Part shown: positions 1 to 64,000 of the stretch, piece after piece | How positions within the stretch are numbered: the first letter of the stretch is position 1 | Layout of the letters: every line of letters begins with the position of its first letter | Assembly (NCBI GenBank): GCA_034509925.1 | Contig: CM067532.1 | Location: 5,730,142 to 5,794,141 of the forward strand | Reading direction: 5' to 3' | DNA: 64,000 bases | Origin: Hirudinaria manillensis | Lineage: Eukaryota; Annelida; Clitellata; Hirudinida; Hirudinidae | The notes under the pieces: generated by a model | What the model was told of the DNA's origin: nothing | Seen by the model: only the letters and a program-made list of their open reading frames with translations | The model's database searches: none | Program-made: the position numbers and the translations under genes

Positions 1-2644
1 TCAAATTAGAAATTATTTTTAATTAGAAAACATTCCAAATGCTGCGAAAATTCTTTTTTAGAACTTCATTTGAATGCCGATCGATACCAGACCATTATCA
101 ACTTCATATTTTAAACTGAATTTTTGAATATTTATTGAATAATTATCATAATCAAAATTTTATGCAATTTGGGAATGTTTTTCATCAAATATTCATTTAT
201 TTAGAAACGACTTGCTTTGACAGAAATTCGCGAACGAATTCTCACAATAGAAAACAATAGTATTGGTTTAGAAAATAGTGATTAAAAACGTATCACTACT
301 AATACGAGTGATTAAACATATTAATAGTTAACTCCAACGCGTTTAATTTATCAAAAATTATCTTAAAAACTAGGAAAAAAAAATAGCCCCTTCAAAAATA
401 AGTGGACAATCTCCAGGACGTCTCCATAACTCCGTGAACGATCAGTCATCCATGGATGACCTCAATTCCAGCAAATTGATGATCTCATTGAACGCACGCT
501 CGCCTTATTTGTGGAGCAGGAAAAGAGCATTTCACAGGTGCTCTGGAGAGGTTGCTGTTTGCGACGTGGAAGGAATGAAAATGGCGAACGAGGTCTGACG
601 ATGATGGGCTTTTAAATCAGGGATTATTGAGGGATTTTAGGAAATTTAAAGTGATTCGGAAGATTCCAAGCCAAGATTTGGCTCGTCATTTCCTGATGAG
701 GCGAGTGAAATTCAATGATGCCATTGCGACCTTATTGATGTCCTACCGTTATTTATAGTAGTTATATTTATAAGCAATATGAGAATTTATCATGCAATGC
801 ATTTATTAAAGGGCTCTTCATTAAAGGGATCCTTTGCAAGAATTTTCTTTTGATCATGGCAATTTATATTTAAATTTCTTCGTGTTCATCTTTTGTTTCC
901 ACGTGGTGATTATCGTCGTCGACGTAGGCATCATCGTAACCCAAGTCCTCGACACCATCATTACCACAACCGTAAACATCATCATCATCTTCGTCGTCAG
1001 CATCAGCATCATCATCAGGATCAACCTTGCTGGATGTCTTGTGCGGAAATAAATCTCTGCCATTCATTTGTTATTTGCCTCATTTGTTGGAAGGAAAGTC
1101 TGCAATCCATCATCAGACTTTCCGCTCAACACTTGGGGACGTCACTTAAATGTATTTGTTATTAAATGGATTTGTAATATTTATTTAATTATTTAATTAA
1201 TTATATTTAAAGAAATCTGTAATTGATTGTATTTGTTGGTTCACGATTAAATATGATTCGTTAAAAGTATAAATTAAGTGGAAATTATTGTAAAATTAAA
1301 TAAATTCATAATTTCTCAAATATTAATAAATTGATTTAACAATTAATTCTGGATAATTTCTCAACATCCATGAACGTGTTTAATATGGTTCGATTTCGTC
1401 TCCAAAAATAATTTTTATAATTTTTTAAAAATATTTCAATGAAATATAAATGCGTGAAAAATGTGGATTTTTATTGGAAGATGGCTTTCGATCCATTAAA
1501 GGAGCAGATGTTTTGCTCCATAAACGGATCAATAAAGCCTATAGTCTCCCTTGTAACAAGTTTGTAACAACGGAAGTAATTGTTTCGCGGACGGAATTAA
1601 TATAAAAATTATTAATGACTAAGGTTTAATAAATTATTTAAAAAATATTATTAACAAATTATTATGTGATCATTAAGTCGATATAGATTAAAACAAAATT
1701 AGGAATTGACAAAGAATTTAGTAATTATCGGAATTAATATAATTAATTAAAAATTAATAAAATATCCGATGAAATATTTATAAATTAATTTTCGTTAATT
1801 ATGGACAATTGTCAGAAGAAAGTATTCAATTGGCTGATAAATATATTGAATAATAGTTAACATGTCATTTCCCGAGTCACGTGACACCCTGGAACTTGTG
1901 ATGAAAACATGTCGTGCGATGGCAAAGAGCCACTCATTGCATTGGAAATGAGACTCCTTTCTTCTTTACAGCGACATCTGACGACAGAAATCTCTGGCGA
2001 ATATTTTCCTTTCTTTTCAACGGCAGTTTATGCAAATATTTCCGAGGTAGCATGTGACGTTATTCGAAGTGGAAGCTTGGAAATTCTTTGACGACGGATC
2101 TCCACGTCAACCGGCTTCGAATGCGTTCGTTGAACTCCTTCATTGAATGTTCGTTCACTTAAATAGTAAAAATATTCGCTTCATTCCAGGCCGACAGCTT
2201 CAATTTCGTTCGTTCCCTGCTCGTGGAGTTTATTGAAGTCCTTTTGGACATCATTCGCTCTTTGCGAGGTGCTGCAAACCTTTTCCAAAGCGAACGTCGG
2301 CTCTTCCAAATGGACTCCATTTCTCGGTCACGATTTCAATTTCTGCTACTTCGACGTGAACGATTGCACAGCAGAATTTCAAAACAAGTTCGGACGGAAT
2401 GGAACGGGACTTTAGAAATTATTAACGGATTTAAAGACGCAAATGAGTAAACTATTTACGTAAATTAATTCGAATTCATTGAAGTTAATCTTTCTAATCG
2501 AAACGAGAAATTTTCGCTCTCAAATAAGTATTGTTGGCACGCACGCTGCACGCCCATGGCTTCTAACAAAGACATAAATTCTGAGTACGTGCAAGTTTTC
2601 ATCATCTTCCTGTGATTTTGGCTGAGAGAGATTTTCATAAAGCA

Positions 2645-2840
2645 AGAACCTATCCACCCAGTCTAAGCAGAAAACCTACCCAGAGGTGCTACCCAGTCAA
2701 ACAATCTACCCAGAGATGCTACCCAGTCAAACAACCCACCCAGAGATGCTACCCAGTCAAAGAACCTATCCAGAAACGCTAGGCAGTCAAACTTAGCCAA
2801 GGGTGTTACTCAGTGAGATAATCTACCCAGAATTTTTCCT
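2645..2840. repeat. Imperfect 30-bp tandem repeat (ACCCAG-rich)
   Basis: About six degrading copies of a 30-bp unit built on ctacccagagatgctaccca. The central copies (about 2675-2765) are nearly identical and the outer ones are increasingly diverged. It looks like a small minisatellite. No open frame or palindrome explains it. Confidence 0.8.
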
Positions 2841-3308
2841 TTGCAATCGATGTTACCCCTCAAATGTTGACCTTTATTTTTGTGGTTTCACGAAATTAAC
2901 CTCAAGAACACCGAATGTATCATTCTTTGGACATAAATTTCGTTTTAATATTAAATAAAAATGTATTATAATAAAATTAAAATATTCTAACTCGTACGAT
3001 CTTCATAAAAGTCTGATTGTGGAGTACGTTGGTCAAAGAACAATGTCAAATTGTCGTTTAGAGAATCTCAATTTCTGTACGGGTTTATTTGTCGTGCTAT
3101 TAAAAATCATTTTTCGATGAAAATATTTTAAATGAAATAAAAAAAAAGATTAAATGATTGTGAATCATTAATGTGCAGAACAAATTATGAATAATGAATG
3201 TTGTGAATAAATTAGGAATAATTAATGCTTTGATAGCTTCCGTGGTCATCAAGAAGGACATAACGTCGCTGGGAGCTTTTGTTTATGTTGCTGCATTCTT
3301 TGGGGAAA

Positions 3309-3430
3309 AGATATAAATATATGAGATATAAATAACTGAGATATAAATATATGAGATATAAATAACTGAGATATAAATATATGAGATATAAATAACTGAG
3401 ATATAAATATATGAGATATAAATAAATGAA
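3309..3430. repeat. 30-bp tandem repeat (atatgagatataaataact)
   Basis: About four near-perfect copies of a 30-bp unit with two alternating half-units, 'gatataaatatat' and 'gagatataaataact'. The last copy decays into flanking A+T-rich DNA. Confidence 0.85.
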
Positions 3431-5009
3431 ATGTTAATATTTGAGATATAAATTAATAGGGTGTTATTATAAGGGATTAAGATTTATGGCATATAATATA
3501 CAATATATTATGTGTATATATATACATATATATGGTATATGTATGTGACATATTATAATTATAATAATAGAGCTAAGTATATAAAGGATAAATAAAAAGA
3601 TAAATGTATTTAACGATTGCAGTATTTTATAAATTATTTATAACAAAACTCGCTTTTATTAGCACGAGAAAATAGTACGATTTTTGAAGCAAAGCTGCCA
3701 CATTCCTGCAGAAAATGTCTTCAATTTACGGGAATTAAAGGTAAATTGACATTAATTGATAAACTGACATTTTATGCAATCACGGTGTAATTTATTGACA
3801 GACATTTGTTCCCAGCAAGAAATTCATGCATTTGTTCTAAAAGATATTTTTAAAATGGAAAATAAACAAACTGCAAAATTCCCCAGAGGCAATAACAAAG
3901 TTAATTGTGGCATTCGACTTGCGACAAAGAAACTAAAAATGAAAAGAATATTTTTACAGTTTATCACCTTTTTAAAACGTAAAATCGAAATAAAACACAA
4001 CATTACGAGCAACGAGCCGATCACAAATTCCATCGTTACTTAATTTACAGTAAAACAAAAAAAACTTGTAACAACTTAAATACTTAAATGGCTCGGCAAA
4101 CTAAAACTAAATTTTATTAATATCGGAATAATTTAGGGCCGATGGACCTGAATTTGTTCAAAGACCCTCGTAACATTGAGTTGACGGTTGCGTGTGTCAA
4201 TGAGGAACAAACATTCGCACCAAAAGCACATTTGCTGGCTTTTAAGTCATCCATGTAGAACCGCAATCCATCTCGGAAAAGCTTCCGTTGCTAGTCTTTA
4301 GCAAGAAATCCGTTTCGACTTTTTATTTCTGGACAATCGATAGTTCGAATTGTCGTACAATTCCAGGCATTAATGAGGCAAGGTTTTTTCCCTCTCTGAA
4401 TATTTCAACGACACGACCTACCTGTACTTTCGTTCCGATCACATGGAAGTAATTTTGTGCGTGTTTTATGTGAAATTGTATTCTTCCGCGTTTATGTTTG
4501 TCGAAAGAATGGTCGTATTGATTGGAATCCACAAGTTAAAGAAAAAGCAACATCCACCTGTCCCCATTTACCCGTGCGCATCGTACCCTTTCGTGAATTT
4601 TCCTCCTGATTGTTTCCAACTCAAAACTATTGTTGTTGTTGTTGCTGAAAGTCGTCGTCATCGTCGTCGTCGTCAGAAAAGAACATTCGGAGATAAAAAC
4701 AGCTTTACGTCCTCTTCCTTCGCTCTTTCTTTCTGCAGGTGTCCGGTCAAATCAATGCCCCACCTTCCAAGTTCTGACAAGAAATTAATTCAAAACGTTT
4801 CCCTCCGAAGAGCAGCAGTTATTCTTTCAAATCCCTTTTCACGCACTTCCATTGACTCGCTTTAATTTACTGCTCCTTGAACTTCCTACGCGCTGGAAAT
4901 TGTAGCCTTTCATCGAAAAGAATTAAAAAACTTCGAAAGACAAACGAACTGAAATTTGTTTTGTTTAAACGACGGCTCAAATCGAAGCAGCCAGGCATTT
5001 GATTAAACG

Positions 5010-5015
5010 TTTATT
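5010..5015 (-). terminator. Candidate polyadenylation signal of the Kv gene
   Basis: AATAAA on the minus strand, about 460 nt downstream of the channel stop codon. Such hexamers are frequent by chance in DNA this A+T-rich, so the assignment is tentative. Confidence 0.25.
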
Positions 5016-5477
5016 TTCAAGGTGGCTATTTATGTAGTGAAGACTCATAGATTCTAGTAAAGAGTGCTTCGACGTGGTTTTCAACTGTCAAATCGTCATC
5101 AAATGAACACAACGTGGACACTCTCACCATGAAACAATGAAGTCATTCGCTTTGAAAACATTTGAATTAAATAAACGTGTTTTTTTTTTAGAATTTCGTC
5201 CTGGAAATTTGATGCCTTTCAAGTGATCATCTATTTCGTGAAACTAAAAATTTGTTCTAAAAGTGAACGAAACAAACACTCTCGTTATCCTGTCTTTATG
5301 ATGATATTGCCTAACTGACCGGCATTCATTCAAGCCGTCTGACAAAAGCAGGAAATTGCAATCGATACAAAGAGTGTTGAAAGTGCTAGCCTATGTTAGA
5401 TTGCCACTAACCTCTTTTCAATAAAATGCTATTTACGGATAGTGGAAAATTTCCAGGTTCGTTTCACTTTCCTTTCG

Positions 5478-6941
5478 TCAGACATGTCTTCCTCGACCAG
5501 TCTTGTGAGCGTAGAATCTGTTAAAGTGGCCAGTGATGATGGGCACTGGAATGGCGAGAGTCAGCACCCCCGTTATGGCGCACGCAGCACCGATCAGTTT
5601 CCCCCAGGCGCCGATTGGCACTTTGTCTCCATAGCCAACCGTTGTCATGGTGATTATGGCCCACCAAAACGCGTCTGGAATGCTTTCAATTTGAGAACCT
5701 TTTGTTCCGAGCTCTGCATAGTAGATGGCGCTCGAAAATACGAGGAGGCAGACGACAAGAGCGACCAGGAACAAACCCAGTCCTTCGATACTGGCCTTAA
5801 AGGTAAGCACGAGAACCTGAAGTCCGACCGAGTGTTTGGTTAGTTTGAAGACCCTGATAAGTCTGATGACCCTCAGGAAAGCCAGAGAAGCGCTCGACTT
5901 GGCACTGGAGCAGCTCATGGTCGAAATGACGTTGATGAAGGTTATATAGTACGGCACGATGGCCGTCACGTCGACGATGTTTTTAAAGTCTTTTAGGAAT
6001 CGAATCTTGTTCGGCGATGAAACGAATCTGACGAACACCTCGATGGTAAACCAGAGCGTGCACGTCGTTTCTATGATGAAGAAAGGGTCGAGAAAATTCG
6101 GAGCCTCGTCGACCACGCAGTGAGTCATGGCAAAGACTGGAAGAGTTTCGATGCAGAACAAAACGATGGAGACGAGGGTCATCACCACCGACACGATAGC
6201 GATGACAAAAGCTGCTGTTGAAGTTTCTGGATACTCGAAGAGCATCCAGAGATATCGGAGGATGGCATTTTCGGGGACTTCTATCTTCTCGGAGGTGTAG
6301 CCTTCTCCTCTCTTGTATTCTTCGACCACGTGAGGCTCCAATTCGTAGAACATGAGTTCAGATAGAAATATGTCGTCATGAACGTGATGGGGTCGTTTCA
6401 GTTTTCCTCCGTATTGGTAATAACTGAAGATCGCCTCGAAGCTTGGCCGGTGTCTGTCGAGAAAGAATTCGTCCCTGGTGTGATCGTAGTACTTTTGTCT
6501 TTTGCGAGGATTTCCCAGAAGAGTGTCCGGATGTCGGTCTAGCACAACCGCCCTGGTTTCAAAGAAATGACCGCTAACGTTGATGCGAATCCTCTCGCAA
6601 CCGCACCTCCCGAAACTTCCATCACTCCTTCCGAATGCTTCCTGGTAAACATCCGGAATCGTTTTTTTGCGCCTCCATTTGCTCAACGAGAAGCTAGTCT
6701 TTCTTGTCCTCGAGAAGTTGGTGGACTTTTGATCTTCTTGATGGACCCGGCACATGACGCTGGTCGTTCTTCGGCAAGCGTGAGCATGTCTGTCTTGGGG
6801 GAAGACGTCGGGCAAGTATCCCTGGCTGTTGGGCTTGCTCCTCTCGTGGCAGGATGTCTGATCCGAGGTGCTCAGAGCTTGATAAGAAACGTTGTCATTC
6901 ATAAGCTGCACTCCCCTCTTTGAAGTGACTCCCAATGACAT
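5478..6941 (-). CDS. Shaker-type (Kv1-like) voltage-gated K+ channel subunit
   Basis: Plasma-membrane voltage-gated potassium channel alpha subunit, 487 aa in one exon; intronless Kv1 coding regions are common in animals. The T1 tetramerisation domain spans about 116-215 (ERIRINVSGHFFET, DTLLGN, RPSFEAIFSYYQ) and lacks the zinc-binding HxxxxxC/CC motif of Kv2-4, which places it in Kv1. S1 follows LFEYPET (about 245-265). The selectivity filter TVGYGD is at 434-439 and the S6 hinge PVP at 465-467. The C-terminal tail is only about 15 residues. The start is the first in-frame ATG, with an in-frame TAA 6 nt upstream. Oddity: S4 reads LRVIRLIRVFKLTKHS (R357, R360, R363, K366, K369). Relative to Shaker-type S4 it lacks one R-x-x triplet (RIF), while the flanking sequence aligns without other gaps. 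Family is certain; subtype is inferred from T1 and S4 flanks. Confidence 0.95.
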   Translation of the reverse strand: MSLGVTSKRGVQLMNDNVSYQALSTSDQTSCHERSKPNSQGYLPDVFPQDRHAHACRRTTSVMCRVHQEDQKSTNFSRTRKTSFSLSKWRRKKTIPDVYQEAFGRSDGSFGRCGCERIRINVSGHFFETRAVVLDRHPDTLLGNPRKRQKYYDHTRDEFFLDRHRPSFEAIFSYYQYGGKLKRPHHVHDDIFLSELMFYELEPHVVEEYKRGEGYTSEKIEVPENAILRYLWMLFEYPETSTAAFVIAIVSVVMTLVSIVLFCIETLPVFAMTHCVVDEAPNFLDPFFIIETTCTLWFTIEVFVRFVSSPNKIRFLKDFKNIVDVTAIVPYYITFINVISTMSCSSAKSSASLAFLRVIRLIRVFKLTKHSVGLQVLVLTFKASIEGLGLFLVALVVCLLVFSSAIYYAELGTKGSQIESIPDAFWWAIITMTTVGYGDKVPIGAWGKLIGAACAITGVLTLAIPVPIITGHFNRFYAHKTGRGRHV

Positions 6942-9703
6942 GGATTAGATGAGCCCTTCCAACACGTTCGAGTTTTAAACAATTCAACCAAAAACATACT
7001 ACATCGAAGAAGATTTAAGACTTCTTATTTAATTTCTTAATTTCTTTGTGCTCTTGTAATAATGAACAGTTTTTAGTTCGAACATGAATTTAAATTTTCT
7101 TACCTGCTCTGAGTTATCCTCGAGGTTAATACAGACAGAGTATCAAGAATTATGTCCGTTCGGAGACCTTAAAGGATCTACGCGTTCGAGAATGAAATTA
7201 TTTTCGTCATTTTTTTAAGACGACCAACCACGTTGTTTTTCTATTTTCAGCCTCCTTCGATGCATGTCAACAGAGAATCGATAAAATGAACATTTTTAGT
7301 CGAGCGACTGTTGTTCAAGATGACTGTTCAACACTTTTGAACTCGGTCGAGAGAAACATGCGACGTTTCGAGTGAAACGCGACGCATTTTAAAGACTGCT
7401 TCCTTTTCTTTTTAATTCTTTTTTTTTTTTGGAATTGAAAATTCACATCGGATGAGCAAACAACTTTTGGAACGACTGGACTCGAATCGATTCAAGCTTA
7501 TTCGGGGAGTTTATCGCTCACTTTGAAACGATGACCGTGGAGGATCACACGTCCACGACACCTCCGTTCACGCACGCCCCGGTCACACACAAGAGAATCG
7601 ATAGAAGGACCAAAAAGTAATGTTTTTCCGAACCATTGTTGCGTGACAATCCGAGTTAATATTGTGACACGATCTTCCTCGATTGGCCAGAACATCAATC
7701 CGAGAGGAATCGTTGGATAGCATTATCGTCTGCACATCTGCCGCTCGCACAGCTCGCGTGCATCCTCGTAAGAAAGGCAGAGTCCGTGAAGACTTCCTCG
7801 TGGCACATTCGTACGTCATTTGAGAGTCAGTTCCGGGAGTGGCACTCGTCATCGTCATTTCATTGCGAGAAATTGGAAAATAAATTCATCGAGCTGAGAG
7901 TGCTTCTTTGTCCAGGATGTAGGACTCGGTGATTGTGGCTTGTCAGTTGTAAACAAGAAACCTATAAAGTCTTGTTACTGGAAGATTTCGAGCATTTCGA
8001 GTAAACAATAAGCAATGACTCGATGCTGAAGCGCCTCGGAAATTTCAGATATACGCATAAAATTGTCAAACGTGAATCGAGAGCGAATCATCTTTTTAAA
8101 GGTGTCTCGTTAACATAAAATGAATTGTGTTTTAACTTATTAATGATCGGATTCAAATTACATTGATTAATATTAATTGACGGAGAATAGCCCCAAACAC
8201 ATCGGAATGAATGAATGAATGAAAAGTGAAAAATAAAAAATGAGTGAAGAACAAAAATGATCGAAACTCATTGAACTTTTAACTCCCGGAGCCGCAAGAA
8301 TGAGGCGGTTAGAGGCGTATTGATTGGTAGACATTGCAGCACTTCTACGAAGAAGAAGAGAAGGAAGATGATGATGATGCTGGTGATGATGATGATGATG
8401 AAAACGAAGAGGAAGAAGAAGACATGAGAGATTTCATTGCAGAGAATTTCATGCATCACACAAACTCAGATGCTCTGACGGTTCTCGGATGACTGCTCCA
8501 CAGTCGCATCCAGGCATTTATGGCTGGATATGATTCAGGCGATTATTTATTCCCCGCGAATTTAATATTATTTCAAGTTATTATAAAATGATGGAATTAA
8601 TTATTTTAGGTTATTACAGAATTAATAATAATAATAATACTAACAATAAAACTACTACTACTACTAATAATAATGCTACTATTAGTAACAATAATAATAA
8701 TATTTATATATTTATGTATTTATTCATAGTCTTATTCATTCATCCATGTTTCACTTCAGGATTAAATAATTTCAATGTGATTAAACTTTATTTGTGGGAT
8801 CTGAAAATATAAAAGCCAAAGTTTATAACTAATTTCCTTTGCGCCATCGATCGGTAGGACGAGTTATGGAAGGACGAGCAGATAATTATGAAGATATTTA
8901 TGGAAGATGACTGGTCAACGGAGATAGTCCAATAAAAAAAAATCAAGATTCAAGACCGAAATTCGAGACCGAAATTCAAGACCAAGATTCAAGGTGATTA
9001 AAACCCCAATCGAGGCGAAGATTCATTGGTAACAATTTATGGGGACACGGGACTTGTTGCCGAGAGCCAACCATAAACCCAGCACCCCCTGATTTCAATT
9101 ATTCTTTACATCCCCAGCCGTGCCAGACAATCGCTTGTAAAAATGAATTATTACGACCAATTTACGGCCAATTTCACTCCCCAATACTTCTTACCGTTCC
9201 TCTTAAACACGTAAAAATGTGGTGAAACTTTGTTTTTATGATATGAGATGCTCAATTATCATCCTATAAGTTGCTAAATTTAATTTGATTTGTCATCAAA
9301 TGCAAGGAACAAAAGGCTGGATAAAAGTTATAAAAGTTATCGTCGGATGAAGCGTCGTTAAATATTCAGCTGAAATATAAACTCGAGACGTACTCAGAAT
9401 TTTGGTCATTTCTGGTCTCAGAATTCTATGGGAGATGAACATAATGATCGTGTTTCGTTATAGAAAGTGTTGCTGCCGATGATGATGACGATGACGACGA
9501 TGAAGATGATGATGATAATGATTTCGAGCAAGAAATAATTTACTACTTAAAATATTTTTCGAATAATCCGTTCAAAATACATGGAAATAACTGAGTTTTT
9601 ATGCTTTATTTTCTTTTTGTATTCGCTTGTTTTTGTGTAATCGGGCTTGAGGTTCTCCCGCGTCGGATGGTGATGGTGATGATGACGATGGCGATGCCAC
9701 GCC

Positions 9704-9759
<56 letters not shown>

Positions 9760-9781
9760 TAATAATAATAATAATAATAAC

Positions 9782-9846
<65 letters not shown>

Positions 9847-10522
9847 TAATAATAATAATAACAACAACAATAATAATAATAACAACAATAATTGCGTGTT
9901 TGGCAAGGAATAAAATAAGAGGAACAAAACAATAACATCTGAAACATGTTTCCCCCATTGAGACAATTGAGGACATTAAAATGTAATTTCAATGTCATTT
10001 CAGGCCCAATTGAACTCCGAACCGTGAAAATTGCAGCTGAATTGTTGGAATATCGAGAACTTATTTCACTCAATTCTGAAGGAATTTAATCAAAAATAAC
10101 TAAAAATTGACGAACAAGTTTTCTTTGAAAAAATATTAAAATGCTTTTAAGTCACCGCCTCATCAGAGTAATGATAATATAATAATATATAATATATGTA
10201 ATTTATATAATACAGTAATATATAATATATAGTGTAATAATATGTATAATATGGTGATATATATAATATACAATATGTTATTGAACCTATTTATGACTTA
10301 AACCTATTTGAAATATCACCTGCCAATTGCAGAATTTCTGAAATGATTTTAAGTATTCATTTTTATTCAATTTAAATCTTATAAAATATTTACATTAAAT
10401 TCATTTAATTTCGTTTCATTATTTAAGCTTTTCCTGCACCAAATAACTTCCATGTATTATAGAAACATCCTCCTGATTGTAGTTGCACATTGAGGTATGG
10501 TTGAAATGTGCAGTGACATTAA
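6942..10522. other. Intergenic DNA with short GAT/AAT microsatellites
   Basis: The 5' flank of the channel gene comes first (6942 to about 7900, relatively balanced composition). A+T-rich DNA with small GATGAT (about 8367-8400, 9477-9520) and AAT/ACT (8621-8705) tracts follows. Open frames here are poly-Asn, poly-Asp or poly-hydrophobic translations of those tracts. No gene is supported. Confidence 0.5.
9706..9893. repeat. (TAA)n trinucleotide microsatellite
   Basis: About 60 units of TAA with a few TAA-to-CAA interruptions (aataacaata). The long Leu-, Ile- or Tyr-rich minus-strand frames crossing it are translation artefacts. Confidence 0.97.
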
Positions 10523-10789
10523 ATATAATATAATATAATATAATATAATATAATATAATATAATATAATATAATATAATATAATATAATATAATATAATA
10601 TAATATAATATAATATAATATAATATAATATAATATAATATAATATAATATAATATAATATAATATAATATAATATAATATAATATAATATAATATAATA
10701 TAATATAATATAATATAATATAATATAATATAATATAATATAATATAATATAATATAATATAATATAATATAATATAATATAATATAAT
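10523..10789. repeat. (TATAA)n pentanucleotide array
   Basis: About 53 uninterrupted units of TATAA. The same pentamer occurs in the opposite orientation (TTATA) at 19458-19787, so the two tracts are inverted complements about 8.7 kb apart. The flanking sequences are unrelated. Confidence 0.98.
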
Positions 10790-10875
10790 GTGTCAACAAA
10801 GGAGAACAATTTAGAAAAAAAACATTTCCCAACTGCTGTAATCATTGCGTGGAGATTGGACTTTGAAGTTTACAG

Positions 10876-11060
10876 TTTCCTTCTCGAGCATTTTTTGTAC
10901 ACAAATCTTGCCGATGATCCTAAGATGGCCGTCCTTATGAATAAACATGCCAAGCGTGGTCAGACCTCCAACGGCGTTTCATTACAAGTTCTGACAAACG
11001 ACTACGCAACTTTATTAGCAATCTGTGGTCAAATTAATCACCAAGAAGATAGTATACCAT
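10876..11060 (+). CDS. Possible orphan exon, unknown product
   Basis: An open stretch with codon-like composition lies between a candidate acceptor (tttacag) and a perfect donor (GTGAGT). It reads about 61 residues, beginning FLLEHFLYTNLADDPKM and containing LQVLTNDYATLLAICGQ. It is unusual among the surrounding A+T-rich, stop-dense DNA. No partner exon was found on either side and the sequence matches no family I recognise. It could be an exon of an unmapped gene, a decayed gene fragment, or chance. Confidence 0.25.
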
Positions 11061-14000
11061 GTGAGTGCCCTAAATGATTAATAATGGAGGTTAAATAATA
11101 TGTTTGGAGACGTAATATTGCATGACATAAAAATATTACATCGTATTACATAACATCGTAAAAGTTAACGAATTAACATTATTATTATTATTATTATATT
11201 AAATTCATGGAATTAAACAAGAATCCATTGAAGAAACCCAACGCTAAAACTAAAGTGAAAAATTGCGAACATCAGGAACTAAAATCTCAACGGTCTTCAA
11301 TGAAGTCTTCACTCATCGTTTGAATTTTCGTTGAAATCAAACAGTCCTCCTGAGTGGAATTTCAATCAAATTTCCGACAAGTTTATTGCACTGGATGACC
11401 TCCTCGGAACGACTGATCGACTGAGGAAAGAATCTTCGTCCAGGAAAGAATTAATATTTTTAATTTAAATATTAAATTTGCCCCACATACAAAATCCATC
11501 ATTGTAAATCGGGAGTTTCAGGTATGGGTGAGTTTTAGAATAAAAGACATCAATTAATTCTTCAAAATAAATAAATGACTTTAATTAGTCAAGAATTTAG
11601 CTGATTTTGTTCATTTTTCATTGAAATTCATTGAAATTCATGAAATTCTTGATTTTTGACGAATCAAAATCAATTACTTTGTTGTTTAAATATTTTTAAA
11701 TTAAAATTTAAAATCAATAATTGATTAAATATTTTATCATTACAAATTTATCAATTCTTTAAAGTGAAACTGATGAAACAGGCATGAAAATTATATACAA
11801 ATTGTGAACAATGTTTATTAGTATCGATACTTATAATTATCCTTTTATTATTGTAGGAAAAGATAAAGGACTAAATTTGCTATAGAAATAAATAAAAATA
11901 GAAAATAGAAAATAAAAATAGAAAATTGGTGCACAATGTTTATAAGCATTGATATTTTTAATTATCTTTTGTAAGAAAACATAAAGGACGTCTAAATTTG
12001 TCACAAATCAATCGGAATGAAATGTTACCTAAAATTATTTACGACTGAACGTATGAGTCGATTTTAAATAAAAATTAAGAACAAAATTAATAATATTAAT
12101 AACAATATAATAATATTAATATTATAAATATTATTAATCATGCTCAGGAATAGTTAATATTATTAATACTATTTATAATATTAATAACATATTAATAATA
12201 TATCGAATACTGAAATACCACAAGCGAACGATTTAGAAAAACCGATCTAAGAAGATGATAAAGGCAATGTCGGGTCACGTTACGAATTTGTCAAAATATA
12301 TTTAATTAATTAACTAGGTTTCAATTAATTCACCTATTACCAATTTGGATTATTTTAATAAATAACTGGGCCAGGTATGTCCAAGAGAGAAATGTCTGAG
12401 TTGTATTTTGGTTTTATGACGAAATGTGGAAATGCTCAGGAATAGTTAAATGTGCTTAATTAACCCAATAAGAAATGTTTTTAAATATTCAAATTATAAA
12501 TAAATAAAAATTCAAAATGTAAATATTTTTAAAATCTTCAAACAAGTTAATTGTTTTACAAAAGTGACCAATTCCTGTAATGCTTTCTTTGCCAATTTTA
12601 TGATCAACAAACTTGATTTTTTGCTGATAATAAGTTAATAAATTTTTAAAATATACATAATAATTTGCATTTTTTATGTTTTCTTGCGATTATAATGTTC
12701 ACCTGAGATATTTTCTGAATTTTTAATTGAAAGTAATAATTATGATAAACATTCTCACTCCCTAATAATCACCAATATAGCTAATAACATAATATTGGTT
12801 ATTACCAATAATATTGCCAATAATAATATAATAACCAATATAGCTTATCATTTCAAAAATCCATATTTAAATTTTTTTCCATGAGGTGTTATGGTCCCAG
12901 ATTATGTTGGACAATTCTTTCATTAATTTATGTACAATAGAATAAGTTTGGTTCATTTATCAGTTTATATTGGTTATTTAAAATGTCATTCAGGTCATGT
13001 TTACTCCATGGTGTTGCCTAATTAATTATTCATGAAGGGTTTATTGTCCATTAATTATGCATTTCATTGTTGGCATGAGCCTCCTTAAGACTATTCCATG
13101 AATTATTCATGTTTGCGTTTTGCTTCAATGTTTGAATAATAAATTAAACCAATGAATTCATTAATAAATTTACTCAAAAAAAGTACCTGCCAACTTGAAG
13201 ACATTGTCGAAATATTCAAAAAATTATAATTCAATTCAATATAATTCATTCAGCCAATATTTATCTTAAGTCCTAGGATGATAAGGCACTATAGCGCACT
13301 ATAGCATTGTGAGACTATCAAATGAAATAATGTGAATAAAAACCAAAAACGATTAAAAACAATTTAAGAATATGGAGTTAGAGCAGTTAATAATTATAAT
13401 AAAAGTAGTAATTAGAGGTAATCAATTCAATATTCAGCAAATATTTAAAGTGCCCTTTTTTATCCTATGTCCTAGGATGTTAAGGCACTATAACGAAATT
13501 TAGCACTGCGAGACAATCAAATGAAATAATAATGAAAACAAAAAACAATTAAAAATATGGATAATATAGATAATAAATAAGAATATGGAGTTAGAGCAGC
13601 TGTTTTATGGCTAAGTTAAGTTTGGCAACCAGTATTTAAGTGGCATTCGTAATAAGGTTTACCTTAAAGACTGCTACGTTATGTTGATTAAATAAAATTA
13701 ACTTAATTAATATAATAAAATAAATATATACATTTAATATAAAAAGTAATAATGTCACGAGCTAATAATAACAACCAGAGGTAATAAATGAATCATGTCC
13801 ATTCACCCCGAGGAATTTTTAATCGTCAAGTTTCACGTTCCTTCTGAAAGCCTTGAGAATATTCGCTAAAATATTATTTACATTACAAAATATTATTCAT
13901 TTGACAAAATATTATTTCACATGTTTACATGAAATACGATTTACAAGTAATGCATTAAAGTGAAGGATCGTCATGAAGTGAATTAAGGACATCACGGGCA

Positions 14001-14845
14001 GCACGTGCAAGAATAAATCACATCAGAAATTCATTTAAAAAAAAATAACCAACCATCATTTTCCATGCAAAACACACGCGAGACTTCAGAGCGCAGATTT
14101 CGTGAGGCATCCAATCGATATTTCGTCAATCAATATAATTTGTAAATAAGATTTGTTTATTCACATCCAAAAAACACATGGATTTCAAAATCGTTGGATG
14201 TCGGTGAATGAAAATCTAAAATCCACGGTCCAATCTAAAAAAAAAACAGCACGGTCCATAGAAGTTAAAAAATTAAAATCTGATTTTCAACGTCGAGAGA
14301 ATGAGATGTGTTGACAACTTATCATCGACATGTTGTGATATCGCGTTCAACAAATCAACAAGCAAGGCAACATTCATCTTGTAACAGGCAAATATACTTT
14401 CTCGCAAATTTCTCGACATTTCCGAACCAACACAAAATGAAGCTCTTCGTAAAATGATTGGCTTTCAAGTGATTTCTTACTGAAGTAACCTGCCTCGTTA
14501 TTAACCTATTTACCCACTACAACAATGCTTTTAATACATTAATGATGATGATGATGGTGATTGGAAGTTGAAAGTGCACAAAACGTTCAAAGTTGCACAA
14601 ACATTTGACTTGAAAGGTCAAAGTGCAGCACTTAAAGGTCACACGAGCAGGTCAAACTTCAAATTTGTAATACTGACAGACGATGTAGAAACTCTAGAAG
14701 TTTTGACGTGACAAGAATTTCATGGAATCTCCTACAGACCTTAAATTACATGCGTAACTTTTGTAATCATCGCAAAGGTAATCAATGTTCCAAACATTAC
14801 ATTCAATCAATTACAAAAACTATTATTTACATTTCAAATTTCGAT
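11061..14845. other. A+T-rich intergenic DNA
   Basis: Very A+T-rich, with short direct repeats and no supported exon. The last few hundred bases probably include the 3' UTR of the minus-strand EGF gene that ends at 14846. Confidence 0.5.
13255..13605. repeat. Diverged direct duplication, about 190 bp apart
   Basis: Two related segments (about 13265-13390 and 13460-13605) share 'tcctaggatg', 'aaggcactata', 'gagac.atcaaatgaaataat' and 'gaatatggagttagagcag' in the same order. This is an old local tandem duplication of non-coding DNA, with small insertions in the second copy. Confidence 0.7.
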
Positions 14846-15640
14846 TTAACGAGGACTCGTGTTTGTGGGGGTTTCCTCTTTACAAGGTTCGTAGCCACGT
14901 TTCTGCTTCTGAAATATTTAACATGAATATTAAAACATTATTTAATTATTTAAAGCAAACAAATTAAAATTTAATTTAATTCATTTTATAACTATTTGTC
15001 CAAAATGAAACCCACCCTGCATTTCATACAGAAAATGACTAAAGTGAAGACGACGACACCAACAATGGCAGTGACGATGACAGGAATGTAAATCTTGGCC
15101 ATGTAAACTGAAAGGTGAAATATTCATGAGCTTAATCATCCTTTATGGGTCACTTACGTTTACTCACGTGACTCGAAGCTTGGCATGGCTTTATTTTCGC
15201 ATAATTCCCCTTCAAAATCAGTAGGGCACCTAAAATATAGAGTGTCCAAGGTGAGAATCGAACCGTATACCTCTGGATTGGTCTTCCATACCTGCAGGTC
15301 TTAAGGTTAGATCCTATTGATTTGACGCACTCTCCTCCATTGAGACAACCCAACTTCTGACTCTCATCGGCAGAACACGAAACCGAACCATCGGTCATGT
15401 TGGATTTTGCTGGTAACAACTCAGATGCATCGTCTCTCAGTGTTCGTGCTGTTACTAAAATACGATCAAATACCAAATCGTTATTCTATCGATTACGGAT
15501 GAATACGACAAGATGTGATACGATACGCTCGACTGAAGCTGAAAACAAAAACACTCACCTTCTGCGAAAGATAAGAGGACGAGAATCAAAACACAAAACA
15601 GAAAATCAACTTTCTTTGATCCTAGTAGTCTCGCAATCAT
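14846..15640 (-). CDS. Small single-EGF type I membrane protein, copy 2
   Basis: Five coding exons in transcript order: 15640-15559, 15448-15292, 15229-15168, 15107-15016, 14908-14846 (stop TAA 14846-14848); 151 aa, intron phases 1, 2, 1, 0. An N-terminal hydrophobic signal (about 12-25) precedes an acidic spacer with an N-x-T site. One EGF domain has six cysteines spaced 9-5-10-1-8 (CLNGGEC, CRCPTDFEGELC). A membrane helix (about 107-128) ends in FCMKCRKQKR, and a tail of about 20 residues follows. This is the architecture of EGF-receptor ligand precursors (neuregulin/TGF-alpha class); the first cysteine spacing is 9 rather than the usual 7. A ligand role is inferred. The start is the only ATG before the signal peptide. 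Its paralogue is at 17776-19087. Confidence 0.85.
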
Positions 15641-17775
15641 GTGTTTGGCTGACTTCACGACGAACAGGTGAGCTAAGAAAAGAGTCTACCTGTTAAATGA
15701 GCGAGTTATTGGCACTTGAAATGGGCATATTGAGGCAGCAGTAGTGGCTACGATCTACGATTTACTGCAATGTAGTGCTTCTTAGTTGACTACGTTTCAC
15801 TATATCGTCCAATCTCCTATACATTTACCATCCAACTACGCTGTGAATCACTTTGCCAAGTTTTTTTTTGACTGAAACTAATGCGAAGGAAGTCTTGAAT
15901 TCCTCGCCTGCCTATTAAATGCTTTGGCAGTTCGTGTGCATATAAGGCGATGAATATTCATGAGCACTCATTTCAATAACGATTGTACTGCTGACTCTTT
16001 GATAATCCGGGGATCGTCTGAAGATTGGCTAATGAGAGCGAAGTTGTTGTCTCAGTGGGTGCAAAGTAAGGATTTTAAGGAGACCTCCTCCAATCATTTC
16101 TTTGATGATCATCTTTGAAATCTACTGTATCATCGTAATCATCGTCGTCGTCATCATCATCATTGTAGTCATCTTCGTCGTTGTCATCCTCGCTCATTAT
16201 CATCGCGGAACTTCCATTCACTCGTCAATAAGCAAGTTAGTGGATGTTTACTTTCAAATGTCATCTGTTTCATTTACTTATCCTAATCTTTCATAACATT
16301 AAATAAAAACAATATTAACAATAATAATAACACTTAATAATAATAATAATATTATACAAATTAATATTAATAATAAACTACCCATAACAGCCTTGTTAAA
16401 CCATTACTAATATGTTATAATATCCGTATTAGGGACCTACACGATCACATCAAAATAGCAGCTCCTGGTTCGAAACTGAAAGGAGGAGGATGATTAGGAC
16501 GACGAATGACAAACACTTTGGTTGTGGAAGGTTTTGGAAATCCCTGAAAGTGTCAACCGAAGAACGTTGACAGCTGGAAATTTGTGCGATCAGAGTTTTA
16601 ATCTTGTTTTTTCAAATGTTATTTGGAAATGTACATTTCAACGTTCTGTCATCGATTTGACCTGTTTGTGTATCAGAGGAATGTTTACATACGACGTTTA
16701 ACTGTGAAGATTATTTGGGTCAGGATGCTCAGACAGGATTCTAGCCCGTATCAACAATCACAATTGCATTATAAACAAGATGATGATGATTATTATTATT
16801 ATTATTGTTATTATTATTATTATCTTGCCCTTAGTATGCTATGCGGTAATCAGAGATAATCAGTCTGATTTCATCGAAGGATTAAAAAGAAAGTTAATGC
16901 AAACGACCACAGGGCCTTTTCCTCGGTCACTGAAAAGCATTGTCAAGTATTGACCTAAAAGCATAAAATACATGGCAATTCAACTGCAGTTCTTTACAAT
17001 CTCGAGGCCACAATGTAAATCTAAAGGGAGTTCATTACAAAGATTTGTTGACATTATGTCACTCATGATCAAAATTAATTACCTCTTCAACAATATGGGC
17101 ATGCAATGCAGCCTACAGTTGTGACGGCGAACGTAGTACCTGCTCAGAACATAATCACGATTTTCTTGGTAACGAAATTAATAACATTCCACATTCGACG
17201 AATAATGATTTGATGTCGTGTAAACTTAGAATTTACGTAATTTACGATCTTTTCCGGGATTTTTGGAAATTTGTTCATATAGCAAAAGAAATTAAATTTT
17301 TGAATAGTGAAGGATATTGTTTACATTAATTTATTACCCAATTCATCGTTTCGTTATCATCGATGTACAAATCGTTTGAGACATTCAGATAAAATACCAA
17401 ATACCGATTACCGAAGGAGGCATTCAAACACCAAATACCGAATACTCGAAGCTATTCTTTCACCTGTTGAATGATTTCAAAATTTTCCTCCGACAACTTC
17501 AAAAGACTCTGATATCCGACGGTAAAGAGATCTGCATCTCATGCACAATGCAATATAACGTGAGCAATGATATCGCAAAAGTTACAAAAAATATATTTGT
17601 AAATTCAGTTCCAATATTAAGATTTTTTTAGATGTTATGACAAATATTTTGCCTTCCAAAAAATCAATAAAATAAATATTATTAATAATATTTAAAATAA
17701 ATTAATGTTAAAATTGATGCATTAAATGACGAATATACAATAATAAATAAATAAATGAAGTTGACAGCACGATGG
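15641..17775. other. Spacer between the two EGF genes
   Basis: Holds the promoter side of the proximal gene, GAT/CAT and TTA trinucleotide tracts (about 16135-16190, 16780-16825) and the 3' flank of the distal gene. No third EGF copy or other exon was found on either strand. Confidence 0.5.
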
Positions 17776-19087
17776 TTATCTCAAAGTTTGTCTTTCTTCG
17801 GTCCAAGGCGTGTAATTGCTCCTTCGTTTCTGTTAAATTGGATTTAATGTTTGATTCTTGTGATTATAAATTATTTCTAAGTAGAAAAAGATACAAAATT
17901 AATTTATAATTATGGAATTATTAATGGATATATTAAAAATAATTGCATTAAAAAGTTATTTATTTTAAAACCAAGTGTTTATAATTGTATGATTAGGATA
18001 ACGTAAGCAGTTTACTTCCGACATTTACACGTAATTTTACAGTTCAATATAAAATTTAAGGATTTTTTCACTTTAAACCTTATTTATGACATGGAATAAT
18101 CTTTATTTTTTATTTAAAATTTGAATTTCAATTAATTTTATGTTTATTGGTATATTGGAGGTAACATCTATCATATAAGAATAATTCATCCTTTTAAAAC
18201 TTTCTAAGGCTTTCGGATACGATTTTTATGGAGTATGCATTCATTGCAAAGAAATATTATATATAAGTATTTATACTCTTTAAATTTGTCTTAAAATCCT
18301 ATAACTTTATAATAATGTTTGCTGCGTTCGATTTACCCGATTTATGCCAATAAATAAAACAAAGGAACACTAAAATGAATTATTTTTCTCTACGAAAACA
18401 CTATAAAAATGAATTTGGAAAGAAGTCAGACCAACCTTTATTGCCAGAGAAACAAGTACGATGAGCGAAACAATAGCAGAAACCAACGTAAGAGAAATGA
18501 GGATGAGGTAGACTTTGTTGGCCAGTACTGAATTAATTTACAGAATTAATTTATTATTTCGATGAAATTAAATTATTTACCAACTTGTATCGAATATAGG
18601 CAGCACTCTATTTTCACAATTTTCTCCGTCATAATCGTCTGGACACCTTTGAAAACATTTGTTCCATGGTCATCGATGCTTATTTGAACTTTCACAGTGA
18701 AATGTGGGACTTGAACTCACTGGCAGATCCGGGCCAACGAATCCGCCGTTGGTTTGAAACACCTTCCCCCGTTGAGACATTTCAATGTTTGACTTTCTTC
18801 GATTGAACACGGAACTGATGCCCTGTTGGTCACGTTGTAGTTGGCTGTAATCGTTGTTGTTTCGTCCATTATTACATGTGCTGTATAAAAACAAATGATT
18901 ATTTTATTTATTTATTTTTTTTTATTAATAATTATTAAAATTATTTATTAACCGACATGGATATAACCCAACTCGGATTAAATATCATTATATTTATCAC
19001 GAATTATTACATTTACATGGACTTACCTTCCTTGATGGATACGTAGATCAGGAACAAGAAACAAAGAAAAAGCATTTGAATTATCAT
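17776..19087 (-). CDS. Small single-EGF type I membrane protein, copy 1
   Basis: Five coding exons in transcript order: 19087-19027, 18880-18721, 18646-18585, 18527-18436, 17829-17776 (stop TAA 17776-17778); 142 aa, intron phases 1, 2, 1, 0, identical to the neighbour at 14846-15640. A signal peptide (LFLCFLFLIYVS) is followed by a spacer of about 30 residues with N-x-T sites. One EGF domain has cysteine spacing 9-5-11-1-8 (CLNGGRC, CQCPDDYDGENC). A strongly hydrophobic helix (VYLILISLTLVSAIV) precedes a 17-residue basic tail (KKRRSNYTPWTEE). The shared SQ(T/K)L-C-LNGG core and exon structure show tandem duplication. It probably acts as a membrane-bound precursor of an EGF-like signal; the receptor is not inferable. 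A second in-frame ATG (19075) could also start it. Confidence 0.85.
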
Positions 19088-19457
19088 CAGATCGTCTGAG
19101 TCACTTTGTAACTTTGTAGCTATTAAGTTGTACTTAATAGTTTAAAGTTTAAAACTTAATTGTTAATCTTAAACTACCGAGTTTTGATTTTTTTTTTAAA
19201 TTAAAACAATTAGAATTTAATTATAAATATCTGCCTGTCACGATAGGTTCGTTCGAATGTTGATCGTAAGAACGATATCTGATCTCCTTAAATAGCAGAT
19301 TAACGACAACATTATCATCCGCCTAATAACGATTAATCATTTGCATGTCTTTGAAGATGTTCGCTTACTTTATCGAAGTTGATCGATTTTAATGAATCCG
19401 TTTTGAACGTTATTTAATAGGTTGAGGAATTTATTAATATCAATCTAAAAAAAAGAC

Positions 19458-19787
19458 ATATTATATTATATTATATTATATTATATTATATTATATTATA
19501 TTATATTATATTATATTATATTATATTATATTATATTATATTATATTATATTATATTATATTATATTATATTATATTATATTATATTATATTATATTATA
19601 TTATATTATATTATATTATATTATATTATATTATATTATATTATATTATATTATATTATATTATATTATATTATATTATATTATATTATATTATATTATA
19701 TTATATTATATTATATTATATTATATTATATTATATTATATTATATTATATTATATTATATTATATTATATTATATTATATTATATT
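19458..19787. repeat. (TTATA)n pentanucleotide array
   Basis: About 66 perfect units, the inverse complement of the TATAA array at 10523-10789. It begins after 'aaaaaaaagaca' and ends abruptly at 'ttgagcc'. Confidence 0.98.
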
Positions 19788-20220
19788 GAGCCTAATTGAT
19801 TTCCCGGACCAGGTCACTTAATGTACAAATCGTGTGGCTGGTTAAGAACTAATTAGTTACATCCTAATAATTAACATCCGCCACGTCAGAACTTTGAGGT
19901 CCCCTGTTGATCAACCTTTGAAGTGTTTGCACTCATCAGACGAGGTTTTAAATTTCCCTTCGGATTTTGTGAGTTTCAATGTTTCTTCAGATCATGTTCA
20001 GTCAGCATTCATTCCTCACCTGTCCTTACAAGGTATCGTAGGGCATTGTAGTCTGAGAAATTATTAATAATAAACGTATACCATATAGTAATTAATAAGA
20101 CCGTTATTAATAATAAAAACCACTCCCATAATCAAAAAACTCCAGCGTAAATTACGGGGGTTTTTCAAGGTAATGTTACAGTTGTTTGAGGAAAATTAAT
20201 CTTTCAGATGAAAGTAACTT

Positions 20221-20295
20221 GAATAACATTTAAATAAAATAATTTGAATAACATTTAAATAAAATAATTTGAATAACATTTAAATAAAATAACTT
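20221..20295. repeat. 25-bp tandem triplication
   Basis: Three consecutive copies of gaataacatttaaataaaat followed by aattt. The last copy differs only at its 3' end. Confidence 0.9.
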
Positions 20296-20789
20296 ATTAA
20301 ACGTTAATATCCTACGTTGTTCTAACCTTTGTTTTCAAGGTTTGAATGTGACCTTTGTAATTGAGATCATCGCAGATATTATCAGTCCAATATGAAATTA
20401 CGATTTAAGGTAATGTACTCGAAGAAGGAAATTTTTATTTTTTTGAAATTAAGATAATATTTAAATTAAAATATTATTTATTTTTGACAAATTGTCTTCC
20501 GGTTGCACACGACATATATTTTATAATTTATCCAATTAATTACTAAAACTTTGTAAAGTAACTGAAACCAGGCAACAACACGCATTTCATGTAAAAGCAC
20601 ATTTTTTTCTTAAATCCACGTTAATTGGAAACAATCTTTGTTCATTGGCATCAATTAAGTTAAGAAATCCAAATGGATGCAATTATTTTCAAGCAGAACT
20701 CAGAACCTTGTTTATATTTAGACTCGTAATTTTCCGCATTCTTTGAATATTAAGAATAACGAAGTTGTAAGGCAATAAACGACCATAAA

Positions 20790-21195
20790 CTGTACCATAC
20801 AATACCATGCAATACAAGATTATGCAACACAATGAAATACAATGCCATACCATTCATTACAATGCAATACATTGTAAAACAGTGCACGTGGAGCAATAAA
20901 ATGCTTTTCTTCTTCTCAGAAATCGATTTCAACAAGAAATTCTTGAGGAGATTGTTTGTTTCTCCGTGGAGTTTTCAACATTTCATAAGAACTTGTCCGA
21001 GTTGTCGCCATTTTGAAGAAGTTCGTTTGCTTGGTTGTTGCTTTGCATGGTATTGAGTGGTATTGCTTGGTATCGCATGGTATTATGTAAAATACGTGGT
21101 TATTGTATTTATTATACCATGCGTGGCATTGAATGCCATGGTGTGGTATGGCACGGTACTGCATGGTATTGTGTACTTGGGTAACTTGTATTGCA
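20790..21195. repeat. Inverted, degenerate GGTATTGCATGG repeats (foldback)
   Basis: The left part (20790-20880) is rich in accatgcaatac-type words. The right part (21045-21195) is rich in their complements (gcatggtattg). The outermost pair, 20797-20819 and about 21155-21176, is nearly complementary over about 20 bp. The roughly 165-bp centre is unrelated sequence, so the whole could fold into an irregular hairpin. No transposase or clear target-site duplication is seen. Confidence 0.6.
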
Positions 21196-23308
21196 TTATA
21201 TAAAATACTTGGTTGGCCATCAAGGAAGGGAATCGATAAGTTGGCTTAAATAACATCCACGCCGCTCATTGGTCGGCGTAGCTGAGTGCTTCACGGAAGA
21301 TGCTGCAAGACCAACCTCTGCTCGTAGATTTCGTCACCAATTGAGTTTTGTAACAAGTGGAAATTAACAATTAACGAGCGACGAACTCAGAATTTCCTGT
21401 TCCCACTTCTTTCTTTTCAAGGCCGTCCATTCATTCGTTCGTCAAATGATTTGCGCTCCAAAAATGTCTTTGCGAATGGATTTCAAACACTTGTTTTTAT
21501 AAGAAAATTGTCTAAAGGTGAGAATTTTAAATCATTTAAGATTAAATTCGTTGAATTATTTATGCTGAAGGAAGAAAAATGTCCAGCACAACATTTACAA
21601 AATTTATTTTTTTTGCGTTTTTCTTGACGGGAAATGTTCCTGACGGTGTCGCTGTTAAATTTATGTTATTTTAAATGTTATTAAAATTACTAAAAAGTAA
21701 TTCAAAGATCACATCGGGAATTATCAGACATTAACGTAAAAAATTTCGTTGAAAAATAAAATGTTTTAATTTTAATATCACATTCGTTTATAAATCCAGT
21801 TGTTGCGATGACCAACGGAAGGTATACGAATCTCGTCGCCGAGGCACATCAGCTAAATCATTCATAAGCAATTTTTAGTTAATTATTTAATTTCATAATT
21901 ATTTATTTAATTTATAAGTATTTATTTAATTGCTGATTATTTATTTAATTTCTAATCCACTAATCCACAATTTCTAATGACGTTACAACTACATGACGTT
22001 GATTGACAAAGACAAGAAGAAAATTGGGATACAAAGTGGTCCCAAATGGTCACGTGCTCAGGACTTCCAATGGAATGCTCGTCTTGAGTGAGGTTGACCT
22101 TGAAACTTTCAATGAAGCAAAAAAAAACTGTTATGAAACATCGCAAAAACAAATCATCAAATTATTAATTGTTATTCAGAATTTATAATTACCTAGGATT
22201 GAAATTAGTGATATATCGAAGAAATGTCTTTAAGCAACTGAAAATCGACTGAAAAGAAAAGTTGTGCATTGAAGCCATCCTTCGTACAAGAGAAGATTTT
22301 ATTAAAAACTTTGTTGTTGTTAAGAAAAATAAAAGATGATGTGACATCCAAGTCCAACGTTTCAATAGTTTGTTAGTTAATGCAAACAAAATGTTGTAAG
22401 TTCGTCTTTTAGAGGGTTCTTTTGCGAATTAGCGATAGAAATATAACGTTTTCTAAATGTTTACAACATTTACGATGACCCTGCAAAAATATAATAATAA
22501 TTAATAGAATAATAATGTTAAGAAGAAAGAATTTAAAAATTGCTTGAAATCTCATTGAAATAACTTAAAAGCGTCCCCGCATTAAGCAGACAAACATCGA
22601 TCCTCATGCAAAGTCATCAACAACAAACAAGAAGAGCAGCATTTGTTTTCTAATCATATCATTGTAATCACATCATGTAATTGGTCATATAATTATGTAC
22701 GCACATTATTTAATCACTTCATTGGCCACGTAATCACGTAATCATGTAATCAGTCTCCTTTTATTTATTAATTTAAACCCAGTTATTCTGCAAAATGAAA
22801 TTAAATTAAAACCTCGATGATGTTTCGGAAACTTTTTTTGTTGAAAGTCCAAAACATCAAAAAAGTGTCTCATCACGTGACAAGAAAATGCTTCAGAGAC
22901 TTATCTAATTACTTCATTTTTGATCCATTGAAAAGTTAAATTGATTTTTCGTCTCAAACTCTGCTATATCATTTTAGAAAATGGTATCCAGGTTTAAGAT
23001 GATATCCTGATATAAAATGATATAAAATTGTTATAAAATAAGTTATAAATCGTGAATTATTATTCTGGAATGTCAAATTATCACCTCGAATGTACTTTTT
23101 ATGTGCTAAGTTTCTTCAAACCACTTCAAAATGCATTCATTTGAGTTCAGAAATTCATTTCAAATCCGATGTTTTAGTGGAATTATTCCAAAGGAATTAA
23201 AAACTCTCCAAAGGTCTCATAAAAATCTCAGTAATTGCATCCTTGAACTCACAAAATAAATTGCAAACCGTTAATAAATTGAAACCAAATAATTCCCTTT
23301 TTTTGAAG

Positions 23309-26300
23309 AAGCAGAAGAAGACGAAGATGAAGAAATCGGAACATGATGTCCAGCAGGAAGGAAGACGGGGAAGCGATGCAAGCAACGAGGAGCAATCGGC
23401 CACCGACGATGCCAACAACCAGCAACAAATGGATTCTTTCCCCCAGGAATCCTTCGAATTCCAACCCAGGGAGAGGTTGAGAAGTCGTCTCCTGACTTCA
23501 GAATCTTCGAAGCCTGGATTTCTCAAGCAATCGGGCGTCCATCGCTACCTGTCCTTGACATTGTCCGATCCAAACAGGGTCAAGCCCAAGTCAAAGGTTC
23601 TCTCGAGTCTACAAGTGAGTTGCTATTTTGAGATGATGTTCACGTCAATGTTCATGAATATTAATTCGTTATAATGTTGCGATTACAATCCTTTCTCAGC
23701 AACTATCAATCTTTGCGACATTATTCATTTATAATATTTATAAATTATTAATTAAACGTTTTTAGCCTCAGAAATGTCCCGATGCCAATTCATAATCAGT
23801 CTTTATCATATTCTTTACAACCATGACATATTTAATTAGTCCTCCGATAGAAATCTTAATTTTTGATTGAAGAGCCATTAAAAGGAATCAATCGTGTTGT
23901 TGATTGATTGAATGGATCTTTTTGCCTCATGTTAATTTTAACCACTTTCCAATAACTGCCTTTGCAACTATAATAACCATCTTATGTACGATGGTTTTCC
24001 AGGAATTCCAGGAAATAATAGATTGAAGTGTTCCTTATGCATTTCTGGTTGCCTCATTCTTTGAAAAACATGATTATTGGCTGTAGTGCTGTTAGCATTG
24101 GAATAGGCTCCATCACATTTTATAATATTATAATTATAAATATTTATAATTATAAATATTTATAATTATAAATATTATATTATAATATATCATATATACC
24201 TTCGAATATTCATATATGCTTATATAGCACATCGTATTACGTTATACTACTGTATAAGATTACATGCGATTATGTGATTTAGTCCAGGCGAGGTTTGTTT
24301 AAAAGTGAAATTTGCGGGAATTTGGCCTCTACGATATGTCATTTGTCGATGTAGGGCGAAGAAATTGTTTGTTTGTGCATCAAATAATTCGGTTTTATCT
24401 GGATTTTGAATTAAATTCTGAAACATTCAAATTGTTAAAAATGTAATTTAATTTTGTCCTTTCATATTCCTCAAATTGTTTTATACGTCAAAATGGTAGC
24501 TTCAACTAATGTAATGACGACGATGACGACGACGATGATCGCGGGTATGCAAGTCGGCCAAAAAACAAGAATGCTTTCATGATCTCAACTTAACCAGGGA
24601 ATTCTCTGGCTTAAATAAATGGCATGTATGAGTAGCGATGATTGTTAAGTGTACTTAATACTAATCGCAGTAATAATATTTATACATAAAAATAATTTAT
24701 GCATAATAATAATATTTATACATAAAAAGCGATCGGCGACAATCAATCAATTAATTTAATATTAGTCCGTTAATCATTTATGTAATGTCTTACTATTTGG
24801 TCACGTCCATCTGCACACGAAATGAATTGGAAATGTAAAACTCCGCGACAGAATAAATTGTATTTTATTGTATGTATACATTAAACTTGTATGCGGTTGT
24901 GTTGTATTGTATTGTATTTTATGATCTCACGTGCCTTTTGTTTTGTTTCTTTCTTTAATTTTCAACAGACGCTTTGCCACGCTTTTCGAGACAGGTTTTA
25001 AAAACTCAATGCAATGCTTTACTTCCCATTTTAATTGATTTAGCAGTACAGTTGATTAACTTTGGATTTATTTAAATTTTCATTCCAAATATCAACAATA
25101 AATGAAAATTTATGGCATCCCTTCGGATTTATTTCTGTGCAAATGCATGGTCGGACGAACAAACGAACGATTGACATTTGTCGCAAAAATGTCGTGGCAA
25201 ACAAAATTAATGCAAAGGAACAACTGAGAACCAACAACACAATTCAACTGCAACCAACTTATTCTGGTTGTTACATCAAACTTTACGTGAAATTATTCAG
25301 AAACTATTACATAACTTTTCACTATTATTAAATTATTAAATATTATTTTTATATTATTCTCATCTTATTATATTATTTTCATTATTAGCATTTATTATAT
25401 TGTTACTATTATTATTTGCATATCGAGTCTAAATAGTCTGTTTGTCACAGTAAAACTCTGAATTCGAAACTTGAATCAATCTTGAAAAATCTGTTCACTC
25501 AGCACTCTTTCACTTTATGAACAGAAGGCTCAACTCGAAGCAAACATTAAACCTTTTAAATCAATTAATTAAAAGCAAAAACAAACAAAAATAAACAGAA
25601 ACAAACAAAAATGTTGGTAACGTAAACAACTGCAGGTCATCAGAACATCGTCTCTGAAAGACAAACTCAGGAAAAGTGCCCACGTGATCACGGATCTTGA
25701 AAATCGTTTCGAGTCCATGGCTTCGTCATCTGCAGACCATCAGCACGACAGGTGAAAATTCTTTGCTTTTCAATTGTAAAAGTTCCATTTTTTAAAAATT
25801 TCTTCATATTTTTTTAAATGCGAAATTAGCTTATAAAATTTTAGAAATTGTCTAAGAAATGGGAAGTGCATTATTATTCATATTATATGTATGTATTTAT
25901 TATTTATTATTTACTTTATATTTTATTTTGTAAATCGTGTTGTATCAGCTTGGAAGTCTCTACTTCACGAGATTGTGAACTCCAATACCTACCTTTACAA
26001 CTACCTTTCGAAGTCTCACAAGTGACGATACTTTTTCCAAACTTCTTTCTTTACGTCTTACTCTTGTCATCGTTCTATTTCTTCTGCATATTCCCAACAA
26101 GTGAGACCGAACTCCAGACCCTTCTACTTGTGAGAAAATAAATAAATTTTATTATATACTAATAAAATATTTTATATAATTATATATTTATAAGATGAAA
26201 AAGATATAAAGATGTATATATTAAAAGATGTAAAACTACGTCAGAACTTGTAAGTTTACGAGAAATCCAATCAAGTTCCAGTGAGGCAGAGACTGGCATT

Positions 26301-27238
26301 TAAAAGTTCGTAAAAATGGCTTGAAATGCCACATTTAAAAGTTTATTTATTAGATTTATGTAATAGAATTTATTTCAATTTATGTTTTTGTACCTAAAGA
26401 ATATAAACAAAGAAAATAATGATTTTAAAGAATAATTCCAAGGCAAATCCATATTTGGAAACGTTAATGCTAAATATGTTATTAACGAATTATTAATGAA
26501 TAATAATAATAAATCATAATATATAATAAAATAATAATAACAATAATAATAATATATAATAAAACAATTTAATAAAAAAAAAATAACAATAATAATAATA
26601 GCAGCAGCAATAATAATAATAACGATAATAGTAATACAATATAATAAAACATCGCAAAGAGGCAGCCAGTCAAAAGCCCGGCCGACGAACGACTTGTACT
26701 CGCATCTGACGAGTTCGACGAGCAGCAGCGGAAGTTCTTGCGGCAGCGAAGACGACCTCGTGAAAGCAACTTCAGACTTCTGCTCGGAAGGAGAACATCA
26801 AACGTCCGCCAGGGTTTCGCCGCTCTTGTGGCTCAAGCAGTGCGTTCCGAGTCTCGTCTTGTCGAAAGATGAATCGAGTGAGTCTTTAGTTTCAGTCATT
26901 TCAGTCTCAGTAAGTTGTCTCTTCCTCGAATGGAGGCGTATTTCTATAGGAAATAGAATTAAAAATTATTAAGAATAGATTCTACTAAACAGATTCCACC
27001 AAATACTCGTCCGAGTTAAAGTAGTTAAAGTTTAAAATTCTCTTCCTAATGTCATCGTCAAATCTCGTCACATGCCTACAATCGATTTGCACGTCAAATT
27101 AATGTTTATGACTTGTTTTGCCTGACAATAATTGTTGTCGGAAGCAATTGTTTGTGTTCCTTTTCCGCCACTTTCCACCACAGTTGGCTGTTCCATTGTT
27201 TGCTTGGCGATCAACTGATCGCGTCGAAATAAATGAAA

Positions 27239-27275
<37 letters not shown>

Positions 27276-27586
27276 AATTAATTAATTAAATGATATAATT
27301 TTAAAGTATTCAAAAGACATTAAAATGGGTTTTAATTCATTTGTTCACTTAACGGTATTAATATAATATAATTTAATGAAGGATTAAGTATTTAATGGAA
27401 TAATTAATAATTAATAATTAAATGTTAATTAAACATAATTAAACTTTCAAGGAAGGACTTTGTCTCAGACCGACGAAGATGTGGAAGTCGAACATCTTTT
27501 GAGTTTCCCGCCAAAGCAGGTTATTTTTTTAAATCATATTTTCTTAAAGGATGTAATTAAGGAAGGTAACGTTCGCCTACTATCTT

Positions 27587-27620
<34 letters not shown>

Positions 27621-28562
27621 CCACGACGATGATGATGACGACGACGATGGGCATGGGATCATGTACGGATGACATATTGCGAAGAAGATAAAGATAATCT
27701 GCGGTTTTTCGTAAAATATGGAAGCACAAGCATTCATAAAAACCCATCATAATAATCACGTATTTTTTGAGATTCCAATAATAAACTGCCATAATTATTA
27801 CCCGCTGGATATTATATTTCAAGGCTATTTGAAAATTATTTTAAATCAATTATAATTATAAAATATTTCAAATCCCTGGTTGAAAAATGTCCACAAGGAA
27901 AGCATGTAAGGGCTTGTTAATCACGTTCCTGTGTACCTTCCTATCGAATAATAACAAGGAAATGAAACAATTTTGACGTTTCAATTCGAGAAGAGAATTA
28001 TTATTTTTATTTTTAAATTGTCTTTTATCATTTTCTTTTTTAAATCCAGGATTCAAACCTCGACAACGACGTTGAGGAAGAATTTTCCAGCTTCCTTCCA
28101 CGTCGAGGGAGGAGACAGGCCATTTTCGACACGAAGGTTTCTTCATCAACTTTTTGTTGCTCAACATTTGTTGTTCAACGTTTTGTTGTTCAACATTTGT
28201 TGTTCAACGTTTTGTCGTTCGACTTTCATTCCATGGATTCGTTGGTACTTTTCAGAGTCTTGGAATGGAAGGTTTGGATTTGTCACCGTCGACGTCGTGC
28301 GACGAAAGCGATAACGCGTGAGTTGAATTGAAACAATTTCAATCCATTACGCATTTTTCAATCAAGGCATTTCGTCGGTCATCAGGTGCTTTCAGTAATT
28401 AATAACGTAAATTTAATTAACTCGTTTATAGGCTGTTAGGCCTTAAAGAATTAATTCATTAATTTATAGATTGATTAATTGATCTTTAAAATTTACGAAG
28501 ATAATGGAATAAATCGAAGAGCGTGTTGAGTGGAGGCATCAAATCGAAGAGCTTGGAATTTT

Positions 28563-28631
<69 letters not shown>

Positions 28632-31600
28632 GTATCATCACACACTCATTCATTTCATTATCATCTACGAAATATGAATTTGAAATGTTCAGGTGAAAAT
28701 GGATGGAAATTGCTTTGAAAAGGAAAATATTCAAAAAAATGCCAAAAAATGCTTTCAGCTCCAATTCTAAATTCGCTCGCATTTTTAATTGCAGACGAAA
28801 TTTGACATATTTTGAAATAAAGTCGATTAATTAAAATTAATTGTAAAAAAATTAACTCCATGACATTCGTTTGGAAAGGTGAATATTTACTTGGCAGCAT
28901 TTTTTATGTTTTGCAAAGAATTGTTTTGTTTAAAATTTCTTTTGCAATTTCTTTGGTTTCGTTTTGATGACGTCAAGTGCCTATCAAGAACTTAATTTGT
29001 CGAATGCTTTTGTGCAAACAACTGGAAATAAGCTAAAGTTCATTTCCTCCTTCCTCTTAACTGCATTGGGACTTTGGACTCGGATTAAAAACTAATAATA
29101 CTTCAAGTCTTTAAAAACTAACCATGAGTTGCCCAAGTTGCGCCGGGGTCTCGAAAGGAGAGTCGGGCAGAAGGAACGACTGCAGTGGTGGTGGCGGCGG
29201 TGGTTACGATGGATCGAGAAGCAGAAATAAAACGAAATCTTGTCGCGGAGACGAATCGTTCGAAAAGTGGAAGAAAGAAATACTCGCTCAAGGAAACGAA
29301 GAAGCCTCCGAGGCCAAACACGCCCAAGGTTTCGTGGATGACGATTGCAGAGAAATTTGCAGGAGAATGTTGAGAAAGCAGCAACCGAAGCAGAAAGCGG
29401 GCTGCACTTGTTGCACCTTTATGCTGGCCGCTGCCGTACTTTTGGCCGCGGGGGTTACCGTGGCGCTCATCAAAAAGAAATTCATCGATTGAAACCTTCG
29501 GACGCGATGGTCGAATACATTTCGGATAACTTTCGTTTAATCACAAAATGACTTAATTAACTCGTTAATAATTGTTAAACATTGAAAATGAACTTTAATT
29601 TACAAAAATTTGTTAACCTGTGAACCATTTGTAGCAAATAAATATTTTTCCATAAAATGCTGCCGATTTTCAACGACAGAAAAACGTTTTCATCTGCTTG
29701 CAAAACGTTGCAATGAAAAGTAATGCAACTCATTAATATATCATTTACTATTAATCAGTATCAGCTAACAATGACATCGACCGAGTCAAAGCTGATTCAA
29801 GGATTCTAAATCTCAAATCACGACAAAAATCTCAATTTAGAAAATAAATGAGACTGGAAAATAAATTGAAAATGGATGCAAAGTCACTTCTCGTGTTGGG
29901 CAAACCGCGTAGATTTGTCTTTTGCGGGGAATTCTTGCGTAGCATCTCCACTGGTTGTTAAAATATTAAATTACATTTTTTAAAATCTAATTTTAATTAT
30001 ACATCAATTACTTGATCGGCAAATCGAGAATAAAACGGATAATTAAAATCAGCAAAAGTCAAGAAGAAAATGCATTTAGTGACTTTGGAGCTTGACATCA
30101 ACTTGACATCGAATGTCATTTGCAGAATCCTTGATCATTAAATCTTTAATTTAATCCACGAAGTCTCATTATACCGAGCTCTCTCCAGTGTTGCACCGGC
30201 ATTAAGTACACGCATCAAGTGTTCCACATCATTAGATGAAGTTCTGAAAAAAAAATAAAATAAAACGTCAACAATTTGTCCAAAATTTTAAAAGAGTTTT
30301 TACCGGTTTTTAAATCAATTTCATTTAAATTTGTAAATTCCGTAAAATATTTAATAATAGTAAAGACTTTCTTCTCGAAAGCGGTTAAGAATTATGATCT
30401 TGAGGTTTAAAAGATATTCGAGAATGTATCCATGTGTAGTTTATAAGTGTACCTGCCTGAGGTTTGGCGATTGAAATCAAGTAAAAATGATTGTCAAAGC
30501 AAATCAAAAGCAAAACAACGATTGAAAACAATGTTTTTAAGATAAAAATAAATATAATTTTCAAGGTAAATAAATAAAATAAAAACATTAAATAAATCCA
30601 TTAACGATGGATTTTAAACTCGTAAGACACGACTCTGGCTTTCAGAAACGCATCGCTATCAATCGACGTGGAACGAGCGAAGAGAAGGAGGAGAAGTTCA
30701 GTCGATGAACTGCAGTTGGTCCTCGCTTTGAAAGAAAAGGAAGGGAGACGGAAGAGGGAATTGGCCGTGAGACCCCTGCTCAAGAGAAACACCATCGCAG
30801 ACTTTGCCACCTCAAAGGCTTTCCAAGGATCCACGACCAGCCTTCTATCGGCAGCAGAACAAAGTCAGTTCTAGGAAATCATTTAATATTTAATTAATTA
30901 ATTAATTAATTTATTTATTTATTATAAATGTGTTTCTCTGACTTTTATAAATATTTTTTGAGGTGATTAGAGTTAATGATTTTTATGATGACATTGACCG
31001 AACCTTTTTTTTGAAGTTCCCTTATCATGTTATCGTACTCGTATCGGAACAACCGGTACAAAACGCATTTAATATCCCTGGACTAAAAATCCATTTGTCA
31101 ACTTCGATATGTTTTCCAATATATTTTGATTGTTTGATTAAATCTGATTCGTTATTTTAGCATTCAATTACTAAGATCTGTTATTATGTAATTATTATCA
31201 TTATTAATATTATTATTATATATTTTTTTATTATTATTATTACAGTTTGTTTATGAATGAAATGATTCAATGGGATAAAAGGAGCCAATAGATTTAACAA
31301 AAGCACCCGGTTATCTCAAAGATTACGTTCTTTATTTTAGATTATTATTTAAGTGATGACACTTAAAGGAAAACGCAATCTTTCCTCCACAATGTTTATC
31401 AATTATGAAATAATTTAAACCCTATACACACTTCTTGTTGACTTTCCTAATTTAATTATATTAAATCTTTTTTTACGCACTCGTTCATGTTTTTTGATTC
31501 ATAATTGGGGGTCACTCTGAAGACAGAAGTGTTTGTTAAGACTGACTTTGAGTTACTTTGTTAGAATTTCTTTGCTTGAATGTTTAGTTTTATTTAATTT

Positions 31601-34600
31601 TTTTTAAATATTAATTTGTACAATGTAACATAATAAAATTCCTTGCAAATCTTTAAAAAAGAAAAAGAAGCCATTTATCCTAAAGAGTGGATGAAGTCTC
31701 TCAAAATTGGCGAAAGCAAATTGCACCGACATCTGATTTTGGTCGAGCGTAGGAATACAAAGCAAGGAATAAAAAACAAGAAATAAGAAGCGAGTTGAAA
31801 CCAACGGGGACCTCGGAACATCTGGAATCAATGTAGAGCTGCCTGAAATTGCTCTGACAAAAGTCGAATTAAGCTGACAAATTGTTGTCATGGCAACTCA
31901 TCCTACTCTTAAACGCTTTCTCGTGTTTCTGACCGTTGCTTGTTGGGCTATGCAAGATGACGATGATGATGATGGCGGTCACCACTAAATTTCCATGTAA
32001 TTCCAGGAAAATAATTTCAAATGATTATCATATTTACATAGTAATGAATCATCTCATATATAAATATGCAATCCAACGCAAAATTACATGATCGTCAGAT
32101 TTTGTAAAAATAATATGTTCCTCTCACTAACAACCAAACGTTACTGTAATTAGCAACGTGTTTTCACTAGTAACTTAATACTCTTAATAAAAATTTTAAA
32201 AAGTTGCACATCCCTCAGTTAATAAATAATATAAATACCTTAAAACCTCGTGGTTTCCATGTTTCACCTGTCCCAGATTTTCCAATTACATTAAAGGTCT
32301 TCAAAATGGATTGAAAACTAATAACCGCTTTGATAAATGTCCTTAAACTAAGAAATGTGAATTTATCGGAGAATATTGTTGAGTAATTGCGAGAAATAAA
32401 TCATTTTGAGATCTAATTAAATTCTTAATGAGTTCTAATTCCGTTATTGTTTCATTTTTTTCAGTCTCAGAAAGGAAACCAAGGAATACGTTTTCATTTC
32501 TAAAATTGGTATGTAATTTATATTGTGTATGTAATTTGTATCAAATTTGGATTGAATCTCTATGTAATTTATATGGAATTTGTAGCAAAGTACACGAAAC
32601 CGTTGCTTGAATTTAAATTCCTCAATCGCATTCCTGCAGATCGACAAAAAAAGTCACAAATCCAAAGACGATTACAAAGACTTGACCGAAATTCTGAGTA
32701 CCTTGAAACTGTCAGAATTTAGGGATCATCACCTCAACACTTACAAAGTAATCAAATCAAATCCTTTAAATCATAAAATCATATTCAATTGCAAATTAAC
32801 TAGAAAATGTATTTGTTAAACGCTTATGGAACTCACGATATTAGTCCATGTCTTTTAATCTTTTCTTAAAACATTTTCAATTTGGTCAGAAAATCTTTTG
32901 AGACTCAAGCTTTAAATAAAAAGTGAATAAAACTGAAACTAAATAAAAGAAGGAAATAATAGAATTTAATCGAATAAAAGTGCTTTTAATGGATGTTTGA
33001 ACCAGGACATGCACTGGACAGACCTGGCGGAACAAGGTGACAGCAAAACAAAGAGACAGGACATCAGCGAGACCGAGAGGAAGAGAAGGGAAGCTGTTTG
33101 GGAGTTGTTCAGGAGTGAATGTGTCTTCCTCATCGACCATCTCATGGTCCTGAAACACGTCAGAACCCAATTTTTGTAATTAATCACTCACCCCTGCCTC
33201 ATGCAAAAAAAATGCCCAATTGAGACACATTTTAAACTTAATTCTTGAAATGAAATATTTGGAAAAACCAATGAAATAAAAGAAAATAAATGGATTGTTT
33301 CCAGTGTTTCATGGAGCCTTTGAAGAAGGTTCAAGTTGAAGGTCAATTGATGTTTGCCGAACCGCATCAACTTTTTGGTAACTTGGATGAACTCTGCTAC
33401 ATCAGCTACACTTTCAGCAAAGACTTCATATCGTTGCTTCTTAAAAACTTCACGTTCGCTGAATTCGGAAAGACAGAAGTTTTAATGAAAGCCTTGAAAC
33501 GAGTAATTATTTTCCTTTTATTGTAATTGTTCCTATTTTATTTCTCACTTTCACGAGCAAACAATGAATGGCCTGCAATTAAACAACAGTCGTAACAGTA
33601 ACTTAAATTCAGTCCATTTTCAGCTCTGCCAACTAACTCGTGATGGTGAGGTGTATCACAATTACTGCTTAAACTACTCGAAAAGCACGAACTACCTCGA
33701 ACAACTTCGGAAGAACGAAGACTTTATGGAGTTTGAAAAAGTTGGTCGAAATACATTTTGAATGTCAGTGCTTTAAGTATTTGTCTTTTGTTGACCTTTC
33801 AAAGCAGTCCAGGGTTTCGAACACGACACGGTTGGACCATTGCTATTACCTACAATCACCTCATTCATTATCGTCTTATGCAGGAATGGCACATCAAAAA
33901 TAATTTTTTAAGGAATCTTCTTTAACCGTGACAATGTTTGTAAGTTATAATATATTATAATTATTCATATCGTGTGTTTCAAAAGACAAGTTCTAAGAAA
34001 ATGCACTTGAAATGCAATTTTATTTCTAACCGCAGTGGTGCAACCAGGACGAGAGATGTCGCAAGTTACAACTGACGGATCTCCTCATTTCTCCTCTCCA
34101 ACACTGCACTAAAGTCCCACTCCTCCTCCACAACATCAGGAGGTACACTTCGAACCACGCGGATCAACTGTCACTCACTGAAACTCTCTCGAAACTCGAG
34201 TCCTCACTCGGTCAGTTCAACTTCAAAAATATTTTCTTCTTTCTTCCCTTGATCACAACTTAGTTCATCCATTTGCTTATCTTATGGACTCAATTTATTA
34301 TTTATTTTTAATACATACGTAATACGTTGATTTCAATTGACATTGTTATAATAAGTAATAATAATAAAAATCATAATTAAATAACTCGATTACAATGTTA
34401 TTTGGTATGATTATTTAGTAAGATTCAAATTCAAACTTCTCATTGTATCGAGAATAGGTTAAAATTATGTTTAGTATTTTTTATTGTATCCGTTGAAGTT
34501 TAGGAGTTCAGGGTATGCAACTGCAGTGCTTCCAAATTTAATTTAATTTTTTTAAAAATTCGTCTCGTTTTATTATACAAAAATAAATGAAATATTTACA

Positions 34601-37600
34601 AAAGTTGTTAATAATTCACAACAACGAACGTCATCGATCAGCTGATGGAATCAATGAATTGGAAGTATTTTCAACATGTTGATGCAACTGAATGAATGAA
34701 TGAACGAATGAACGAACGAACGAACGAATGAATGAATACAAGAGAGTGAATGAATGGCTGAAGGAATTAAAATGAAGGAATTAAAAATGTCTTAGACATC
34801 GTAAAGCATTTCTCATTCCCAAGAGTTTCATAAGAAATTTGTGGCTTCTGGTAATTCCTCTTTTAATGGTTGTCTGTGGGTCTTCTGATCATCTTCTTTA
34901 AAAAACAAAATTCTTTTTAATCATTTTTTTCTTCTTCTGGAGAGAGGCAGCAGAATTCAACACATCAGACTAACAAGCAATTCATATCTTCCAACCACCC
35001 TAAGACCAATTACATCAATTAACTGAATAGTTTCAATAAATTCGTCTTCACATTACATTGTATATAATAATAATAATAATATTATTATTATAATAATGAT
35101 AATAAAATTTATTTATTTATTTATAAATATTACAACAATAAAGAAATAATATTAATAATTATTATTATTATTATTACTATAACTATTATTATTATTACCA
35201 AGACACTGGAGTCTGCTTACTTCCTGTTAATAACATTATATTATGTTATCATTTCTGTTAAATTATGTTACCATTTATGCTGTATTAGGAAACAAAATGC
35301 TGATCAGATTCAATTTCTCGAGTTTTTAATTTTCTGTAAACTGAATTGTAAACAGATGAGCAAGAATTTGAGGTCTTTTTAAATTTGAAAAAATTTAATT
35401 CGACAATATTTCTTACAAATTTCCGGGAAATCAAATTATATTTGAAATGATTTGAATTTTCTTAATTAATTAATTATTAAAATACTTTAATTACGGGAAA
35501 TTAATTAATAATACAATATAATCGTTTGCATCACCGATGTCACGTCATTGATGACGGTTTATGAACCCACACAAGCATCTTCAGTTTTTAAGAGAAAGGC
35601 TTCGGTTTTATATCATCTCATTTGAAGCCAACAAAACATCTTTATTAATTTTATTAAAAATTAATTAAATTTAAAAAAAAATTAAATATAAAAAAATATG
35701 TGGACTCATTTACTTTGTTTTGTATAATTTTTAAATGTAAGTTTTATTCATTTTCGCCTACCAGTTAATCTGGAGACGAAAATGGTTTGCCTGACGAATT
35801 ATGAAAGAATTCAAGAAATACAACACAAAATTATTTGGCAACCAATCACGGAACTCGATCCAAGAGCTTACATTCCAGAGGTAACAACACAACAATCACA
35901 ACATAACAACAAAACAATCACAACATAACAACACAACAATCACAACATAACAACACAACAATCACAACATAACAATTACTTATTAAATTAATTTGATTAC
36001 GATATGATAATATTAATTTTTAACAGCTTGTTATTGCTTATTATATATTATATTATATTTTATATATTTAAATATTTATTTTATTAAATTTTATATTATA
36101 TTTTATTACTTAATTGCAACGTTTATCAGTTCTTAAGGGGAACTCTGAGCAGACAACCCTGTGAAAACCTTTTGACGTGTTCAAATCGAAAACTTATTCA
36201 CGAAGGACACGTCAATCTTCTTGGTTTGCTTATCATAATTTATTCGATAATTCAATCTTTTTTATTACAATATATATTAATTATTGATTTATTAATTATA
36301 TTAATGCAATCGATTTAATTAATTATAAGATTCAATTAGTTACAAATAATTAATATTAGTGTTTAATTTTATTAATACTATAAATATTCGTCATTCGATG
36401 GGCATTATTCCATATTAAAGACGTAATTTAATGCAGAAATATCCAAGGCAATATCCATGTACATGTTCCTCTTTGATGACATTTTGCTGTTGACGAAAAT
36501 CAAGAAATCCAGAAAGGTTGGATGTCCGTTTATTATAATTATTATATGCATAACATTATTATTATTGTTGTTGTTATTATTACAACAATTGTTATTATTA
36601 CTATTATTTTTTTTTATTATTATTGGCATAAAAGGTGATTGTTATGAACACGAAAACTATTATTATTATGATCATAAAAATTAATATTCTGAACATGAGA
36701 ATGGAAAACATGAAAGCTTAACGCTTTCAACACATCAGGACGGGATATGCTTTCCGCGAACTTGGGCTAATGTAATATATCAAAGGTTCGTTGAGTGATT
36801 GCATCGTGGTTGCTAAGGCGGTTGCCAAGGTGGTTGCTAAGGCGGTTGCCATGGACAGTTCATTCGGAGGTGACCCGGAAGCAGATATTTTTTTTCCTTT
36901 TTTCTTTTTGTGGAGTAAAAGTCGAATTTGGAATTTGAATTTTGCATTGAATTTTGCACTTCACTGAAAGGCAGAAACAAATTCTAAGTTAGGAAAACTC
37001 GTCAGTTTGAAGCCAAGATACCAACGTATTGAAATGGATTTTTTTTGTAAACTTTGTCGTTACTCGAGTTTCTAGTTAATTTATTTTAATTTATTTATTT
37101 AATGTGGCATGCAATTCGCATGTTAAGCCACTTGTCGAGTATCATTTCAATTGACTTTCAATCAACTACACGATTGAAGGGTCTGCCAAAAAACTGCGTC
37201 TCCTGTTCCTTGGATTCTGCCAACCAGTTGACATCAAAAGTTCCAAATGAAGGATCGTCGTACGTTGTTTACAGGCAGCCATTGGCCCTCGACAGATTCA
37301 CGGTGCACGATGTCAAGCCTCCAGACAGTCCTGGTGAGAATGACATGTTCACAATTTACCGACGTTGCCTTGTTAATATGACCATTCGGATCATTTTGTT
37401 GAATGTCATTTTGTTGTTTTTATTAAACACTAATTTTGTTTTTAATTTTGAATCTTTTTGCACGTCAAAGCAGGAAAGACTCAAATAATCAAATTGATTT
37501 GAATTGAAATTCGTTGATAATTCCAAGTTGAATTCTGTTACTTCCAAAAATAGTAGTAAAATATAAAAGTCATACTACGACATTTTGATTAATTCAGCCT

Positions 37601-39261
37601 CTAATACGGAGGTGAAGTCAACATTTTCCAAAATAAAACTTAATTTAAACTAAATTTAAATTCAATTGGATAAATTAATGTTTGTACGTTAAAAGGCATG
37701 ACTGCCAGTCAGAACATCGAGAGACTAAGCGAAGAGCTCTCGGATGGGGGAGGTGAATCAGTACCTAGGGACAGGTGTTTGCCTCACTTGGATGAATGCA
37801 ATCCGTCGTCGCAAAAGTCCAGCTTCCTCTTCGGTTGCGTCTCCATGTCGAACGTCCTCAAGAATGCTTTCGTTCTCGTCCAAGTGAACAGATTCCAGCA
37901 GATCATTGGCGTCTTCACTCTCCAGGCACAAACACACGCCAATAAAGTCAATCGAAGTTTAACATTCAGAAGTGGAATTCATTTGAAAAGCTGTTAACGA
38001 ATTTGTTTCGTAAATGTTAAAATGGTTACTGGCGGCCCTAGAATACTTAGTATCCCTTCCCTAGATGAGCTAGTAGAATATAGTAAATTTATCCTGTAAT
38101 CGTGATAATATTGCTATTAACAATTAAGTTCTGACTGAAATATCATCCCATGTTGCAACAGATTACGTGGTTGCAGCACATCCACGAAGCTCAAGAAGCC
38201 TACAAAGAATCTCTGGAAAAGTCGAGCATCTGCGAACATTTCCCGGCAGCAGTCACTTCTGGAACTCAAATTGTTCCGAAGAGTCTGCTAAGCAACATCG
38301 AGAAAACCTTAAAAGCCACTCCATCCATGGAACAACTTTCGAAAGCTCCCGGCATCAGAAGTCGAGGAGCGAGTCGATTCAACCTCCTATCACAAAAGCC
38401 TGCAAGTTTAGAGATCTGGAATCCACCAAAACAAATATCCGATCCCAGGATCGTCATAACGGTGGAAGGGACTCTCCAGAAAAGCGGTGCCAAGTGGAGG
38501 AGCGTTTCGTCGGATGCAGCAACCGTCGGTTCTCCAGGATCGGACACGACCGTCCGTAGAACTTCAGATCCGATCACGACCAGTCCTTCCAAGCTCCAGA
38601 AGACCGCCTCCCAAGCTTCGTCCGAAGACCAGCGCTTTCCGAGCTTCCAAATCATCCACAGGCCTCAAATCCACTGCTACGAATCCATGCATAGCGTTCG
38701 ATTGCCACCGGAACAAAGCATAAAACATTCGCAAACCCACCAACAAGTTCATCTCGACATTCAACGGCATCCACTCGTGCTCTGCCAGTTCAACAGCGAC
38801 TCGTGCATGCAATCGTCGCCTGCGTATCTTCAACAGGCACCAGTTCACGATTCTCAGGTGAGGTCTCAGGTAAGATGCAATCATATTAATTTTGATTTTA
38901 CATCAAACCAAACCTTTTAAAGTCATATTTTAAATTGTAGCAATTTTAAACTAATAATCTTCTATTTATAATTATTTACATCAATTTTAAACTAGAAAAA
39001 TTCCAAATATAATTATTTATTCAGCCGCAAATGGAAGCTTTTGGAATGGCGCCGAGGTCGAGAACATTCCAGCACATCCCGAGTCCACTGGCGCAGGCTC
39101 CAGTGATGTCCCCTTACGTGTCATCGATTTTAAGACTTCCGTTAGACGAGGAGAGGGTAAGGCATTCCTCTCTGAAGGTCAGAAAGAGACCAATCCCGGG
39201 GGAAGTTGCTACCGCTTTAGCCATGGAAAAATCTCAGTCGACCGACATCATTCACCTTTGA
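23309..39261 (+). CDS. PLEKHG7-like Dbl-family RhoGEF (DH-PH)
   Basis: Predicted guanine-nucleotide exchange factor for Rho GTPases. Twenty exons join in frame: 23309-23614, 25636-25751, 26660-26877, 27452-27519, 28050-28136, 28256-28317, 30646-30863, 32465-32508, 32640-32747, 33006-33158, 33305-33502, 33624-33740, 34036-34210, 35765-35880, 36130-36223, 36437-36516, 37228-37333, 37696-37946, 38162-38869, 39025-39261. From the first in-frame ATG (23327) it is 1147 aa; further 5' exons are possible. A Ser-rich, low-complexity N-terminus is followed by the DH domain (about 418-640: AVWELFRSECVFLIDHL, YCLNYS, WCNQDERCRKLQLTDLL). A PH domain follows (about 690-860: RKLIHEGHVNLL, MYMFLFDDILLLTKIKK, NAFVLVQVNRFQQ). 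The C-terminal 280 residues are Ser/Pro-rich. The order and wording of the DH-PH motifs match PLEKHG7 best. An intronless gene is nested at 29124-29492. Confidence 0.88.
27580..27650. repeat. Intronic (GAT)n tract
   Basis: GATGAT/GACGAC run in the RhoGEF intron after the exon ending 27519. Open frames crossing it are Asp- or Ile-repeat artefacts. Confidence 0.85.
28566..28631. repeat. Intronic (ATC)n microsatellite
   Basis: About 22 perfect ATC units in the same RhoGEF intron that hosts the nested gene, about 315 bp before the duplicated upstream block. Confidence 0.95.
28947..29040 (+). promoter_or_regulatory. 94-bp upstream block A with palindromic CRE
   Basis: Base-for-base identical to 47599-47692, the equivalent position upstream of the paralogous gene. 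Contains the CREB/ATF palindrome TGACGTCA (28968-28975), a C/EBP-like TTGTGCAA and an overlapping Fox-like GCAAACAA. It ends 83 nt before the ATG at 29124. No TATA box is obvious. Promoter or 5'-UTR function is inferred from position and conservation; the motif matches themselves are seen directly. Confidence 0.65.
29124..29492 (+). CDS. Small Cys-rich tail-anchored membrane protein A (nested gene)
   Basis: Intronless 122-aa frame inside the RhoGEF intron 28318-30645, same strand. There is no signal peptide. The N-terminus is Cys/Gly/Ser-rich and polar, with a Gly run (22-27). A conserved block follows at 40-57 (CRGDESFEKWKKEILAQG), then a basic stretch with cysteines, then GCTCC at 93-97 directly before one hydrophobic helix (98-116). 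It ends IKKKFID. The topology predicts a C-terminally anchored protein with a cytosolic domain; cysteines next to the helix are plausible palmitoylation sites. It is paralogous to the gene at 47761-48132, with the conserved block starting at residue 40 in both. I recognise no named family. The start is supported by the paralogue and by the shared upstream block. Confidence 0.8.
   Translation: MSCPSCAGVSKGESGRRNDCSGGGGGGYDGSRSRNKTKSCRGDESFEKWKKEILAQGNEEASEAKHAQGFVDDDCREICRRMLRKQQPKQKAGCTCCTFMLAAAVLLAAGVTVALIKKKFID
29637..29642 (+). terminator. Polyadenylation signal of nested gene A
   Basis: AATAAA 145 nt after the stop codon. It would end a compact transcript unit wholly inside the RhoGEF intron. 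Confidence 0.5.
35883..35975. repeat. 22-bp tandem repeat at the start of an intron
   Basis: About four copies of aacaacacaacaatcacaac plus 'at', beginning immediately after the donor of the RhoGEF exon that ends at 35880, so the splice donor abuts the repeat. Confidence 0.9.
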
Positions 39262-40393
39262 CCGAGCTTAAAAAGGGCCTCTAACTCACATATCAAACTC
39301 GTGTTGATATATTTTCATTCGAAGGGAAATATTTTGCAAGATTTCTTTCTTTCATCCAACCCTGAAAGACGCAATAAGGAAACTTTTTTGAAAGACCTTT
39401 ATCGAGGCTTATTGAAATAGATGGAAACATATCCTCTGATTGACTGATTGAAAGATGATTGAAATGATTGCTGTTTTAAATTCTTTTGGACGACCTTTCA
39501 ATATTCGTCGTGTCTTGTATTAAAAACCGATTCTTAATGCTGCTGGCTGTTGACGATTGATGTCGGTTGTTATCGGTTGTTGTCGGTTCATGTCGGTTCA
39601 TATCAACGACGTTTTTTTTTTTATTCCTGGAATCCGCTCCTAGTGAAGGGAGTTATTTTTATAACGGAAGATTGTGCATATCACGTGTTTCGGTGTCTCT
39701 TTTACATCAAGTCCTGCATTCATGGTGCTCCCGTGTTCGTCTTTTACCGAGGACACCACTGGTGCGGAGAACTGGCCATCTTTCATGCTCCGACCTGTGA
39801 AAGTCGACGCTACGTGGAGTCTTATTTTGTTGTTGTTGTTATTGTTGTGGTGGATCACTTGTTTGTCAGTTGAAATCAAGTTTATAAATCTGTGATGTTA
39901 AAGATAATTTATAGAAAAAAATATATACGTGTGTGCATCAATTGCAATGTCTTTTATTGATCTCGAACCTTGGTGATGTTCGAAAGTGGCCAATTAGTTT
40001 TAAATGACTTCAGGCTTCGATGACTCGGTTGCTACTTAAGAATTGTTTTTGATGATATCATTGCATTGTATTGCATTGTATTTAATATTTGTTTGTTTAT
40101 CTTTTTGTTTATCTATTATTGATAAACGTGGAGCGTCAGTCTTATCGTGAGTAAAGGCTACGTAACGATATATGTTTAACAATAAAACACAAATAGAAAG
40201 CTCATGATTTCGAACTTTAAGAAAGTGAAACCGCATGCAAAGGAAACTGGGAATGTTTAAAGGTAGGACAAAATACGAAATTTAAAAAATTTAAAATTCA
40301 CTATTTCAGAATGAAACAACTTCGCTTGGGGAATTATCGATTAATTATATCGAATTATCGCTTAACGCCAGTTGGAATCATTTAATTTTAACC
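39262..40393. other. Convergent intergenic spacer
   Basis: Lies between the RhoGEF stop (+) and the arylsulfatase stop (-), so both 3' UTRs should fall here. An AATAAA at 40182 could serve the plus-strand gene. No exon is supported. Confidence 0.5.
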
Positions 40394-43300
40394 TCAACAC
40401 CACCCCGGACTCCAAAATCCTCCCCAAAAATTTGGAAAAGCTTTCGTTGTCCTCCCTGGGAGGAATGGGGGAACCTCCTTCAGTTTGAGTTCGTTTAATT
40501 CACTTGTAAGCCTCAGGAAATCGTCTGAATGGAGAGGAGAATTGCTAAGGTCCTTATTCTCTTGCGCATCTTCTGCAATTTTAGGATTTCCAGAGGTGTT
40601 TACAGGTTTATCATTTATTTAATTTCAATTATTTAATAAATTCATTAAAATTACTTTAATCGACATTTCCAAATCACCTTGTAGATCGAACAGCTTGAAC
40701 CTTCTGGAACAATTTCTTGCGGAATTCTTGATGTTTCTGAGTTGTTTCAACTTTTTCTTGATAACGTTTTCCTCTTTCCATGTTTTAGGAACTGAAATGA
40801 TTTCATCGTGGTGTCCTGCACATCCTTCTATGATCTTGAATCTGCCACTTCTGCTTTCAATGAATTATTTTATTATTAATTGTTCTATTAACAGCAATGC
40901 TAGTGATGAAATAATTAATAAGCATTTTGTTAAATATTATTTGTTGTTGATAAAGTTAGTTAATTGCAAATGAATAAATTAATTTCAGGAAATAATTCTA
41001 ATTCGTTTTATTTAATTGTTTCAATTCTTAAATAAAAACTTCCATGGGTTGATAATCAATCAATCAATGGATTGATGACCAATCAACGATTATCAGACCA
41101 ACATCTTTGGGCTTCAAAAGTTGAATCACTTAACCTCAAAGCAGCCTCCCCGTTCATTGAATTGATTTGATAAACAAAGGATTTCCTTGCTGTTGTCTTG
41201 TGCCTGCTGAGTAAGGAAGTCCAATGAGACATTCCATCTATTTCTCCGTAACTCCAGCTCTTGTCTTCATAGAATTGCAATTTATAAAACTTTGAATTGC
41301 AATTGGCATTCACGATAATATATATTAAAATCGATTGAAATTAATATTGTACATGATATTACAATTAATACTTGCGATATTTATTTTATATAAATATAAT
41401 ATTTTACTTGTGAATCCATTTCTGGAGGCTGCTTCAACTAAGGTTGGAAACCAATCGACCGCATGAAACAATCTGTCAAATAATTTCATTCGATAATTTT
41501 TACTTAAATTTATTTCTATCTTTTAACGAATTAAATCATTAAAAGACAACAATCATCATGAATACATCCACCTACCCTTGTAATTTCTTCGCTGGAAGGT
41601 TGAACCCCGAAATGAAACTTGGGACCCTGGTGCCCCCCTCCCATAGGGTTCCTTTTCCCCCCTTGAAGGGCCAATTGCTTCCCCCGTTCTCCTGCGAAGC
41701 TCCGTTCTGTTTGTTGACATTACGTGGAAGTTTAAAATTTAATTACCATTAATGAGATTAATTATTTGCAATTTGGCAAAACAATTTTTAAAGTTTGGAT
41801 TAAATCTTAATATATCATAATAAATCCTAATAATGAGAACAATAATAATTATCAAATACTTTACGTCCGAAACGAATGCGAATATCGTATTTTCCAGCAT
41901 GTTCCTGCTTTCCAGCACCTTCATGATTCGACCAACGCCTTGGTCGACAGATGTTATCATGGCTGTAATATAACACAATATAATCATAATTGTAATGCAA
42001 TGTAATGTAATTGTAATGTATGTAATGCAAAAGAATTATTAACAACAAAAATACCTGAAAATACCTTCCTTCGCTTGGCTTTTACGAATCTGTACTTCTT
42101 CAGGAATTCCCCAGGAACCTCAAGAAATAAATGATATTTCAATTGTCCTGGTTTAGAAAATCACAAAATGGAGACACAACATGGATTACCATGAATAACA
42201 TGAATTATCAAATTCAAGCAAGCGGATATGTAGATACAAAATAAACCGAAATATAATAAAATTTAAAGGAATAATATAATAAAATAAATTAAAATATAAT
42301 AAAATTGCGGCGAATATTATACCTGGAGTGGTGGATGTGCAACCTGAAATGCAAGGAAAATGAAAAGGGGTTTTTGCAGGTCGTGTTTTCTGACGATGTT
42401 TTCAACTCTTTTCGTGAATGTGGTCTGAATATTTAAATTTATGATATTACATTTAATTAACATAAAATAAATATGTAAAAATATAAAATATATTTAATTA
42501 ACTATTATATTTATTCAATAATATAATTAATATATTTATTGATATATATATTTAATAATATATTTGTTAATATTTATTTAATAATATAATTAATATATTT
42601 ATTGATATCATATAAGTAATATTGCACGGTGACGGAATCGTGAAGAATTTGAGTCCTCAGTTAAAATGATTTTTTAAAATGAGTTTATTAAAATTAAAAA
42701 GTTTATTAAGTTTAAAAACTGAAATAAAAAGCAAACGTTGTTCACCGTGGAATATTCTTTTGTCAGGTGAATATCTTCGTTTAGACGGAAATCGTAACCA
42801 TGGGAATCTGAAATAATTGAAATATTTGTTATTTGTTTATAAAATCTCAAATAATTTAATTATAAAAAAAGGAAAATATCTTAGTTATAAATAATTATTT
42901 AATTTAATAAGCTAATCTATTGATTATTTAACTATCTGAATGATGTCTGACCCGAGTGGGTGAAATGATCTTGATGACCCGTGTAGAACCCATAAAAACT
43001 TTCAAAACCTCTGAAGGTCGGAGTATAGGAACGATTGCAGAAGCCCAAATGCCATCTTGAAATAAGAAATTAAAATTTATTCTCAGGAAGACAAATAATA
43101 AATTTAAAAAATAAATAAAATTGGACGCAAATTACAATCTTCGTATTGTAATATAATATTATAACGAACAGAATTGTAAATAAACCAAAATTATAATGAA
43201 TGCAAACGTCATTATTTTGCAATATCTCGTGGCCAAACCATTGTAATGATAATCTGACTAACTTGCCTACAGCATGTGTTGAGTAACCAAAGCTCTTCAA

Positions 43301-45091
43301 CACCTCAGGAAGGAGGGTTGCATTGACAGGGAGACCGTGTGGTCTATCGTTGGTGATGACACCTTGCTGTTAATTGCATGATTTATTATTGATAACATTT
43401 ATTATTGTAATTATTATTAATATTATTATCACTATCATTATTATTATTATTATTGTTATTATTACCATTATCAATATTATCAATATTATTATTATTATTA
43501 TTATTATTATTACTTTCGTAATTAATAACATCAAAAACTAGAGCTAACACTTTCCTTGTAAAGATCATATTATAATAAACTGAATAAAAAATAAACTATA
43601 ATTATAACGAATGCAAGCGTCAATGATTTCGTAAGATTTAATGAGTTCACCTGAAGTCCTAATTTGAATGGATACTTCCCTGTAAGCAATGCGGCTCTGG
43701 AACTGCAGGTAATAAAAAAGTAATTTATTCAAAATACGATTCACGTTCACAATACGATTCTTATGTAATAAATAAATTTATAAGTTATACTTGACGAGGT
43801 TAATGTAGTAAATAAATATAGGATTTTTGAAAAGTGATTTTCATTTCAATATCATCGACTTTGAAACTTTCCTACAGTTTTCAAATATTTATTTAAAACC
43901 TTTTTTCCAAATTTATAAATTTAAGAAATGAATTTGAAATTATTTCCAACGATGTGTCGAATAAAATTAATTAATTAAAATAAATAAATTAATTAATTTC
44001 AATTAATTGTTTTATTAAACAATAATTTAACAAATATTTTCCATTTCCAACTGACGGTGAACAAACTGGTGAAACGTAGGAATTGTTGATTTCAACTCCT
44101 TTCCTGACGAGAAAGTTGAGGTTTGGAGTTTTTATTTGTGAGTTGTGCCAACCTACGTCGTTCCAACCTCAAAAAAAAATAATTTAAAATTTAAAATAAA
44201 ATTAATTTCATAATTAAAGATAAAATTAAAGATTTAAATAAAAATCCGAAATCTAAAAATTAATTCGGGATTAAATTATTTTCTTTTAAATTCCAATTTT
44301 TAGTTAATTATTTATTTGTTTTTATTTCCTTATTTCATTTTTTTCTAAATAGTAAAATTATTATTTTCAAGTTCAAGGGTTTTATGTTATTTCAAGGTGT
44401 TCCTTCGTAATACTTGTGTATGCATTTTGAACTTTGAACTCTAAACTACACTCGGACGTGCAGTGCATAGCAAGGCATTCATTTAATCCTTATCCGATGA
44501 AATTAATGACTTTCTTAAAAACAATTTAATCTCATTTTTAAATAAAAGCTGAAAATAAATCGCACAAATTCAGAATCCGAACTTCCATTTGACAAAAACT
44601 CGACTTCATAGTTTTAAGTTCACGTATTACACGTGCACGTGCCTCTGGCATTCAGTAATTGTCGTGCTTCTAGTGCAACACTTTTCAAGGACTCTGGATG
44701 CCTTGTTGGCCAATTTTTGAACATTTTACATGAAATGTTGCATCCATAAATTGCAGCAGTAATTAAATTTCATGTTATTCTGACGCTCGTTTAAGTTTTT
44801 AAGACCTTTAAGTGATTTCATTAAAGTGAAGTTGATCGAATGCACAACAGACTCTCACATGCAGTATCTAAACATCACAACAGATTCTGACCAACAAAAA
44901 TTATCTAACCAACAAAAGCAGTATCTAATCGAATCAACAACAATATCCAGCCATGGCAACTGATTCTAACCTACATCGTCGACCACGATGAAGATGATGT
45001 GAGGAGGGGTCCGACAATTCAAGGCATTAATTACTAAGAAATCGTTCAAAATTACTAAAACAACGAAACTCCAAGACTTCACGGAATCCAT
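40394..45091 (-). CDS. Secreted/lysosomal arylsulfatase (type B/I/J-like)
   Basis: Hydrolyses sulfate esters, probably of glycosaminoglycans. Fourteen exons in transcript order: 45091-44971, 44167-44056, 43702-43651, 43366-43263, 43055-42952, 42807-42746, 42424-42323, 42118-42055, 41962-41865, 41706-41576, 41472-41408, 41264-41135, 40850-40678, 40572-40394; 498 aa. A signal peptide (about 8-23) precedes the fold. Metal ligands D38-D39 (IIFIVVDD) are present. The sulfatase signature C76-S-P-S-R80 is split by an intron; its cysteine is converted to formylglycine in this family. Other active-site residues are also present: K130-W-H132 (HAVGKWHLG), H215 (VAHPP), D273-N274 and K291 (GGKGTLWEGG). 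The C-terminus PNFWGGFWSPGWC resembles the Trp-rich end of arylsulfatase B. The start ATG (45089-45091) immediately precedes the signal peptide. The set of active-site residues looks complete, so it is predicted active; the exact substrate is unknown. Confidence 0.92.
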
Positions 45092-47598
45092 GGCAACGGA
45101 TCCGGGTTTCGACGCCTCCTAAGGCTTTCGAGTCGATGTTTTTTAAAGAATTTATGAGTAAAAAAATCTCCAAAAATAAACACAGCAGGCTTAATTTCAG
45201 GTCGTAAAAAATAAACTAATAAAACTTCAAGTAATTCACGTGCAAAGTTGAGTTTTTAAATCCAGTCTCAAGCCTTTCACAAAAGTTTCAAGTAAGAAAA
45301 AAAAAAGATTCGAAGCCTTCTACGAGCTGATTTGAAGCGGTAATAAAATTCTTTGGACCGAGTGAGATTATATTTACCGTCGCATTCACTCTTTGTCGGC
45401 ACTCACCACCTCCGACAGACTTTTATAAATAAGTCATCTTTGGGAGTGTAAATGTATTTAAATGAGTTTAAGTTACTTTAAATGTGTTTAAAATTGTTTT
45501 TTTGTTTCATTTTTGGCGCCAACCGATCGTCCGTTCTGCTCTTTTCAATGATCCTTTAATTTCAAACTCTTTGATTTTCATACTCTTTGGATAATTATTG
45601 GATTCTGCCAATTGCTGTTAAAACGAAAATGTTAAATCTCATTTACTTCTACTTAAATGTTTTTAATTAATTAATCAGCAATAGATTGTGCTTCTTTGCA
45701 GTTACAAGTAATTATATAAAACTATTCAATCGTTACAATAATAACAATTAAAACTAATAATAATAACAATAATAATAATAATCGCCTCGTAAAACAAGTT
45801 GTCGTTAAAAACACAAAAACTTGACATCTTCCCATTATCAGCCATTATTATTCCATTATGAAAGCTCTTAAAACAGGATCACATCGAGCGTTGCTTCCAT
45901 TTGTAATCTTATATCATGTTATCTCAAATTATGTTATGTTATGTTATGTTATGTTATGTTATGTTATGTTATGTTATGTTATGTTATGTTATGTTATGTT
46001 ATGTTATGCTATGCTATGCTATGCTATGCTATGTTATGTTATGTTATGTTATGTTATGTTATGCTATGCTATGCTATGCTATGCTATGCTATGCTATGCT
46101 ATGCTATGCTATGCTATGCTATGCTATGCTATGCTATGCTATGCTATGCTATGCTATGCTATGCTATGCTATGCTATGCTATGCTATGCTATGCTATGTT
46201 ATGTTATGTTATGTTATGTTATGTTATGTTATGTTATGTTATGTTATGTTATGTTATGTTATGTTATGTTATGTTATGTTATGTTATGTTATGTTATGTT
46301 ATGTTATGTTATGTTATGTTATGTTATGTTATGTTATGTCGGGTCATGTCACGTGTCCATGGCACCCTCAAAACGTCACTTGAAACTTTTGGTACCGCTT
46401 ACCTGTATCAAAATGTTTCCAACCAACAGAAGCTATTTTTAATATGCAAACGAGGTTATCAAAAGATTAATGTGGAGTTTATGCAAATATGATCAAAAGA
46501 CATTTTTATGCGCATCTAATCCCCTCCGCAATGTTTTCCATATTAAAGGGACTTTTATTGATTTATTTATTGTTATGTTATTTACTGATTAATATTAGGA
46601 TATTCAAAGTCATGACAAACGATAAATCATTGTAAAATATTTATTAAAAAATTCTTTTGAATGTTTGTTTGGGAGCCATAAATTTTAAATCTATCAACGG
46701 CTATAATCGCCTTCAATAAATATCCAATTAAAAATTCTCAACAAAACTTCTGAATGGCATCTTTCAAGTAGTATGAATATTACCCATTTGACATTTATGT
46801 AGCACTTAGTTTTAAAGCACAACGAAAGAAATTGCAAATGTCGAGGCATTCACTTAATCTTCACAAATTGTTAGGAGACATCATCCCGCTCTCGGGACAA
46901 GCTTTTTCTGGTACCATTTTTTAGGTTCACCGAGAGCGTGTTTCAACTTACATGAAAGCGTGCATTTAAACTGAATTAACATAATATTAATAACATTAAT
47001 GAATTCAAATGAGCAGTTTATAGTAATTGTGGTGATGGTAAATCAGTGTTTTAAAATTGGCCAAGCCTGGGAGGGAAAGGTTTGGTAATGGTTGATGATG
47101 ACTTATGTTTTTTTTTAACTTTTTAAATCACGAAATTCATTATTCATTCAGGGGGTTTACTATACAGAGTGTACTGCTGTACACACGGAGATGGAGGGGG
47201 CACTTTCACCTCTTGTCCCCCAACCTCCTGGTGGTTACGTCAACGAATTAAAATTAATCAACTAAAATTAAATTGATCTGTTAACTTCTAGCCCAGATGT
47301 TAGATGGTTTAAGCTGAGCAAACAAGCTTGAAAGTAACAGAGATTATTAATTATCACATCGCTAATTTAAGGTGTATGTCAATTACCAATGCAGTAATTA
47401 AGTAAAGTAATTAATTTTCTCCCCTGGACATGCTTTGTGCTTATTTCAGAAGAGGTTTTTATTCCTATCCATCACGAACTTGATTATCGTATATTTGATA
47501 TATATTAGAAATAATGCGTTAACGAAATACGAGTCCTATTTTACTCTGGAACTACTCTGCCTTTTGTGCTTTGTAGAAAAATGTGTTTTCCTTATTTT
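45092..47598. other. Divergent intergenic region with pentamer array
   Basis: Separates the arylsulfatase (-) from small gene B (+). Besides the TTATG/CTATG array it contains a compact, less A+T-rich island (about 47165-47270). One frame there reads TEMEGALSPLVPQPPGG, flanked upstream by 'tatacag', but no matching exon was found. Otherwise nothing is supported. Confidence 0.45.
45929..46339. repeat. (TTATG/CTATG)n pentanucleotide array
   Basis: About 82 perfect pentamers of two variants, TTATG and CTATG, arranged in homogeneous blocks (T-type, short C-type, T-type, long C-type about 46060-46197, long T-type). All three forward frames are open and give MLCYV/MLCYA repeats, an artefact of the 15-bp triple period. 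Confidence 0.98.
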
Positions 47599-47692
47599 AT
47601 TTCTTTGGTTTCGTTTTGATGACGTCAAGTGCCTATCAAGAACTTAATTTGTCGAATGCTTTTGTGCAAACAACTGGAAATAAGCTAAAGTT
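47599..47692 (+). promoter_or_regulatory. 94-bp upstream block B with palindromic CRE
   Basis: Identical at all 94 positions to 28947-29040. The CRE palindrome TGACGTCA is at 47620-47627. The block ends 68 nt before the ATG of gene B. Sequence on either side differs completely from the other copy. Confidence 0.65.
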
Positions 47693-47760
47693 TATCTTAT
47701 GGTTGTGAGTTAGCCGGGGTTTGTTCATTTGTCTGTGTGAAAGATTTCTTAATAGCAAAT

Positions 47761-48132
47761 ATGAGCAGCAGTGATTCAGAAGGGGGATCTGGCGAAAGAG
47801 GCAAAAGCTGTGGTTGCGAAGGCATTTCAAGGGTCCAACAAGAGTCTTCAGAAGGCAAGAAGAATGAAAAATGCTCTTGCCGTGGCAACGAATCGTTCGA
47901 GAGGTGGAAAGAGGAAATTCTTGCCAAAGGTTGCAAGGGAGGCGGTGCTGAGAAACGCAAAAATGGCAAGAAGGAAGAGAGTGGCTGCGAAGTGTTCAGA
48001 ACCATGAGCAGAAAAGTTCAAAACGAGCCTGACAAATGCGGCTGTTCGTGTTGTTCTATTGTGCTTTGTGCCGCAGTCCTCATAGCAGCTGGAGTAACGG
48101 TGGCTTTCATCAAAAAGAAGTACCTCGACTAA
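47761..48132 (+). CDS. Small Cys-rich tail-anchored membrane protein B
   Basis: Intronless, 123 aa, paralogue of the gene at 29124. The N-terminus is acidic, Ser- and Gly-rich (MSSSDSEGGSGERG). The shared block CRGNESFERWKEEILAKG lies at 40-57. A Lys/Gly-rich basic middle (58-75) follows. CGCSCC at 93-98 adjoins the single C-terminal helix (99-117, AAVLIAAGVTVAFI), and the protein ends KKKYLD. It has no N-terminal signal, so it is predicted to insert by its tail with the body in the cytosol. The C-terminal 30 residues are the most conserved part, which suggests the anchor and its membrane-proximal cysteines matter. Function is unknown. It lies between a divergent arylsulfatase and the UBL5 duplication. 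Confidence 0.8.
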   Translation: MSSSDSEGGSGERGKSCGCEGISRVQQESSEGKKNEKCSCRGNESFERWKEEILAKGCKGGGAEKRKNGKKEESGCEVFRTMSRKVQNEPDKCGCSCCSIVLCAAVLIAAGVTVAFIKKKYLD

Positions 48133-48203
48133 CTCTCTCTTCAAATACCCTTTTTATTGTAACTTACATCTCATTTTACCAACTGCGTATCTTTGTGTTT
48201 ATT

Positions 48204-48209
48204 AATAAA
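48204..48209 (+). terminator. Polyadenylation signal of gene B
   Basis: AATAAA 72 nt after the stop codon of the small tail-anchored gene, just before the UBL5 tandem duplication begins. Confidence 0.5.
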
Positions 48210-48681
48210 ATACATTTAGAAATACAGAAATCTAATTTGCGGCAAATATTAATAACGTTTAAGGAAAATAAGGTATTCATAACTTTAAATCCATTAAATA
48301 ATTCCACAATCATACAAAAGATATAATGGCCAGTTGCACGATTTGTCGAGACATTAAAATGGTTGATCAATAGATTCATAAAATGGTTAAATTGCTCGTC
48401 TCCTTAAAAGAAAGTAGGCTCTATCTGGTGGCAGCATTTTAAGTCAGTCGCAATACCAGGTAAACTAATACATCTTACTAGTTAGATTCCAATTCTCCAA
48501 ATTATGGCGAAACTTACCAACTTGAGGCATCTTTAGGTTAAGAGTAAAATAATTTCACTCTTCTTAAACCATTACAATAATTAATACCATTTCATTCTCT
48601 TATGTCTGCCTCTCATAAATGCAGCTCATTTTTCCATTTTTCAAATGCAATCAATACCAAGACTACATGTAGGATTCCAGT

Positions 48682-48687
48682 TTTATT
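48682..48687 (-). terminator. Polyadenylation signal, UBL5 copy 1
   Basis: AATAAA on the minus strand about 125 nt after the stop, conserved at the same place in the second copy (49921-49926). Confidence 0.45.
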
Positions 48688-48810
48688 GTCAAATATTATT
48701 ATTGTTGTTTTATGGTGAAAGATCTCAATTAAATGCAGAGATCTCATCACAAAGCCACCTGAAATCCTCAAATGTTACTAATATGTACTAATATTAAGCT
48801 CAATTGACTT

Positions 48811-49204
48811 TTATTGGTAATATAATTCCAAGTTCATTCCATCATGAATCTCATCTGCAAATTAAGGCAAATTAAGTTAAAAATTTAGAAATAAAACAAT
48901 TCAGTAAAAAGAAAAGGAACTCACAATCAGCCAATGTAACACCATCCTTAAAAATATTGTACCACTTTTTAAGCACAATCTTGTCAGCCCTAGTTCCTGT
49001 TTGAGCCGCGATGAGTTTCTTCAGATCCCCGACGGTATCATCTGAACTAGTGGTTTAATAAAAAATTAATAATTGTTATCAATATTTAAAGCTAATCAAA
49101 ATTAAAGTTAATCCAAATAATTTCAAATTTTGATTTTAATCAACTTACTTGCACTTCACTCTAACTTTCTTTCCCAATCTATCGTTACAAATGATTTCAA
49201 TCAT
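48811..49204 (-). CDS. UBL5: Ubiquitin-like protein 5 (Hub1/UBL5), copy 1
   Basis: Nuclear ubiquitin-fold protein that binds spliceosomal proteins (HIND of Snu66/SART1) non-covalently and tunes pre-mRNA splicing. Exons in transcript order: 49204-49149, 49046-48925, 48854-48811; 73 aa, exactly the family length. Family-defining strings are [37 protein letters not shown] and [15 protein letters not shown]. It ends in YYQ rather than Gly-Gly, as expected for a modifier that is not conjugated. Asp22, the residue that contacts HIND in known Hub1, is present. It differs from copy 2 only at residues 5 (I), 20 (S) and 49 (N). Confidence 0.97.
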
Positions 49205-49920
49205 CTTTTAACCTGAAATATTCTTTTGTCTCAAGAAGCAGAAAGAAAGAACAAAATTCAATAAAGTAGTGTCGCCTTTGGCAATCAAAATCAAGATAGC
49301 ATAGAGGAGAGTCCTAAAAATTGTGAATTGTCGTAATATAATAAATTTTCAACAAAATTTCAATAACATTTATTATAAAATCCCTTTTAATAATTTTTAG
49401 ATGTGTAGTTACATATGTAACACACCGATGTAACAGGTCTACTTAAATGTGAAATACAGAAATCTAATTCGCGGCATATATTAATGATGTTTAAGACGTT
49501 AAGGCATTCTACTTTAAATTCATTAAATAATTCCAGTCACACAAAAGATTCTAATTGTCAGTTGCACGATTTGTCGACACATCAAAATGGTTAATCAACA
49601 GCTTCATAAATCGTTAAGTTGCTCGTCACCTTTTAAGGTGGAAAACAGGCGCTATCTGGCGGCAGCATTTTAAGTCTGGCTCAAAACCAGGTAAACTAAT
49701 ACATCTTAGCAATTAGGTTCCGATTCTCCAACTTATGGCGAAACTTACCAACTTGAGGGATCAAGAAATCCCAAAATCATAGGTTAAGAGTAAAATAATT
49801 TCACTCCTCTTAAGCCATTACAATAATTAATACCATTTCATTCTCCTATGTCTGCCTCTCATCAATGAAACTCATTTTTTCAAATGCAATCAATACCAAG
49901 ACTACATGTAGGATTCCAGC

Positions 49921-49926
49921 TTTATT
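49921..49926 (-). terminator. Polyadenylation signal, UBL5 copy 2
   Basis: AATAAA on the minus strand about 117 nt after the stop, equivalent to the signal of copy 1. Confidence 0.45.
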
Positions 49927-50042
49927 GTCAAATATTATTATTATTATTGTTTTATGGTGAAAGATCTCAATCAAATACAGAGACCTCATCACAAAGCCAA
50001 CTGAAATCCTCAAATGTTTAGTCAGTACTGTTCAAATGACTT

Positions 50043-50426
50043 TTATTGGTAATATAATTCCAAGTTCATTCCATCATGAATCTCATCTGCAAATTAAGGC
50101 AAATTAAGTTAAAAATCTAGAAATAAAACAATTCAGTAACAAGAAAAAAAACTCACAATCAGCCAATGTAACACCATCCTTAAAAATAGTGTACCATTTT
50201 TTAAGCACAATCTTGTCAGCCCTAGTTCCTGTTTGAGCTGCGATGAGTTTCTTCAGATCCCCGACGGTATCATCTGGACTGGTGGTTTAATAAAAAATTA
50301 ATAATTGTTATCAATATTTAAAGCTAATCCAAATTAAAGTTAATCCAAATTTTGATTTTAATCAACTAACTTGCACTTCACTCTAACTTTCTTTCCCAAT
50401 CTGTCATTGCAAGTGATTTCAATCAT
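50043..50426 (-). CDS. UBL5: Ubiquitin-like protein 5 (Hub1/UBL5), copy 2
   Basis: Exons in transcript order: 50426-50371, 50278-50157, 50086-50043; 73 aa, same splice phases as copy 1. Substitutions relative to copy 1 are T5, P20 and T49. T49 (KKWYTIFKD) is the usual animal residue, so copy 2 looks closer to ancestral at that site. All ubiquitin-fold core residues and the YYQ end are intact, splice sites are canonical, and there is no sign of decay. Being upstream on the shared strand, it lies head-to-head with KATNB1, with 1.8 kb between the start codons. Confidence 0.97.
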
Positions 50427-52228
50427 CTTTTAACCTGAAATATTCTTTTATATCAAGAAGCAGAATTAAATAATACAATTCAATACACTAGTGTCGCCAT
50501 TGTTTTATGATCAGACAAATAGAGGAGGGTCCTGTAGCTTACATAGTTATGTATGTACTACACCAATATAACAGGTCTATTTAAATGTGATTCCATAATT
50601 TATATAAATAACACCTTGTCAGCCCAATTATTAATGACTTTCAATTATCAAGACTTATCAGGTATATTACAATAAAATAATACATAAAGCGTTAAGCTCT
50701 ATGAAAACAACATTCCAAAGTTTCCTTACAATATGGTTTGTATTAACTTTTTATGGTTTGTGATGGCATGAAATTTTATTCTACGAAACTTAACAAAGTG
50801 AAATGCTAAAACAATAAAATACATTTTTCTAATCCAGGCTAAATTTGTAGCATCGCATTCTAGCTCAAACTACCTCGTAAATATTCCTTTGAATAAATCT
50901 ACAACAAGCCGCGAACCCCGATGCACACCCAAAACTTGTTTTGCAAAGACATAACAGCAAAGAATATTCAATTAATTGAAACAATTCGATTTTTAAAATT
51001 ACTAATTGTTGGAAGTTGCAAAACAAAAAATATTTTAATTAATTTGAATAAACTATAATTTAACCTTAAAACCATTAGTGGCATTGTGATAATCTTTAAA
51101 TTTAAATTGTTATCAAATTCTTGCTTAAACGAACTTTCGTAATTTTTTAATTTTAAATTTTATTTTAAGATATCAATTGAATTATACGATTAAAAAATAT
51201 TATGTTTTGGAGGCTGTCTTCTAATGTCTTCATGATGAGTATTTAATAAATGATATTTATAGAATGATTTTGTCGCAGTTAATTGTCATATTTATTTAAA
51301 GTTATTTTTTATTTATAAACCTTAAAGGTTAATTAAAACTTTGTGCTAGGCAAACGTTCTATTTTCACTTTTAAAATTTTAGTGAATGTAACAAGTCAAT
51401 TGCTATTTTTATTGATTAAAATATAAAACTGAACTGATTGTTTTTGTCTTAAAAATATGTTCAATGTAGCTGTAATAAAATCCATCCTACACGAAAATCC
51501 TCATTGTTTACCTTATGTTGAATAAATAATACGTTTTATCGACCACTTGGAGAATTTTAATTCTGGAATATTACGTATTTATATCTTAAGGTATATTGCA
51601 TTATCGTTATGTTTTAGAAATTTAGTTTGATTTGAAACTAATTCTATGGTTTCTAATAATTGTGCTCTGAATTTTAAAGACGTTTGCTCTTTGACGATTT
51701 TTCAAAGTTGTAATCCCTAAATGTAATCTGTATGCCCATTAATAATTCTTTGCCCTATTTGCTATTGTGATGTAAAGTGGGCTGCATTAAGTTAATTATT
51801 GAGCTTATATTATTTATCTCTTTCTAAAGACATTCCCTTCAGTAAGGGAAAGAGTCCAATCCCTCAATATATTAAATGAAATTTTATGATAAACCAAATG
51901 AATTTCTTAAGACATCTTACTTGCTTTGTGTCACATTACTCATTAAATTTGTTAAATTTTGTTTTCTAAGTTTTGACAGTAAACACAAAGAGTATAAAAC
52001 ATGCTGATTGCATAAAATATTGATTAGTCATAGAACTTATATTTTTTTCGAATATAATTGTAAGGAAAATTTAATTTCAAATGGAATTTCAGAGTTAAAT
52101 AATCTCTGACAAAAAGTGAATGAAACAATTTTACTAAACTCATAAAACCAGGGAAAATCAGCATGAAACTCAAAATAGAAACACTGATTCTCAGTTGAAT
52201 AATGTGTTAATATTTTAGACTTAACTAA
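50427..52228. other. Divergent promoter region between UBL5 and KATNB1
   Basis: A+T-rich DNA without a supported exon. It must hold the upstream sequences of UBL5 copy 2 (-) and katanin p80 (+). No strong palindrome or microsatellite is seen. Confidence 0.5.
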
Positions 52229-55200
52229 ATGGCAAGGAGTTCAAAGAGAGCATGGAAACTTCGTGAGTTTTCAAACTTTAGAGCAACTAATTAAACTCAT
52301 TTAGTTAATAATATCATTTAATTATTAATATAAATTCACATTGTTAGGGTGGAACTAAATGATTCATTCTATACTTAAAAACTGAAACTTAAAAGAATAT
52401 CAAACTTCCTTTAACACATTATGTTGTAGTTTCATAATTTGTGTTTCTAGTCCAATTAATTTTAAATTTAATTAATCACTCAGTCATTGTTTAATCTGAA
52501 AATCTTCTTACAATGGAATGCTTACCTGTTACACTGTTATTACCTGTAACTTGTAGAGGAGTTCCAATCTCACATTGGGGCTGTCAACTGCCTTGCCATT
52601 GGCCACAAATCAGGAAAGGTCATGGTCACAGGTGGGGAGGATAAAAAGGTCAACCTGTGGGCCGTGGGAAAAATGAGTTGCATTTTGGTTAGTGATATTG
52701 TTAAAAAAATTAACGAATTAATGAACGCGTGCCTTACGTACGTTTTCAAATTCTTGCTTTTGCTTTACTGCTTTTGAAGTTTATTGTTTAATCTCACGTG
52801 ATTCTTTTGAATGCTGTTTAAGAAACACGTTGGCACATCATTTTTTTTTAGACATTTTTGCATGAAAATGCAATTTTTTTATCTCTAGAGTCTGAAAGGT
52901 CACATGACGGCCATTGAATCTGTGAGGTTCAATTCCTCGGAGGATGTTGTTGCAGCCGGTTCTCAGTCGGGAGCTCTGAAGATCTGGAATCTGGAGGCTT
53001 CCAAAAGTTAGATTTTCTGACAATTTCTAAGTATAATCCTCCTCATAAATTGATTAATCTCCTGTCAGTAAATATTGTTTTTAAATTCTCAGTTCTTAGG
53101 ACCTTATCTGGACACAAAGCCGGAATTCGTTGCTTAGATTTTCATCCGTTTGGAGATATAATAGCGAGTGGTTCTATGGATACAAATATAAAGGTTTCAA
53201 TGCAATGTTTTTATTATTTTCAATATGTTTGGATTTGATTTTCTAAATTGTCGTTGAATTTAGCTCTGGGATTTTCGAAAGAAAGGCTGTATTTTTACAT
53301 ATAAGGTTAGATATGCATATTGTAATATTTGTGCACATAACATTATATTAACATTAACTATAATAATTAATTAATATATTACTAATTAAATATCTTAATT
53401 AATATCTTATCAACAACGTGTTTCAAATGGATTCAAAGGGTCACTCCAATTGTGTGAACAGCCTTCAATTCAGTCCAGACGGAAAGTGGATTGTTTCTGC
53501 ATCCGACGACAACACGGCCAGGGTAAGTGTGATTCTAATATATACATATTTTATATGTATATATATTATATAAAGTACATATATATATATATGTATGTAT
53601 GTATGTGTTGGCACATCTAACATTCATGCACACCACTCATGTCTTGGTCTTGAATTTGTAAACTTAGAAGAACTGACATGATAGTGGGACGAGATGATGG
53701 AGTGACTTAATAGGTCGAGGTGATGGAGTGACTTAATAGGTCGAGGTGAAGGTCATTTTAAATGCTTTTACGTTGCAGTTGTGGGACATGATGACGGGGA
53801 AGTTGATTTCAGAATTCAAGCAGCACACGGCTCCCGTGACCAGCGTCAAGTTCCACCCCATCGACTTCCTTCTGGCCACTGGAAGTGCAGACAAGTACGA
53901 TCGCATAGAAAAATTAATTATTTAATTAAAGTAAATAGATAATTAAGTAGATCAATTAGTTTAATTGTTATTATAATAATTACTTTGGTATTTCAATGGG
54001 TTGCAGTTTTGTTGCAATTTTTTACAATGTAAATAGTAATATATTGCATTACTTTTAATATATTAAATATATTAATATATTAAAGTAATATATAAAAGTA
54101 ATATATTAAATTATATTTTACAATATAAATAGTAATATGTTAATGAATATTTATGTGGAATTGTGAGGACAATTGTGAGAATTTAATGTCTGAAGTTTAC
54201 TTCTATGCTTTTTAGGACGATGAAGTTTTGGGACTTAGAAACATTCCAATTAGTTAGCTCAACAGATGGTGACTGTGGGCCAATCAGGTGATTATTATTT
54301 AAAATAAATTATAAATTATTATGATTAAAAGCATTTGGTTATGACTCAAAAGCATTTGGTTATGACTCAGGTCCATTAATCGACTTCAAAAGCATTTGGG
54401 GATCAACTTTTGTTTTCATTTTTGTGTTATAAATAAATAAATAAATAAATAATAGGTCTTTTTCTGCATGAATAATTAGCTATGTCATGGTATAACTCAA
54501 TGTAATATTTAACATGTGCCGTAATATGTAACAATGTAATAACAACATTTTACGATGTCACTTTACATTGAAGAATCATCGCCATGCATCCAGAAGGCAG
54601 GTGCGCTTATGCCGCGAGCCAGGAATACCTGACGGCCTACGGCTGGGAACCGCCCGTGACCTTCGACTCCGTGAACGTCGGGTGGGGGAGGCCCGCGGAC
54701 GTCGTGGTCCATCAGAACGAATTGGTGATCGTTTGACGGTCTAATTGTTTTAAAATTCGTTGCAGATAAAAAAAACCTATTGTTTTTGTCTTTCATCAGG
54801 TGGGGGCTTCGTTCCATCAATCCAATGTCTCCATCTTCATAGCCGATCTGCTGGTGAGGTTTCGTTGTTTTGTTTTGTTTTTTTTAGCTTCTCAAAACAT
54901 TTCATGGGGATTTTATTTTATTTTATTTGTTCATTTGGATCTCATGCTTTGTTTTTACATTTCAATTAGAATATGTTTTTTATTTTGGCTTATGTCATCA
55001 AATTGCAGCACAAATTATAAACAAGTTATTCGGTTCAAAATAATTACAAGAATGTTGTTGGCCGTTAAAATTATTGCATTTTAACTTCTGATGAGAACTT
55101 TGTTCCTGCTTGAAACTGTATCGTGCACTTGTAACAAATTTCTGAATATTTTGATATTCGAGCGAGTTCAAGTGAAATGTCGTCAGTTGTTGAACGTCAT

Positions 55201-58200
55201 TTGAGTGCAGTTGTGTGCAGTTGTGTGCGTGTGACTTGAGTCAAAATATTTCTTCAAACTAAATGACTCAACTACAAAAAATGTCTTTGAATCAAAATCA
55301 TGTTTAATTTAAAGATGATGACGATGATGATGGTGGTGGTGATGATGATGATGACAAATGGCATGCATATTGCAGTAATGCGATTGTTATTCAATACTAA
55401 TGCGATTTGAATATATTTTTAAGAAAATTCAGCCAGTTGGTAATTCTCAAGAAATTCAATCAACACCAACAACAGCTGATCAATCCAGCAGTCCCTTCAC
55501 ACAAAAGTACTTTCTTTTTATTTCTTTAAAATCATAATTATTATTTTTATTATTATTATTATTATATTTATCAGCATTTTATTTTGAATCTTGATAATGT
55601 ATTGATAGATTGTTGCATTCTATTATTTAAAAATTTTTTAGTCTTATTTAAGGCTGGTAATTCAAGTTTATTATTTAATTATTTAAGTTATTTTGTTTAA
55701 ATACGTTTAAACACGTTACAGTCCGACTCGTAGAAGGAGCTTCATAACGAAACAATCTCAGCCAATCAGGACGTGAGATTAATAATTAATAAATAATTAT
55801 TTCTAAATAAAGGCTTCCTTTTTAATTCCGTCGTCTCGATGCTCGCATCGCTTTGTGAAACATTTCTGCTGAATTTATTTTTAAATGCATTAAAATGAAA
55901 AAAAATTATTAAACTTTTAAAAGTTAAATTAAACTTTTCAGGATCATCAACGAACAGGTCAACGCAAATGAAAGTTGTGCAAGCGAAGGTTGTTCTTCGA
56001 AAGAATCTCATCGGGTTTTCCCCGAACCGCTCCCCGCCTCCTCTCTCGGATACGAACAGATTTTCAACCCCAAGAAAGAATTACGTCAGTCAATGAGACT
56101 TCTTTTATGTTTTGAATTTTAAAAGTGGTATTTGGAATTAGATTTTAATTTTTAATTTTCTTATTGTTAAAGGTTTAACTTTTATATTGTTATATATTTA
56201 TTTTTTATTTTAAACTCTATATTCATTTCATATTTTCACTTCAAACAGCTCGTGACCTTCCCGCAAGCTGTCCAGAAAACAGTGAGACTTTCGTACCGCA
56301 CTTCCTACATAACTTCCAAACAATTAAATTATTTTATTAAATGTTTTGGAAATTAATTTGTAATTGTTATTCGTTACTAATTTTTGCCTCAGGGCCTCCG
56401 AGTGCAAACCTTCCCCCGACCGACCAAAAGAAACCCGCGTCGAATCCTCCGCGGTCGTCCGAGGACTCAGAACGCAAAGTCCCTGCGCCTCAGAATCCCC
56501 CCGAGGCCCCCCTCGGTCGACCCTGTCGGAGGCCCCCCGTCGTCGTTCACTCTGCCAAGGTGTCTTCGTTGCACAACAAGCAGATGAACAGGTCGAACAG
56601 CAAAGAAGACGAGCAGGTATTTGTTTCGGCACCTTAATAGCATGTGGTGCTATATAAATGACATATTATTATTGTTATTACTATTATTATTATTATTATT
56701 ATTTTTGATCGAATTGGTTCGAGTGTGTTTCACAAGTCGTTAACCTTTTGCTTTTTCAGGGCAACATCTCCATACTTCCGTTTGGAAAGGAAGGAAAGTC
56801 GGACGTGGACATCGAAGACTTTCTTCCGGTACTTGTTCGATCATGTAGTTTTGTTTTGTTTTGTCCGATTGCTTTTTCTAGTCTGGCTTTGTTTTGCTTT
56901 GTTTGTGGAACTTTGAGAACACATCAAGTCTTGATTTGTTGTTGATTTAAAGTCACATGTGAAGGATGCCCAACTTTTTTTCTAGAGCACTCCCAACCAT
57001 CAATTTTAGCTTTTAAATACTAATCATAATTAATTCTTAATCCAAATATTGATGCAATTTCCTCGATTTGCATTTTAAATGACCTCTGTTGCACCGTTTG
57101 TTTAGAAACCGCAACAATTCTCATCCAAAATGGACGACGACAGGGCAATATCCGTCATCAGGGGAAGTCATCAGGTGCACATGAACGTACTTTCGACAAG
57201 AAATAGAAACCTACAAATTTTCAAGACTTTGTGGACGGGTGGAAACATAAAGGTTCAATAATAATATGCTTTCACTCACTCACTCAATCTGATGAAATTC
57301 AGAATTATAATAATTCAATTATTCATTAGAATATTACATTTCATGTGCTTGATTATAAGAATTTTAAAAAAAAGAAAAGAAATTTCAACCTGAATTTGTA
57401 GGTGGCTCTTGATTCAGCTGTTGCCATGAACGATCAGGCCATCTTACAAGATGTCATCTGTTTGCTTCTTCAGAAACAGTAAGGATGTTGGTGATGGAGA
57501 GAATGATGATGATGATGACGACGACGACGATGATGATATTGGTTTATATGGCGATGGTGTTGGTGATACTGGTGTATATAGATTTTATGTTCACATCTTC
57601 TGTCTTTCCAGATCCGCATGGACCCTCGAGACGTGCTCTTGCGTCCTCCCGGTTCTCTCGAAACTCATTTCCAGTCGATACGAGACGTAATCAATTTGAT
57701 ATTACTATTTAACATTACTAATATCATCATCATTATACTATACGTAGCCTATATATTATTTATAATTTATGCTTATTATACTTATTGTTATTATTATTAT
57801 TTCTTGTTTTTATTGATACCAATGTCAAAATTATTGATCGAAATGACGACAGAATTTACAACTTTTTTACAGTCAGGTGAACACGGGGTTGAATGCCGTG
57901 AAGTTCATTCTGAGGTCGTTTGCACTCCTCATCAAAGAAACTTTGAACAACGTGAACTCCATTGGTGTCGACATCACGAGGGAGGAAAGGTCAGTCGAGC
58001 GTGACGTGATTTCAATTGATTTTGACTTCAAGTTTAAGTCCCGGCTGAGCGTGACTCGTTTTTGATCGTTCGTTTCTTATTTTATTTTTAATTTATTTTC
58101 ATCTCGACAGGTACAACAAGAGCTTGCACTGCCACAAGTTGTTGTTGGGCATCAGGGATGACTTGGAAAAGATGTTTCAAGTGCAACCGAACAATCTGCA

Positions 58201-58240
58201 GGTCAAGGAGATCAGACTCCTCCTCTCACAGCTGGACTGA
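52229..58240 (+). CDS. KATNB1: Katanin p80 WD40 regulatory subunit
   Basis: Targets and regulates the katanin p60 AAA ATPase that severs microtubules; acts at centrosomes, spindle poles and cilia. Twenty-one exons close in frame: 52229-52262, 52557-52687, 52889-53006, 53093-53193, 53264-53305, 53439-53522, 53779-53894, 54216-54287, 54574-54730, 54800-54853, 55433-55506, 55722-55772, 55942-56084, 56249-56281, 56393-56616, 56760-56828, 57106-57252, 57402-57478, 57612-57686, 57873-57989, 58111-58240; 682 aa (human about 655). The WD40 propeller covers about 10-300 ([50 protein letters not shown]). A Pro/Ser-rich linker with the YEQIF motif (about 385) leads to the con80 domain (about 510-682), which binds p60. 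The start reads [12 protein letters not shown], matching the family AWKLQ start. Confidence 0.97.
57506..57542. repeat. Intronic GAT/GAC tract in KATNB1
   Basis: Short imperfect GATGATGACGACGAC run in the intron after the exon ending 57478. Confidence 0.8.
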
Positions 58241-59307
58241 TGATTATGATGATGATCATGATGATGATGACGACGTCGGCGAACGTGGTTGCGGTGTTTA
58301 CGTCCGTTCGTACGTCGGGTTTAGCGAACCATGAGTTTTGTCGAAACGTGCCTCGGTCTTCGGGCATTTAAAGGTCTGCAGCAAGTTTCGTTCGTTTGTT
58401 TTTGGGGAGTATTGGTTTTTATGATCAGCTTTTTATTCTGCCGTACATATCCCGAGTAAAAACGTCGGTCGGTGTTTGCGTGCATATCGAAGAGGAAGAT
58501 GCAAACGACTCCCGTGAACCGATTTCCAGTGCACGTCGGCATTAGATTCTTCTTCTCGTTCTTCTTATTTTTTTTTTTTTTGTGATTTGTTTGGATCCTC
58601 ACGTGGTGATACTTTTTTGTCCATGATGAACATTCCTGCGAAATCAAGTTTCGGTGTTTGTAAACTTTCACTCGAGTGCTTCAAGTGCCTTGTTTTTTTG
58701 TCATGATGATGATGAAGATTATTATTATTATCATTATTATTATTAACATTATTTATTTTTTTCGTAAATTAATGCAGCGGTTGTTGGGCGCATGCGCCAT
58801 CATGCTTGACGATTTGCTGTGTCTTCACCACTTCACTTTTTAACGTCGTCCTAACAATTTTCCGAGATGAGCAGATTATTTTATCGATGAATATTTTCCT
58901 TTCGATTCATCTGCGTTCGAACTAATAATTATTTACTAATAATTATCTGCTACATCTCCATTTTAAAACCTGCTTCGACGAATATTTTCGACCGTTTGCA
59001 AGTTGAACAGGGAATTTGAATCCAGTGATTTAGACATGTTGAGTTCGCGTGTCGGATCTCAACAATTTGATGAAACGAATTTGGAACTGTTTACTTGGAA
59101 GTGTGGGATCGGCTGCGCTGTTGATAAAGGATCGAAAAGTAGTGAAAATGTAATAAGTTGTAATTGGAAATGAGAAATTATAACTTTAAATATAATGACA
59201 AACATGCTATTATGTGGACTAGGCTTACTATCCTGTCATAGGTTGGTTTGAAAGATTAGAGAGAAGACCCATGAAAAGACCATTAAAGTTTTAAACGAAT
59301 TAAATGC
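58241..59307. other. KATNB1 3' flank
   Basis: Begins with GAT repeats, then a more balanced, CpG-containing stretch (58270-58700) likely to be 3' UTR, then A+T-rich DNA with TTA repeats. No convincing polyadenylation hexamer was assigned and no coding sequence is supported. Confidence 0.45.
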
Positions 59308-59580
59308 TTAAAATGTATCCGTAAAATATCTTCCGATTAATATTTCCATTCTTCGTGGGTTTTGGAGCTGGTGAAAGGAATTTCGATGGACATTCTGCCC
59401 CACGGACAGGATTTTGTAATCAGTCGAAGGAAATAGCAAGTTGTGTGTCTTCATTCTTGTGTATGTGGCTGCCAACCACTGATTGATGATTGTCTTTAAT
59501 TTAGCTTTAGATGACAAAAGTTGGTCACAAGGACTTTCATCGAAAGGGATTTGACGGGTGTTTGCGACGTGGTTAGACGT
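59308..59580 (-). CDS. Candidate terminal exon, unknown protein
   Basis: An open frame of 90 codons plus stop, in phase 0 after a candidate acceptor (acacag, 3' edge at 59581). Composition is protein-like and not repeat-driven: it includes QIPFDESPCDQLLSSKAK, IINQWLAATYTRMKTHNLL and RRMEILIGRYFTDTF before TAA. The frame has no ATG in a start position upstream, so it would be a 3' exon. No donor exon was found upstream on the minus strand before the CATC array. I recognise no family; it could be a decayed gene or transposon remnant. Confidence 0.35.
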   Translation of the reverse strand, partial: TSNHVANTRQIPFDESPCDQLLSSKAKLKTIINQWLAATYTRMKTHNLLFPSTDYKILSVGQNVHRNSFHQLQNPRRMEILIGRYFTDTF

Positions 59581-60589
59581 CTGTGTACTTTATTTATTAC
59601 TCTAAATACAACTAAAACTATATGATGTCTATTTATTTATTTATTCATCTTTTTGGAGTCACCAAAATAAAACAATATCACAAAATTGGAAAAAGAAAAA
59701 AAATTCAACCAAGGATCCCCGAAAGGAATTGTTCCAGGTAACGAGGAAACCTATTGAAAGTGATAGAATTAGATCGATTACAGGCAGCAATAACGTTAAG
59801 TTAATTACAGCGGTTTATGGAAAATTCAGATTTTACCAACAAATCAGGTTCATTTAACGCTTTTAGAATTGACGCCAAAGTCATCTACAGCCAGATATAA
59901 GCTGAGATGCATTTGCAACTTTTAATATAATTTGTATTTATTAATGATAATTTATTATTAATTATTTATTATTTAAAGATTGACGGATATGATGGAACTG
60001 GTAACAGTTGTTGGAGTTGTTATGGTGTTTTCAATAATAGCGGAAACAAGAGACTATTGTTCGTAACATAAAGACTTACTCAAAGAGTTTTAAGCTGCAG
60101 TTAAAAAGATCTCGAGGTCGAAGTTCAACATCGTAGGTCAGAGGTCATTGTGCCCGTAATACGGGTTCGTGTGACACTCCCTCATCGTTGTGAGTGGACA
60201 TTGTACAGACGACCACGACGACGACGACTTAAGTTTAACAAGTACAAGCCTTATAATGCTATATTTTATAATGCTAAGAATACAAAACTTTGCCTTTTTG
60301 TGATCCGACAAATTATTTATATTTATTATTATTATTATTTAAAAATATTATTTCTCAAAGACTTTCAGTTCTTAAAGAGTTTTTAGACAAATGTTAGGAT
60401 CAAAGTGTTTGCCCTGGAGCGTGAGAATCATAAAATCATAGTGAACTCAAAATACGAAACATTAAAAAAAAACACAAGAATCCACAACACGAGGATTTGA
60501 TTCTGAAATCAGTCGTCGGATGATCTTTGGATGGGTCTGTTGTGGAAACGATACTTCTACTGGCCAAGTTCATATTCTTTTAATCACTA
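59581..60589. other. Intergenic DNA, nothing supported
   Basis: A+T-rich with short TTTA and TTA repeats; no splice-bounded frame recognised. Confidence 0.45.
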
Positions 60590-61299
60590 GTCCATCCATC
60601 CATCCATCCATCCATCCATCCATCCATCCATCCATCCATCCATCCATCCATCCATCCATCCATCCATCCATCCATCCATCCATCCATCCATCCATCCATC
60701 CATCCATCCATCCATCCATCCATCCATCCATCCATCCATCCATCCATCCATCCATCCATCCATCCATCCATCCATCCATCCATCCATCCATCCATCCATC
60801 CATCCATCCATCCATCCATCCATCCATCCATCCATCCATCCATCCATCCATCCATCCATCCATCCATCCATCCATCCATCCATCCATCCATCCATCCATC
60901 CATCCATCCATCCCATCCATCCCTCCCGCCATCCATACCTCCATCCATCCATCCATCCTTCCATCCATCCTTCCATCCATCCATCCATCCTTCCATACAT
61001 CCATCCATCCATCCATCCATCCATCCATCCATCCATCCATCCATCCATCCATCAATACATACATCCATCCATCGAGCCATCCATCCATCCATCCATCCAT
61101 CCATACATCCATCCATCCATCCATCCATCCATCCATCCATCCATCCATCCATCCATCCATCCATCCATCCATCCATCCATCCATCCATCCATCCATCCAT
61201 CCATCCATCCATCCATCCATCCATCCATCCATCCATCCATCCATCCATCCATCCATCCATCCATCCATCCATCCATCCATCCATCCATCCATCCATCCA
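60590..61299. repeat. (CATC)n tetranucleotide array with degenerate core
   Basis: Two long perfect CATC runs (about 60590-60913 and 61100-61299) flank an interrupted core (about 60914-61098) with CATA, CTTC, CCTC and GAGC variants. Both strands are open in several frames (SIHP or MDGW repeats), a consequence of the 12-bp period and not genes. Confidence 0.98.
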
Positions 61300-63160
61300 A
61301 TTCCTACGTTTGTAGGTGCATTCCATGTACTTGATAAATATCAATTCTCCAATCTCGGCATCCAAAAAAGATGACCTTCATGACCCCGGTGTCACGACCT
61401 TCCCAAATGCAAACGTTTCCCGCGCCGGCAGAACTCGTCAATTTTTGAGCGATTTGGAATAGCACACATTCAGAGATAAAACACGTACAAACCATTTGAA
61501 ATAGAAATGGAGATGAACACGTACACACGCACGCAGACATCATTTCACTGGATGGTTCTTCAGTGGGTGACCTGGTCCTATTTCGGTCAGTCTGACCGGC
61601 CAATAGGATACCATTATTAATTGGGTCATGTGCGGCCAATGAGCCATCATTGGAATATCATTGAGGATTCCTCAATGAATGGCCAGTTTGATGATTTCAT
61701 CGGTTTGTTTATTTTATAAATTATGTCGAATTTCATTAATTCATGGATCTCAGTTAGTCAATCCAAGTGCAATTCATCGCAGACAATTCACTGCTATCAT
61801 CGTCTTTGCAATTTCCATTACCACCATTATCATTATCAATAACATAATCATCATCAACAACAACCCTAGCACACGTAATGTCTTCAACACTTGAATGCGT
61901 GGATGCTTCAGATTCGCAACCAGGAAATCTGACGATGGAAACTGAGAAGCATGGAATGACTTTTTGTGGGACGATCTCGTGACGAAGTTAACAAACAACA
62001 GCAACAAGCAAACAACAACAACAAACAGCAACAAATAACAACAGCAACAACAACAACAAACAACACGCACGACCCCATTCAATCCTCACTCGGTACGAAG
62101 CTAATGAAGGTTGATGACACGGAGAGCTGAGACAACGATGGGGATGGCGGTGTTGATGATGATGATGATGATGATGACGATGATGGTGACGGTGATGATG
62201 ACGATTACGATGATGATGGCAACGACTACGACTATGATCATGATGACGACGATGACGATGTTGATGAAGATGAAGATGTTGATGATGATGGCGATGAAAT
62301 CAACCGACAGGTGGCGCAAAAGTTTTTGTTCGGCGTCAAGTGAACCGCGGCTTGGAGAACTGAAAAAACAAAGAATGTTCCTTTGAAGTTGAAGACATTT
62401 CAGAACAAAAACATGGAAAACATGGCTGCCGCTCAGAGCGGGATTTGAACCATCAAACCTGAGGTTTGAAGGATATTCAGGTGTTCCACGTCAAAGACGT
62501 CACAACAATGTTGACCTCAACTTAGTGTCAGCTCCGAAGCAGACGCTCTCCTCAATGTGTTTTCGATCACAAGCTATTCAGCTTTTCATTGATTTCAGTT
62601 CAATTGCTCGATATTATCGATTTAATTATGTTTTTATTTTGATATTTTGAACATTAAATTTGTGAAATCATGTTTATTCATTTGAACAAGCAGTTTTGGA
62701 ACTCACAGACACCTAAAACGTGGCACGAGAACTGAGATCGTCGACAAATCATGAATATTCATCTTATACAATTGACTCACCATAATGTCGTCTAATCATA
62801 ATAACTTATTACAATAACATCTAATTATAATAAATTATGCGACAGACTGCAAGAGGGACGCTCAAGTTTTAAACGAATGCAGCAACGTTTACGTAATCAA
62901 AAATATCGCAGCAGAAAATTTAAACATATAAAAGGTACATGAATGTTGATCATCATCATCATCATCACCATCATAATCATTGACGTCATCATCATCATAG
63001 TCACGTGAGACATTGATATAAAATCGATTGATAGAATAGCCCAGACACAGATAATCAGCTTATCAGTCTCCACTGTCATCACCGCCATCGTCACTATCAT
63101 CTTCAATCAATGAACCAATCAAATCATCGTCGTCATCATCATCATCATCGGTCAGAATAA
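61300..63160. other. Intergenic DNA and COUP-TF 3' flank
   Basis: Holds a CAA/ACA-rich stretch (61995-62065), GATGAT tracts (62150-62300, 62948-63000, 63126-63150), a tRNA-promoter-like motif (62441-62451) and probably the 3' UTR of the nuclear receptor. No exon is supported. Confidence 0.45.
62150..62300. repeat. Imperfect GAT/GAC trinucleotide tract
   Basis: GATGATGATG with GAC, GGT and GAA interruptions. The Met- and Ile-rich frames over it are artefacts. Confidence 0.85.
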
Positions 63161-63435
63161 TTACTGGAGTGGTACGTAGGGCCAGTTGAACGAACTGCCA
63201 CTGAGCAGCATGTCCCTGATCAGCGTCTCGATGGGGGTCTTTCCGACGAGCCTGACGAAGAACAATTGTTCGATGACCTGAGCCGAAACCGTCCTCAGCG
63301 ATGGAAGTCGAAGCAGGAGTTTGCCGAACCTGGTCGGTTGGTCAGGGTACTGGGACCTCACGTATTCCTCCAAGGCCAGCTGGGACTTTTCCTGGAGATT
63401 CTCGATGTGAGACGAATCGGTCAGTCCACAGGCGT
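63161..63435 (-). CDS. COUP-TF (NR2F) nuclear receptor, terminal coding exon
   Basis: Encodes the last 91 residues of the ligand-binding domain, from helix 8 onward, plus stop TAA. Strings include [61 protein letters not shown] and the AF-2 helix [17 protein letters not shown], near-identical to vertebrate NR2F1/NR2F2. The exon begins in phase 1 after acceptor ctccag (G|AC for Asp). Upstream exons with the DNA-binding domain lie beyond position 64000. The receptor is a nuclear transcription factor used in neural and mesodermal development in animals. Extreme conservation makes the family certain; the orthologue within NR2F cannot be set from this exon. Confidence 0.96.
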
Positions 63436-64000
63436 CTGGAGCGATGAATTAGGAATCGTCTAAGCTGTGGTCGTGACACAGTGACGCTTATTTCGGTGAT
63501 GACGATGACGACAACGACGACGACATGTTACAGTGGTCTTCTTAAGTGTTGTTTGATTATCATATAGGTTGTTGATTGAATATCAACCTTAAATGGTTTT
63601 TCAAACTCATCTCCTTCATGTAATTGGTTCAGACTCGAGTTAGAGTTCTATTGATTGAGATTAACAATTTATTGGTTAAATAATAAGTAAATAAATAAAG
63701 TAATTAATTACTAAAGTAACTGTTTTATGTTGTAAAGTAATTAACCATTTTACACATATATATTGTCTAAGTCATCGATTGAAGGCTGAATGAATCCTTG
63801 AATGATGAATTTCAAAGTATAAACCTTCAAAAATCCACCCTCATTCATTCGATCTTGGTACAACTCGTAATGCATAATAATGAGATTTGAAGAACAACCG
63901 ATGAATCCATGGCAACCGAGTTGTTTAAAGCACTGAGCGGGTAATCGAGATTCAAATTAGGGCACTCTTTTATTGTGGATATAAGTTATTATTAAACGAT
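63436..64000. other. Intron of the COUP-TF gene (partial)
   Basis: The receptor exon starts with an internal splice acceptor, so the sequence to its right should be intronic. It shows only A+T-rich DNA with a short GAC/GAT run near 63490-63525. Confidence 0.6.

Follow-up and report, generated by a model that had tools for sequence, protein, structure and literature searches.

Among the duplicated conserved noncoding elements known from vertebrates, most are distal enhancers that serve developmental genes, and the copies are similar rather than identical. Among mammalian paralogues, according to the part of the study accessible to us (PMC10100218), the similarity of promoters is usually low and is lost quickly; the same part of the study describes, as a class of their own, old paralogues whose promoters are unusually well conserved, with human and mouse histone, keratin and complement genes among them. 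Between duplicates, ectopic gene conversion, reviewed for Drosophila (PMC3924832), usually involves regions that are still highly similar.

The locus described here comes from the Asian buffalo leech, Hirudinaria manillensis, and lies within the window, a stretch of 64,000 nucleotides (C7:5730142-5794141) with a G+C content of 33%. As in the histone, keratin and complement paralogues, so far as the accessible part of the source describes them (PMC10100218), the promoter-proximal sequences of old duplicates are far more alike here than expected; unlike those pairs, the leech pair belongs to an annelid and combines a short perfect island with unalignable flanks and with proteins that are 46% identical. 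The linked duplicates with an identity tract longer than expected recall ectopic conversion as covered in the accessible part of the Drosophila review (PMC3924832). In contrast to typical ectopic conversion, however, the leech tract is a lone island outside the coding sequences (CDSs), and the CDSs themselves have no such tract. The retention of a noncoding element beside both paralogues is also characteristic of the vertebrate duplicated elements, but the leech block is promoter-proximal and perfect. Finally, a short isolated copy between unrelated flanks is what templated insertions of break repair look like, although such an insertion would not itself select the paralogous position. The pattern is real and uncommon, and it is of a known kind, namely old paralogues with unusually conserved promoters.

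Direct comparison of positions 28947..29040 (copy A) with positions 47599..47692 (copy B), both on the forward strand, gave 94 identical bases out of 94, in agreement with the initial, sequence-only reading of this DNA, with a mismatch at each edge. The best local extension of the block spans 97 bp at 98.97% identity. The probability that a run of 94 identical bases arises by chance is approximately 1e-49 to 1e-23 at background identities of 0.3 to 0.57. The ATG of one small gene (gene A) follows copy A after 83 bp, and that of another (gene B) follows copy B after 68 bp. The flanks had been described as unrelated, which largely holds: in global alignments of flank lengths of 20, 40, 60 and 80 bp to either side of the block (500 shuffles, 8 tests), p ranged from 0.062 to 0.976. 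Of the 200-bp flanks, the right one scored 17, below the shuffle maximum of 21, and the left one scored 28, equal to the maximum of 50 shuffles. The left flank may therefore contain at most a faint similarity, or shoulder, which is nowhere near the level of the block, and the edges of the block are abrupt and step-like. When the 10 kb around each of the two loci were compared with each other, convincing similarity consisted of the block and parts of both CDSs; under relaxed scoring, the block and the CDSs fused into a 603-column alignment at 62% identity, and AT-rich matches between the two regions had E values of 8e-4 and above.

Gene A (29124..29492, forward strand) is an uninterrupted open reading frame (ORF) of 122 amino acids with 9 cysteines and a C-terminal hydrophobic segment, ending in KKKFID; gene B (47761..48132, forward strand) is likewise uninterrupted and encodes 123 amino acids with 11 cysteines and a C-terminal hydrophobic segment, ending in KKKYLD. 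For gene B, we chose the ATG at 47761 as the start, the frame list opening at an upstream GTG (47737). By inspection, both main start codons have an A at position -3, and polyadenylation-signal words are found downstream of both ORFs. In both proteins, the dipeptide CC directly precedes the hydrophobic segment, for which the best 19-residue Kyte-Doolittle windows reach 2.4 (A) and 2.6 (B), and both have a short lysine tail. The sequences suggest that A and B are tail-anchored, perhaps palmitoylated, membrane proteins.

The two proteins share 56 of 121 aligned residues (46%), and 206 of 363 codon bases are identical; common to both are the motif SCRGxESFExWKxEILAxG and the C-terminal segment. 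The earlier description of the coding regions as strongly diverged, with an 18-residue core and the C-terminal anchor still aligning, was thus roughly right. Because only 4 of 19 four-fold synonymous sites within identical residues agree, which is about the chance level, the A/B duplication looks old, with the proteins apparently held by selection. Pfam searches yielded one match for each protein, both below the curated cut-offs, and a search of PDB sequences with protein B gave no match up to an E value of 1. A weak relative of the family is an exon on C9 that has a similar tail (E 0.003 to A and 0.143 to B); a match of B on C8 was taken as chance (E 2.68, 22% identity, one internal stop). 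The block was not detected in 30 kb near the C9 relative, where the best scores, 23 and 24, fell below the mean of 27.0 for 50 shuffled blocks. Constraint on the block is therefore not seen beyond the A/B pair.

Each copy of the block contains the perfect palindromic word TGACGTCA, which we take to be a cAMP response element (CRE), at 28968..28975 in copy A and 47620..47627 in copy B (both on the forward strand), with 148 and 133 bp, respectively, between the word and the ATG. In copy A, the presumably C/EBP-like TTGTGCAA (29010-29017, forward strand) overlaps the presumably Fox-like GCAAACA (29014-29020, forward strand; TGTTTGC on the reverse strand) and, by identity with positions 29010..29020 of copy A, the same overlap occupies positions 47662-47672 of the forward strand in copy B. 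The words themselves, to which the sequence-only reading had drawn attention, are present. The window contains TGACGTCA three times, twice within the blocks, with 0.87 occurrences expected per 64 kb, and three occurrences were reached by 6 of 100 shuffles. The same expectation translates into a chance of about 0.1% of finding the word in a given 94-bp stretch, a figure that is tempered by TGACGTCA being one of many words that could have been chosen. Co-regulation of A and B by cAMP-type signalling via the putative CRE may be a fair idea. Given that the putative CRE precedes the ATGs by 148 and 133 bp and that both ATGs have an A at -3, transcription could plausibly start near the 3' end of the block.

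A search of the whole genome with the block (148,429,096 bases in 23 contigs; counts are lower bounds for repeats) returned two scored candidates, which are the known copies A and B. Two sub-blocks, searched for genome-wide with up to 3 mismatches, had two matches each and no control matches. Thus, a third copy was not found in the 148.4-Mb genome by either the whole-genome or the sub-block searches, with the counts again being lower bounds. No degenerate third copy was apparent in 254 kb, the best scores being 21 and 20 compared to 19-24 for 20 shuffled blocks, and none of the viral contigs matched a 30-base part of the block exactly. A dispersed repeat is not supported, since many unlinked copies would be expected instead of two genome-wide and none further in 254 kb. 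Of the three explanations initially put forward, a mobile cassette likewise finds no support in these counts, whereas gene conversion and constraint are both live mechanisms.

The background rate of short recent copies was assessed in 254 contiguous kb including the window by collecting exact direct repeats of at least 30 bp, excluding words with more than 20 occurrences. Of the 129 repeats, 31 were kept after the removal of 98 that consist of simple sequence; the test for flank homology covered the 10 kept repeats of at least 54 bp and detected such homology on at least one side in 7. The three repeats without flank homology are the 94-bp block itself, a 221-bp pair that by eye reads as the long terminal repeats (LTRs) of a retroelement (TG...CA ends and a PBS-like sequence), and a pair at an ABCE1 gene. 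The latter is identical over 62 bp and 98.6% identical over 69 bp, with its copies 1,150 bp apart and two matches in the genome, and is located about 43 kb beyond copy B; as judged by eye from the reading frames, one copy is intronic and the other lies at or beyond the 3' end, with no paralogues involved. BLAST detected 8 pairs with at least 85% identity, including an inverted 68-bp pair at 89.7% (95659/97438). Isolated short recent copies hence do arise in the genome of H. manillensis, and perfect identity is accordingly a weaker argument for constraint; because the 69-bp ABCE1 duplicate is isolated and involves no paralogue pair, paralogues may match perfectly in noncoding DNA without constraint being the cause.

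Zero differences over 94 sites correspond to a divergence of at most 3.1% (95% upper limit). If the duplication is old, as it looks, perfect identity requires either recent homogenisation, with a divergence of no more than about 3%, or near-total constraint. Assuming a neutral divergence of 1-3 substitutions per site, constraint alone would have to keep all sites together at or below about 1-3% of the neutral rate, with about 97-99% of the sites held. The identity of the blocks goes beyond independent divergence (94/94 compared to 4/19 four-fold sites, with the flanks at or near shuffle level), and the step-like edges together with zero differences speak more for a recent short copying tract than for constraint alone. 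The equivalent position and orientation of the copies, 83 and 68 bp before the ATGs on the same strand, in turn favour common descent as a promoter or 5'-leader segment.

We tentatively favour, at just short of an even chance, the combination of a constrained inherited island with a recent short copying tract, ahead of constraint alone and then of a non-homologous copy. Under this scenario, both blocks would be the inherited proximal promoter of an old pair of genes, or the beginning of its 5' leader: a regulatory island that contains the CRE word and probably lies near the start of transcription. Purifying selection on this regulatory segment would have kept the island recognisable while its surroundings drifted beyond alignment, and a single tract of ectopic gene conversion or template switching, about 94-97 bp long, would recently have replaced one island with a copy of the other and so erased the remaining differences. 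The presence of two copies in similar position and on the same strand, the old paralogues, the divergence of at most 3.1%, the step-like edges, which resemble the ends of a tract, and the nearby ABCE1 duplicate favour this combination. Counting against it, the homology required for ectopic conversion is usually longer than a 94-bp island set in unalignable surroundings, and the C9 relative without the block in 30 kb weakens the argument further.

Pure constraint, by which every base of the block would be under near-absolute purifying selection in both copies with no recent copying, we consider unlikely. The equivalent position and orientation of the copies, the CRE and overlapping C/EBP-like and Fox-like words, and the restriction of the identity to one island are all consistent with such constraint, and the left flank, with a best local score level with the highest of its 50 shuffles, might represent a weakly conserved shoulder. 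However, pure constraint demands that all 94 sites together change at no more than about 1-3% of the neutral rate (for an assumed neutral divergence of 1-3) and must also yield step-like edges, and transcription factor sites normally tolerate some variation. The usually low and rapidly lost similarity of paralogue promoters reported in the accessible part of PMC10100218 is a further point against it. We give slightly less credence still to an invertebrate instance of a paralogous ultraconserved promoter or leader, in which all 94 bases would be constrained in both copies, with about 97-99% of the sites held ever since a duplication so old that synonymous sites now agree at the chance level, because factor sites, the start site and an overlapping upstream ORF would be stacked on the same letters.

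A non-homologous copy, in which break repair would have inserted a templated 94-bp promoter segment at a site without ancestral homology, would account for the sharp edges and unrelated flanks of the block, and the 69-bp ABCE1 pair provides a nearby example of an isolated copy without a paralogue pair. Nevertheless, with random landing within 50 kb either way, a tolerance of 100 bp either way and a factor of 1/2 for orientation, the segment would arrive in the same place and orientation before a paralogue in only about 0.1% of cases (about 1 in 1000), and we regard this origin as distinctly improbable.

More doubtful yet is an element acting at the transcript level, be it a structured RNA, a conserved upstream ORF or an alternative first exon that is coding (MTSSAYQELNLSNAFVQTTGNKLKFI...). 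In both copies, the frame MTSSAYQELNLSNAFVQTTGNKLKFI stays open through the block, and the first two codons that extend past it differ only at third positions (F, I). The corresponding ATG-initiated frames extend over 28967..29095 in copy A (forward strand; 42 codons and a stop), which we do not take as coding, and over 47619-47708 in copy B (forward strand; 29 codons and a stop), with the first 26 residues common to both. However, comparable frames are present on either strand in 256 of 1360 (19%) 94-bp windows, so that an open frame in the block is common by chance, and a coding exon or upstream ORF was rejected as an explanation; moreover, the start context of the upstream frame is weak by inspection, and constraint on a peptide alone leaves synonymous sites free. 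A structured RNA was set aside as well, given that the fold energies of the block are ordinary (z of +0.54 for the forward and -1.42 for the reverse strand) and that none of the 15 Rfam matches in 801 bp around copy A reached the gathering score. An assembly artefact or a dispersed repeat is scarcely credible: the genome-wide counts are lower bounds for repeats, but two copies were found, and each lies well inside single reads provided that this assembly is the HiFi one already published, whose average read is 18.73 kb according to the accessible part of PMC10671345.

A broad search of the literature on leech promoters and CREB returned work on mammalian CREB and promoters, a result that in a search of this breadth does not amount to an absence of leech studies. 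To our knowledge, the regulatory DNA of the annelid group is little charted. If constraint accounts for the identical block, the leech pair would exemplify to an extreme degree how regulatory DNA can outlast the protein it drives. If conversion does, it would represent a compact natural homogenisation confined to a promoter island between otherwise unalignable loci. Should the favoured combination of an inherited island and a recent copying tract be true, genes A and B would possess an identical proximal switch and, consequently, would probably overlap in their expression.

Besides the 94-bp block, we observed a second isolated short duplicate, nearly perfect (69 bp, 98.6% identity), at an ABCE1 gene of the same contig, CM067532.1 (C7). 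Its copies occupy positions 6779-6847 and 7929-7997 of the separately numbered stretch L035 (from C7:5820920 and C7:5822070 onwards, respectively), and the duplicate has two matches in the genome. One copy is located within an apparent ABCE1 intron, and the other lies at or past the 3' end of the gene.

Within the window, a tandem duplication of approximately 1.05 kb (48219-49280 and 49451-50502; 87% identity) begins 87 bp downstream of gene B. The window also contains a TCCA tetranucleotide repeat of about 177 copies (60591-61299), long arrays of pentanucleotide units at 10522, 19458 and 45929, and, on the minus strand, an ORF of 487 aa (5478-6941) with BTB_2 and Ion_trans domains that probably encodes a voltage-gated potassium channel.

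Another nuclear contig, C9, includes mitochondrial DNA (from C9:3026446 onwards, in stretch L019); a comparison of 2,871 bp with the mitochondrial contig gave 99.7% identity. This DNA either was inserted recently into the nuclear genome or reflects a join made during assembly. Finally, a probable LTR element extends from L029:8709 to L030:4227, in two further stretches; its paired LTRs, each of 221 bp and located 5.3 kb apart, are identical, suggesting that the insertion is young.
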